Positions 1-64,000 of a DNA stretch of 64,000 bases are shown one piece after another. The DNA is from Diphasiastrum complanatum (Eukaryota; Streptophyta; Lycopodiopsida; Lycopodiales; Lycopodiaceae), in contig CM055113.1 in the NCBI GenBank assembly GCA_029204225.1, positions 22,763,605 through 22,827,604 on the forward strand. The letters are read 5' to 3'. The notes beneath the pieces were generated by a model, which searched no databases, was not told the DNA's origin, and was given only the letters and a program-made list of their open reading frames with translations. How positions within the stretch are numbered: the first letter of the stretch is position 1; each line of letters opens with the position of its first letter. The translations under genes and the position numbers were made by a program.

Positions 1-772
1 CTCTTCATCTTCATCACTCAATGAAGCTAGAGTCATTGACAAGCTCAATGGTTCTAACTTCTACATTTGGAAGTATCTTTGGGATGTAGTAGAAGGTGCA
101 AACTTGAAACCAGAAGATGGTGATCAAGGAAAGGCCTGGAGGATCAAAGATGAGAAGGCCCTAGCATGTATCACACTCAATCTGGCTGACTCCCAAATAT
201 CTCATGTTACCACCACGTGCAAAACCTCTAAGGAAGCACTGGACTTGTTATGAAGTCTTTATGAGACTCATGATGTGACCACGAGATTACATCTTAGAAG
301 GAAGTTCTTTACTCTTAGCATGTCTGATTCTACTGCCATCACTTCTCACATGAACAACTTCAAGTCCCTATTAGATCATTTATCAACTGTAGGATGTTCT
401 ATTCAAGATGATGATGTCGTTATGACCTTGCTTTTTTCTCTTCCAAAGTCCTATGAGCACTTTGTGGTGATGATCTCCACACAACCGGACCTCACTCTTC
501 AAAAGGTGATCGGTCATCTTCTTCAAAAAGAAACGTGGAGAAAGACTAGCAGCCTGTCCATCAAAGACAAATCTCTGGCTCTGTACACCAAGAAGAAAGA
601 CTATTCCAAGGGCAAGAATCAAGTGCAGGAGCAACAACAGAAGCCTCACACTCAAGGTGAGCATGGTGGATCGAGTAAGAAGATTTTTTGCAGATATTGC
701 AAAAGAGCTAATCACGACATCGAGGAGTGTCGCATCAGGATCTACAACGAGGCAAAGAAGCAACAACAATAG
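1..772 (+). pseudogene. copia gag (UBN2-type) with zinc knuckle, broken
   Basis: Capsid-like protein of copia element 1. The frame opens at the window edge with the typical UBN2 start (motifs KLNGSNFYIWK and ALACITLNL), meets a TGA at 251-253, and then continues to a TAG at 770-772. Near the C-terminus is a CCHC zinc knuckle, CRYCKRANHDIEEC, at about 688-730, followed by a Gln-rich tail. In this family the protein packages element RNA in cytoplasmic particles. One in-frame stop separates the N-terminal part from the rest. The true start lies at or before position 21. Confidence 0.8.
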
Positions 773-829
773 CAACAGCTAGACTCCTCCAACACGGCAA
801 AATTCAAGGAGTCAGATACACACTTATTA

Positions 830-2030
830 ATGGCTTACAACAGCAGCAAAGACTGTGATAGTTGGTACCTGGACAACGACGCTACCCAACACATGACCTC
901 TTGCAAGGAATGGTTTACAGAGTACGCAACTTACAGCAGAGACCAATTTATCTACCTCGAAAATTCTAGCACCATACACGTGGAAGGCAAAGGAGAAGTG
1001 AAGATCAACTTCAACAATGATCTATCCATTTGTGTTCCTAACATCCTTCATGTTCCTCAGTTGTCAAAGAACCTGTTATCAATCTCTAAGATAACTGATG
1101 AGGGCTACATTGTTACTTTCTCATCTGAGCAGTGTACAATACTCGAGAAAAATACTACTCTGACTACATGCACAAGAGTCGGAAATCTTTACGCACTCTC
1201 TAATTCAGTTGCATTAGCTAGTATCTCTAATGAAAATGTAAACGATAGTGATGTTCTGTAGCATAGTCGATTTGGACACGTGAATACAAGATCACTTTCT
1301 TATATGCGTTGTAATAATTTAGTTGATGGTTTGAATTTTTTGTCTTCATTAGATAGGAAATCTTTCTTTTGTGAATCATGCAATCTATTTTATCACTTTT
1401 ATAGATGATTACTCTAGATGGTCTACAACCGTGTTCATTAAGCACAAATATGAAGCCTTTGAATGCTTCAAGAGATTCAAGACCATGGATGAGACACAAA
1501 CATCTAGGAAAGTGAAAGCACTCCAAATTGATGATGGCGACGAATACATCTCCAATGAGATGTCCGACTACATGGCTAAACATGGTATTAGAAGATAGTT
1601 CACCACTTCCTATTCACCTCAACAGAACGTGATTGCATAAAGGAAGAATCGAACTCTTCTCAACTCAGCCAGATCCATGCTACATCAAGCACACCTACCT
1701 GCAAAGTTTTGGGCAAAAGCCATTGCCACGGCCTGTTACGTGTAGAACAGATCCAGCACCAAAGCCGTCAACAACAAGACTTCTCATGAAGTTTGGCATG
1801 GGCACAAGTCTATTGTCAACTATTTAAAAATCTTTGGTTGTATATGTTTTGTTCACATTCCTAAATAGCTTAGGAAGAAGCTGGATCATAGGACAAATAT
1901 ATGTATTTTCATTGACTCTCCTGATGAACATAAAGCTTATAAAGTTTATGATCCATCCACCAATGTAGTATTTGTCTCTAGAGATGTAGTATTTCAAGAG
2001 CATATATACTATGATTTAAACAACCATCGA
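830..2030 (+). pseudogene. copia protease and integrase region, broken
   Basis: Aspartic protease with the motif WYLDNDATQHMT. The usual catalytic DSGA reads DNDA, so the active site is altered. It is followed by the NLLSIS stretch typical of copia polyproteins up to a TAG at 1259-1261. The integrase part shows a RFGHVN zinc-domain remnant near 1270, FITFIDDYSRW near 1390-1420, an altered DDGDEY second-aspartate region near 1530, and the linker motif related to VFxSRDVVFxE near 1970-2000. Several stops and frameshifts break it, so no functional pol could be made. Confidence 0.8.
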
Positions 2031-2389
2031 TAAACGATGTTATGTGATTTCATCCTATTTTAGGTAGCATGGATTCTTCCAACGTTGATGTTCCTTCTAC
2101 AAAACCTGTAGCTACAGCTACAGAAGCCGAGCAGCCGACAATACCTATCATCAGACCAGACCAAGCTAGCTCGAGCAGATCTGAAGAAATTCAAGAAGAA
2201 GCATCATCGCATCCTGGTCAACCCAACGTCCGTAGATGTAGCACATGCATCCCAAAGGGAGCCGGGAACCACGATTTAGCTTCCCAGCCTTCAACTCTTG
2301 CCGTCCAAACCTACTTGACATACAAGCAGCCAACTCGCCAACAACGATCAGACTTAACCAACTGGAAGTTCAGAAACCAACATTGAGAT

Positions 2390-2860
2390 CCAACCTGGCA
2401 CCATGCCAGATCGGGGGCCCCACCCCAGGACAACATTCCAGCCAGGGAGGCTGAGACTTGGTTGGAGCTCACCCTGAGTCGCAACCCGCACTCCCCTATA
2501 GTATTGGTGGGATTTGCCACTTCCCCTCATACCAAGTACTCTACCCAGGCTGGTAACGCACATTTTCTCTCTCTAGAAAGTCATTTTCTCTCTCTAGAAT
2601 TTATTGATCCCCAAACTTTCTTTAATCATGCCTAGATCGTGTGAGGTGATTGCACATTGATCTGAGCTCTCTGGACTTCGCTAGAACCGATCAAAGATTT
2701 TCAGCCATAAGAACTTGGCGCCGGCTGGATTCTGGTCATAGTGGCGCCGAAAGTAAAGCTTGTAAAGGTAACTTTACAACAGTGGATCCTCACGGACTCA
2801 GACAGTTCCTGAGAGGTATGCACCTCAATCATTCTGGACCTCATCAGAAGAACCAGAGAG
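2390..2860. other. foreign insert or linker inside copia 1 pol, with gypsy-type PBS-like site
   Basis: Between the integrase C-terminal linker and the RT start the sequence stops resembling copia. It carries two direct copies of CATTTTCTCTCTCTAGAA (about 2562 and 2582) and a TGGCGCCGG at 2716, which resembles the primer-binding sites of plant gypsy and related elements. TGGCGCCG recurs near 2741. An inserted LTR or leader fragment is the likeliest explanation, but I see no clear boundaries or target duplication. Confidence 0.35.
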
Positions 2861-2865
2861 CCTAG

Positions 2866-4130
2866 CCGAAGCAATTAACTCCAAGGATGCTGTGAAGTGG
2901 CAAGAAGCTATGGAAAGCGAGTATTACTCACTTTTGACAAATCAGACCTGGACGTTAGTCGACTTCTCCACTCACAAGAGAGTTATCAACAACAAGTGGA
3001 TCTTTAAGAAGAAGATCAACTATGATGGTTCCCCTTGCAAAATGGAAAGCATGGTTGGTGGCTAAAGGATTCACTCAAGTCCCGACAAGGGGTGGATTAT
3101 CAAGAAATTTTCAGTCCTGTCATCAAGATGCAGTCAATCAGGACTATGATTGCATTAGTGGTCGTGGAAGACCTCGAAATGCACCAAATGGATGTCAAGA
3201 CAACATTTCTCAATGACAATGTCGAAGAGGAGCTATACACCTTCCAACCGGAAGGATCCGAAGTCAAAGGCCAAGAGCAAAAAGTGTGCAAGCTGAACAA
3301 AGCAATCTACGGTCTGAAACAGGCCGCAAGAGCATGGTTTGATAGAATCAACTCTTATCTCAATTGATACCCCAATGGATCCAAGTATAGTATTGAGTAA
3401 ACATTCTTGTGCTGAGACTGATAGTGAAGTACTTGACTTAGCAAAATACCCTTATGATTCACTAATCGGATCTCTAATGTATGCAATGCTGTGTACTAGA
3501 CAAAATTTAGCATATACTGTTAGCATGTTAAGTCAATTCATGTCTAATCCTAGGATCTCTCATTGGAAAGCATTAAAGAGAGTGATGAGATATAATCAGG
3601 GAAGTTTAGACCACATTTTATGTTATGATGGAAATGCTATCAACCCACTCATCCTGCGAGGCTACTCCGACTCATATTGGGGAGGAACAGTCTCTACCAG
3701 AAAATCTACCTCTGGGTTCTGTTTCTATCTGGCAGGGAGACCGATTTTGTGGAACTCAAGGAAGCAGAAATCAGTTGGGCTTTCTTCGACATAGGCATAG
3801 TACATCGCAGCATGTCAAGCTTCAAAAGAAGTTGTATGGATCAGGTTATTAATTCACGACTTACATCACACTCAGCTTAATGCTACCACCATTCTGTGTG
3901 ACAACTTGAGCTGTATTTCACTGTCACTGGATCCCAGATTTCATGGCAAATCCAAGCACATAGAAACTTAGCATCATTTCATTGGGGAGAAAGTTTTTTC
4001 AGGGCAAGTGATCCTTTAATACTGCTCCAAAACATAAATGGTCGCAGACATCTTCACCAAAGCACTTCCTAGGATCAAGAACTAGAAATTCTTCAACAAG
4101 CTGAACCTAACGAAGATACCAGGGCACCAA
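2866..4130 (+). pseudogene. copia reverse transcriptase-RNase H, internally deleted
   Basis: The RT start (KWQEAMESEY, NKWIFKKK) is at about 2896-3020. A frame break near 3050 is followed by the palm motifs MDVKTTFLND and YGLKQAARAWF up to about 3366. There the sequence jumps straight to the thumb/connection region (SIDTPMDP), so the segment with the YVDD catalytic motif is missing. RNase H follows (YDSLIGSLMYAM, SQFMSNP, STSGFCFYLAG). After a TAG at 3792-3794 the C-terminal KSKHIE and ADIFTKALP motifs remain, at about 3945-4075. The deletion alone makes this RT inactive. Confidence 0.82.
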
Positions 4131-4149
4131 CGGTGACCTTTAGGGGGAC

Positions 4150-4680
4150 TGTTGGAAATTAAGCCCACAGTTTTCTCCTTGGTGAATGACTAATTTCTAT
4201 TTTATGATTCTTCCTTCACGTTCATTGATTATTGATCTAGGGTCAGGTGAAACCAACTTTAGTTCTACGACTGCTCATCTGATACCTGTAGGAATCACAA
4301 ACCTAGACAACCAAATTATTTGAAAAACGTCTACAATGGGCTTCCGGCTGATCTCCAGCAAAGGGTAACCATTGAAGACTTGGCCATCTTCAAGGACTTC
4401 CACGAAATTAGCATTCAGAATAAGTCTGCAGAAATACATTACTTTCGCGACAGTATGCAAAAGTACTCTAAGTGTTGCAACAGTCTGCAGAAATGAACTA
4501 TGTTTTCAACAGCTTTGGCTTTTTTTGCATTTCCTAGAAATGCGACACTTGCATAGTTCAAAAGTTTAACTTGTGCAGTTCAAAAAGTTTAACTATTATT
4601 TAACACCTTCGGCTTTTTCGCATATTTCCAAAAAATGCAAAGAGAGAGAAAAATTCCGAAGGTCATCTATTTTCATAAGT
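4150..4680 (+). repeat. 3' LTR of copia 1 (end uncertain)
   Basis: Begins TGTTGGAAATTAAG directly after a purine tract (AGGGGGAC), as expected for an LTR start. It contains short motifs such as CACCTTCGGCTTTTT (about 4606-4620) and ATGCGACACTTGC (about 4541-4553) that recur near 50.58-50.63 kb, so related LTR material may lie there. The right boundary is blurred by the opposite-strand copia starting near 4690. Confidence 0.5.
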
Positions 4681-4689
4681 TAGACTATT

Positions 4690-5350
4690 TCAAGGGTAGT
4701 GCATGGTGACTATTCAGACCATATAGAGCGTTGTGGATTTTGCATACTAGGTGCTCCTTACCCTTGAGCTTGTATCCCTCTGGCTGCAACATATAAATCT
4801 CTTCTTCGATAGTCTTGTTGAGGAAAGTAGTCTGGACATATGGACTTAGAGATCGGCTGTAACTGCATAGGAAAATAGTAGGCGGAATGAAGTATGTTTG
4901 ACAACAGGACTGAAGGTCTATGAATAATCTTGATCTGGGATCTGTGAGAAGCCTTTGGTAACCAATCTATCCTTGTCTCGATTTATTCTTTTTTCAGCAT
5001 CACACTTCGCTTTGAATATCCATTTGCATGGAATCGGGTTTCAGTCCTTTGGAAGGTTAGTTATAGTCCATGTCTAATTCTCAATTAGAGAATCAAATTA
5101 TGTGTCCACTGCGACTTTCCATTGATCAGCATCAGGAGTTGACATTGCCTCTGAAACAATGCATGGTTTCTGCACAAAGTAACAAGCTGGACCATCCATA
5201 AATTAGGATAGAGGCTATCTGGATCGATTTGCTCTTTTGGGCTGAACTTCGATCCTTTGATGTGATTCGACTCTTTGAGGGTCTGACTCACTGTCAAAGT
5301 CTGTGTCGATTATCTGGTCCATCATGTGTTTGGAGCTGGTTTCGTCTCTA
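4690..5350 (-). pseudogene. copia reverse transcriptase N-terminal half
   Basis: Minus-strand translation with stops shows the linker, then an ADQWKVAVDT-like RT start (about 5130), NPIPCKWIFKAK (about 5040-5000), RLVTKGFSQ and FSPVVKHTSF (about 4980-4900), and a decayed YGLK at about 4715. Nothing corresponding to the YVDD motif or RNase H is found to the left. Confidence 0.7.
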
Positions 5351-5354
5351 GGAT

Positions 5355-6657
5355 CTAAATTTGATGGAGCTTTCCCTTGTGGTCAAAGAATTGGTCTTCC
5401 ACAAAAATGACATCTCTGATCGTGGATGCTTTTTGAGTGTCTAGATTGTAGAGCTTGTATGCCTTGTGATATGGGGAGTAGCCAATGAGAATCGATTTTC
5501 TGCTTGTGTTGTCCAACTTCTTTCTTAGATCAGCAAGGATCTGAACGTAGACAATGCATCCAAACACTCAAATATGTTTGAGTGATGGTTTCGATCCTAT
5601 CCATACCTCATAAGGTGTTTTTCCGTTTAGGGCTTTTGTGATAAATTGATTATGTAGATAGGCATCAATCGTGATAGCTTCTGCCCAAAATTTATTTGGA
5701 AGTGAGGCATGGGATATCTCTTGGAACTCTCAATGAGTGTCTGATTCTTCCTTTCAGCTACACCATTGGACTGAGGTGAGTAGCTAGTTGTATATTGTTG
5801 TTGTATTCCATTCGCCTTGCAGAACTCCTTGAATTTGGTAGAGACAAATTATCCCCCTCCATTAGTACGTAGGGCCTTGATCTTTCTCTCTGTTTGATTT
5901 TCAATAGATGTCTTGAACTGTTTGAAGAACTTGGATGCTTCATATTTGTTCTTTAAGAAGTAGGTGACATTTCTTCAAGAGAAATCATCAATAAAGATTA
6001 GAAAATAAATGGCTCCCCCTGTGGAAATAGTCTGCATAGGGCCACAAATGTCACTATGTACAAGATCTAGCAAACCTTTAGAAGAATGGACTGAATCAGA
6101 AGTAAATGGACTTCTTGTATGTTTGCTGATAATACATCTCTCACAAAGAGAAGTTGATTTGCTAATAGATGGAAGATCTTGCACTAAATTCTGATTCGAC
6201 ATTTGTTGAATTATATTGAAATTTAAATGGCCTAGTCTGAAATGCATAACATATCAGTCGATTTAGAAGTTGAAGTATGAAGAGCTTGACTATTTGTAGA
6301 ATAACAATGGCTTAGCTTGTAAAGATAGCCACATCTCCTACCAAAAGCTAAAATTACTTTTCTAGATTTGTCAAGAATAGTAGAACCCTCTATATCGAAT
6401 TCAACCCTATGACCAGAATCAATGATTCTGCTGATTGAAAGCAGATTTTTGGTAATATTTGGAACGTGAAGAACATTGGACAAAAACTTTACATCACCTT
6501 TCTGGAATTCAATTCTGACTGTTCCTTCACCCTTGATAGTATGAGATGAGTTGTCTCCTAGTTGCACAACTCTAGAAAGGGTGAATGAATTGTAGTCTTG
6601 GAACCAGTCTCGATGGTGGGTCCAAATACCAAGAATTGATATCCTGTTGTTTTCCAA
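5355..6657 (-). pseudogene. copia protease-integrase region, broken
   Basis: Protease remains start near 6640. The catalytic DSGA is replaced by DPPS because of a small deletion. GDNSSHTIKGEGTV and NLLSIS motifs follow to about 6420. The integrase zinc domain (HFRLGHLN, CERCIISKH) and first catalytic Asp region (HSDICGP, FLIFIDDFS) lie at about 6246-5975. After a frame break, ANGIQQQYTT-like and LPNKFWAEA-like stretches lead into GCIVYVQ and FVEDQFFD at 5567-5355. Integrase would insert element DNA; this copy cannot. Confidence 0.8.
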
Positions 6658-6677
6658 CTTTGGTCATGAAGGCTATT

Positions 6678-7208
6678 TCATCTTCCTCTTGTGGTTGGAT
6701 CGAGTGACTGGTTGTAGCAGCATTTGCTTGTTGTTGGAATTGCTTCTTCTTTTTTGTTGTTGTATTTCAATGTTCTGCAGTCCTTGATGAGATGACCAGT
6801 CCTCTTACAGTATTTACAAAATAGATTCCGTCTTGGTTGGAATGATGAAGACTCTGAAGTTGATGCTGCATTTGATTCAGGTTGCATATTGCTCCTCTTG
6901 TCAGGATAGTCCGACTTTGTAGATCTCTTGGAACTAAACTTCTGATTTTTCTTTGAAAATAGAGCTTGAGGATCCGATCATGAGCTCTAGGAGTATCCAG
7001 TTCGTCTGATCTCCTCTTGTAGTAGCATCGATATGACTCTTGATAGAGTGAGATATTGTTGGGTCAAAATAGCCATGACCCAGGTTTCATAAGCTTCACG
7101 TAGACTCGATAATAGAGTCATCACTGCATCAGAATCTGCAATGATTGAGCCAATTGTAGTCATCTGCTCCATAATATTTTTGAAAGTGTTGAGGTGGCTC
7201 GGTATCAA
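6678..7208 (-). pseudogene. copia gag fragment with CCHC knuckle
   Basis: C-terminal half of a UBN2-type gag. HLNTFKNIMEQM and SDAVMTLLSSL lie in the first frame (7208-6987). A frame break follows, then the CCHC knuckle CKYCKRTGHLIKDC at about 6810-6770 in the second frame. The UBN2 N-terminus is absent, so this is a partial copy of copia 2's RNA-packaging protein. Confidence 0.75.
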
Positions 7209-7215
7209 TCATTAA

Positions 7216-7900
7216 TCTAGAATAGTTTCAACAAATTAGATTTGAGAATGATTGTTTAATTTGCAATTAACTTGACTAGTATGGATATTTTGGTATGGAT
7301 GGGAGCCAAACCTCTACCAATTTGTAGATTGTAAGTTTTATGTATATTATGAACTCTTGACATGTTGGGCCTGACAAGGCTTACACTAGATATTATAATT
7401 TATTTATAAAGCAGTAAATGTACTAAAAGTACATGACATGATGTTGTTGTTGTAGCAAGTTATTCAATGAGCTAGGATCACGATACGTTAAGATTGAAAT
7501 AAGCGAAGATCAACAACAATAGCTACACTATTTTACAAATCATTCATGTTTGATATTATTTGATTAAAAGCAGATTCCAATTACTGGTTTTTGTTTTTTT
7601 ATTATCTGTATTTCGAGCAAATGAATGATTTTGTCTGAAGTCTAACTTAGCTTTCAATTTTGTAATTTTGAAATATTATTTCATAGCAATTTCAAAATAG
7701 ATAAATGTGTTGTCTAAAAGATTATGCTTGTCCCCCTATTTTGTAGGAAACCTAGAAAAATTAGGTGACATGACTTGGTGACTCATCTTAGGTCAAGAGA
7801 ATATTAAATTTAGATTTGAGATGTTAGGTGTAAGTGAGAGATGAAGTGGATACAATTAGAAAACCAAGACCATGTCTGATATATATCTACATACATGGAT
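7216..7900. other. AT-rich non-coding stretch
   Basis: No convincing coding, RNA or repeat structure seen; probably old element or intergenic DNA. Confidence 0.4.
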
Positions 7901-8880
7901 CAATCAAGAAGAAAATTGAGAGCTTTGTCAACCTCATGGCTACCTTCTGAAGAAGATTGAGAGCTTTATCAACTTCATGGATAGTTGCTAATGTCCTTGC
8001 AACCTTTCCAAAACTACTTTTTTGACAAGTTAGCAGCTTTCTTCCTACATTCAAACTCAAAATGCCCTTTCAACTTGCATTAGTAACAGTTGATATTTTT
8101 GCTCCACTAAGTATCGAATCTTTGTGGTTCGTAATGTAACTGTTGACAAGATTTTTGTTGCTTTTATTGTCCCTCAAGTTGTCAATCATGGGGCTTGTTG
8201 TACCAATTCTTCTTCTCCATTGAGTCTTCCCTTTATGTTGGGCATACATGACCTACTTTGGGCCATCAATTTTCTTAAATTCATCTCTCATTAGCCTATT
8301 TTCTACAACTTCTTTTGCTGCATCCAAATGTCATATATCCTCATCAAGATGGTTCCCAAATATTGGGATGCCACTAACTAGCAAGTTTACAAAATATAGA
8401 AATTGCTACAAGTTTGGAACTTGACGTGGTGCTCCTACAACAACCAACTAAGCAACTTGAAATTCATATTACTCATGTGTTTTTTTAAGGTCATTACCAT
8501 TTCACTTCATGCTCATAGCTTGATTGTGAAAAAAAACCTTGTCTTACACTCATACTTGGCTTGTAGCTTGTCTTAGATGGACTTGCTAGTATTGCATTCT
8601 TAAATGATCATAGATATTTCTTCAGGTAGAGATAAAGAGATTAGTGTTGCAGCCTTGTCCTCCTTCACCCTTTGCCTCTCCAACAAGATTGACTTTAGTG
8701 CAATCGACTAATCCCCAGAGTCATTCTCCTTTGAATGTTATTTTCATCTTGTGCTTCCGGGTAATGTTAGTCTAGCTTTAAATAGGAGTCAAGTAACGAT
8801 GATCAATTCAGTCACTAAACAACCTATGCTTTGATACAATGTCGAAGATCATGCAACAAAATGTGACCTAACCTTTAAGC
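7900..8880 (-). pseudogene. fossil copia gag (UBN2-like) with degraded zinc knuckle
   Basis: The minus strand contains a recognisable but heavily broken gag. A CCHC knuckle of the form C-x2-C-x4-H-x4-C (CKLKGHFEFEC core, one position a stop) lies at about 8088-8047 and is followed by RKKAANLSKK. Upstream, at about 8690-8500, stretches like KLQAKYEC match the mid-gag region. There are many stops and no flanking pol, so this is a much older copy than copia 1 or 2. Confidence 0.6.
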
Positions 8881-8889
8881 ACTATCCAA

Positions 8890-10380
8890 ATCTTACAACA
8901 ACAAACCATTCAACAAGATGAATATTAGGAGCTATGATGTAAAAACATTCTCATTATATTAATGCTAACAAGGAAAATACAATACGGAAATTTGAAAGCA
9001 AAATTTTTATTACACACACTCTTTCTCTAAAGCTCTACTTCTTAGCATACTCAATATCGTGTTTTCTACCCGTAAATATACATGTCCACCTTGTGTTGAT
9101 TTGGTTGTGAGTGCTAATTCCAAGATATTAATTTGATGTACCTGCCTTGTAGACTACCCAATCATTATACGGACTACCCCTTAAAACCAAAATCACCATC
9201 CAAATACAATAGTACGTGTTCCATAGAGTCCATTGCGAATTACATCTATCGATTTCCACAAAAAAAAAAACAATCTTAATAATAATTTAAGAGATTTCAA
9301 CAAATTGAACAATTCGAGTGCACGTGCGCGTGTGTAGTATTGTGTATAGGACTTTAAAATTCCAAAGATGAAAATCAAGTAAAGCATTCATTGTTCACGA
9401 TCCTAAACAAGATTTTGCTAATTCTTGTAGCTCCATCATGTGCAAACACTAAGACCAATTGTATTGCCCGTTGTCAATATAGCCTCTAACTAAGTTGTCA
9501 TCTCCAAAACTCCTTCACACTCTCCAACAACTCATTGTTGCTAGTTGAAGCTTCTCCATGAGCTATTTCATTCAACTTTCTTGCAACTCCACATAGTTGC
9601 ACGTATTCGCTTCAATTGATGCCTTTTTGGCATCAACCTCAATTCTAGTCAATGCAACTTGAAAGTTACCATCGACCTTCTGATCTCGATGTTGGCAAAC
9701 TCAATGCCTCAAATAGACCATCAATCTTTGGTGTACATGTGTAGGACCATAACTTGTGAGAATTAAAATATTCACTTCCCTATACTGAAGTCATAGAACT
9801 CTACTAAGAAACCCAAATTCACGATCATCTACGAAACAAACCTAGTAGCTCCACCACAGACAATGCTCAATAGTATTCAATTCAACAAGAAAGTATTTAT
9901 CTTCAAATTTATTATAGGCATCCCATGCAACTCAACTCGGAGACATGCACAAGCACTATAGCTTCAAATGTCAAGCATCAAACCATTCACTCCACAAGGG
10001 AGGACAGCAATTCACTCCACAAGCATCAAACCATTCTCTCCATAAGGGAGGACACCAATGCACAACATTCTAGGAAGTGCACACAATTTTACACTCACAA
10101 GGACTCATGGAGTCATCCAAACAAGGGGCATATTTCATGTTTGGTATAAGTCTCTCATGCAACTTAATGTTGTATTACCTAGTTTTATAGCTTGTTTGAC
10201 TATTACAAATCACAAGAATCAAGCATTTCAACCCGCTACTGAAGCCTTTGCACAAGAAAACTGGACATGCCAGAAACAAAAAGAGAGTAAGAATGAAAAT
10301 TTGCACAACAATCTGGATCGAGTATAAAATCTCACTTTGGAAATTCAAATAGGAAGAGCAACAGGCTTATAGGGAGCTAA
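8890..10380. other. non-coding stretch 3' of the PIF-like gene
   Basis: AT-rich and without convincing genes. At 9950-10050 a short phrase around CATCAAACCATTC...GGGAGGACA is repeated in tandem (about 9977 and 10026). I see no LTR ends. Confidence 0.4.
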
Positions 10381-10402
10381 CATCACTTTAATGAAGAAAG
10401 TA

Positions 10403-10408
10403 TTTATT
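10403..10408 (-). terminator. possible poly(A) signal AATAAA
   Basis: AATAAA on the minus strand about 63 bases after the PIF-like stop codon. Plant signals are loose, so this is only a candidate. Confidence 0.3.
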
Positions 10409-10470
10409 TTTAGGATTCATGATCAAATACAGAGGGGCTACAGGACAGCAGATGGGATACCATGGGATAT

Positions 10471-13038
10471 TCACTCCTGGTTAGTATGCCCCTCATGGTG
10501 GAATAGAGGTTGCTGGTTTTGCTGTGTCGTTGGTTGTATTAATTGTTGTTGTCGAGAGGGATGTAAGAGTTGCTGCGGAAATTGACTCCGGATGTGCTGT
10601 TGCGGGTACTGTATGTATGGATTGTATGTTTCCATGTTCACAGGCTGCAAAGAAAACAAAATCTTTCAACAACTAAATAACTATGCATTGTATATTTCTT
10701 TATTCCAAGAGCCTAAGTTGCAGAGGAAAAACAATTTGCTGCAAAAAGACAGATTTCAATCGCAAATTTTACTTATTTCGAAAGGAATCAACCTGGCGAT
10801 TAATGAGGGGGCTGTAGGAATCCATCAGATTTGAGTAGGGCAATCGATTGTAGTCATCCGATATTGTTGAGGCTGATTCACACTGAGAGGCTGGATAGGA
10901 AATAAATGGTTGGGCGGAGGTAGCAGCAGCCATGTCTACCTTGCCCAACCCCAACCCCATTCCCATGCCCATCCCCATTGACATATGTGGCAGACGCGGC
11001 ATTTGCAATAGCTGAAGGTGCTGCATTCTGGCTGGAATTAGCATTGGAGGTATGCTCATTCCAGTTCTGATTGACATCATCTGCATAGCCAGATCCAACT
11101 AACCAAGATGCTGAAAGAGAAAGTGACCAAGATTCACAAAAAATACACAATAGCCAGCTGTTGCATCGCCAAATGCCGATTAAGGTAGTTCAAGTTGAGT
11201 AAAACGTAAATGATAAGCTAGAGAGTCTTGGTGGACCAAAAAACAACAGATTAAACCTGAAGCTGAAGCTGAAGCTCTTTCAAGTAATCGATAGCCTCAT
11301 CGAGCATGGAAGCTTTATCTGTCTGTTCCATACAGACTAAATTTAGATCCTGATAATACCTAGTATTTCACGTAATGCAGTCACCTTTAAAACAGTCAAA
11401 ATGTGCGAAAAATCAGTTAAATCCGAAAGGAAATAAGTTAGGAAAATACGAACTTTAATGGAATTAGGTATGAGATCCTGCAAAGCCCTCATCCTTTCAT
11501 TGATTCGATCCCTTCTTCTCTGTATCGTCAAAAAACAGCAAAGGTTAGAGCAATATTGACCTTTCTAAGCGTAACCTGGCTCACTGACTGATTGACTTCA
11601 GCAGCCTGAAACTTATGTTTCGAGAAAGTCCTACACAAGACTGGGTAATCAACAATGTGAATGCTACGCAATATGGAGAAATTTGAATCTCAAACTTTAA
11701 GCAAATGACATCAACCCGTTCTGATAAATTATGCACTTCTGCTGTTCTCCTTCTTTTTAATATTCTCCCACGGCCGCATTCCAACGCAACCTTTTTAACC
11801 TCAATAAATTCATCCTGCGATTTTAAGGGTTAGCCATCTAATCGAATGTCTGTCTTTCAGAAAATTTTCCTCATAAATAAAATCTATATTCCTGAGCAAA
11901 CTCTACGAAATCTCTTCCAAAACTGCACTACTCAACATAAAAACGAACTCACTTCAGATTGCAGATAAACCAACTCACTTCAGATTGACAATCTGCAGAT
12001 TCTTCAATCTCGCGATCGCTGGCTAATTTCCTCTTTCCAGTAGGTGTTGTTGGCTTCTTAGTCGTCTCTCCTCGAACACCATTGTTATGTGCTCTCTCCG
12101 AGGAAGTCTCAGTCAGCTCAGGTGTGTGTAAAGTATCTGAACGATCCTGTACGCTTTTCTTCAGCCCAGCCTGTTCACTTTCTTTGGCGTCCGCGATGTG
12201 ATTCGGATCAATGTACGGAGATTTTGCTTCAAAACTGCAGTCATCTGCTACAGATGTACTCTGAAATTGCTCCTCAAAAGAAGAAATTTCTGGCGAAGGC
12301 TTACTCGACTGCGAGATGCATTGATTTTGAGAAGTACGAGAATTCGTACACTGTAAACCTACAATTTCAGGCTTCGCTTCATTCTTCACAGCGGCAAGTA
12401 CATCAGGCACACATAATTCTATAAGGCTATCCCTTTCAGTACCCCCGTCATCAGACTGTAATTTGAAGTAATTGGCAGGGTTTGAGCTGATCAAACTAAC
12501 ACTGCAAGCGGGGTCAACTTTAGCAATGAACGGGAGAAGTGGAACTTGTGGAGGAGGAACTGTCTCTGGCAATTGTGGCAAGTTAAAAATCGCACCAAAA
12601 GGTTGTGGTTCGGATAGCATCATGCAGGTAGGCATATCCAATTCGTTGACGTTTTGCAAGAAAGTATTAGTGGGAGGGTATTCCGATTTTTGTTTCATTT
12701 CGGTATTCTTGGGAGTAAATGGAGCCAAACTCGTAAGCAATTTTGAGTAAGGTCGCATGCTGGTCCGCACTCCGTTGAAAGCCTCAACCACACCAAGCTG
12801 AGGAATCAAACCCGCCGCTCGACTTGCTCCAAGAGCCATTGCAGCACTTGTACTAGCAACCTTGGTGATTCCAATCTCTGAAGCATGTGGAGACGACCCT
12901 CCTGAAAACTGCACAAGCGAGTCTCTGGAATTCTGCATGCTTGATTCTGGGATTTCCCCAAAAAATTCAGAGCAATATCCTCCTTCAAGCGACTCGTCTA
13001 GGAAGTACTGTGGCCAGGACGTCATTTTGTCCTCGCAT
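10471..13038 (-). CDS. PIF: PIF-like bHLH transcription factor, six exons seen
   Basis: Nuclear basic helix-loop-helix factor of the PHYTOCHROME INTERACTING FACTOR group, which bind G-boxes (CACGTG) and act in light signalling. Exons on the minus strand: 13038-11979, 11814-11716, 11519-11454, 11322-11257, 11080-10793 and 10644-10471, all bounded by GT-AG introns of 131-196 bp and joining in frame for about 580 residues. The first exon seen holds SWPQYFLDESLEGGYCSEFF, the conserved stretch after the APB motif in PIFs. Exon 2 has the basic region AEVHNLSER, with the His-Glu-Arg of G-box binders. The two 66-bp exons encode RRRDRINERMRALQDLIPNS and TDKASMLDEAIDYLKELQLQ, the helix-loop-helix. Exon 5 opens MMSIRTGMSIPPML and is Met/Gly-rich, and exon 6 is Gln-rich. 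The TAG upstream and lack of an early ATG mean a 5' exon is missing or the start is the Met at about 13025. No APB motif was found. The frame looks intact. Confidence 0.9.
11945..11990 (-). repeat. tandemly duplicated 5' splice site in the PIF-like gene
   Basis: The sequence AATCTGAAGTGAGTT occurs twice, 26 bases apart, at the end of the long exon (GTGAGT donors ending at 11978 and 11952). The upstream donor gives an in-frame join to the next exon. The downstream one would add 26 nt and shift the frame. Confidence 0.8.
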
Positions 13039-14450
13039 CTACAAACTTTGGGATCGTAGTTTATCAAACAATGCTTCCGCAAGAAGGCCTTCTAATTATT
13101 CATGTGGGTTCGAAAGTGACAAAATAAACCATCTTAAAACCCTTCGCTCAAAGGAAAATTCTCTGATAATGTGTCAAGGGCTAATCAATAGAGGATATAC
13201 AATGGATCAGGTAGCTACAACGTTGCCGAAAATGCAGATGGTTGTGCATATCATCTTGTTCTAATGCCTTGTGAGCATCAAGCTTTGAAGTGTGAGGATT
13301 CCGTAAGAACTTGTACATCTGAAAGTGAAAGTTATGTTCTTCTGCCATGCATGTAGATCTTAGTTTAGGCACATACAAGAGCCAAACGGTCTGATGTTCA
13401 ATGACTCTTTCGTAAGAGCAAGAAAGCTTGAGTGCTCTCATCCAGATTAAGATTATAAATAAAAAAGACCATTCGCGGCCTACTTCTGTTGATACAAACG
13501 TTGTCAGTAAGAAATAAGCTATGATTCGAGAACTTCGTCGTTACAGCTATTTATCTAGCTTTACAGAAGGAGATTGCAACTACATGTGCTATATCTAGAA
13601 GAACCTTTCTTATTAGGGTAGCTACAAAAAGAAAGAAGACGGATTGTAAATAAAGAGATGGCAACCTGCAAGCATTTTGGCGGATGATTCTCAATACTAA
13701 GTGGTGAGTTGGTACAGAACTTTGTTTTGCTTCTTGAAATCTCCAATTCCAAGCACAAATCAGGACGTATAAAAGAAACTTAATAAATATAAGCTACTGA
13801 TGGTGAATGAGTAAGCTTCGAAATCTTAAATGTCTTTTGCAAGCCCCGCAACATTTTGTCAATCTAAGCAAACGTGCAAGAAGGCTCTACTCCTAGCTAA
13901 CATCAATTACTCAATATAATGCCTTAATTCATCTTTTGCATTGCAAGTAGTTGAAGATCCGTTAATATGAGAATGGATCTTCAACCGGTAAACCTTCCCT
14001 GCAACACTGAAACCACACATATCTTGTATAATCATGAAATATAAATATTTCTCAAATTCTCGTACAAGCTGGTTCTCATAATAATCTCAACCAAAACTAC
14101 AAAGCCAATTTGCTGGTACTCTCCAAGAACTTGCTTCAAACTAGAGTCTAGCATCAACACGAAGCACATCTACAAGTCTACAATAGAAGCGATTATACAA
14201 TCAAATATCAGTCTGCTTAGCTTCTGAAATTGGAAGAAAATCTACTGTATCGAGCTTAAAAGAAAGGCAAATCAGATATTCACTCACAGACTGCATCCGA
14301 ATTCACAGATTGTGGAGTATCAAAGCGAGGACTCTGGCAGAAATAGGATCATCCATTAACAAATATTATCACGCGATCGATGAACAGGAGTAGATAAAAT
14401 GAAGCAGCAGCAGCTCGAGATTGAAATCGAGATCGAGAGCGAGAGAGAGA
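13039..14450 (-). other. 5' region of PIF-like gene (leader and introns likely)
   Basis: No coding exon could be recognised here on the minus strand. A pyrimidine-rich CTCTCTCTCGCTCTCG stretch at about 14450-14430 resembles plant 5' leaders. The acceptor at 13039 (TTTGTAG) implies a large 5' intron. A perfect 10-bp stem hairpin (TTGAAGATCC...GGATCTTCAA) sits at 13951-13984. The exon with the expected APB motif, if it exists, was not found. Confidence 0.45.
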
Positions 14451-14640
14451 GGTCGTATTTTGATGACACACGGAGATCTCAAGTCCCCTACCGTTGGATT
14501 CCACGAATACCGTTCAGATTCCGTGAAGCTCAACCATTTAAAAAAGTCCAAGTGTCAGTATGCCACGTGGCGGAATCCAACCGGTGGGACTCAAAAAATA
14601 TAGTGTGTTAGGCCTATTGGAGGTGGGGGGGGGGCGCTGT
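14450..14640 (-). promoter_or_regulatory. likely promoter of PIF-like gene with G-box
   Basis: Upstream of the pyrimidine-rich leader lies GCCACGTGGC, a palindromic G-box, at about 14561-14570. PIF proteins bind this site, so autoregulation or light/ABA control is possible. No clear TATA box was assigned. Confidence 0.4.
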
Positions 14641-14771
14641 AAAGGATTATGTCTCTTTCATGGCGATGATTGGTGGCCTCGAGTGCCATGCCAGTTGGCA
14701 TGGCATCCATTCGCTACTCCAAATAAACTTTTAAAAAGAAAAAAGAGGAGGGGGGGGGGGGGGGGGGGGGG
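14625..14771 (+). repeat. two poly-G tracts
   Basis: Runs of 10 G (14625-14634) and 22 G (14750-14771), the latter inside a purine-rich AAAAGAGGAG context. They could form G-quadruplexes. Length is likely unstable. Confidence 0.85.
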
Positions 14772-15240
14772 AGGGAGAGATGGGGTTGTCGGGAGAGTAG
14801 AATTAAGATTTTGGTTATTACAATTTTGCTAATTTTTTTATACGAGCCAGGTATCGATAAAACATGGTATATGAATTGCATGTTGGGGGGCCTGTATGAA
14901 CCAAACTGGTTTATCACGGGTGATACAATATGAGGGGAGGCTTCACAATGGGGGTCTCCCTCGATTTGAGGGCCCGCAGTAGGCAGGAGCCGAGGGACGG
15001 CACAAGAATCGGGCGAGACCCCAAGTAAATCCCTGGCCATTATATTTACTTCACGTTTCACTTCTTGTATTACTCATGCCCATGCTTGTCCTACGTTTAC
15101 TGTGTTCTCATGCGTTTTAACTGAAAAGTAACAATTAATGGGGGAGGAATCTCCCAGGCCAAATGATCCCCGATTTCAAAACATGGATCTCCTGACTGTG
15201 AAGATAAAAAAATCTCCAAACAAAAATACTGGCTAGCGAT
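14772..15240. other. non-coding stretch
   Basis: No gene seen. Moderately GC-rich sequence around 14900-15020 gives chance open frames only. Confidence 0.4.
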
Positions 15241-15251
15241 TTATCGAGGTT

Positions 15252-15347
15252 GGAAGGCCCTCGGTCCGAGGGCCTTCCTTGCACAAAGGGCCCTTGCCCG
15301 AGGGCAGGCCCCCGACCTGATGGAAGGCCCGAGGCCCGGGCCTTCCA
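15252..15347. repeat. GC-rich double palindrome
   Basis: A 13-bp perfect stem with a one-base spacer (GGAAGGCCCTCGG / CCGAGGGCCTTCC, 15252-15278) is followed by an 11-bp stem with a 5-base loop (TGGAAGGCCCG / CGGGCCTTCCA, 15321-15347). The two share the GGAAGGCCC arm, so larger cruciforms are possible. Confidence 0.8.
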
Positions 15348-15650
15348 CTACGTAATGCCAAGAGAGAATGTACATTTTAGAGAGAAAATGAGAAATTCTA
15401 GAGAGAATGGCATATTCATGAGGGGAGAGAAAAGCACATGCATATTATGCCTTTGAAGGTGTCTCAAACTAGAGCACTTGGCATTACGAGTGGGCTATCA
15501 ACATGTGTTGATTATTCTCATATCGTGTGTAAGCTCAAATCGTAATTAAATCACCAGTCCAAATTGAGTTAAGGACCACCATTACCTGGGGCATAATAAT
15601 AAAACCTAATTTTTTTCTACATATATGATTTGTTGTCATTTTCAACCCTC

Positions 15651-15775
15651 AAAATACGTAGGCCTCACAGATGGATCCTGAAAATACAGAGCCCACATGA
15701 ACTTAAATCTAAAATATGGAGGCCCTCATGTATGGAATCTCGAAAAAATGTAGCCTTCATGGATGGAATTTTTAA
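15651..15775 (+). repeat. degenerate tandem repeat, four units of about 30 bp
   Basis: Units start with AAAATA(C/T)G-like sequence at 15651, 15681, 15711 and 15743 and share a GGCCCTCATGxATGGAATC-like body. Confidence 0.65.
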
Positions 15776-16093
15776 CGAAATTTTGAAAATAAATAGCCCT
15801 CTCATCGGCCCCACCTATTACTTGAGTGTGTTTGTGGCCCGCACATTCAAAAGCTAGGCTAAGGTTTTGCCAAGTGGCATGTAGTCATTGTTTTGTGGGC
15901 CCCCCATATTCAAAGTCCATTGCTAGGTTTGTGTCATGTGTGACATTATGGACCATATATGTTTGAGAGCCGCACATATCAAACTTATAGGATATTCTTG
16001 TGCCCTAAACCCACATACTAGACCCTATACTTATTTCGTGCCATGTGACATGAAATCATGGACCATAGGTGTTTTTTTGCAACACATTATGCT

Positions 16094-16380
16094 TGATAAT
16101 GTGTGTTTGTTGGCCATTATAGGAATATAATGGCTATCGCAGCTCAACAAGAGGACTTGTCATAAAATCCCTACAATGTGTCGTGGCGCGACGAGAGTAC
16201 GAGCCACTATATTCATGTAATGGCCAACAAACACACGTTACCATAGCTCAACATCATGACTTGCCATAATATCCCTACAATGTGTCGCAACGAGAGAATG
16301 AGCCACCATATTCCTGTAATGTGGCGCGACGAGAGAACGAGCCACTATATTCCTCTAATGGCCAACAAGCACACATTATC
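16094..16380. mobile_element. MITE-like element with 40-bp terminal inverted repeats
   Basis: The left arm starting GATAATGTGTGTTTGTTGGC (16094-16133) is the inverse of the right arm (16341-16380) with about three mismatches in 40. A third copy of the arm sits internally (about 16201-16243), and the interior holds two copies of a CCCTACAATGTGTCG segment, so the element has an internal duplication. It is non-coding and about 287 bp long. No target duplication was clear, so the superfamily is unassigned. Confidence 0.6.
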
Positions 16381-16973
16381 TAGTCTATAATATCTAGGGA
16401 CATCTTATTATTAAACCTTGGATTGAATTATGTTAAAACATCAAAACAAAAGAAAAAGTATCTTAAGAGGATCTATGTCTCGATATTTCAAACATTCCAC
16501 CCTCTTAGTTGGGGACCCTCTAGCATGTAATCTTGTCATGTAAAGCTTATATACCTTTCCAGACTATCCATATTTGAATAACTCTGGGACCTTGTTCTAG
16601 ATATTAAACTATAGTGAAAAAAACATCACTCAGATAGCTTTCCATGTTCCAATAACCTATGCAAGAGGCCGATACCTAAGGGCTAGGACCTTTAGTATTC
16701 ACAGACCACACAAAGCTCTAGTTATCTTTGTTGTGACAGTGTTGAGCTATTGTGACGATTTTCTAAAAGCTGAGGTGTCATTCTCACGTGAGTTTGAGCA
16801 TTAAAATGCATCTTTTATTTTTTGATTAATGAAATGTAGTATTTGTTTTTTTCTTTTTAAGCTTTGTCATCATAGCGGTAAGCTATTGTAATGATTTGCA
16901 AAAAGGTGAGGTGTCACTCCTATTTCAGTATTAGAATCATTTTTTTTTAATTCTTTTAAAATGCAATTTCTTT

Positions 16974-17046
16974 ACCCCATTTAACTTAAAGAATAACATT
17001 GATTATTAAAAAAATAATCAATGTTACCCTTTAAGTTAAATGGGGT
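16974..17046. repeat. long near-perfect hairpin
   Basis: Arms of about 34 bp (ACCCCATTTAACTTAAAG... and its inverse) with only a few loop bases and one or two mismatches. It could be a tiny foldback element or a small-RNA-forming hairpin. Confidence 0.8.
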
Positions 17047-20890
<3,844 letters not shown>

Positions 20891-21346
20891 AAGAATACTC
20901 CTGATGAACAACTTGATTGATTGATTGAAATGAACTAATCTATTGATCTGTTTATAGTTGTTGATGGCACAACTCTAATGGAATGCAACATTATCCACCT
21001 GGAAGGTCCTATGTGGAGCTAAAAGATTGGACGTCAAATATGTAGTGGATAAGACTCCACTATCAAATCTACTAAAATTGTTATTTGGTAACCCTCGACA
21101 ATTGATTCGACATTGTGTCAACAATATGTGTATTTTTGCATATAGTCTCGAAACTTTCGACACTATCTCAATAATGCAAGTAAAATGGTAGAGTAGTTCC
21201 ACATTACAAAATGATTTAAGAAATGAAAACTCCCCCTTAATGTGAACTCATAAAAATCAAGGTGTTGAGTTGAGCATATTGCCAAACTTAGAATGAGGTC
21301 AAATGATAACACTAGTAAATATATCCGTTGTCATGAACTCTATTCT

Positions 21347-21740
21347 TCAAAATATTATAATGATCTCCCTTTCGAGTAATGTGTCTTGGACAAAATGATA
21401 TTTTATCTCAATGTGCTTGCTTCGGGAATGATACCTGGGACTAACAGATAAATTAATTGTACTCTGATTGTTGCAAAAGATGGAAGTTGCTTGTAAATGA
21501 ATAAGATTGATGTCCGACAAAATATGCCTTAGCCAGATAGGTTCTTTTGCAGCATGTGTGGTGACAATGTATTTGGCCTCTATTGAAGATAAACGGTAGT
21601 CGAATTCAGCTTCTTGTTGTTCCAAGAGGCACGACCTTTGTTGAATACAAAGACATATCCTAATGTCAACTTTCTCCTATCAACATCTCTAGCCCAATCT
21701 GTGTTAAAAAGTGAGATTTGAGGACCTTACAAACATCTAC
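21347..21740 (-). pseudogene. copia RNase H C-terminal fragment
   Basis: Minus-strand reading gives RT/RNase H tail motifs: EAKYIVTTHAAKEPIWLR, CNNQSTINLS and RSKHIEIKYHFV (about 21570-21380). Upstream, in broken frames, come LTLGYVFV-like and ASWNNKK stretches. The rest of the element is missing. RNase H would remove the RNA strand during reverse transcription; this fragment is dead. Confidence 0.75.
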
Positions 21741-22069
21741 CATGACCTCCATGCATGTGAGTTTGCACAAGATCCATCTATGCTAGATCAACTTGGATTT
21801 GGAAGAGCTATCTAATGCACTGTGAATCAAGACAAGAGCTCAACCACACAAAAAGTTATGTCCATCCAAAGACAAGCAATTTTCTTACGTCCACATGAAA
21901 AAACTAAGTAAAATTCACTATGAGACTCAAAACCAAGCACCTTGCTCTCGGGTATAGAGAGAATAGACCAAAGTGGATTCAAGTAAAAAATTGCATTATC
22001 TCTCAAAAAAGTTGTATGTACATAGAGAGTTCACTTCCATATAATAGTGACTCAAGTTCTTGCAAATCG

Positions 22070-22450
22070 CATCCTCTAAAATGATTGTACCCCATGGATA
22101 CCACCTCTCATAATGATTGGACCTCAAGATTTGCACCACTCTCCATGATTGGGGGGGACCACAAGATTTACATCTCTAAATGTGATTGACCAAGTGATTT
22201 GCACCTCTTAACATGATTAGACCAAATAATCTACACCTCTTAATATGATTGGTCTCATGATCTACACCTCTTAACATGATTGGGCCAAACTTGGCATTGA
22301 GATGTGGATTTGGATGCATACTAGCAAAATAGTGATTCTTAACTTTTGTGACAAGTGTCACCATCTCACTAGAACTCGAGTTGTTCCAATTATCAAGAAT
22401 GATAACATCTCGGCTCAGGCTTTGCAAACAATCCTGTGTTCCATGCAAGG
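22070..22450 (-). repeat. LTR fragment with tandem array, related to 52.8-53.1 kb
   Basis: Degenerate repeats of a roughly 33-bp unit (CACCTCTTAACATGATTGG-like) at 22080-22290, followed by a unique stretch to about 22390. Read on the minus strand, both the order and the CTCGAGTTCTAGTGAGAT stretch match the copia LTR at 52.86-53.11 kb. It is therefore a second copy of that LTR family in opposite orientation. Confidence 0.65.
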
Positions 22451-22654
22451 AGCAAACACATTAAGGTAGCTCATCATTTTGTAAGAGAAAAAGTTATTGG
22501 GAGAGAGATCTCATTGGAGCATTTGGATCTTCAAATTGTGTTGCAGATATTCTCACCAAGCCATTGCTCAAGAATATATTTGTCAAGATGAGGTCTAATC
22601 TTGGCTTAATCTCAAAGTCTATGTTGAATAGGTGGATACATTTTAAGGAGGAGT
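22446..22654 (+). pseudogene. copia RNase H C-terminus plus polypurine tract
   Basis: Plus-strand remains of the last RNase H motif (RSKHIKVAHHFVREKVIG) followed, after a frameshift, by ADILTKPL. A purine stretch, AAGGAGGAG, at about 22645 precedes a TGTGAAGAATGG that may start an LTR. It is a different copia copy from the minus-strand fragment beside it. Confidence 0.65.
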
Positions 22655-23400
22655 GTGAAGAATGGTAAAAAATATCTTCCTATCTTGACTTTGGGGGCTA
22701 TGCTCACCTTATTTCTTTTGTATATTTTATTGTACATAGAGGTATGTGAATTGAGAACATAACCTTCTTAGAATAGGTTGAGTTTGAGTTAGGTAGGTTC
22801 ATTTATGATGTCATGAAAAAGTTTAGATAACATGCATATTCATTCAGAGTGCATGCAAGCAACATGAAATCAGTGCATGCAACATGCAAACCAAGTTACA
22901 TGATCTACACATGTCTAGGTAATTTTGAGAGTTGACATGCAGTACATGCAATATCCATGCATGCAGTTTTACATGTGGATCTATCATAGTTGAGTTAACT
23001 AAATGAAGTGGACTTTCCATGCAACTCCACTATAGGAATTCAAGCCTCTTTGATGTAGGGAAACTTTGGCTTGTTTTGCCATATTGTGAATATTGAGATC
23101 TTGGTGATTTTGGCTCATTCTCTCTCTACTTGAGTTTTTGGTGTTGATTTTCTTTCTCTACCCAAGAACAGGCTGTTTTCTCCATAGTGAGCACTCAGAA
23201 TATTTTCGATATCTATCTCTCATATTAAGGAGTTAGTTTTTTCAGTTTGTTGTATGCCATTGTGCTCTTACCTTGGATATTTCAAGTAATTTGTTCATTG
23301 ATCATTCTTGTGCAATCACAACACCTCATAAAGATCTTGTAAGGTGTGTGGTGAAGTTCACACATGCTAAAAACTTCACAACAACATCACACTGCTAATG
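22655..23400 (+). other. possible copia LTR, no gene
   Basis: Follows a polypurine-like tract. It is rich in short GCATGCA/ACATGCA repeats (about 22830-22970). No coding potential, and the LTR end was not found. Confidence 0.4.
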
Positions 23401-23401
23401 A

Positions 23402-24240
23402 GTGCCCTCAACTACGAAATCATTTTCCGTTAGCACCCAGACCCATGTATCGAGTATACTGCCCCTACCCTCCACAACAGTCCATTCCATGACCAAGGGT
23501 ATCCCAACCACGACCAGCTGCACCAAATCAGTACCAACCACATCAATAGTTTGTCATCAACCAACCCGCTCCACAACAAGTTGTCCACTATCTTGATCCC
23601 AATACCATCGATCCAGCAACATATTATGTGGAAGACACTACTCAACCGAGGTACACCACTGAGACTGTTGTTTAGTATACATATGATCCTAATGCTCAAG
23701 CGGTTGACCCATGATCCTAACCAAGCTGTGTTTGCCACGCATCAACTTCCAGCAATACGAGGATGTTTTATCTGCGCAGGTAAACACCCTAGTATTCGCT
23801 GCCCCCAATAAACTTTGCTTTCCTCCAGCTTGTGAAAATTGTGGGATTGAACACCACGTGAAGGACTGTCCATCTCGATCTAAACCAGCTGCTCATGTCT
23901 GTTCCGTGTAAGTAGAAACATTGCCAGTCGAAACTCATCTAGCATGGGTCTTTACTCGTGCACAAACCCAATGCCAAGCCCCTACACTTGCACCCACCAG
24001 CCAACCCCAACAACTTAATGTCCCTCCTAGTGAAGATTTGACACCTATTGTCTATCCTCACCCATCTGAATTAATTAGGCTGCATCACCAGTATCGACAA
24101 CAAATTTGCAATGTAGATCAACATTCTTCCACCTCCCAAAAAGTACCTCACAAGCCTTTTGAAACCAAACTTGAAGGCACTAAAGTCTGGGGGGATTTAT
24201 TGCAAGCCAATGTGACTCTCCCTTTCCATGTTCTCTAGAG
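23402..24240 (+). pseudogene. gypsy gag C-terminus with two zinc knuckles
   Basis: Pro/Gln-rich sequence leads to two adjacent CCHC knuckles, CFICAGKHPSIRC (one spacer residue short) and CENCGIEHHVKDC, at about 23768-23875. They lie in different frames, so a frameshift separates them. More Pro/Gln-rich linker follows to the stop at 24238. The capsid domain is not visible. Confidence 0.65.
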
Positions 24241-24391
24241 GTATGTGGGAAAATGGAAACAACAAATCCAAGCCACTGACACCACCACCCTTGACAAATT
24301 GCCCGAAATGCCATTACATATGACAAATCCACTCAATGAACGGGGCAACATCAAGATTCCAGCAACCCATCGCCAATCCCGCGAAGTCCTA

Positions 24392-24462
24392 GCTGTACTG
24401 GATGGTGTAGGATAGCTGCACTAGATGGTGTAGGATAGTTGTACTGGATGGTGTAGAATGGC
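24392..24462 (+). repeat. three-copy 24-bp tandem repeat
   Basis: GTACTGGATGGTGTAGGATAG is repeated three times with small changes just before the gypsy protease frame. It introduces in-frame TAG codons. Confidence 0.75.
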
Positions 24463-25840
24463 TGATCAAAGTGTGATCCAACCTATTGGTTTCCTTCCAA
24501 AAGTGCTCATCAAACTAGGAGGTCTGAAATTTTCTATAGACCTAATCGTACTCGATCTTCCTAGCAATGCCTATTCCTATGAGCTACTACTTGGTCGCCC
24601 ATGGCTCACTAATGCAAGAGTCATGACTGGAGCAAAGGCCGAGTCACCTTTGGGGATAGAGACAGCTCTGTCACCATCGATTCATCTGGCAAACTCAAAT
24701 CCGCACGGTTTCACGATGAGGGATCTTCTACTACTAATTCAGTGTTTGAGCCATACCATTCCACCCACAAAGAAGGTCATTATGTTGAATCCACTGATAT
24801 CATAAACTGGAGCCACAGTTTAGCTACCATTGATTGTGTGAATGCCGATTCTTGTGCTCAACATCAAGCTGATTGTATCTATACTGCCCTGACTGATAAC
24901 GGAGATGAGGCTTACTCCTTCTTAGATGGCTTTAGCGGATATAATATGATCCAAATTGCTGAAGAAGATCAACATAAATTTGCTTTTGCCACAGAATGGG
25001 AAACCTTCTATTAGAAAGTCATGCCCTTTGGAATCTGTAATGTCCCTAGCACCTTCCAACGTGTTATGCAAGCCGTCTTTTCTCAACAGATGGGCGACAC
25101 CCTAGAAGTTTACTTGGATGATTTAGATGCACATTCAGAAGAATCATGACATCTATCTGTGCTTGAATGATTCGGCATCTCCCTGAAACCTGAAAAATGC
25201 CAGATCTGAGTAGCACATGATAATGTGTTAGGCCACATCATTTCAAAAAATGGCATCGCAACTGACCCAGAAAAGATTCTCATCATTCAAAATCTACCGG
25301 AACCACGTACCATTCGCAAAGTGTATGCTTTCCTTGGCCACGCCAACTACTATCAATGCTTTATTTTCAACTTCGCTAATAAAGTACGATTAATCTACAA
25401 AGTAGTTGTTGCCCCCAAATGGACTGATGAACAACACATTGTATTCAATCAACTCAAAGAAGCCCTTATCAATGCACCTATCCTTCGGGGTCTTGATTAC
25501 TCCAAAGAATTCCATGTGCATACTGATGCATCCAAGTATGCCATTGGAGTAGTGCTCACCCAACCGGGAGAATTCAAAACAGATTGTCCGATCCAATTTT
25601 TCAGTAGACAATTGATACCTGCTGAAGTCAATTATACCACTGCCGAGCATAAAGCTTTGGCAATGGTATATGTGGTTCAGAAGTTTCGCCATTATCTTCT
25701 GGGAAAATTTTTTGCCTTCTTCACTGATCATCAAGCACTCTTATATCTCATCAATAAGACTTGCACGACTGGTCATATCACTCAAGGGATCCTATTACTG
25801 TGAGAATTTGAGTTTAGGTTCATGGTTCAAAAGAGAGTTC
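24458..25840 (+). pseudogene. gypsy protease, reverse transcriptase and RNase H
   Basis: The protease C-terminal half shows VLIKLGGLKFSIDL and LLLGRPWLTNA (24520-24615); the catalytic Asp motif is not seen. RT palm: FLDGFSGYNMIQIA at about 24918-24960, MPFGICNVPSTFQRVM after a TAG at 25012-25014, and the active site as EVYLDDL at about 25107. Stops at 25147 and 25207 precede the connection domain (LGHIISKNGIATDPEKI). RNase H shows FHVHTDASKYAIGVVL, YTTAEHKALAMV and FFTDHQAL up to a stop at 25801. Active-site aspartates are kept but nonsense codons prevent full translation. Confidence 0.85.
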
Positions 25841-27226
25841 AACATTTTTTAGCAGACTATCTATCTCAAATCCCTAACCTACCCACCCCAGATCAAGGCA
25901 TCAACGATGATTTACCCGATGCCATCTTATTTCAGGTTGACTTTACACCCGTTTGGGCCAAGGAAATCACAGAATATTTAACTTCAGGGCAGATGGGTCC
26001 ATCCTTATCTAAAGTTGAACAACGTGCGTTGGTCCTCAAAACCAGACCTTATACGTTCATTGCAGACCAATTTTACAAACAAGGGTTAGATGGAATTATC
26101 CCACGTTGTCTTACTAAAGGTGAAATACCCTCTGTCATCTCCCTCACTCATGAAGTTGTTGGAGCAGGCCATTTCTCTTCCGAAATGATTTCTAAGAAAA
26201 TCCTCTTGGCCAGATTTTGGTGGCCAACTCTCTTCAAGGATATGCACACCTACACTAAGGCTTGTGATGTTTGTCAAATAACGACACGATTTCAAAAGAC
26301 CGATTACATGCCTTTGCACCCTGTCACAACTCATCAAGCTTTCCATAAATGAAAAATTGATTATTTTGGACCCATTAGTCCCGTTGCTAGACACGCTCAA
26401 TCCCGCTATATCGTAGTAGCTATGGACTATTGTGACAAATGGGCTGAATCAAGAGCTGTTCGCAATGCTGATGCTCGTTCTACCGCAAAATTTCTCTATG
26501 AACAAAGTTATCATTTGTTTCAGATGTCCTCTAGAACTTATCAGTGATAGGGGTACACATTTTCTTAACTTTGTCATAGCAGACCTCCTTTCCAAATTTT
26601 TTATGGTACATCGCAAAAGTTCTCCGTATTCTCCACGCTACAATGGCCAAGCGGAATCCACCAACAAAATCTTATGTGGTGTTCTCACCAAAACTGTCGA
26701 GTCCAGCCGATCCGATTGGGAACTAGAACTTCATGCTGCTCTATAGGCCTACCTCACTACTTCGAAGCGAGCCACAGACGTAACCCCTTTCCAGCTAGTA
26801 TATGGCCAAGATGCCGTTATGCCTGTAGAATTCCATATCCCATACCTTCGAGTAGCCTATAATCTTGAGCTAGATAATCGACAGATCCAAGCAAATAGAT
26901 TATTTCATCTAGAACAACTGTGTGAAACACATCGGATCAGCATCCATGCTCAACTAGTCCACAAATGTCGACAAAAGACATGGCATGATCGATCCTTAAA
27001 ACTCAAAGAGTTCCAGGTCGGAGATAAGGTCCTGTTATACCAAGCCAAAGCATTCAAAGGAAACCTTAAATTTTCTGGCCAAGGAGTTTATGTCATTGAA
27101 AAGATATTTGCCTCCGGATATGTCCAACTCCAAACCCTACAAGGCGATCTTTTAGACACTGTGGTCAATGGGAGCAGACTGAGAAAGTACAATGAGCCCT
27201 ATTTTTATCTTGATATGTATTTCTAA
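25822..27226 (+). pseudogene. gypsy integrase with GPY/F-type C-terminus
   Basis: HHCC zinc domain (AGHFSSEMISKKI...FWWPTL...CDVCQ) at about 26160-26280. The core has IDYFGPISP with a stop just before it (26350-26352), AMDYCDKWAE at about 26424, a frameshift near 26510, then LISDRGTHFLN (26545) and NGQAESTNKIL (26644), which place the three catalytic acidic residues. The C-terminal domain FQVGDKVLLYQAK...SGQGVYVIEKI (27015-27110) matches the gypsy GPY/F region. The last frame ends at 27224-27226. Confidence 0.85.
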
Positions 27227-27737
27227 ATTTTTCTTCCTTAATTTTGTTTACTATCAGCTTGCCATTTCCACAATTTTTTATTCTGTCTTGTTGTTTCAGA
27301 CTCATCAAGATATCATCAGATCAGACATACAATTAGTTTTTTTCTGTGAAAACCACAAGAATCATTCTTTTCAGAACATTTGTCTCAAAACCACCTTAGC
27401 TAGAATTTGTCCAACCACTTTTTTAGTATGCATGATTCATTTTTTACCTCCACGAATTCCAAAAATAAAAAAAAATCAGTTTTTTGCATCAGATCCTCCC
27501 TGACAGAATTAGTTGAGTCTTAAAATCATCTCCATGATTTTTCTATCATGTTTGCAAATTCTGATCAGACCAGATTTTGTACTGTCAGCCATTTTTCTCA
27601 TTTTGCAAAAAAAAAATCACTTTTAAGAATTCGTCGGCCCTCAGAACAGTGCCTCAAAATTCGTGCACCTCACTAGGAAATTGTGGGCACTGAGGACCAT
27701 TTTTGGGAGCAGTTGCAATTTCCTATCCAAAAAAGTC
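27227..27737. other. spacer between gypsy pol and downstream reading frame
   Basis: T-rich, no coding potential; ends at a TATA-like site. Confidence 0.5.
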
Positions 27738-27747
27738 TATATATAGG
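27736..27747 (+). promoter_or_regulatory. TATA-like box before downstream ORF
   Basis: CTATATATAGG about 100 bases upstream of the ATG at 27848, followed by an uninterrupted leader. This suggests a separate promoter or an LTR-type start site. Confidence 0.45.
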
Positions 27748-27847
27748 CCTCAACCATTCCCTCTACGAGTTCATTCTAGATTTTTGCTCCCGAGTTCATG
27801 CTGAAATTTTTTAAAATTTCTCGAAACAATCTAGAATCACTGCTACC

Positions 27848-29967
<2,120 letters not shown>

Positions 29968-30279
29968 CCCCAAAGGCAAGGAGCTCAATCACCAACCAAT
30001 CCACAAGGCTTTGGCACAGTACTGGCTCCCTACACCATCTTTTTTCTTCCTCCGCTTATAACCCCACCTTCCATTCATCCAACACCAATTTTCTCCCAAA
30101 TCTCAAAGAATTGCTACAACTAACCCTTCACCTCCTCTATCCCCTGAACTTGATCCACAAATTGACATGTAGTTGCAGCTAAAGCACCAACCATCCGGCA
30201 CAGAATCACGCCTACTAGACCGAGCAGAGAGTTGTGTGCGTCTCAAGAATTTGTCCAAGCAGAAAGAGGAGCAGATGAG

Positions 30280-30600
30280 AGAGTATCCTTATCGATTCGA
30301 TACTTGGATCTCTCCTGTATGCAATGGTCTATACAAGACCTGACATATCTTTTGTAGTAAGCTCACTCAGCCAATTTATGGCTAATCTTGGCATTACCCA
30401 TTGGAAGGCTCTCATAAGAGTCATGAGGTATATTCGAGCTACCACGGACCAGTGCATTGGCTATGGAGAAAAGTCAACAACGACAATCTTCATCAGCTCA
30501 GTGGATATTCCAATGCAAGCTAGGGAGGAGATGAGATTAATACTAGCTAAATTAGGTTCCATTTACGTTGAGTATAATAAACCAAGTTCATGAGTTAAAT
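30280..30600 (+). pseudogene. copia RNase H fragment
   Basis: MVYTRPDISFVVSSLSQFMA and THWKALIRVMRYIRATTD mark the copia RT-RNase H connection. The frame decays after about 30500. The upstream junction with the gypsy-associated frame is near 30275. No LTR is attached. Confidence 0.75.
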
Positions 30601-32835
30601 GTCACACCTATAGCTAAAAGGCCCAAATTCCTAGTATGCTCCTCATGCCAATGTAGGGCCCCAAGGGAGGGGGAGTGGAGCTTTGTTTCAAATTCAAGCT
30701 AAAACAAGGCTTTTGAAGGCTTTGAAAAGTAAAAAATCTTCATAGAGTGGCAAGATTTGAATTCTAGATATAGTTATGAATGTGACATTTGCATTTATAT
30801 GGAGTTATAAAAGTAGAGTTAGAGTAGTGTTCATGTGTGAGTTAGATCTTGGGGAATGAGCATATCATGATTAATTTCTCAGTCATGGTGCAGCAACCAT
30901 CTAATGGTAATATTGATTGATAACAACGTCTCTTCATTCTGTGGAGCCCACCACTATCACTACAATGGTGGTGCGAAATACACTGATAAAATTTGAGGAT
31001 TAATTCTAGGCCATGGAATGTGCCATGTCATATGGACCATGGCTTCCAAGCTTGCAAGTTCCTATTGGGTTTTGTAATTGGCACTAAACATTAATAAGAA
31101 AAGGGAGACAAATATACCCTCTTAATGGAATATATGAGGAGAAAATTGATATTCACTTATTGTACCAATCTATAAGCACCATGTGGAGCCATATTTGGAC
31201 TATCCTTACCTCTATTTTTCGACTTCCATCTTTTTCTTTGAAAAAAATCTCTTTCATGAGGGAGACAAATATACCCTCTAACAGAGACTAGGTGTTGCAT
31301 TTGCATCTATGCAAGTTGTTTATCATATGTTTATTGATGTGGCTAGTCCATACCATCAAGTTCTTGCTGGAGGGGCATCATTCTCCACACCGATGAATTG
31401 TTGAATCATTGCTAGGGATATTGTTAGGTTATGTATATAATGACTTGTATGACACATCCAACCTCCTTGCATGGTGTGCCCAATCTTATTTTGGTTATAA
31501 CATAGACATAGCTTAACACTTGTTTATGAAAGTTGCACGTCTTTCATAAGTGGAATTCAAATTTGAAGAACTTGTGTCCTCCTAAAAGACTTTGGTGTGC
31601 TCTTTTTTTTATATAATATAAAGTCCTCTAACACGCACAAGGTAACAATAATTGATGAGTTTGGTGCAAACAAATTGTGGGAGGTAAATCAAATTTGTAT
31701 GATGGAGTTTTTGGAGTTTGTTTGCAAACATTGCAAAGTAGAATGCACAATACATGGAGATTTGAGTAGAGTCTTTGATATTATATGAACCACAAACGTT
31801 GAGTCTTAGAAACAAGGACATTAATGGGTCATTTCACCATGACCTTGCATTGGGCAAGTCTTCATCCATTAATGTCAAAAAAACTATAAGCATGTTCATG
31901 AGTTTGCACATAGGACCATGCATGATGACAACAATTGTGCTCACTATCTTCTTTGGATTTCAAAGTGTATGCTCTCTAACAATTTGATCACATGGACTTG
32001 CCTTTTGCAACATGAGAACAAACAATCCACCCAAGATTGAAGAGGAAATCCTTACCTTCCTTCTTCAACGACCATGCTTCTTTGTGTTCATCTGATTACT
32101 TGTCTTATTATGCTGCCCACTTCTGGTTGATGACTTGAAAGAATCATGACATCACTAAAATCCGAAACTGTGATGGCCAAATTGCAACACTATCATTTTC
32201 AATCCACTTGCAAAGAGCATGTGCTTGCACGAACTTTGTCCTTGATTTCATGGATCTGCAAACACATACACAGGACATGTCATGACTCATCACTGTCACT
32301 GTTCAAACATGCACGAAAATCATCTTCCAATCTCATCTACTCTAGTCTAGCAACTCTATCAACCAAATAAAGTATCTGAGATTACAGATCTTGCTCTTGA
32401 TTCTTATCTTCTAAGCAGAAGGTGGAGCCTGGGCCCCGGACTCCCGGAGGCTGGAATACCGTAAGCATGCAAAATAATTCAGGTACTGAAATCTCTGTCC
32501 AAAGGATAGATTATGGCAAAAGATTCCAGTCTCTAGACTTTAAAAGGGATAAGAAGGAAGGAGGATATGCCGAAGAAAAGGGGACCCATAATGCACATCC
32601 TCCAATTCCCAGATGCTGGATACAGTCTAAATGATATGAGTTTGACGAATTGGGCGATGACTATGTACTGCATATGTGGTGTAAAGAAGAAATTGTACTA
32701 GTCTCAGTCTCAGTGCTCCCTCGCAGCGTCTCACTCACTCCCTCACTCACTGTCTCACTCCCGTAGTGAATGAACAAAAAGTTGCTTGTCATGATCTGCC
32801 AGACAACCCAACATATGGATTGGACAGAAATAAGC

Positions 32836-32967
32836 CAAAGGAGACCACGGATTGCAATTTGCAGTCTAGTCCAGGAGCACAGTCTAGTCCAGAAAAAAAC
32901 ACAAAGGAGACCACGGATTGCAATTTGCAGTCCAGTCCAGAAGCACAGTTGGCAAGCAGTGAATTAT
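32836..32967 (+). repeat. 66-bp tandem duplication
   Basis: CAAAGGAGACCACGGATTGC starts at 32836 and again at 32902. The copies differ at a few bases. Confidence 0.8.
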
Positions 32968-33553
32968 GGCGATCCTGACACTGATCATATACTTGTAGTA
33001 TTCATTCGCAATATTGTCTGCAGTTGCGCATTACCATTTGCAGAAATCTAGAACTCCGGACTCAAATATTGATCCTGGCTCGCTGCATCAGATCTGTGTG
33101 AACTCATGGGTGCCCAAAATTTTCTCTTAGGCCAAAAAAAGATAGTATTTCATTATAGACACAATAAAAACTTTGCGGGTTTTGTATTTTGGAGTATATC
33201 ATAAGTGTTACTCTAAAAAAAAAAAATCGGGCTCATAATGGACACAGTACGCATTAGATAACCTTGTTAAGAAAGGGCCTTTGCATGGTTTTTGCATAGC
33301 GGGAATTTCCACGATGGTTTAAGACTTGTGGGCCCAAGGTTGGTTCGGGCCCGAACTTCTTAAACCCATGAGACAAAAGTCATTGCTATACAAAATTAAT
33401 ATACTGCGAGTAAAGGAGGAACTAGTTAGAAAATGAACCCAAAGAGTGGGGTATTACGTGGTACTACGTTCGTTTCATCTTTTTTCTCCTCTTGTATGAT
33501 TTTGTTTCCTATTTAGTCTCCCTAGCATGCCCCCATTTATGTGGTGGATAGCT

Positions 33554-33703
33554 GGGCAAAAAATGACAACATAATATCATAATATGTGCAAAATGTACCC
33601 ATATAACAAAATCACCTTTTATCTTCATGGGCAAAAAACGACAACATAATATCATAATATGTGCAAAATGTACACATATAAAAAAAAAAAGTCACCTTTT
33701 ATC
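33554..33703 (+). repeat. 75-bp tandem duplication
   Basis: GGGCAAAAAATGACAACATA starts at 33554 and, with one change, at 33629. Both copies end in CACCTTTTAT. Confidence 0.8.
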
Positions 33704-35075
33704 CTCATTTGTATGGCAAAAAAGAGAAAAATTCCCAACTTCAAGCAGAGGAACGGTAATCCTCACCAACTCACCAGAATGTTTTTGTAGCAAAAAATTT
33801 AAATCTTTTGAGATCACAAAAGCATTGTACTTACTTAAGAAGACCAATAGTGCATCATCATCCCTCATTAAGGCGGGTCATAATTGCAAGGTCCCTAATT
33901 AATGTCTCAAGGAAAAACTCTTAGATTACTTAGCTAAACAATGAACTTGCTGCTTCAAAAATAGAGAAAAAAGCTAAAAACATGTACACTGTTGATCACA
34001 TACAATCATGATTATTGGTCAAGAAAAACATTCAAAAACATTAAAAGCAAAAAAATTTGCATGTCGCACAAATAAGAGTGTCTTGCATCAACAAAGGTTG
34101 CATCATTTCTAGTTAGCCATACTTGTCATATCATTCACAACTTGGAAACATATCAAACATGACGATCGTTATTCATACAAGTACTAATGACGCCCTCCCC
34201 ATAGATTATTCTTTCAATAGATGGATGAGATAAAGACATACGATTAGAAAAATCTAACTCCTCTCAAAGGCCAAGTCTATGATGAAAGAACAAGTGGGAA
34301 AAGTTTTATTTTGTGGACATACACAATGGTCAATATCCATTAGGGACATAAGAAAATATGCAATAGTGTGGTACCGTACGATCAAGAATTTTGAAGGCAA
34401 AAGCTTGCAACTTGATGTAGAAAATAAAGCATAAGATGCTAAAGGCCGAAGAACTATTAAATTGATCCTCCTCAATAAAACACAAAACAATATATCACAG
34501 AAAGGGATCAAGGGTACAAACGAGAATTCCAAAATTTTATTATATTTTCATTAGGATGTAGGGGGCGTGAAAATTCCTAGCCAATGGTAGATAACATGTG
34601 GATATATTATATTCAACAACAATAAGATGAGGCACCTAATTTACGCTACAAAAAAAGGAACATAATCACCAAAGTACTAGAATCCCATCTTGGCCAAAGA
34701 AACAACATTCTAGCGCTAGAAAACAAAATGGGCTATAATAGATTTCAAGCAGTATATATTCTCAAAATCAAGAATTTAAGGAGGAGAATAGAAAGCAAAC
34801 CCCTAGGCAAATTTGTGGCTATAAATGAACCCTTAAACACAAAACCACACACATAAAACAATGAGCTGAAAGCTAGTACCTTCAAAGAACTTGGGGACTC
34901 TTAAGCAAGGATTTGAGATTAAGTAGCATGTACAATTTTGGTGCTTTTGCAAAGAAAAATGAAAGCAAGTTACCTTGTAAATATTGCCCTGTGTAAGAGT
35001 GTCACATATAAATATATGATTTCTAATGTACAAAGCCAGCTCCCTTTTTGTTTTATGTCATGAGTTCCCTCCAAC

Positions 35076-35076
<1 letters not shown>

Positions 35077-35116
<40 letters not shown>
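35077..35116 (+). repeat. (TG)20 microsatellite
   Basis: Uninterrupted TG dinucleotide run of about 40 bp. Confidence 0.95.
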
Positions 35117-35654
35117 CACTACCTATTTGAGATGCAAGTTTACTTTGTCAATTTCTGATGCTTGCGACACCCATCATTTATTGAATAGATTAGTGAAATA
35201 TTGAAGCACACACTTAGAAAGGAACCATATTAATTGCAATCCAACAATATAATCAAGACATGGTAAGCAGCTGGTTGAGCAGTGAGCACCTAGTTGAGTA
35301 GTTGTAGCCTGAGCAACTTAAGCTCAAGTTGCTAGAGTTGTTGCAGCCTAAGCAACTTGCCTACAAAAAGGAGTATTTGTAGGGTGTAGGCTCCTCTTGA
35401 GGCTCAATAGGGTGCATCTTAAGCCCACTTGAGACCCACTTGAGGGCATCTTGATTCTTGAGGTTCAAGAGGAGCCAAGATGCCCTCAAGAGGGTGCTTC
35501 TTGAGGAGCCTCAATAGAGGTCAAGGTGCTAGCATGCCATCAAGGTGCATCTTGAGCCCTCTTGAGACTCGACATGACCTCTAGAGGGCATGCTTATCTG
35601 TTTGTTTAATCTTTGTTCCTCGATTATAATGGGAGTTCAACCTCATAAATCCGT

Positions 35655-36392
35655 CTGATCAACAAGTTCAATGGAGATTATTTTCACATGGAAAATTCAA
35701 GATGAGGATGATCTTAATCGAGAAGGAGCTATGGGAATACGTAAATGGTTCAATAGCTAGACTGGCAAAACCTGAATTGCTCCCAGCATGGGAAGCAAAG
35801 GATGGCAAAGCACTTGCCATTGTATCCTTGAATCTAAAAGACACTCAGATTGCTCATGTATCAAACAACACCACCTCCAAAGAAGTGTGGGATATTCTTA
35901 CAAGTATCTACGAGACCTCAAATGTATTGACTCGTCTCTTCTTGAGAAAGAAGGTCCTCACACTCAAAATGAGCGAAAGCACCTCGGTCAATGATTATCT
36001 AAACGAGTTCAAACAGTTGCTGAATCAACTTGCTATAATAGGTTTTCCTATATCAGAAGAAGACTCAACGATGTCTCTTCTTGCCAATTTTCCATCCTCC
36101 TTTGATAATCTAGTATTGCTTTTGAGCAATACTCCTGCGCTGTCTCTTCAGAAGCTGACAGCAAGTCTTTTGCAAGAAGAAGTACGGAGAAAAAGCTTAT
36201 CCACAACGAGTACCAAGTCAATGGCATTGTCCTCTAATAAGCATCAGTCCAAGAAGAAGAATTTGAATTACAAGAAGACAAAGGCAGAGCATCCAGATTC
36301 AACGCAACAACAACAACAACAACGCAGATAGCAGCAACCATCCAGATCAAACTCTTCTGCAAATATTGAAAAAGATCAAATCATGACATTTA
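35655..36392 (+). pseudogene. copia gag cut inside its zinc knuckle
   Basis: UBN2-type gag. INKFNGDYF at about 35655, a frame break near 35695, then a long frame from 35702 to 36331 with DGKALAIVSLNL, KEVWDILTSIYE, YLNEFKQLLNQL and SLLQEEVRRKSL. After a stop the CCHC knuckle begins (FCKY, a stop in place of Cys, KRSNHDIY) and is cut at about 36390, where the inverted-repeat unit starts. No pol follows, and the rest of this gag was not found at the far side of the unit (50.14 kb). Confidence 0.8.
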
Positions 36393-36599
36393 TTAGAGAA
36401 AATATGGGCCCAAAGAGGGCCCTATAAGAAATGCCATGTAGGAGAGAGAAAAATAACTATAAAGTAATTATAGTATCATTTTCTAACTTCCTTACGCATC
36501 TGCCCGCACTACTTTCCATGTAAATGAATGCACCTTAGTTTAGTCACATCAAACTTCACTGGTGTTTAACCATAGTTAGAATATAATTTTTCAAAATGT

Positions 36600-39482
36600 T
36601 GAAATATTCTCTCCCAATAGTTTGAATTAGGAGTGACACTTTTGAAAAAAGCCTACGCCATCTCTATCTCCAGGGTAAAAAACAAGTGTTTAGCGCCATC
36701 TCAATCTTCAACAGAGTCGTTAGAGCCATCTCCAGCTTTGTTATTGTCATTGTGTTGTTTGTTACTATACTACTGTACTAATGACAAAGCTTTATCATCT
36801 TCATGTGGATCTGTCACCTAAATATATTCCGCTCAGGACGAAAAATTCAAAGCAACCTTGTCAACTTCTGATATGGTCCGATACAGGGAAGAAAAGCTAA
36901 AACATGTAGATTTATGGTCATCAAGAACATTGTATCCTATTGACCCATGTTCATTGCAACATCCAAATTTTCATTCGGTGAGTCAATTGATAATCTATAT
37001 GTGTCATGGTAAAAATGGCCTTTTGGGTTATTGTGAGAATTTGATGCTCTATGGGAATGCACATTCAATGCAAAGAATACATTATTTGGAAGAGGAATCA
37101 AGAAAAACATCAAAGGAGTGCGAAGAAAAATCTACAAAGATGAAAACTTGTCTGGATGAAAATGAGATGCTCAAGGAGGAGATCCAAAGGTTGAAATTTT
37201 TTTTCCATCATTATACAACTAGTAATGATGAGATAAAAATTGCATTTCAATCCATGCGTATCTCATATTTGTCTCTTGTTCAAGATATGGATGTGCTCAA
37301 CAGAAAAGTCCGAAGCAACAAGAGGAAAAGACTGGTAAACAAGGATATGTGTGATCTATCATCCAGAGGAGGTCATAGAAAAAGATGAATCTGTACATTC
37401 AAGTAAGTTATAGCTTATTTGATATTGAATATTGCTTGAACTTTTTGATTCATTCATAATCAATAATTTTGCTATTTATTCATTTCAACTTTTTGTTGAT
37501 TTGCTTATTATATACTGTTGTGAATACTATGAGTGTCCTTATTTCTATTGACATTTTCATGAACATTATGTTTGCAATGCAGATCAGCATTGGTTGTTGA
37601 AGACCATTTGGCCGATGAGATTTCAATTGGAAACTCACTAGGCTCTATCTTGACTTATAAATCTATGAAATCAATGTTAAATAATAACAAAATGAAAAAG
37701 ATCAAGGCTTCAATTACTGATAGCATTATGGATGAAGTTGGAAAAACATTAGACACTACATTGCTTCAGGGGGCACGTGACTTTTCTAGCATCAATAGGG
37801 AAGCATATGCAACAATGTTTAAGATGATAAAGGAGGCATTTGCACAGGTAAGTATTACAAAGTTTCCAATCCCACGACCATTTCATCTTTTAAAAAAAAA
37901 AAACATGTTAAACCATAGTATGCAGACAATATTTGGTAATCCATCTCATATCAATGAAGTGTATTGCTCGAAAGGAGAAAGTCTAGCTTATAACAATTCC
38001 AACAATCTATTTATTGACATTAATCAGTTATTCATTATAAATTTTTACGGTATTACAAATGAGAATGTCAATAACAAGTTGATAGTTGTTCTCAAGTCAG
38101 ATGAGTCTGAAATTATAAAAGGACAAAAAATGAAAAGAGTCAGTCTCACGATCATGAATGGAGCACTTTCAAATTCAGAAGACTCAAAAGGCCTCAATAT
38201 TAGTGTTCAATTAGAAAATGATATCTGGTGGTTGGCAGCATTTCAGGTATAGCAGTTCCTTCGCATAATAAATAGAAATTATCATTTAAATATATTCTCT
38301 ATGTTAATATTATGAGGATAATCATGTTTTTATATTCTCTTATAGGTGCTAAAAGAAGACCATGACATTCTTTCATGGATATTTAATAGAACATCATATC
38401 CTGCCACCATAAAAAATCACATGGAGGGAGTTCCACTCAATATTCCTGGAATTGGCACTTTCAACATTGAATGGCATTTAGCCGGAGATCTGAAGACATT
38501 AAAATGTATGTTCAATGTATCTCATGGTGCTAACTTTAAACACCCTTGTTTGTACTACATGAAAATAGCAAAAGACATGACAAGGAGTACATGAATATCA
38601 AGAGATCGAGAAGATCCTAATTGGAAACCTGTACTACCGATTCCTCTACGAAATGTTCATATCTGTACATTGCATGCGGAGGTGCGTATTATAGAAAAAA
38701 TAATCTATCTTCACGTCTTGTTTGCATGGATTTCCAAGCCAGAGGTCTCTGCGAAAGAAGCTATTTCCATATTAGAGGATGTGTTGTCCAAAGCAAACTT
38801 ACATAAAGACCACGTTAAAATAAAAAAAGATGACAAGCTATTAGGTAAAATAGAAAATATTCCATGCAAGCCGAGCATTGGAGGATCTAAAGCTGCAATA
38901 TTTTTATAAAATTATTCTGGCAAACAATCTAAGGTTCAATACATGGTTTGAAAAGAAATTATTGCAGCAACTCAAGATTTCAAAGAAGAAGGTTCTACTC
39001 ATATACACAAAGTAGAAGTTAGGAAAAGTTAGACAACATGGTGAAATACTTGAGAAAAGATAAATTTTCAAATACTGATGTACAAATGATACAGAAAACA
39101 ACCAATGAATTTGTGGATGCAGTTCAAATGGCATGGGGTGTTGATCATATAACACATTATATGGTAAGATTTTGATTTTACACTACGATAGACAAATATG
39201 TGCAATTAAATTAGATACTTTTGGTACTGATTTAGATTATATTTTTATGACATGCAGCACATATTACGACATCATTCGACATTCTTTGCAAGAAATAGTA
39301 GAAGTCTTAGCATATGGTCATCGCAAGGAATGGAAAAATCTCATTGGCAAGCAAGAGCTGCATTTCATAAAAGTACACAACATGGCGGGACTAGCACAAA
39401 AAATAGCTATATACTGCAACTTTTCCAATGGTTTTACAGAAGAATCCAAATTCGTCACAATACAAAATCGACGGATTATTAA
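36600..39482 (+). pseudogene. gene A copy 1: DDE transposase-like protein with introns
   Basis: Exons can be traced by GT-AG joins: through 37400, 37583-37849, about 37905-38248, 38346-39162 and 39258-39482. The N-terminal part has a hydrophobic segment and an acidic coiled coil (LEEESRKTSKECEEKSTK). The core shows FIDINQLFIINFY, ERVS-type TIM, GDLKTLKCMFN...HPCLYYM, TLHAEVRIIEKIIYL, PCKPSIGGSKA and, after the last intron, SSQGMEKSHWQA. The order GDLK / C-x2-C / LH / QGxEK is that of DDE transposases with a C-x2-C insertion (RAG1/Transib-like and related groups), so it probably cut and joined DNA. The second Cys is Tyr here. In-frame stops (38592, 38906, near 38949) and a one-base deletion near 39027 inactivate it. 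The family is my inference from motifs. Confidence 0.6.
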
Positions 39483-39619
39483 AAATTTCAAAAAGCATGC
39501 AAATTTATCTACACAGTATCCAAAACTTACACATTCGACTTTGTCTTCCTTGATTACTATCTCTCCATCAATATTATGTCCACCTTTCGATGTCAATATT
39601 GTTGGTGAATAGACAGTTG

Positions 39620-40487
39620 GTTGTGGAAAACCAAGTTGACTTTGGATTCTAAGAAACTCCTCCTCAGAAGGTAGATCATCTTCTTTGTTGCGCATTTCCT
39701 CCACATCCATTTTCAAGCAATCTTTCCCTAAATAAACTTATCATTATGTACATCGTCAACACCAGGGAGAAGATCATCAGCATCAAAATCAATTATATCC
39801 GAAAATTCATCAAGCTCTTTGGTCAAAATGCAAAGAGTCTCAGAGATCCGATATATTCGATATTGTCAAAAAGGAATTATTATCTATATTATAAGTAGAC
39901 AAAGTGATCAAAGATTTATCAGAAGGAGAAAGGGTAGTGGGTGTTCTAGGGCCTATAAGCAATTCCCTATTTCGAGCAAGATCAAAATCAAAACAATCAT
40001 CTAAATTAATGTTCGTATCAATAAAAAAGTTATCTATATCTACAATCTTTGACTTTTCAGAATTTTTACCACTAGAAGAAGCAGCCTCAGAAGTGGAAGG
40101 GACAGCCTCCGAATCGTCAGAAATATTTAACAAAAGAAAAAAAATAAAAGCAGACTGAAAATCAACAAATCTGCATTTTTTATTATGAATTGGGCACTCA
40201 TCTACAGCCTTGAAATCATTATGTAACTTGGTAAACATTCTGTCAAGCTTAGCTTTATAGATATGCTTGTCTAGTGCCACCAGGTCCTGATAATGAATCA
40301 TGTCCTTATTCTGAGATTTGAATAACTGAGTGCTGAGCAAAGACTTAAATGTAAGATATATCTCAGAAAATGCCTCCACACCAGGGCCCTCAGTTATAGA
40401 AGGTAAAATAAAAAGAAAAGGAGGAAAAAGAGATTTGAAATACTCCAACCTATAAGTAATACCAAATTCATGAAAAAAAGAAAGCAA
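39620..40487 (-). pseudogene. gene B copy 1: unrecognised acidic protein, truncated
   Basis: Minus-strand frame of 215 codons (40487-39840) beginning LLSFFHEFGI, with KLDRMFTKLHNDFKAVDECP, a Ser/Glu-rich linker and an acidic DIDNFFIDTN segment. After a stop it continues in another frame (39716 on) with EEMRNKEDDLPSEEEFLRIQ to about 39530. The ATG used in copy 2 (45676) is lost here through a small deletion, and the 3' exons are deleted. Convergent with gene A. I do not recognise the family. As a second protein of a transposon it could be a DNA-binding or accessory factor, but this is inference. Confidence 0.5.
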
Positions 40488-40540
40488 ACTAGAATCAAAA
40501 TTAGAATTTTAAACAAAAACAACAGAAGTAAAATTTCAAA

Positions 40541-41316
40541 TATCGCTCTCAAACGCAAACTGCAGGTCGGGCAACACGTCAAGGCAATGTGCGCTCGAGA
40601 GATATATTACAAGTTGGAGTATCGGATCCGAGCGCAAGAATACAAAGCACAAAAGAAAGGAGATGCAATGCATGCTTGAATGCAATACCGGACGAGTGAG
40701 TATCGGATCCAGACGCAAATAATTCAAAGGAGGGTAATCCGAAAATATGGCGCGCTTGAAATCGATATCCGGCCAAACAATCATAAATTTGCATGAAAAT
40801 TCGAGCCGAAAAAGACCTATTTATAAAAAAAAATTCGTACGTGTGGAAGAGTGGCGAAGGAACACGTGTCGACTTGTGATTGGTCAAAATTAATGCGTCG
40901 TACCTAGAATGATTGATCTGACATCTGTCACGTGCGAGAATGACATGCGTCGAGAACGGATTGGTGCATGTGTTCGAGCCCACGTGGCCTCATCATTGTC
41001 AGTATGGACATTCCACATGGACCAATCATCTGACAACACGTGTCTTGGCCATCTTTTCACATGTGCAAAAATTTTGTATATATAAGTCCTCGGAATTTTC
41101 ATTTTTTTTCGCAAAATTTTTGGTTTTCGATCCCAATATCGCTCTCAAGCGCGCTCTCTCACCGTTCAAGCTTCCGCCCTCTCACAGTGCGCTCGAGTCC
41201 GATACCGCTGGTAGTTTAATATCGCTTTTGAGCGCGCATCTCTTTTATTCAAATAATCTGTTTAGATCTTGCGCTCGAAACCGATATTCAGTTTTGGTAT
41301 CGATCTCAAGCGCCCT
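40541..41316. promoter_or_regulatory. divergent promoter with repeated TATCG...GCGC motif and G-boxes (copy 1)
   Basis: Lies between the start of gene B (-) and the H3-like frame (+). A motif near TATCGCTCTCAAGCGCGC occurs in both orientations at about 40541, 40591, 40620, 40701, 40752, 41137, 41189, 41220, 41271 and 41298. CACGTG is present at 40863, 40929, 40981 and 41037. A TATATATAAG box at 41077-41086 points toward the H3-like frame. The conserved motif cluster in both unit copies suggests binding sites for a transcription factor or for the element's own protein. Confidence 0.6.
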
Positions 41317-41395
41317 TTTATCTCAAATTTTTTTGTTTTCATCCACTTTTCTTTTGTTCAAACTTTTTTTTGTTAATTTTCTTCTTCTGAGAATG

Positions 41396-41836
41396 ATGGC
41401 CAAGACCAAATCCACTACCCTTGCCATAACCACTGTACAACCATCCCATTCTCGTGTTCCCCCTGGTACTGGCCGTAGGCATGGCAGGAAGCAGGTCTGG
41501 TTGAGGGGGATCAAAAAATTCTAGAGATCAACTGAATTGTTGATCCCTAGAGCTCCTTTCGACCGATCTGTACGGAATGTCACTCTGTCACTTGGGCTGA
41601 ATGTACGTTTTGTCGTGACAGCCATGCAGACCTTACAGGGTGCTGCAGAAGATTTTCTGTCCCAATTTTTTGAGGATACTTGTCTTTTGGCAGTGCATGG
41701 TAAGCGTGTCACCATCATGCCAAAGGATTTCATCATTCTCAAAAGGCTTCGGGATAGATATTCTGGTCTACATGTTGATAATGCCATTGTGATGCAATGT
41801 ACTGTTTGTCAAAAGTTACTCAATATCAAAACATAG
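41396..41836 (+). pseudogene. divergent, intronless histone H3-like gene with one amber stop
   Basis: One frame from ATG 41396 (MAKTKST start, like the H3 tail) to TAG 41836, interrupted only by TAG at 41522-41524, where histone H3 has Gln in the alpha-N helix. After the stop come STELLIP, APFDRSVRNVTLSL (helix 1), TLQGAAEDFLSQFFEDT (helix 2), KRVTIMPKDF (loop 2/helix 3, nearly identical to H3) and LKRLRDR. AAEDFL, LLIPxAPF and KDF resemble centromeric CENH3, but loop 1 has the canonical length and lacks the CENH3 insertion and Trp. The tail lacks the normal ARKS methylation motifs. H3 proteins form nucleosome cores; this one is too divergent to be canonical. It could be a retrocopy, a captured gene or a stop-suppressed variant. 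A TATA box lies 310 bp upstream. Confidence 0.72.
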
Positions 41837-41839
41837 GCG

Positions 41840-44800
41840 CCAACTATCTCAAATTGCCCCAAAATATTCGGCTTTGTAATGCCTATTTAAATATGTTTTA
41901 TGGACATTATGATGCAATTTACTATTATTTGTCGTGAATTACTTAATATCGAAACAAAGGTGCAGACTATCTGAGATAAGTGATAACTTGCCACAAAATA
42001 ATTGTATAGTGATAAGTAATAGAACATTGTTTGGATATTTGTAGTAGAAACCAAGGATTATGGTGGAATTGTCTCTCTATACTAATTTGATGACATCGAT
42101 TTCTTATGGTGGAATTGTTTTTCCATACTAATTTGATGACATGGATTTCTCATTCAACGACCTCAAATTCAAATTCAGGGTTTACAATGCTCAACATAAT
42201 AATTCTAGCTCATGCGTCGGTTGAGCCCTTTCTTTAAATGAACATGAGCTTAAGGCCGGCTACACACTATAGTGCCTGACGAGTCGCAAATTTAAAATGG
42301 AATCCTCCCATTGGTCCACGAAGGAAAAATGGGTCTCCCCCACTTTCAAACTTACATGTGGCAAATGAGGTGGCATAGGACCCATGCCACGTAGGGGCAA
42401 CTCAGTCCCACTTTTTAGTCCAGGGGCAACTTCACAAAAATGGACTAATCAGTGCAACTGATTTGAAACCACCCTAATAATCAAAGAAAGAGGCCCTATT
42501 GGAAATGGGAGGCATCATGTTGAAGTTTGTGGGGGCCAGTTAAGAAGGAGAGTGTCGTGAAGGTGCAGGGGAGCTGCAGTGGCTGTGAGTTTGTGTAGTA
42601 TTCACGTGGGCAGCTGGAAGGCAATTTGAATGAGCCTGTAGCAGGAGAGACATGAGGTGCATCATTCTAGATAAGCAGAAGATGACTGGGATAAGGCTGC
42701 CCACAGTCTGAAGATTACTGCAGTGCAAGGCCAGTGTGTGTGAGTTTCGCTTCCCTTTCCATGCACATTGCATTGGCCTTGTGGGGGCTAGGCTCAGAAG
42801 TCTTCTCCATCGCATTCAGATTTGTGAAAGTTAAGATCTGTGAGACCAAGAGCATTGTTTTTCTCATAAGTTTGTCAGATTCTGATCCATTGACAGCAAA
42901 GTAGTACCGGTCCTGGCCGTGTGTTATGTTCCCAAGACAAAGTCCACTCCGGCTGGTTAATTAGGCGGCTATAGCAATTGAGCATCTGAGCAGTAGCGGA
43001 ATCAAGTGTGGGTAGACGATTCCATCAGAGTAGTTGGCTGCTCACAGACCAGATCGTTAACACCAATCTTATCGTACATGATAGATAATATGTCAAACAA
43101 AAAAGAAATGCTATTAGAAAGTACTGACAGCCTTTGGTAACCTCTCTTAAGCGTGAACTGGGTCAAATCTTTTTAAAGAACCTTGCTAATGGTCTGACTG
43201 ACAGTTCTTTGCAGTGACATTTATCAGGCTCACTCAGTCCATTTGGATATTGATGATTGTACCTATCTCAAGAGTGTTTGGATGTTATAATTATATTGTA
43301 GTAATGAAGATAAAAGCATGAATAAATATTGGATATTGATGATTGTACCTATCTCAAGAGTGTTTGAATGTTATAATGATATTGTAGTAATGAAGATAAA
43401 AGCATGAATGAATACTTTATCATTCAAATGCTACAATAGAGTATACAAAGAATCGATGTGTTTGTCAATGACATATGCTGAAATAAAGCAGAACTACTGA
43501 ATACTATTTACTACTACTAATTCTTAGTATTCCTCTTCTTTCTTGCTAGTTTTTGTGCCTTGTAGCAACTAGCATTGCATTACAAAATGAGTTTGGCAAG
43601 GTCATAAAACAAAATTATATAACTATAAGTATAAAAAGTGAGGCCCCCAATGTGACAGATGACTTGGCTTAAAAATGCTGAAGTGGGGTAACTGGAGATG
43701 CTAGGGAGTATTCCTGACATCTCCACATTCCTTAGGGCCCCAATCTTTTAGGAGCTGTTCATATTTAAATTCTTTAGGTGGGAGAACATCCTTGTGACTC
43801 ATATAAGATAAAGGACCATATATTACGACTATGGGAATAAAAGCATGGCAGAGTTGGCAAAAGAATTAAATCTACGTAAAATGTATTATGTAATGTCAGA
43901 CACCCGTAGAAGGTGCATTGTACCCGCAAGCCTATGGCGCGCGAGAACTAGAGGTATATTCACTCTCAGATGGGCCCAAAGTGAAAAGGGACCCAAGTAG
44001 TTAAAAATGCAATTCGGTTTTAAAAACTTTGTAAAGTCAAGTTGTTATGTGTCATGCCCACAACTGGTCTCGGATAGCGTATCCCGCTAGAGGTCAGTAG
44101 ACCTACCTCGACCCGTCAGTTAATTATGATTATGAGGGGTTTGGAACCCTCATGTGTATATGGTCATAATTAATGGTTGGAGGCCTAAACTCATGATGGT
44201 GGATTTTTATGGGTCTATCAATGAGTCATAGGGGAACTGGATGATGCAGCCCAAATAGGCTGCATAGGTGTCCAGATGAGCCTTGGAGGGTATAAGTATA
44301 CCCATTGGTGCATGCTTGATTGTGTGATTAGTAGCTACATGATGCTGGTGTGATTCATCCTTTCCTCGTGAAGATTGATCCATAGCTTGGGGGCTAGATC
44401 CGTAAGATCTAGATTTGGTTGGGTTGGTTTGTCCACCGTCCGATTTCCTTGTGTTGCTTATTGTTGGCTTGCTTAGTGTTGGTGGATCCTTGTGATTGGA
44501 CTTTATATTATGGCACATGGTTTGGGTGAACAAAAACCCAAACCCTAGAAATGTCTCTATAAAGGCATGTGACACCATTTTTGAGCCACCTTTTTCATTA
44601 ATAGAGTTGTGTGTGTGAGAGAGAGTATCTCCTCCTTCCTATCTTTTGCTTGCAAAAGCCCTCCTCTTTTGAATTTTTGTGATTCTTGTGGATGATAGAT
44701 GCTTGTTATGTTTTGTTAATCACAACTACAAATGATCTTTAGCATAAGCATTCATCTCTCTAGTTTCTAAAACTAATCCATAAAATCCACACACAACCAA

Positions 44801-45182
44801 AATAGGTGTTCTACATTTTAGAGAGATCACTAAGGTCCTCCCTTGAGAAAATCAACCTCTTGAGGAGAAGATCTAGATCCAAGGATGCCTAGATAAACCA
44901 AAAGCAACCAAGAACCAAGAAAAGAGAAAAGTAAAATCAAGAAAACACCAAAAAGAAAAAGAAAGGATAATGAATCTCACCCCTAGATCTAAGCCATTCC
45001 ACTTTTAGATCCCACACTAAGCTTGATATCCTTAGTAGACTTAGATCCCCATTCCTATTACTCCATTTACCCTCTCCCCATTGGATCGAAACCCGGTACT
45101 ATAACCAACTATTCATTCAGAATAGATCCATAAAACCCCCTCTTTGCCCTTTAGATCCATCCGATTAAAGAGGCACAGTTAG
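41840..45182. other. spacer between the two unit copies; possible solo LTR
   Basis: No supported gene. Contains an 86-bp tandem duplication (43245-43416). TGTCATGCCC at about 44049 with CTCTATAAAGG at about 44556 downstream resembles an LTR U3 region, so a solo LTR may occupy roughly 44.05-45.1 kb; its end was not found. Confidence 0.4.
43245..43416 (+). repeat. 86-bp tandem duplication
   Basis: GGATATTGATGATTGTACCT starts at 43245 and 43331, and both copies run to AAAAGCATGAAT. Only a few differences separate them. Confidence 0.85.
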
Positions 45183-45283
45183 AGCGATATTGGAAACTAA
45201 AAGCGAAAATTTTGCGAAAAAATATAAAATTTTCGAGGACTTATATATACGAAATTTCCGCACATGTGAAAAGACGGCGAGGA

Positions 45284-45642
45284 CACGTGTCGATATATTA
45301 TTAGCCCACATGGACTGTCCGTATTGACAATGATGACCTTATTATTAGGCCACGTGGGCTGAGACACGTGCGTGAATGCACTCTCGATGCATGTCATTCT
45401 CGCACGTGACAGATATCGATTTCAAGCGTGCTGCTTGCTCTCATTACCCATTCGTTGACTATTTTGCGCCTGGATTCGATACTGCATCGTCCGATATCGC
45501 ATTCAAGTGCGCTTCGCATCTCTTTTCTTTTTTGATCTTTGTTCTTGCACTCGGATCCGATACTCCAACTTAAAATATCTCTCTCGAGCGCACGTTGCCT
45601 TGCTGTGCTTGCCTGATCTAGGTTTCGTGCCTGAGAGCGATA
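45284..45642. promoter_or_regulatory. divergent promoter motif cluster (copy 2)
   Basis: The same TATCG...GCGC motif recurs at about 45414, 45466, 45495, 45547, 45576 and 45633, and CACGTG at 45284, 45351, 45365 and 45403. A TATATATA stretch at about 45242-45249 matches the TATA box of copy 1 and points away from gene B. Confidence 0.6.
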
Positions 45643-45675
45643 TTTAAAATATTAGTTTCGTTGTTTTTGTTTAAT

Positions 45676-47174
45676 ATGTCTAATTTTGAATCTACTTTGC
45701 TTTCTTTTTTTCATGAATTTGGTATTACTAATAGGTTGGAGTACTTTAAATCTCTTTTTTCTTCTTTTCTTTTTATTCTACCTTCTATAACTGAGGGCCC
45801 TGGTGTGGAGGCATTTTCTAAGATATATCTTAGATATAAGTCCCTGCTCAGTACTCTCTTATTCAGATCTCAGAATAAGAACATGATTCATTATTAGGAC
45901 CTGGTGGCACTCGACAAGCATATCTATAAAGCTAAGCTTGACAGAATGTTTACCAAGTTACATAATGATTTCAAGTTTGTAGATGAGTGCCCAATTCATA
46001 ATAAGAAATGTAGATTTGCTTTTGTTTTTTTTTATTTTGTTAAATATTTTTGACGATTTGGAGGCTGTTCCCTCCACTTGTGAAACAGTTTCTTCTAGTG
46101 GTACAAAGTCTAAAAAATCAAAGATTGTAGATATAGATACTTTTTTTTATTGATACGCGTGTTTGTTTAGATGATTGTTCTGATTTTGATCCTGCTCGAA
46201 ATAGGGCTACGTTTATAGGCCCTAGAACCCCCACTACCCTTTCTCCTTCTGATAAATCTTTGATCACTTTGCCTACTTATAATATAGATAATAATTTCTT
46301 TTTGACAATATCGGATATATCGGATCTTTTTTACTTCACTGAAGCTGTGACTCTTTGCATTTTGAGCAAAGAGCTAGATGAATTTTTGGATATAATTGAT
46401 TCTGATGATCTTCTCTCTGGTGTTGACGATGTACATAATGATAAGTTTTATTTAGGGAAAGATTGCTTGAAAATGACTGTGGAGGAAATGCGCAACAAAG
46501 AAGATGATCTACCTTTTGAGGAGGAGTTTCTTAGAATCCAAAGTCAACTTGGTTTTCCACAGCCAACTGTCTATTCACCAACAATATTGACATCAAAAGG
46601 TGGACATAATATTGATGGAGAGACAGTAATCTGTGAAGACAAAGCCGAATGCGTAAATTTTTGTATCTTATCAAGTACTAGTAGAAAAATTATGTCAGTT
46701 TATATACTGAAGCTTACTTTGTTTTTTATCATTTCAGAAAACAATTTTCTTGCTGATTTCGCAATTCGTCGAGGAGGGCAGAGATCTTTTGATGGAGAAT
46801 TTTCAAGAGATCATGCACTAGGGCACTATCTGAAGTCCTTCAAGAATAATGATATAAGTGTTGCTCATTCAAAGTTCCATCAACATGGTGAAACTATGAT
46901 TATGGCAATAAGGCACTGTCTCATTTTCTTGGAGGACATAATTTCAATAAAGGTTCATAAAATAATTTTGTAATAAAAACTATTGCGGTTAAAATTTTAG
47001 GATATAAACAAGTGAATTACATGCTCAGATCATCTCATTTTGCAGTGTATGCTGCTTACGTTGATCTGAGTAAGCATGAAAACTATGAGCTCTTGGATCC
47101 ATACAAAAGAAGAAAATTGTTGCATGATTCTAAGTTGCAACTTTCATTGGAAAAAATATCGGAAGCAGATTAGA
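45676..47174 (+). pseudogene. gene B copy 2: unrecognised protein, fuller version
   Basis: ATG at 45676, frame LLSFFHEFGITNRLEYFKSL, then TAG at 45895 where copy 1 has CAG. After frame breaks near 46030 and 46150 it continues with TPTTLSPSDKSLITLPTYNI, an acidic EFLDIIDSDD stretch, EEMRNKEDDLPFEEEFLRIQ and IDGETVI. A probable intron (about 46653-46735) leads to FLADFAIRRGGQRSFDGEFS, DHALGHYLKSFK and HSKFHQHGETMIMAIRHC, then a second intron (about 46954-47045) to YAAYVDLSKHENYELLDPYK, ending at TAG 47172-47174. It ends only about 60 bp from the convergent end of gene A. The family is unknown to me; exon structure is inferred from GT-AG sites. Confidence 0.5.
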
Positions 47175-47233
47175 TATTGCTCAATTGTACTTTGTAAATA
47201 TTTTTATTTAATATACAAAATTTTATTGTGTGT

Positions 47234-49936
47234 CTATAGCCTATTGGCTTGTATAAATTTGCATGCTTTTTGAAATTTTTTATAATCCGTCGATTTTGTA
47301 TTATGACGAATTTGGATTCTTCTGTAAAACCATTGGAAAAGTTACAATATATAGCTATTTTTTGTGCTAGTCCCGCCATGTTGTGCACTTTTATGAAATG
47401 CCGCTCTTGCTTGCCAATGATATTTTTCCATTCCTTGCGATGACCATATGCTAAGACTCCCACTATTTCTTGCAAAGAATGTCGAATGATGTCGTAATAT
47501 GTGCTGCATATCATAAAAACATAATCTATATAAGTACCAAAAGTATCTAGTTTAATTGCACATATTTGTCCATCGTAGTGTAAAATCAAAATCTTACCAT
47601 ATAATGTGTTATATGATCAACACCCCATGTCATTTGAACTGTATCCACAAATCCATTGGTTGTTTTCTGTATCATTTGTGAATCAGTATTTGAAATTTTA
47701 TCTTTTCTCAAGTATTTCACCATGTTGTCTAACTTTTTCCTAACTTCTACTTTGTGTATATGAGTAGAACCTTCTTCTTCGAAATCTTGAGTTGCTGCAA
47801 TAATTTCTTTCCAAACCATGTATTGAACCTTAGATTGTTTGCCAGAATAATTTGATAAAAACATTCGAGCTTTAGATCCTCCAATGCTCGGCTTGCATGG
47901 AATATTTCTTGTTTTACCTGATAGCTTGTCATCTGTTTTTATGTTAAAGTGGTCTTTATGTAAGTCTGCTTTGGACAACACATCCTCTAATCTGGAAATA
48001 GCTTCCTTCATAGAAGCCTCTGGCTCGGAATTCCATGCAAACAAGGCGTGAAGATATATTATTTTTTCTATAATATGCACCTCCGCATGCAATGTACAGA
48101 TATGAACATTTCGTAGAGGAATCGGTAGTACAGGTTTCCAATTAGGATCTTCTCGATCTCTTGATATTCATGTACTCCTTGTCATGTCTTTTGTTGTTTT
48201 CATCCAGTACAAACAAGGGTGTTTAAAGTTAGCGCCATGAGATACATTGAACATACATTTTAATGTCTTCAGATCTCCGGCTAAATGTCATTCGATGTTG
48301 AAAGTGCCAATTCCAGGAATATTGAGTGGAACTCCCTCCATGTGATTTTTTTTGGTGGCAGGATATGATGTTCTATTAAATATCTATGAGAGAATGTCAT
48401 GGTCTTCTTTCAGCACCTATAAGAGAATATAAAAACGTGATTATCCTCATAATATTAACACAGATAAGATTTTAGATATGAAATTCATATTCAAATGATT
48501 ATCCCCATTTATTATGCGAAGGAATTACTATACCTGAAATGCTGCTAACCACCAGATATCATTTTCTAATTGAACACTAATATTGAGGCTTTCTGAGTCT
48601 TCTGAATTTGAAAGTGCTCCATTCATGATCGTGAAACTGACTCTTTCCATTTTTTGTCCTTTTATAATTTCAGACTCATCTGACTTGAGAACAACTATCA
48701 ACTTGTTATTGACATTCTCATTTGTAATATTGTAAAAATTTATGATGAATAATTGATTAATGTCAATAAATAGATTGTTGGAATTGTTATAAGCTAGACT
48801 TTCTCCTTTCGAGCAATACACTTCATTGATATGAGATGGATTACCAACTATTGTCTGCATACCATGGTTTAACATGTCTTTTTTTTTAAAAGATGAAATG
48901 GTCGTGGGATTGAAAACTTTTTAATATTTACTTGTGCAAATGCCTCCTTTATCATCTTAAACATTGTTGCATATGCTTCCCTACTGATGCTAGAAAAGTC
49001 ACATGCCCCCTGAAGCAATGTAGTGTCTAATGTTTTTCCAACTTCATCCATAATGCTATCAGTAATTAAAGCCTCAATCTTTTTCATTTTGTTATTATTT
49101 AACATTGATTTCATAGATTTATAAGTCAAGATAGAGCTTAGTGAGTTTCCAATTGAAATCTCATCGGCCAAATGGTCTTCAACAACCAATGCTGATCTGC
49201 ATTGCAAACATAATGTTCATGAAAATGTCAGTAGAAATAAGGACACTCATAGTATTCATAGCAGTATATAATAAGCAAATCGACAGAAAGTTGAAATGAA
49301 TAAATAGCAAAATTATTGATTATGAATGAATCCTCCTTGAGCATTTCATTTTTCATCCAAACAAGTTTTCATCTTTGTATATTTTTCTTCGCACTCCTTT
49401 GATATTTTCCTTGATTCCTCTTCCAAATAATGTATTCTTTGCATTGAATGTGCATTCCCATAGAGCATCAAATTCTCACAGTAACCCAAAAGGCCATTTT
49501 TACCATGACACATATAGATTATTAACTGACTCACCGAATGAAAATCTGGATGTTGCAATGAACATGGATCATTAAAATACCATATTCCTGATGACCATAA
49601 ATCTACATGCTTTAGCTTTTCCTCCCTGTATCGAACCATATCAAAATTGACAATTTGGGTTGCTTTGAATTTCTTGTCATGAGCGGAGCATATTCTGGTG
49701 ACAGATCCACATGAAGATGATAAAGCTTTATCATCAGTACAGTAGTATAGTAACAAACAACACAATGACAATAACAAAGCTAGAGATGGCGCTAACGACT
49801 CTGTTGGAAATATAGATGGCGCTAAACACTTGTTTTTGACCCTGGAGATAGAGATGGTGTAGGTTTTTTTCAGAAATGTCACTTCTAATTCAAATTTTTG
49901 AGTGTTCCCAACTATTAAGAGAGAATATTTCAACAT
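47234..49936 (-). pseudogene. gene A copy 2: DDE transposase-like protein, damaged
   Basis: Starts with ATG at 49936 and gives one 196-codon frame through the coiled coil. The next 270 bp found in copy 1 are deleted. Further exons (49207-48890, 48875-48541, about 48430 down to 47590, 47510-47234) parallel copy 1. The C-x2-C reads CLYWM, while copy 1 has CLYYM, so each has a different single change at what was probably a Cys codon. The TGA after DMTRST is shared with copy 1, implying that it predates the duplication. The stretch 48092-47586 is open here but broken in copy 1. The C-terminal exon reads on past the copy 1 stop to TAG at 47234-47236. Function as for copy 1. Confidence 0.58.
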
Positions 49937-50137
49937 TTTAAAAAATTACATTTTAATTATGGTTAAGCGCTAGTGAAGTTTGATGTGACTAAACTAAGGT
50001 GCATTCATTTACATGGAAAGTAGTGCGGACAGATGTGTAAAGAAGTTAGAAATTGATATTATAATTACTTTATAGTTATTTTTCTCGCTCCTACATGAAA
50101 TTTTTTATAGGGCCCTTTTTGGGCCCATATTTTCTCT

Positions 50138-50900
50138 AATGTCTATCTTCCAACCACAGCACGAGTCTTCTCTCCAGGTCCTACATGAGCTGCAGAGCAA
50201 CTTATCAAGCTAGGGAGAAGTAACAAAAGAATCAACTTGGATATTTTCTTTGAAAAGAAGTGACCCAAGTGACATTTTTCCAAACCAAACAGGTATATCA
50301 GAATTTGCCAATCTGTCTGCAGCCCTAACAAATCCTAATATTTCATTTTATCACCTCCATGAATTTTGACCATGGTCAGATTCTGAGAAAGTAGCCTGAT
50401 ATACTGTCAAAATCCCTTATTTTTCACCCAAATCTTTGTCGTAGAATTCGTTGGCTTCACTGAGGCTAGATCTCATCAAGATCGGTCCTCCAACAGCTCC
50501 GCAAATCCTATCTCAGAGATTTTGCCTGTTTTCTATCAGAAAGTCACATTTTTTCCCATATTTTATATTGCCAATAAAGACACCTTCGGCTTTTTGTAGG
50601 GCAAGTGTCGCATTTTTTGCCTGTTAGAAAACCCGTGTAAAAACACAGTGTCAAGTTTTCCGCATTTTTCGGCTGTCATAAAACATGTGTAAAAATCCAG
50701 ACTGTAGCAACAATCAGTTCAAAAATGCAGACTGTTTATTCATTTTCTACAGGTTACATTTGATAGAGTAAAAATTAAAGAACAAAGGAGGGCTGTTGGG
50801 ACTAGGAATTGGATTAAATTCCAACAAAGATTACTTCAAAATTAAAAATGCTTTCCGCCATACATTGCCAACTACCTACTCTCTTAAAGGGGCAAATGAC
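50138..50900. other. non-coding stretch, LTR-like words
   Basis: No gene seen. CACCTTCGGCTTTTT and GCAAGTGTCGCATTT near 50580-50625 recur, the second inverted, in the copia 1 LTR at 4.54-4.62 kb, so an LTR remnant is possible. Confidence 0.35.
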
Positions 50901-50908
50901 TTTTGATG

Positions 50909-51834
50909 TCCCTCTAAGTGCGTTGCTTGGTGTTCTCAGGACCTCCTTCCTGAGCTCCCTTTACCTACATGTTTCGATACTCCGGCTGATGGGATTCGAG
51001 CGCTTGGTATTCCAATAGGTTTTTCGGACTTTGTGACTTCCTCTTTGCGGAACACTTTGGACGCACATCTTCGTCACGCTCATTTGCTACCAAAGCTTGG
51101 CAACGCTCAAGTTGCTCTAGGAATTCTCACTCAATGCTTCGCTCAACGGCCAAATTATATTCTACGGTGTGTTCCTCTCTCTCTTGATGTTTTGGCTTTG
51201 TTACAGGATTTCGATAATACTTTATCAGGTTTTTTTGGGTCGCTTGATGGGTTCAGAATCCTTTCATATTCCCAATGGTCAGTTTGTTAAGCGACAAGTC
51301 TCTCTTCCCACTTCTTCCGGAGGTGCCGGTCTTTCTTGCACAGCTTCTATTGCTCCAGTTGCTTTTCTGGGAAGTTGGGCCCTTGTTGCCTCTGCACTTA
51401 TCTCTTGGTTTCAACAGGACAACAAGCCCATTCTTCTTGATTCAGTAGCTCATGTAGAAACAGACACTCTTCCTTTCCAACAACATCTTCGTGTGGCCAA
51501 GGATCTCATCCCTCCACCTATGTGAGCTTATTTGCCTCCCTTTGAGACTTCATTTAGCCATCAACATGCTCATTTTCAAAAGTATCTTTTGGAGTGCTTC
51601 CACTCACATGCTTTAACTCAGTTTCTCAGTGATTCACCTTCTGATGAGACTCAGGCTCGTCTTATGTCTTGTGCAGGACCAGGTGCTGGTGCTTGGCTTG
51701 TTGAGCGCCCTGTTGTTCCACACTTGCACCTTTCTTTGGAGCTTTTTGTTACCGCTCTTCGAGTTAAGTTGGGTCTCCCTCATCCAGTGCTGACAGGTTT
51801 GACAAAATGTTCATGTGGTCACCCCTACCTATGA
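50909..51834 (+). pseudogene. C-terminal part of a non-LTR (LINE-type) reverse transcriptase protein
   Basis: Reads PSKCVAWCSQDLLPELPLPT, then the post-RT thumb region (LGIPIGFSDFVTSSLRNTLD). A frameshift in a T-run near 51235 leads to SLPTSSGGAGLSCTASIAPV, a TGA at 51523, LMSCAGPGAGAWL and a terminal CSCG. The K-C-x-x-W start, GGxGL segment and GPGAGAWL end are typical of LINE-like RT proteins after the catalytic palm, so the element is 5' truncated as is usual for LINEs. The Cys motif may be part of a zinc-binding tail. No endonuclease, FADD-type catalytic motif or poly-A tail was found. Confidence 0.65.
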
Positions 51835-52660
51835 ATTCACAGATCCAAAAATGGCTTTATATATATAGAGAGAGAGAGACACGAGTTTTCTAGCTATAAA
51901 CCCTAGCTGAAATAAACCTCCACAAGAGAGATAGTTGCAACTTCTGTATGCCTCTATGCTTGTCCACGACCACATACAAACCAGGTAACCCTCCAAAAAT
52001 GCCCATCTATAGCTTTTTATAGATTACGAACATATTTTTCGTTGATTGTCATGCACCCTATGTGCGTTGAATCACCACATGGTCATGACTATCCAGCACC
52101 AATTGCTAGCTCTATCTCGCAATAAACAACTCATGAATTCATGGAGAATTGCTTCTCTTACGAGTACTTTTCCGTTAGCAGCTTCAAGGTTGTTCAACCA
52201 ATCGATTTTTTAATTCTCCGAAAATTTGGCTCCCAACTAACCATGAACTGCTTATGATGTAGCCTCTAATACCATGTCGAGGATCATTCTTGTAGTAAAC
52301 ATCAGTTAATTCAAATGCTAACATTATTGTACATATAATCATCAGTATTTTAGGGGGTTCGATGCATGGCAGGTCAGACCCATTACGAGATGTGTCACAA
52401 CTCGCTACTAGTTGTGTCGTGAAAGTGATACTGACACGTACCGTATGTACAAAGTAAAGTAGAAAAACTAATGAAAATGAAAATACAAGTCAAATTTCCA
52501 GATAAACAGGAATTACATATTTTGACAACAAGAGGGTTTAAGTCACCTACAAGTGAACCCTTAACTATGTGCAAGAATGTGTGACGCTTGGCCATCCATA
52601 CTGGTGTCACTTGGCAATAACTAAGAAGATCTTAATCAATTAAAAATATTGGGTTGATCA
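51835..52660. other. non-coding stretch
   Basis: No gene seen. A short GA run (51867-51880) follows a TATATATA word. Confidence 0.4.
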
Positions 52661-53110
52661 TGTTGAGATTTTGGTGCTTCCTTCATGATCTTGGTACTTA
52701 CTATATGATTATCCTAATCCTTTGATTCAAAAGCATTATGGACACATAGTGGTGTGAAATAGATAAAAGTAGACTAGTTATTTTGCGTGCTAGTTATCAT
52801 GGGATTGGATTCATGTCCACCACCATCTTGTACATATTTTTATGATGATTGAGAAAAGTGAAAAGGTTTCCATCTCGAGTTCTAGTGAGATAATGCCACT
52901 TCACAAAATGTAAGGATTGCAAATTTGCTAGTAATGAGTCCAAATCCAAATCTCATTGGCTCATGAGGTCCAATCATGTTAAGTGGTGTAGACCATCAGG
53001 CCAATCACAATACGAAGTGTAAATCATGTGGCCCAATTACATTAACAAGTGAAAATCATGTGGCCCAATCATATTATAAAGTGCAAATCATGAGGCCCAA
53101 TCATCCAACA
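52661..53110 (+). repeat. 5' LTR of copia 5 with internal tandem array
   Basis: Begins TGTTGAGATT and ends ATCCAACA immediately before a tRNA-Met primer site, so it fits a 450-bp LTR. Its last 150 bp consist of a degenerate 33-bp repeat (AATCATGTGGCCCAATCA-like), and the same family occurs inverted at 22.07-22.45 kb. The start is inferred. Confidence 0.6.
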
Positions 53111-53122
53111 TGGTATCAGAGC
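53111..53122 (+). other. copia primer-binding site (tRNA-iMet)
   Basis: TGGTATCAGAGC, the standard copia PBS complementary to initiator tRNA-Met, directly after the LTR's terminal CA. Confidence 0.85.
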
Positions 53123-53262
53123 AATAGTTCCTATAGTCTCTACTATTTGATACTTTTATAGAGCTTATATTGTCAGAAGTGTTGTTCTGAAATATTGTAG
53201 ACACTCATTATAATTGTTTCCAGTCATATAATCTACTATCCGCATAAATCTCTAACTTTTAA

Positions 53263-54760
53263 ATGGATTCGCAGTCACAATTTGCTATAATAGTAGATAA
53301 ACTCGATGGTTCGAATTTCCACCTCTGGAAGTTTAAGATGAAAGTAGTTTTGATGGCCAAAGAACTATGGGAAATAGTCATTGGAATCAAACTAGTTCCC
53401 AATGTCAATGAGCAAGCCATTTCTAAATGGAAGCTCAAAAATGGCAAGGCTTTTGCCTTGATCACCCTTAACATCTCTGGCACACAGATTGGCCATATCA
53501 GACAAGCTAAATCTTCAAGAGAAGTTTGGGACATATTGAGCACACTCTATGAAGTGAGAGATGTCACTTCAAAGCTGCATCTGAGAAAAAAGATTCTTCT
53601 CCCTCAGAATGTCAGAAGGTGATTCTGTTCAGAATCATATAGATCAATTCAAAACTCTACTAGAGTAGATGGCAGCCATAGATTCTGCAATTGAAGATTC
53701 TGATGCAGTCATGACTTTATTGTCTAGTCTGTCATCCTCTTATGAAAACTAGGTGATGATGATTTCCACTCACTCAAAAATAACTTTAACCAGAATCATA
53801 ACTATGCTGCTGCAGGAGGAAACTCGAAGGAATGGAGCGTCATCGTCTTCCATCAATGACTTGCAAGCTTTGTTCTCCAAGAAGACAAAGAAGCAACAGA
53901 AGAAGAAAGCTGCCAAGAAAAACGATAGCAATCAGAGCAGTCACAGAGCAAAGTCAAAACTGTCGAATTTTGAAGTTCAACAACAACAAAAAGAAACAGC
54001 AGGATCAACAAGCCAATGCAGCTATCAATACGAAGCAGAATCTCGAAGTCGACGACGAGCAAGAAGCCTTCATGGTGAAGCATCACCATGTTGATCGATC
54101 CGAGGAATGGTTCCTTGATTCTGGAGCGACACAACATATGACAAATCATCAAGAAGGGTTTTCAAATTATTCGGCCTACAGCACTAAAAGATTTGTTCAC
54201 CTTGGAGACAAAAGCTCACATATAATTAAAGGTGAAGGTACTGTAAGACTAAACTTTCTGCATGAGGTGTCGAAGCTGATACCAAATGTATTGTATGTCC
54301 CGAATCTGACGACAAATCTATTGTCGATCAGTCAAATTACTGACTTAGGACATAAGGTAGAGTTTGAGACAGACTCATGTAAAATTCTTGATAAGTAAAA
54401 GAGTCCTTGCACTCTGAAAGAGGTAAGGTTATCTCTATAGACTTTCTCATTGCTATTCTATGATTGTACATGCTTTAAGCAGTTCAGCACCTTATAATAA
54501 AAAATTGATTTGGCATTATAGACTTGGCCACCTTAATCATAAGTCAATTGATTGCATCTACAAGCATTCTTCAGCTGTTGATCTAAACTATCATAAGAAA
54601 GCAGACAAGAAAGCCATTTAAGTCGAATCAATAACGTATGTCTAAATATTTGCTAGATGTTGTGCATACTGATATATGTGGCCTGATGCATACACCATCT
54701 TTACTTGGTGCAAAATTCTTTATTACATTTATCAATGATTATTCAAAAAGGTGTTCTTTG
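53263..54760 (+). pseudogene. copia 5 gag, protease and start of integrase
   Basis: Gag starts at ATG 53263 (KLDGSNFHLWKFKMK, FALITLNISG), shifts frame near 53610, and ends in a Lys/Gln-rich region with no recognisable zinc knuckle. Protease follows in frame with an intact WFLDSGATQHMT (about 54111-54146) and NLLSISQI, stopping at 54396. Integrase traces (YRLGHLNHKSID about 54519, VVHTDICG, FITFINDYSK about 54720) end near 54760, where unrelated T-rich sequence begins. RT, RNase H and 3' LTR are gone. Confidence 0.8.
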
Positions 54761-55363
54761 CCTTGTGTATGTTTTGCTTTGGTTCTTCTTTCTTAATTAT
54801 TTTGCTTTATGATTTTTTCTCTCTATGTTTTTTCTATGGTCCCTGTTGACCCTCTTTTGGGACGTTCTTTTTTAGTTTAGTTGTTTCTGTTGACTACATT
54901 TTTGTATGTACGTCATGTTATTTCTAGTTTTTGTTTCCATGAGTTTCTTAGTTTTAATTTCCTTGGGTTTTTTTTTGTTGTTGTGGGTTTTTCTTTTGTT
55001 CGGTTTGATCAGGTTCGGTCTTGTTTTTTCTTTGGTTTGGTTGTTTTCTGCTCTATTTCTTTCCACACGTTTGCTGTTTTTCCTTGTTCTCTACACTTTC
55101 ATGGATATCATTTATTTTTACTAAGATGATATGCTGTGAAAAAACAGTCTTTTGATTACATTTATTCCATCTGGTTAAAATATATTACTATAAATATTGA
55201 TATGGTCATAATAGAAATGAGTCGTACTTTATTGACATGTATAAAGGTTTGATATTATGCGATGACAAAAAATCTTATAAAGTGTACAAAATGATTGATT
55301 GTATTTTGTATTACACTTTGTTGTTTTTTGTCATGCAATGTCTTATGTGGAAATGATATTGCA
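54761..55363. other. T-rich non-coding stretch
   Basis: Low-complexity T/G-rich DNA. Hydrophobic open frames here are composition artefacts. Confidence 0.5.
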
Positions 55364-55423
<60 letters not shown>

Positions 55424-55501
55424 TAGTAAAGTGTGCCCGCCGATGGCGAACGTGCGTGCACGAGCGTGCATGCGTGCGTGTGTGTGTGTGTGTGTGTGTG
55501 T
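55364..55501 (+). repeat. compound microsatellite (CA)n(TA)n ... (GT)n
   Basis: CA run 55364-55392, TA run 55391-55422, then GCGTGC-rich sequence and a GT run 55478-55501. Confidence 0.95.
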
Positions 55502-55769
55502 GCGTGCGCCCTAATGGCTTTCCTTCTAGCACAAAAGACATTTGTATGCAACTCGTCGATTCCAGACGTCGGATCTAACTCGTCGCTAAGGTCAATTCGA
55601 TCGTGGCCTTGTATATAATTTTCAAAAGTTCAATCATAATGAGCTGTAGGAACCTCACTTTGGGAAAACCCACATCGGCTTTTGATAGATGATCATAATA
55701 CTTTTCCTTCCTGTTGGATCGTATGAATGTTGGAATATCAATCCACACTCTAGAGAGAACTATCAAACA

Positions 55770-55842
55770 GGGCGGATAGCTCAGTGGTAAAGCATCCCAT
55801 CCGGTATGAGGGAGGTCCTGGGTTCGAATCCTAGTCTGTCCA
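55770..55842 (+). tRNA. tRNA-like sequence, probably decayed
   Basis: 73 bases. A 7-bp acceptor stem (GGGCGGA with TCTGTCC, two G-T pairs), box A TAGCTCAGTGG (55777-55787), perfect box B GGTTCGAATCC (55821-55831) and a good T-arm are present. The anticodon stem (TCCCA / TGAGGGA) pairs only if one inserted base is bulged, and the loop lacks a clear T33, so no anticodon can be assigned. There is no T-run terminator. It may be a tRNA pseudogene, an organelle-derived insertion or the head of a SINE. It ends 29 bp before an LTR. Confidence 0.55.
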
Positions 55843-55871
55843 TCCCTATTATGATTTATGGATTTCTAACA

Positions 55872-55959
55872 TGTAGGAAAGCAAGAGTCAAGTCACCAAG
55901 ATCTAGTTATCAATCAATCTCCACAGAAAACAAGAGAGAAGAGGCTGGGTGCCCAACTC

Positions 55960-56014
<55 letters not shown>

Positions 56015-56354
56015 GGCAACAAGAGCAATGGAGAACAATGCTTAGCCAAACGGTTAAAATGGAATACACAATGAGCATCTAAGTACTCTACCTGGATGTG
56101 GCCAAATGCCACCAGACCCTAAGGTTAACCACTTACTAAATGTAAGGCACTCCCAAAAGTCAAGATAGGGCCCCTTAACAAAATTAGACCTCTAAGGACC
56201 CACGAGTCAGTACATGACCAAAATTAGGTCCAACTCAACTTAAGACAAACCTAAGATGACCTAAATAACTAAATACCCATGGTTACACAAATCTCGACCT
56301 TTTGGGTCAAAGTAACCTATGGATTAATTTTAGCATAGTCATTTATTTCTAACA
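55872..56354 (-). repeat. 3' LTR of copia 6
   Basis: TGTAGGAAAGC...TTTCTAACA in window orientation, ending beside the polypurine tract. Contains AG repeats at 55961-56011. Confidence 0.85.
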
Positions 56355-56391
56355 CCCTCCTTAAATGACAATGCAAAAACTAAAATCTTCA

Positions 56392-56848
56392 CTATGTAAC
56401 AAAACCTACACGTGGTATCAAATTTAAAGCTTTGCATAAAGCTTGAAATCTGACTCTAGGCAATGCCTTAGTGAAGAGGTCCACAATATTATCCTCCGTA
56501 GGACAATATTCAAGTAAAATGTCGCCATCATAAAGTCTCTCCCGAACAAAGTGATAATGGATTTCGATGTGCTTCGTCCTTGCATGAAAAACAGGATTCC
56601 GTGCAATGGCAATAGCACTTTGACTATCACTCAAGATAAGAGTGGCTGAGGGCTCGCCAAACTTCATGTCAACAAGTAGTCTTCTCAGTCATAAACACTC
56701 TATTGTGGCTGAAAATATCGCTCTATATTCTGACTCACTAGAAGAAGTAGCAACAGTGGGCTACTTTTTACTTGACCACGAAATTGTAAAATTTTCATAG
56801 AAAAAGCAATGTCCACTTGTAAAGCGTCTAGTGTCTTGATCTCCACCC
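56392..56848 (-). pseudogene. copia 6 RNase H C-terminal part
   Basis: Minus-strand continuation of the RNase H split by copia 7. TRRFTSGHCFFY (about 56835-56800), decayed SSSESEY-type region, then the 91-codon frame 56667-56392 with SDSQSAIAIARNP, RTKHIEIHYHFVRERL and DLFTKALPRVRF. It joins exactly, in frame, with the part right of 61852 once copia 7 and one CACCC are removed. Confidence 0.85.
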
Positions 56849-57813
56849 TGAAGAAACGAAATGTTAGCCTTGCTAGCTTTCAGCCCTCAGCCTGACGAAG
56901 ATGTTCGCGAACACGAAAGTCAGGACACACGAAGCACAAAAAAAAAGTTTCACGAACTCGAAAGTCAAAGGGACGAAGACGAACGGTTCGCAAACTCGAA
57001 AGATTCACGAACGAGAATCTTTTGCGGTCCAGTACAAGAGAAGACAAACGACCAAAACGAGACCTTCTCCTGCCCTCCACGCACCAGAGAGTACCAGCGA
57101 GATCATGCAAGTACCCAGAAGTACATATATCTGATCTGATGGCATGACGTCAGCAGATACGTTTTTAGGTCGTGGCTAATCTGCCACTCTTGTATTTCCC
57201 TGATTAGTTGTAGATGCTTAATCACTCTAATCTTAGATTTACATAGAGTGACTATACTTACTGGATGTTACTTGACATATAGATCAACAGAGCATACATA
57301 CAGTGTAATATAGAAGTCTGATGCTAGTAAGCAATCAAGACGAAAATACAGAATACATGTCTGCCTGCGTGCGAAGACAATTCTGTCTAGGATCTGTAGA
57401 TCCAACTGTCCGCTAGTAAAGCGAGACGATTGCTCGTGAGAGAACTGTGTTTTTCCCACGCCAGCGCACTGCGTGGATTTGCATGCAGTGCTTGAAGAAA
57501 TCAGAGAGATCAATATAGACAATTTTCTTGTTGTGTCTGATCTAAAAAACGCAAATGCGTCTGCTGTTTATTCATGTGTCTAACTAAGTTTCCTTGTTCA
57601 TTTGAATTCCGCACCTTGGTTGAAACTATGTTGAATACTGCATTAATTTTATAAACGTAAATCAACAGTGCCTGACTACACTCTGGAGGACTGTAGGAGT
57701 GACTCAACTGGCAGTGTCCAACAATCGCATCTGAACTCCATCCGAAGGAAAAGAGAGAGTCGTGGTTCCTTCGCGAAAGCTTTGCGACTGCGATCTTCCT
57801 CATACTCTCATCA
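56849..57813 (+). repeat. 5' LTR of copia 7
   Basis: 965 bp, TG...CA. Its last 40 bp (GAAAGCTTTGCGACTGCGAT...CTCATCA) match the 3' stub at 61808-61847 with a few changes. Its first part is Lys/Arg-rich in translation but non-coding. Confidence 0.85.
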
Positions 57814-57929
57814 GTGGTATCAAAGCCGGTCATCCCGTCATATTTTGACATAGGCAAGAAGCTAGCAGATCTAGGAGGCCAAGCATTCAGACAAACAATC
57901 ATCAACAAGGGAACAGACCTCAAGAAGCA

Positions 57930-58936
57930 ATGGCTTCAATCAGCAGCATGCAGAGCAAGATCTGCACAATACTTGATTCTTCAAGATCTAACTTTCTAGC
58001 CCAGAAAATTAAGACATCACTGATACTCAAGGGCGAAGGACTATTCCCCAAGGTGGACGGCACAGAAGAAATGCCTACGATAACATGCAAGGAGCTATGC
58101 GAATGGAGGGAGAAAAACGACAAGGCAGTAGCCTTGCTATCATCTTCCATCGAAGATAGTCTCACACTTGACCTGGCTACACTCTCCAAAGCTAAGGAGA
58201 TGTGGGATGCATTACTCACTAGATTTCGGACAAAATCAAGAAGTCAAATCATGATGCTGGAAGATCAGCTGACGAATTTGTAGTGGGATGGGAAAGACCT
58301 CACTTCTTCGTAAGAAAGATGAAGGATTTGTTTCTGTCACTACATAACTCTGGAGCAGAGAACGCTGTGTCAGCTGAGAAGCAGCTCACGTACCTGTTGA
58401 GAGCCTTACCCAGATCATTCCAGACGACAAGAATCATGCTCGAGAAAGGTCCTGCCATGAACCTCGAAAAGGCGATTGTCGAGATTCGAGAGAAAGTCGA
58501 GGCTAGAGAACATCTTGATCACAAAGATGGTCCTGACCAGGCCCTCTATGGCAACAGAGAAAAATCCAAGAAGCAGTTTAAGTCTAAGAGGGAGTCGAAT
58601 CAAAGGCAGGATTATGACCAGGGCAACTGGAAGAGCAAAGGGAGGTCGAAACAACAAGGTGCAGACAAGAAGACTTGCGTGAGATGCAGAAGAGACGGAC
58701 ATACAGTAGATACATACTGGCTCAATCCCAAGATTGAGTGTATCCATTGCCATAAGAAGGGTCACGCAGTCATGGATTGCCGCCAGAACCCGAGAAACAA
58801 AACAACACAGAACAAACAGGCGAACAGCAATAGTTCATCCTATGTCGAGGAGCCCGAAAGCTCGAAACGAACAAAAACTTTTCGACCGCCTATATCTGTG
58901 AAGACGTGTGTGCAGCATCAACATCTGACACACATG
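57930..58936 (+). pseudogene. copia 7 gag with two CCHC-type knuckles
   Basis: ATG at 57930. The first frame (SKICTILDSSRSNFLAQKIK...ALLSSSIEDSLTLDL) stops with TAG at 58281-58283, and the next base register continues from 58283 (LTYLLRALPRSFQTTRIML), so one frameshift or stop interrupts it. Knuckles CVRCRRDGHTVDTYW (last Cys changed) and CIHCHKKGHAVMDC lie at about 58676-58780. RNA-packaging capsid protein of the element. Confidence 0.82.
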
Positions 58937-59337
58937 AGGTGATTCTAGACTCAGGAGCCACCTCACACTTCGTGACATCAAGACGTATAATGTCTGATTT
59001 CAGAAGTACAGATCCCTCAAGATTCATAGTTCTTGGAGATGAATCTAGACATCAAGTGAATGGTATTGGTTCACTATGGCTCAACACCAAAAAGGACAGA
59101 CGACTCGAAGATGTCATGTTCGTGCCTACTCTGCAACAAGACTTGTTCTCTGTAGCAAGAAAAGCAGATGCAAGGATGCGTGTGACGTTTTCAAACGAAG
59201 CATGCAACGTGATTGATGCCAATACCAGTACTTTGATTGCTCAAGGCAGAAGGAAAGGAAACCTATATCATCTGAAGGTACGCCTACCTGCAGATCATGT
59301 GCATCAGACTCATGATGACCAGCCAGACACTCTATGA
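58906..59337 (+). pseudogene. copia 7 protease
   Basis: Aspartic protease with an intact catalytic motif, ILDSGATSHFVTSRR (about 58941-58985), then GDESRHQVNGIGS and the DLFSVARKADARM stretch, followed by GNLYHLKV of the pre-integrase region. TGA at 59335-59337 separates it from integrase. Confidence 0.85.
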
Positions 59338-60687
59338 CACAGGAGACTCTGCCACATGAACTCAATGGCACTTTAGCAAGCAAGCCATCATAGAGCAATA
59401 ACAGGAGTCAGCATCTCGAATGCAACCAGTTCGACCACCTGTGATGCATGCTTGAAGGGCAAGATGTCACGCACACCATTCGTCAAAGACTCTTACAGAA
59501 CGACTAAGATTCTGGAGCTAGTGCATTCTGACATCTGTGGACCATTCAACGTGATCTCAGTAGGAAGTTCAAAATATTATATAACCTTCATTGATGATTA
59601 TAGCAAATTTGCCAGAGTGTATTTTATTCAAAATAAATCTGAAGCACTTGATAAATTCATAAAATATGTGAATTGGACTGAGAGATGTACAAGCAGTAAC
59701 GTGAAGCAGATTAGAACAGATCGAGGTGGCGAATACATCTCGAATCGCTTCAATTACTTCTGCAATGATCGTGGCATCATTCACAAAAGAACTGCAGCCT
59801 ATACACCGCAGCACAATGGTGTTGCTGAACGAAAGAACAAAACCCTGATGGAAGTAGCCAGATGCATGATGGCCTACTCGAAAGCTCCAAGGGCACTGTG
59901 GGATGAAGCAGTAGCTACAACCACATACATCCAGAACAGAACAAGCAAGTCTGGTGTCCCTCACACGACACCACATGAGCTATGGTGGAGTAGAAAGCCC
60001 AATCTGTCTCACGTCAGAATCTTTTGTTGTGCAGCTTATGCACACATTCCTGATAAGCTTCGAAAGAAGCTTGATGAGAAAGCCGAGCAGGGATTTCTGG
60101 TAGGATATGACAACAATTCGTCATACTATAGAGTCTACATGTCAGACACGAACATTGTGAAAACAATGAAAGATGTCAGATTCGATGAGAGCAGGACAAT
60201 GGCCAATGACGATCGAGTCAGCTACGAAGTTCTGGAGAGACAGTACTATGACCTGCCGCCAATGACAGAGGGAGCAGAGGACGAACACGAAACCGAAGAT
60301 TTTCGAGTCGTCTTCCATTCGAGTGACGAATCTGACGAAGAAAGATTCGAGAGGCAACCTACCGTCGCAATTCCTGTAAACCAAGATGGTGCCGGACCGA
60401 ACAAAGCAGACAAAGGCAAAGGCATAGTTGTCCCAGGAGGATCTCCCAAAAGGTCGACAAGACCACGAAGAGCGCCAGCAAGATATGTGTCAGGCAGTTC
60501 AGATTCCACATCAGAGGAGTTCTGCGGCTTCAGTGATGAACCACAAACTTTCGAGAAAGCGATTGAAAGTCCAGAAAAGGACAAATGGATCCAAGCCATG
60601 AACGAAGAGATGGAGTCCATGAGGAAGAACCAAGTATGGACGTTGGAGCCATTACCACATAAGCGCAACACTGTCAAATGCAAATAG
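59338..60687 (+). pseudogene. copia 7 integrase and RT linker, long open frame
   Basis: After a short broken zinc-domain stretch (RRLCHMNSMA, CDACLKGK), an uninterrupted frame of about 411 codons runs from 59452. It has HSDICGP and FIDDYSKF (first Asp), IRTDRGGEY (second Asp), TPQHNGVAERKN (Glu), then GYDNNSSYYRVYM and an acidic linker up to the RT start WIQAMNEEMESM. It ends at TAG 60685-60687, just before the RT motif [12 protein letters not shown]-like. All three integrase catalytic residues are present. Confidence 0.88.
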
Positions 60688-61807
60688 GTTTTCAAGCTCA
60701 AATACGGACCAGATGGGAACATCACGAAATACAAGACAAGACTGGTAGCGAAAGGTCTCTCTCAGAGATATGGTATGAACTACTCTGAAACTTTCTCTCC
60801 TATCGTCAAACATTAGTCCCTACGTCTGTTATTTGCATATGCAGCAGCTTATGACCTCAAGATCCACATTGTGGACGAGAAGACAGCCTTCTTGCATGGG
60901 AATTAGACGAAGAGGTCTACATGGATTAACCCCCAAGATACCTCTCGAATTCACTTCCTAACTATGCATGCAGAATGCATAGAAGCTACGGTCTGAAACA
61001 ATCAGTCCGACAATGGTACAAGAAGAAAGATCAAGCCCTGAAATTATTAGAATTCAAGCCTCTGTTGGCTGATTCTAATGTATATGTCAGAGTTACAGAT
61101 GGGCAGATCATCATAGTGGCTGTATATGTGGATGACACTTTGATACTTTGCTGGAGTGAGCAGCTAATTGCTGAAGTAAAGGCAGACATCTCGAAACATT
61201 TCGAGATAGTGGATCTGGGAGGAGTCAGGTGTTACCTAGGCTTACAAATTGGAAGGGACTACGAGGGAGGTAAATTATACCTTCACTAGTCCAGATACAC
61301 CCAGAAGATCCTAGAGGACTTTGGAATGCTGAACTGCAAAGGAGCGAACACTCCAATGCTCGCAAAGACACTGCTGACAAGCGATGACTGTCCAAGGACT
61401 GAGAAAGAGAGACAACAAATGCAGCTCACACCTTACAGAAAGCCTATAGGATCACTGATGTACCTTGCAGACAACACACGTCCTGATATTGCTTATCCAG
61501 TGTTCAGGATGAGCCAATTCTGCACGAATCTAGGCTCGACACATGGAAGATTGCAAAACGTATTTTGCAATACCTTCAATTAACGAGAGATTATGGCTTG
61601 TGTTATTGTCGTGATGCAGGTTTCCGGATATTTTCCTACAACGATGCTAGCTGGGCATCTCTCAAGGACGACTGTAAAAGCGTCTCAGGCGGATGCACCA
61701 TCGCATCAGGAACAGCGGTTCTCTGGGTTAGCAAGAAGCAGACCGTTGTAGCCCAGTCATCCTGCGAAGCAGAATATGTTGCAGCAGCAAAGATGGCCAA
61801 CGAAATA
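60688..61807 (+). pseudogene. copia 7 reverse transcriptase and partial RNase H
   Basis: RT resumes after the TAG ([12 protein letters not shown] about 60740), with further stops near 60813 and 60904. The frame from 60975 has YGLKQSVRQWY, the catalytic YVDDTLIL at about 61126-61150, and GVRCYLGLQIGRD. TAG follows at 61287. Thumb/connection (YRKPIGSLMYLADNTRPDIAY) then RNase H (YNDASWASLKDD, SCEAEYVAAAKMANEI) run to about 61807, where coding sequence is fused to the LTR stub. Confidence 0.85.
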
Positions 61808-61847
61808 CGAAAGCTTCGCGACTGCGATGCTCTTCATACTCTCATCA
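61808..61847 (+). repeat. 3' LTR stub of copia 7
   Basis: About 40 bp matching the end of the 5' LTR. The rest of the LTR, the PPT and the RNase H end were deleted, leaving a clean fusion of coding sequence to the LTR tail. Confidence 0.8.
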
Positions 61848-61852
61848 CACCC

Positions 61853-62770
61853 CAATCCGAGTCACTAAAACCAACCAAACATGCATTATCACAAGCAGGA
61901 AAAACCAGTCCATGACTTCTTGTTCCTTGAAGATATCGAAAGATCCTCTTCAACGCTTTCCAATGTGATGTCATTAGGGCATGCATGAATTGACTCATGA
62001 GTGAGACACTATAACAAATGTCCGATCTTGAATTATATAGGTAAATGAGACAGCCAATAGCTTGACAATATAAAGTGGTGTCAAATGATTCACCATCACC
62101 TTGACTACTTAATTTCAGACATGTATCCATAGATGTAGCAACCGGCTTGCAATCTTCCATCTTGAACCACTTCAAAATCTGCCCAAGGTAGCGTTTTTGA
62201 GAGCTGAAAATTCCAGCCCTTCTTGTACAAATTCAAGACCAAGATAAAAGTGTAATAGGCCTAAATCTGAAGTTTCAAAAACCATGCCAAGATCAAGTAT
62301 TACGGCATCAATCTGCTGCTCATTACTTCCCATAATAATAATATCATCAACATAAAGCAAAATAATGATGATATAATCTGAAGTATGCTTGACATAAAGA
62401 GTAGATTCGCTAGGACTATTAGTAAACCCTCGATCACAAAAGCAGGCATGTATCTTTTGATACCACATCCTCGGAGCTTGCTTCAGTCCATAAAGTGCCT
62501 TCTTGAGAAGGCAAACTTTATCTTCTTGGCCTTTAACCAAAAAACCAAGGGTTGTTGAAGGTACACTTCCTCATTGAGATCACCTTTGAGGAATGTTGTC
62601 TTTATGTCAAGTTGCCGCAAACGCCAACCAAAGTGGGCATCCAAAGAGGTTACTACCCTCACAATAGTCATCCGAGCAGTAGGAGAAAAAGTCTCTTCAT
62701 AATCAATCCTCTTTTGATGAGCATAGCCTTTGGCAACGAGCCTTGCCTTTAAACCTGAATAGGGTCTGCT
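61853..62770 (-). pseudogene. copia 6 reverse transcriptase and RNase H N-terminal part
   Basis: Minus-strand RT: LKARLVAKGYAHQKRIDYEE and FSPTARMTIVR (about 62750-62660), LDIKTTFLKGDLNEEVYLQQ (about 62610-62555), a frame break near 62530, then ALYGLKQAPRMWY and the catalytic LLYVDDIIIMG (about 62360-62325), and HFYLGLEF to about 62215. Connection/RNase H (AIGCLIYLYNSRSDICYS, SHWKALKRIFRYLQGT) ends at the DSDWG motif cut by copia 7. Confidence 0.85.
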
Positions 62771-63102
62771 GAATTTTGGGCGCCCTCCTACAAAAATGCA
62801 AACCTGAAAACAAAAACAGCAAGATAAGGAATCAGTAGCAGATTTCTGGGCATCCTCCTCCAAACAAAACTTGCTGAAAACTGGTTGCATAAAAATCCGA
62901 TTTGAGATTCTGATTTTTGGGTGCCAAAAATTGCTCCTCCAAGATCTCTGATGGCCGCCCTCCTTCAACTTGAAAAGAGACAAAAAAGCTGATCCAAACT
63001 CCACTTGAAAAGATCAGCAAGATGCTGAAATTTCACAACAACAAACAGAGAAGCTCCTCTTCTAGTAGGGCGCCAAGAAACAAGCTTGTTGCAGATCCGG
63101 TA
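62771..63102 (-). other. copia 6 leader after internal deletion
   Basis: Between PBS and RT; short Lys/Ser-rich frames without gag, protease or integrase motifs. This marks the deletion of those domains. Confidence 0.6.
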
Positions 63103-63114
63103 GCTCTGATACCA
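63103..63114 (-). other. copia 6 primer-binding site (tRNA-iMet)
   Basis: Inverse of TGGTATCAGAGC directly adjoining the LTR. Confidence 0.88.
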
Positions 63115-63202
63115 TGTAGGAAAGCAAGAGTCAAGTCACCAAGATCTAGTTATCAATCAATCTCCACGAAAAACAAGAGAGAAGAGGCTGGGCACCCAAC
63201 TC

Positions 63203-63263
<61 letters not shown>

Positions 63264-63571
63264 ACAGCAACAAGAGCAATGGTTAGCCAAACTGTAAAAA
63301 TGGAATACACAATGAGCATCTAAGTACTCTACCTGGATGTGACCAAATGCCACCAAACCCTAAGGTTAACCACTTACTAAATGTAGGGCACCCCAAAAGT
63401 CAAGATAGGGCCCCTAAACAAAATTAGACCCCTAAGGACCCACGAGTCAATACATGACCAAAATTGGGTCCAACTGAACTTAAGACAAACTTAAGATGGC
63501 CTAAATAACTAAATACTCATGGTTACACAAATCTCGACCTTTTGGATCCGCATAGTCATTTATTTCTAACA
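63115..63571 (-). repeat. 5' LTR of copia 6
   Basis: 457 bp, TGTAGGAAAGC...CTAACA in window orientation. Matches 55872-56354 except for small indels. Contains AG repeats at 63205-63259. Confidence 0.88.
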
Positions 63572-64000
63572 ATGAAGATATATGTACGCTCCCTAAAAAC
63601 AAAAATGGACGCATGACATTGTGGAGTCGTTTGTGCAGTGAAGCATGACACCTCCGCCTTTGTCTTCGTCTGCCTTTAGGTCAATTTGTTGTATCCAAGA
63701 CTGGGTTATGATCAGGAATGCCTCTCTCTAGGCTCACTTATACACAATCCTCAAGCACTCCTTAACCCTGACCCTTCCTAAGTCTCGACACATGGCCAAC
63801 TCCATGCACTATCGACACTTGTCACTTGCAGTACCCTGACGCATAGGCGAGTAGGCTGATAGGCTGACATGTGTCACTCATCCACTGGACCAAGTGTCCC
63901 AGTGAGCATGTGACATGTGTCATGTTTGACCAGACAACCCTGACATGTTTCACTCATTGTACCAAGTGTCCCAATGAGCATATGACATGTGTCACGTTGA
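63572..64000. other. non-coding end of window with 76-bp tandem repeat
   Basis: No gene. CTGACATG(T)...ACCAAGTGTCCCAxTGAGCA is repeated from 63864 and 63940. The array may continue past the window. Confidence 0.6.

Follow-up and report, generated by a model that had tools for sequence, protein, structure and literature searches.

A DNA transposon of the clubmoss Diphasiastrum complanatum carries a divergent histone H3 domain with an altered tail

Several known systems resemble the one reported here. hAT elements with transduplicated histone H3 are described from Pseudocercospora fijiensis and Pyrenophora tritici-repentis, and those of P. fijiensis have been inactivated by RIP, a C-to-T type process (PMC6710886). 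In the literature searched, mostly without subscription journals, these hATs are the only H3-carrying transposons noticed. Other elements carry SET methyltransferases and TET/JBP dioxygenases (PMC12730594), and a Culex Helentron carries fragments of histones H4/H15 (PMC4067079). VANDAL elements present a different parallel; their VANC proteins target motifs that occur in clusters and are multiplied by tandem repetition (PMC5735166).

The window analyzed here, a 64,000-nucleotide stretch of the D. complanatum genome, contains an H3-like frame that is the truncated, dead start of a gene (gene C) of a DNA transposon. Its parts are as follows.

41396..41786, + strand: H3-like part of gene C, first 130 codons, with an altered tail (profile, PDB and genome matches)
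41522-41524, + strand: in-frame TAG at codon 43 (TAG in 7 of 29 copies)
41787..41836, + strand: non-gene-C DNA past the truncation point, in frame by accident

A preliminary description of this stretch had reported a single frame at 41396-41836 (+) interrupted by one in-frame TAG at codon 43, and the sequence agrees. With X placed at the stop, the profile search proposed there returns the Pfam Histone family (PF00125, E=2.8e-22), which rules out an open frame arising by chance; a PDB chain named H3.1 matches at E=1.2e-20, and no other core histone was detected with significance in the window. The best-scoring match among 5.8 billion proteins (146-aa query, length filter applied) shows 54% identity over 59% of the query. 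Against Arabidopsis H3.1, 43 of 88 fold residues are identical in an ungapped alignment. The frame retains R69, R72, R83, H113, K115, R116, T118, K122 and D123, DNA-contact residues among them, and replaces R63 with Pro, K56 with Arg and C110 with Leu. STELLI, FEDT and TIMPKD are canonical, and loop 1 is of canonical length when aligned with plant CENH3s and CENP-A.

When 41300-41900 was used as a genome query, 38 of 40 matches terminated at query base 485-488; the family sequence is therefore 41396-41786 only, and the last 50 bases of the span first described are other DNA joined to a truncated gene. The absence of introns reported earlier is true of this frame; the complete gene extends further and is probably spliced in its downstream part. 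Since open copies of gene C occur elsewhere in the genome, the window frame is best understood as a dead, truncated member of a family with open members.

The same genome (1.74 Gb, 5,176 contigs) was searched with this query. The 40 scored matches, at 92-100% identity, stand among 1,624 first-look candidates which, like the 10,399 of the protein search described below, are unconfirmed as copies. Twenty of the 40 matching loci were fetched, and L009 was excluded as a duplicate of the window, leaving 19 loci (L010-L028) picked by their H3 match; the near-identical pairs L011/L012 and L014/L019 are included, and these two pairs, together with L034/L035, are retained in the counts. The H3 segment is present in all 19 loci, at least half of the promoter segment in 18 and at least half of the gene B segment in 15, and the four gene A segments are at least half present in 8, 9, 11 and 12. 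Moreover, past the window's break at 41786, shared sequence continues for at least about 140 nt in 19 of 19 loci. An ordinary H3 retro-pseudogene that came to lie beside a transposon by chance would account for an intronless frame with one stop, but it is refuted by the joining of H3 to the promoter segment (18/19) and by the continuation past the break (19/19), and we give it practically no credence. The preliminary description had titled the locus a gene beside a transposon-like unit, while suggesting that an H3 variant may be part of a mobile element. The linkage of 18 of 19 H3-selected copies to the same promoter segment bears out the latter wording; the gene is part of the transposon and not a lone neighbor. 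Same-genome copies with gene B as neighbor, whose search had been proposed, do exist, and gene B copies are thus not uniformly devoid of an H3 frame. Among the window and fetched sequences, those not selected by H3 are few, namely the second copy in the window, which lacks H3, and one locus with H3 (L011/L012, near-identical).

Element ends were compared for 8 left ends (L009, five other loci and two in the window) and 7 right ends. A right end is common to four loci that were extended downstream, and it is the inverse of the left terminal inverted repeat (TIR). Three complete copies with both ends measure 8,405, 8,772 and 9,000 bases. From the left TIR onward, the element holds gene A, the convergent gene B, the motif-array promoter and gene C, and then closes with the right TIR. 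Two copies lie in the window.

36391..41786, + strand: element copy 1, from the left end to the break inside gene C (left end, homology map)
36391..36401, + strand: left TIR, 5'-CATTAGAGAAA in most copies; its first base differs in copy 1
45181..50141, - strand: element copy 2, inverted, with genes A and B and a partial promoter; cut within a motif

Copy 1 lacks everything to the right of 41786, which amounts to 2.9-3.7 kb in the three complete copies. Some 600 nt that other copies have between genes A and B are also absent from it, at 39508 to 39522. The inverted copies align between 36392-41145 (+) and 50140-45181 (-) at 79-94% identity by segment, and no H3 was found beside window copy 2. 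The junction at 41145/45181 was considered as an element end and dropped, as the motif array crosses it and genome copies show the real ends. A left-flank repeat at 43216 was similarly dropped as a target site duplication because the real right ends had been found.

The surroundings of the two copies add several observations. Copy 1 has inserted into a copia retrotransposon, within gag and close to the zinc-knuckle codons (window 35702-36390); the remainder of that copia element was not found in 34000-53200 by tblastn. Copy 1 and its flanks (window 35655-44500) occur again at L009 (C22:23105200-23115000), at 99% identity, inverted and about 300 kb away on the same contig, and this is a recent segmental duplication. 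At another site, L015 together with L029 contains several further inverted element pieces within 19 kb, apparently a nested cluster. Elsewhere in the window, open frames at 10769-13082 (-) possibly belong to a host gene; they have no Pfam match, and we take them to recall a phytochrome-interacting bHLH factor. A tRNA-Thr gene lies at 55770-55842.

Gene A is the transposase gene of the element.

36858..39482 (approximate span, exons not fully resolved), + strand: gene A, DDE transposase (relatives P0121-P0140, fold, motifs)

CMCT/RAG1-type DDE transposons are characterized by catalytic D, D and E residues together with the motifs C(2)C and H(4)H (PMC12730594). In copy 1, gene A is broken, with stops and with the second Cys of C(2)C absent; in the relative P0126, D, D, E, C(2)C and H(4)H are complete. 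Across 21 window and locus sequences, with 9-12 aligned per motif, the first D is present in 10/10, the second D in 9/9, the second Cys in 6/9 and the E in 8/12. A RAG1/Transib fold is seen in the model of P0126 (mean pLDDT 68). Of 35 Pfam rows for 20 relatives, the 25 listed include no transposase family, and each of these is weak and confined to a single member (best E 0.015); a profile of gene A relatives gave one weak coiled-coil match only (E 0.049) against PDB sequences; the RAG1 link hence rests on fold and motifs. The modeled fold and the motifs together identify gene A as a DDE transposase of the RAG1/Transib type. No gene A relative was confirmed in IMG/VR as a pointer to viral origin, and no plasmid match was found. 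A pN/pS of 0.88 for gene A of the two window copies was rejected as evidence.

The termini invite comparison with CACTA/EnSpm elements, which have TIRs starting CACTA and target site duplications of 2-3 bp. The short TIR described here starts CATTAG, which we regard as close to CACTA, and 2-bp duplications occur at two of the three complete copies (TA and CA), the third having none. That a clubmoss has a transposase of RAG1/Transib fold is also of interest for the history of the RAG lineage.

Between genes A and C lie a second element gene and a shared regulatory region.

39522..40519, - strand: gene B, which converges on gene A; its presumed start codon is missing from copy 1 (judged by eye against copy 2)
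40541..41313, strand not applicable: bidirectional promoter region with 9 exact TATCGN6RRCGC sites
41076..41086, + strand: TATA-like box GTATATATAAG before gene C, putative from its sequence and also present in copy 2

The two gene B pieces scanned, both from broken copies, have no Pfam match. The divergent arrangement with gene B and the shared motif-rich promoter, both noticed in the preliminary description, are confirmed by the 9 exact sites in 40541-41313, 4 of which adjoin gene B and 5 gene C. When up to one mismatch is allowed, the window holds 17 TATCGN6RRCGC sites versus 2.6 expected in shuffles. The motif is equally a property of the family: in the 19 other copies, the 900 nt preceding the H3 ATG hold 4 exact sites on average (0 in L015), as against 0.046 elsewhere. 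The part shared by the two window copies ends mid-site, and the copy 1 array continues to the H3-like start. In 5 of 19 copies (L014, L019, L024, L027 and L028, of which L014/L019 are near-identical) the promoter region is doubled in tandem, as two units of about 500 nt.

Beyond the window, the H3 domain is fused to about 250 further residues, and later exons are probable. The first exon comprises 369-376 residues in four translated copies (P0262-P0265), arranged as the H3 domain, a linker with basic (RRKRKQ..) and acidic (SSESDAGESDSD) stretches, and a C-terminal region. It ends at a splice-donor-like sequence, with coding-like sequence further on, from which we infer splicing. A protein search of the genome yielded 109 scored places among the 10,399 first-look candidates; ten have no listed stop (one 54-residue piece not counted), and five of these span the whole query. 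Nine of the ten stop-free loci were fetched; in five of them (L033-L037, with L034/L035 nearly identical) the frame stays open across the entire exon, and four of these five are the translated copies. The open copy P0262 matches PF00125 at E=2.9e-23, and gene C helices are predicted at 31-46, 55-65, 74-104 and 109-123, in a poor model (mean pLDDT 48).

The tail of this histone departs from H3 in a near-uniform manner. In a set of 29 copies (the window, the 19 loci and 9 further loci), K4 is retained in all 28 that are readable, and the K9 site is Ala in 28 of 29. Lys is found there in L021 only, perhaps by chance or because that locus belongs to an older subfamily. All 29 copies have Ile at the S10 site, and 26/29 have Gln at the K14 site, assuming no gap for the latter. 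Mostly, the tail reads ARTKSTARAITTVQ or close to it, versus ARTKQTARKSTGGK in H3; it is about 13 residues shorter and lacks the second ARKS and the K27 and K36 region. The full set of modifiable tail lysines of H3 (K4, K9, K14, K27) is consequently not present in gene C, with K4 kept. The K9 site has been lost, and this loss suggests, rather than shows, a way for mobile DNA to resist silencing.

The preliminary description leaned toward a centromeric H3, and LLIPxAPF, AAEDFL and KDF are indeed present in the window frame. These motifs speak for a captured CENH3 that steers the element to centromeres or subverts them, and in the PDB matches for P0262 CENP-A chains come first by about one bit (CENP-A 73.8, H3.Y 72.8, H3.3 72.5 and H3.1 71.2 bits), while a Pfam CENP-T_C match lies just above its cut-off (29.1 vs 28.1 bits). 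LLIPxAPF is also found in two proteins with the H3 Pfam domain, P0001 and P0005. The window frame itself scores 82 bits to H3.1, against 68-73 bits to 7/7 of the plant CENH3s listed, and 77 bits to human CENP-A; its loop 1 is not lengthened, STELLI, FEDT and TIMPKD retain their canonical form, and the copies are spread over many contigs. In phylogenetic analysis, the H3 domains of five gene C copies group together, with 1.89 changes per column on the branch leading to them. The unconstrained tree places this clade outside that of plant CENH3s; a forced clade of the two is not rejected (AU p=0.217), in a comparison where long branches meet and the set is thin for ferns and lycophytes. Kinship with CENH3 is thus not supported by these comparisons, centromere targeting appears very improbable, and we read the domain as a divergent H3. 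Two other proteins, P0187 and P0251 (the latter listed as CENH3 in public sets), each consist of two canonical H3s in tandem and look like gene-model fusions; proteins with CSE4-/CENH3-type names and a comparable length and Pfam composition turn up in many animals and plants.

The stops have a common character: all 17 in the H3 part are TAG, and codon 43 is a sense codon in 22 of 29 copies. Relative to the most frequent letter at each position, G>A (191) and C>T (176) make up most of the changes, and these fall as 197 at 57 CHG sites, 81 at 22 CG sites and 89 at 116 CHH sites. Such a bias is the trace left by prolonged methylation of cytosines at CG and CHG and by their deamination, and it accounts for a stop at the position where H3 has glutamine. 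Most scored copies carry stops, and many of the fetched ones are frameshifted or cut.

Such decay is what passive transduplication would leave, in which a host H3 coding sequence was captured once and copied along, as is precedented in hAT elements of Dothideomycete fungi (PMC6710886). The raw pN/pS of the H3 part also agrees with it, although this value (0.51) is uninformative because five control frames give 0.46-0.72; variants of all types in at least five copies likewise give 0.54 versus 0.72 and 0.48 in controls. Once C>T/G>A changes are removed, the true frame stands at 0.52 versus 1.13 and 1.52 in two controls. Transversions found in at least two copies comprise 12 synonymous and 8 not (P=1.2e-4 against available sites, if sites are independent). 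Restricted to shared non-C>T/G>A variants (28 copies), the ratio comes to 0.21 for the H3 domain (controls 1.22, 2.68), 0.66 in the linker (1.01, 2.62) and 0.58 in the C-terminal part (0.74, 1.00). With unshared variants included, it is 0.48 in H3 (1.35, 1.63), and the other two parts give no signal, at 1.14 for the linker (against 1.08 and 1.61) and 0.80 for the C-terminal part (against 0.82 and 0.96). These variant classes were picked after the raw test had failed, with near-duplicate loci retained. In our reading the H3 domain appears to be the most constrained part of gene C, a signal seen only with C>T/G>A changes set aside and supported with these reservations.

An older constraint is also implied by the state of the frame, which is mostly open at about half identity to H3, unlike the neutral expectation. 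Simulated neutral decay from H3 to the same identity gives a mean of 3.4-4.5 stops, one stop or fewer in 5-15% of runs and, at assumed rates, indels; at 17 of 20 loci the H3 part is free of indels. That the domain is fused to a longer frame, itself open in several copies, also argues against a passenger sequence. Given the selection signal, passive capture is the less likely account, and we consider it improbable.

The explanation that we favor, tentatively and with a little less than half of our confidence, is that the transposon encodes an H3 that resists silencing by H3K9 methylation. In plants, H3K9me2 and CHG methylation sustain each other. The H3 domain would pair with host H4 and either enter nucleosomes or form an H3-H4-like unit on element DNA. 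Either the gene B protein or the C-terminal part of gene C would putatively bind the motif arrays and bring the histone there. With K4 kept, Ala at K9 and the K27/K36 region absent, the resulting chromatin would be unable to receive H3K9me2, and its loss would weaken the H3K9me2/CHG methylation loop. In this the element would be analogous to VANDAL elements with their VANC proteins, except that a histone would confer the resistance to silencing. Since the copies are in decay, silencing has apparently prevailed at these sites.

Several observations weigh against resistance to H3K9 methylation. The raw pN/pS of the H3 part is no better than that of the controls, and the signal is confined to chosen variant classes; L021 keeps Lys at the K9 site, and Pro at R63 and Leu at C110 are further departures. 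Nucleosome assembly might be blocked by the fusion, catalytic residues are gone from several copies, the transposase fold is taken from a relative (pLDDT 68) and the gene C model is poor (pLDDT 48). The most complete version of the proposal, in which a plant DNA transposon lineage evolved a K9A H3 fused to a targeting domain and expressed from a motif array, so as to build unmarkable nucleosomes on its own DNA, is accordingly a possibility that we hold with more doubt.

The strongest rival, though in itself rather unlikely, is that gene C encodes a transposition cofactor, a chromatin tether or architectural protein. Here H3 (with H4) would bind or mimic nucleosomal DNA at the arrays or at targets, aiding synapsis or target choice, and the tail changes would be a by-product. 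Such a role suits the motif-array promoter shared with gene B and the linkage to a transposase, as well as the retention of DNA-contact residues and the concentration of constraint in the H3 domain. It does not by itself predict near-uniform Ala at K9 and Ile at S10 with K4 kept.

Were the silencing-resistance reading true, this would be an epigenetic shield made of histone and encoded by a transposon. If it works as proposed, the nucleosome itself has been turned into a counter-defense, and escape from the H3K9me2-CHG loop is directly testable; fusion, lost K9, constraint and a promoter of its own would together make a new type of anti-silencing device. The many copies are, moreover, a record of H3 evolving outside host constraints.

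As in VANDAL/VANC (PMC5735166), there are extra element genes, clustered short motifs in non-coding parts, tandem duplication of motif regions and a plant host. However, VANDAL elements are MuDR elements, as against the RAG1/Transib fold predicted here, and VANC is not described as a histone in that report. VANC and MULE families are absent among the Pfam rows listed for the gene B pieces, gene C exon 1 and the gene A relatives, and the VANC-type domains DUF1985/DUF287 (PMC5735166) have no match in two gene B pieces or gene C exon 1. The transposons with chromatin genes carry enzymes or broken fragments (PMC12730594, PMC4067079), whereas here a core-histone domain is open in several copies. 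Like the fungal H3-hATs, this is a DNA transposon with intronless H3-derived sequence in tens to hundreds of copies (PMC6710886). It is unlike them in the predicted RAG1/Transib fold of its transposase, its plant host, a far more divergent H3, a long C-terminal fusion, the replacement of K9 by alanine, indications of purifying selection and a promoter with motif arrays that also serves a second element gene. Capture of H3 by transposons was thus already known from fungi (PMC6710886); the fusion, the lost K9, the selection signal, the host and the transposase differ here.
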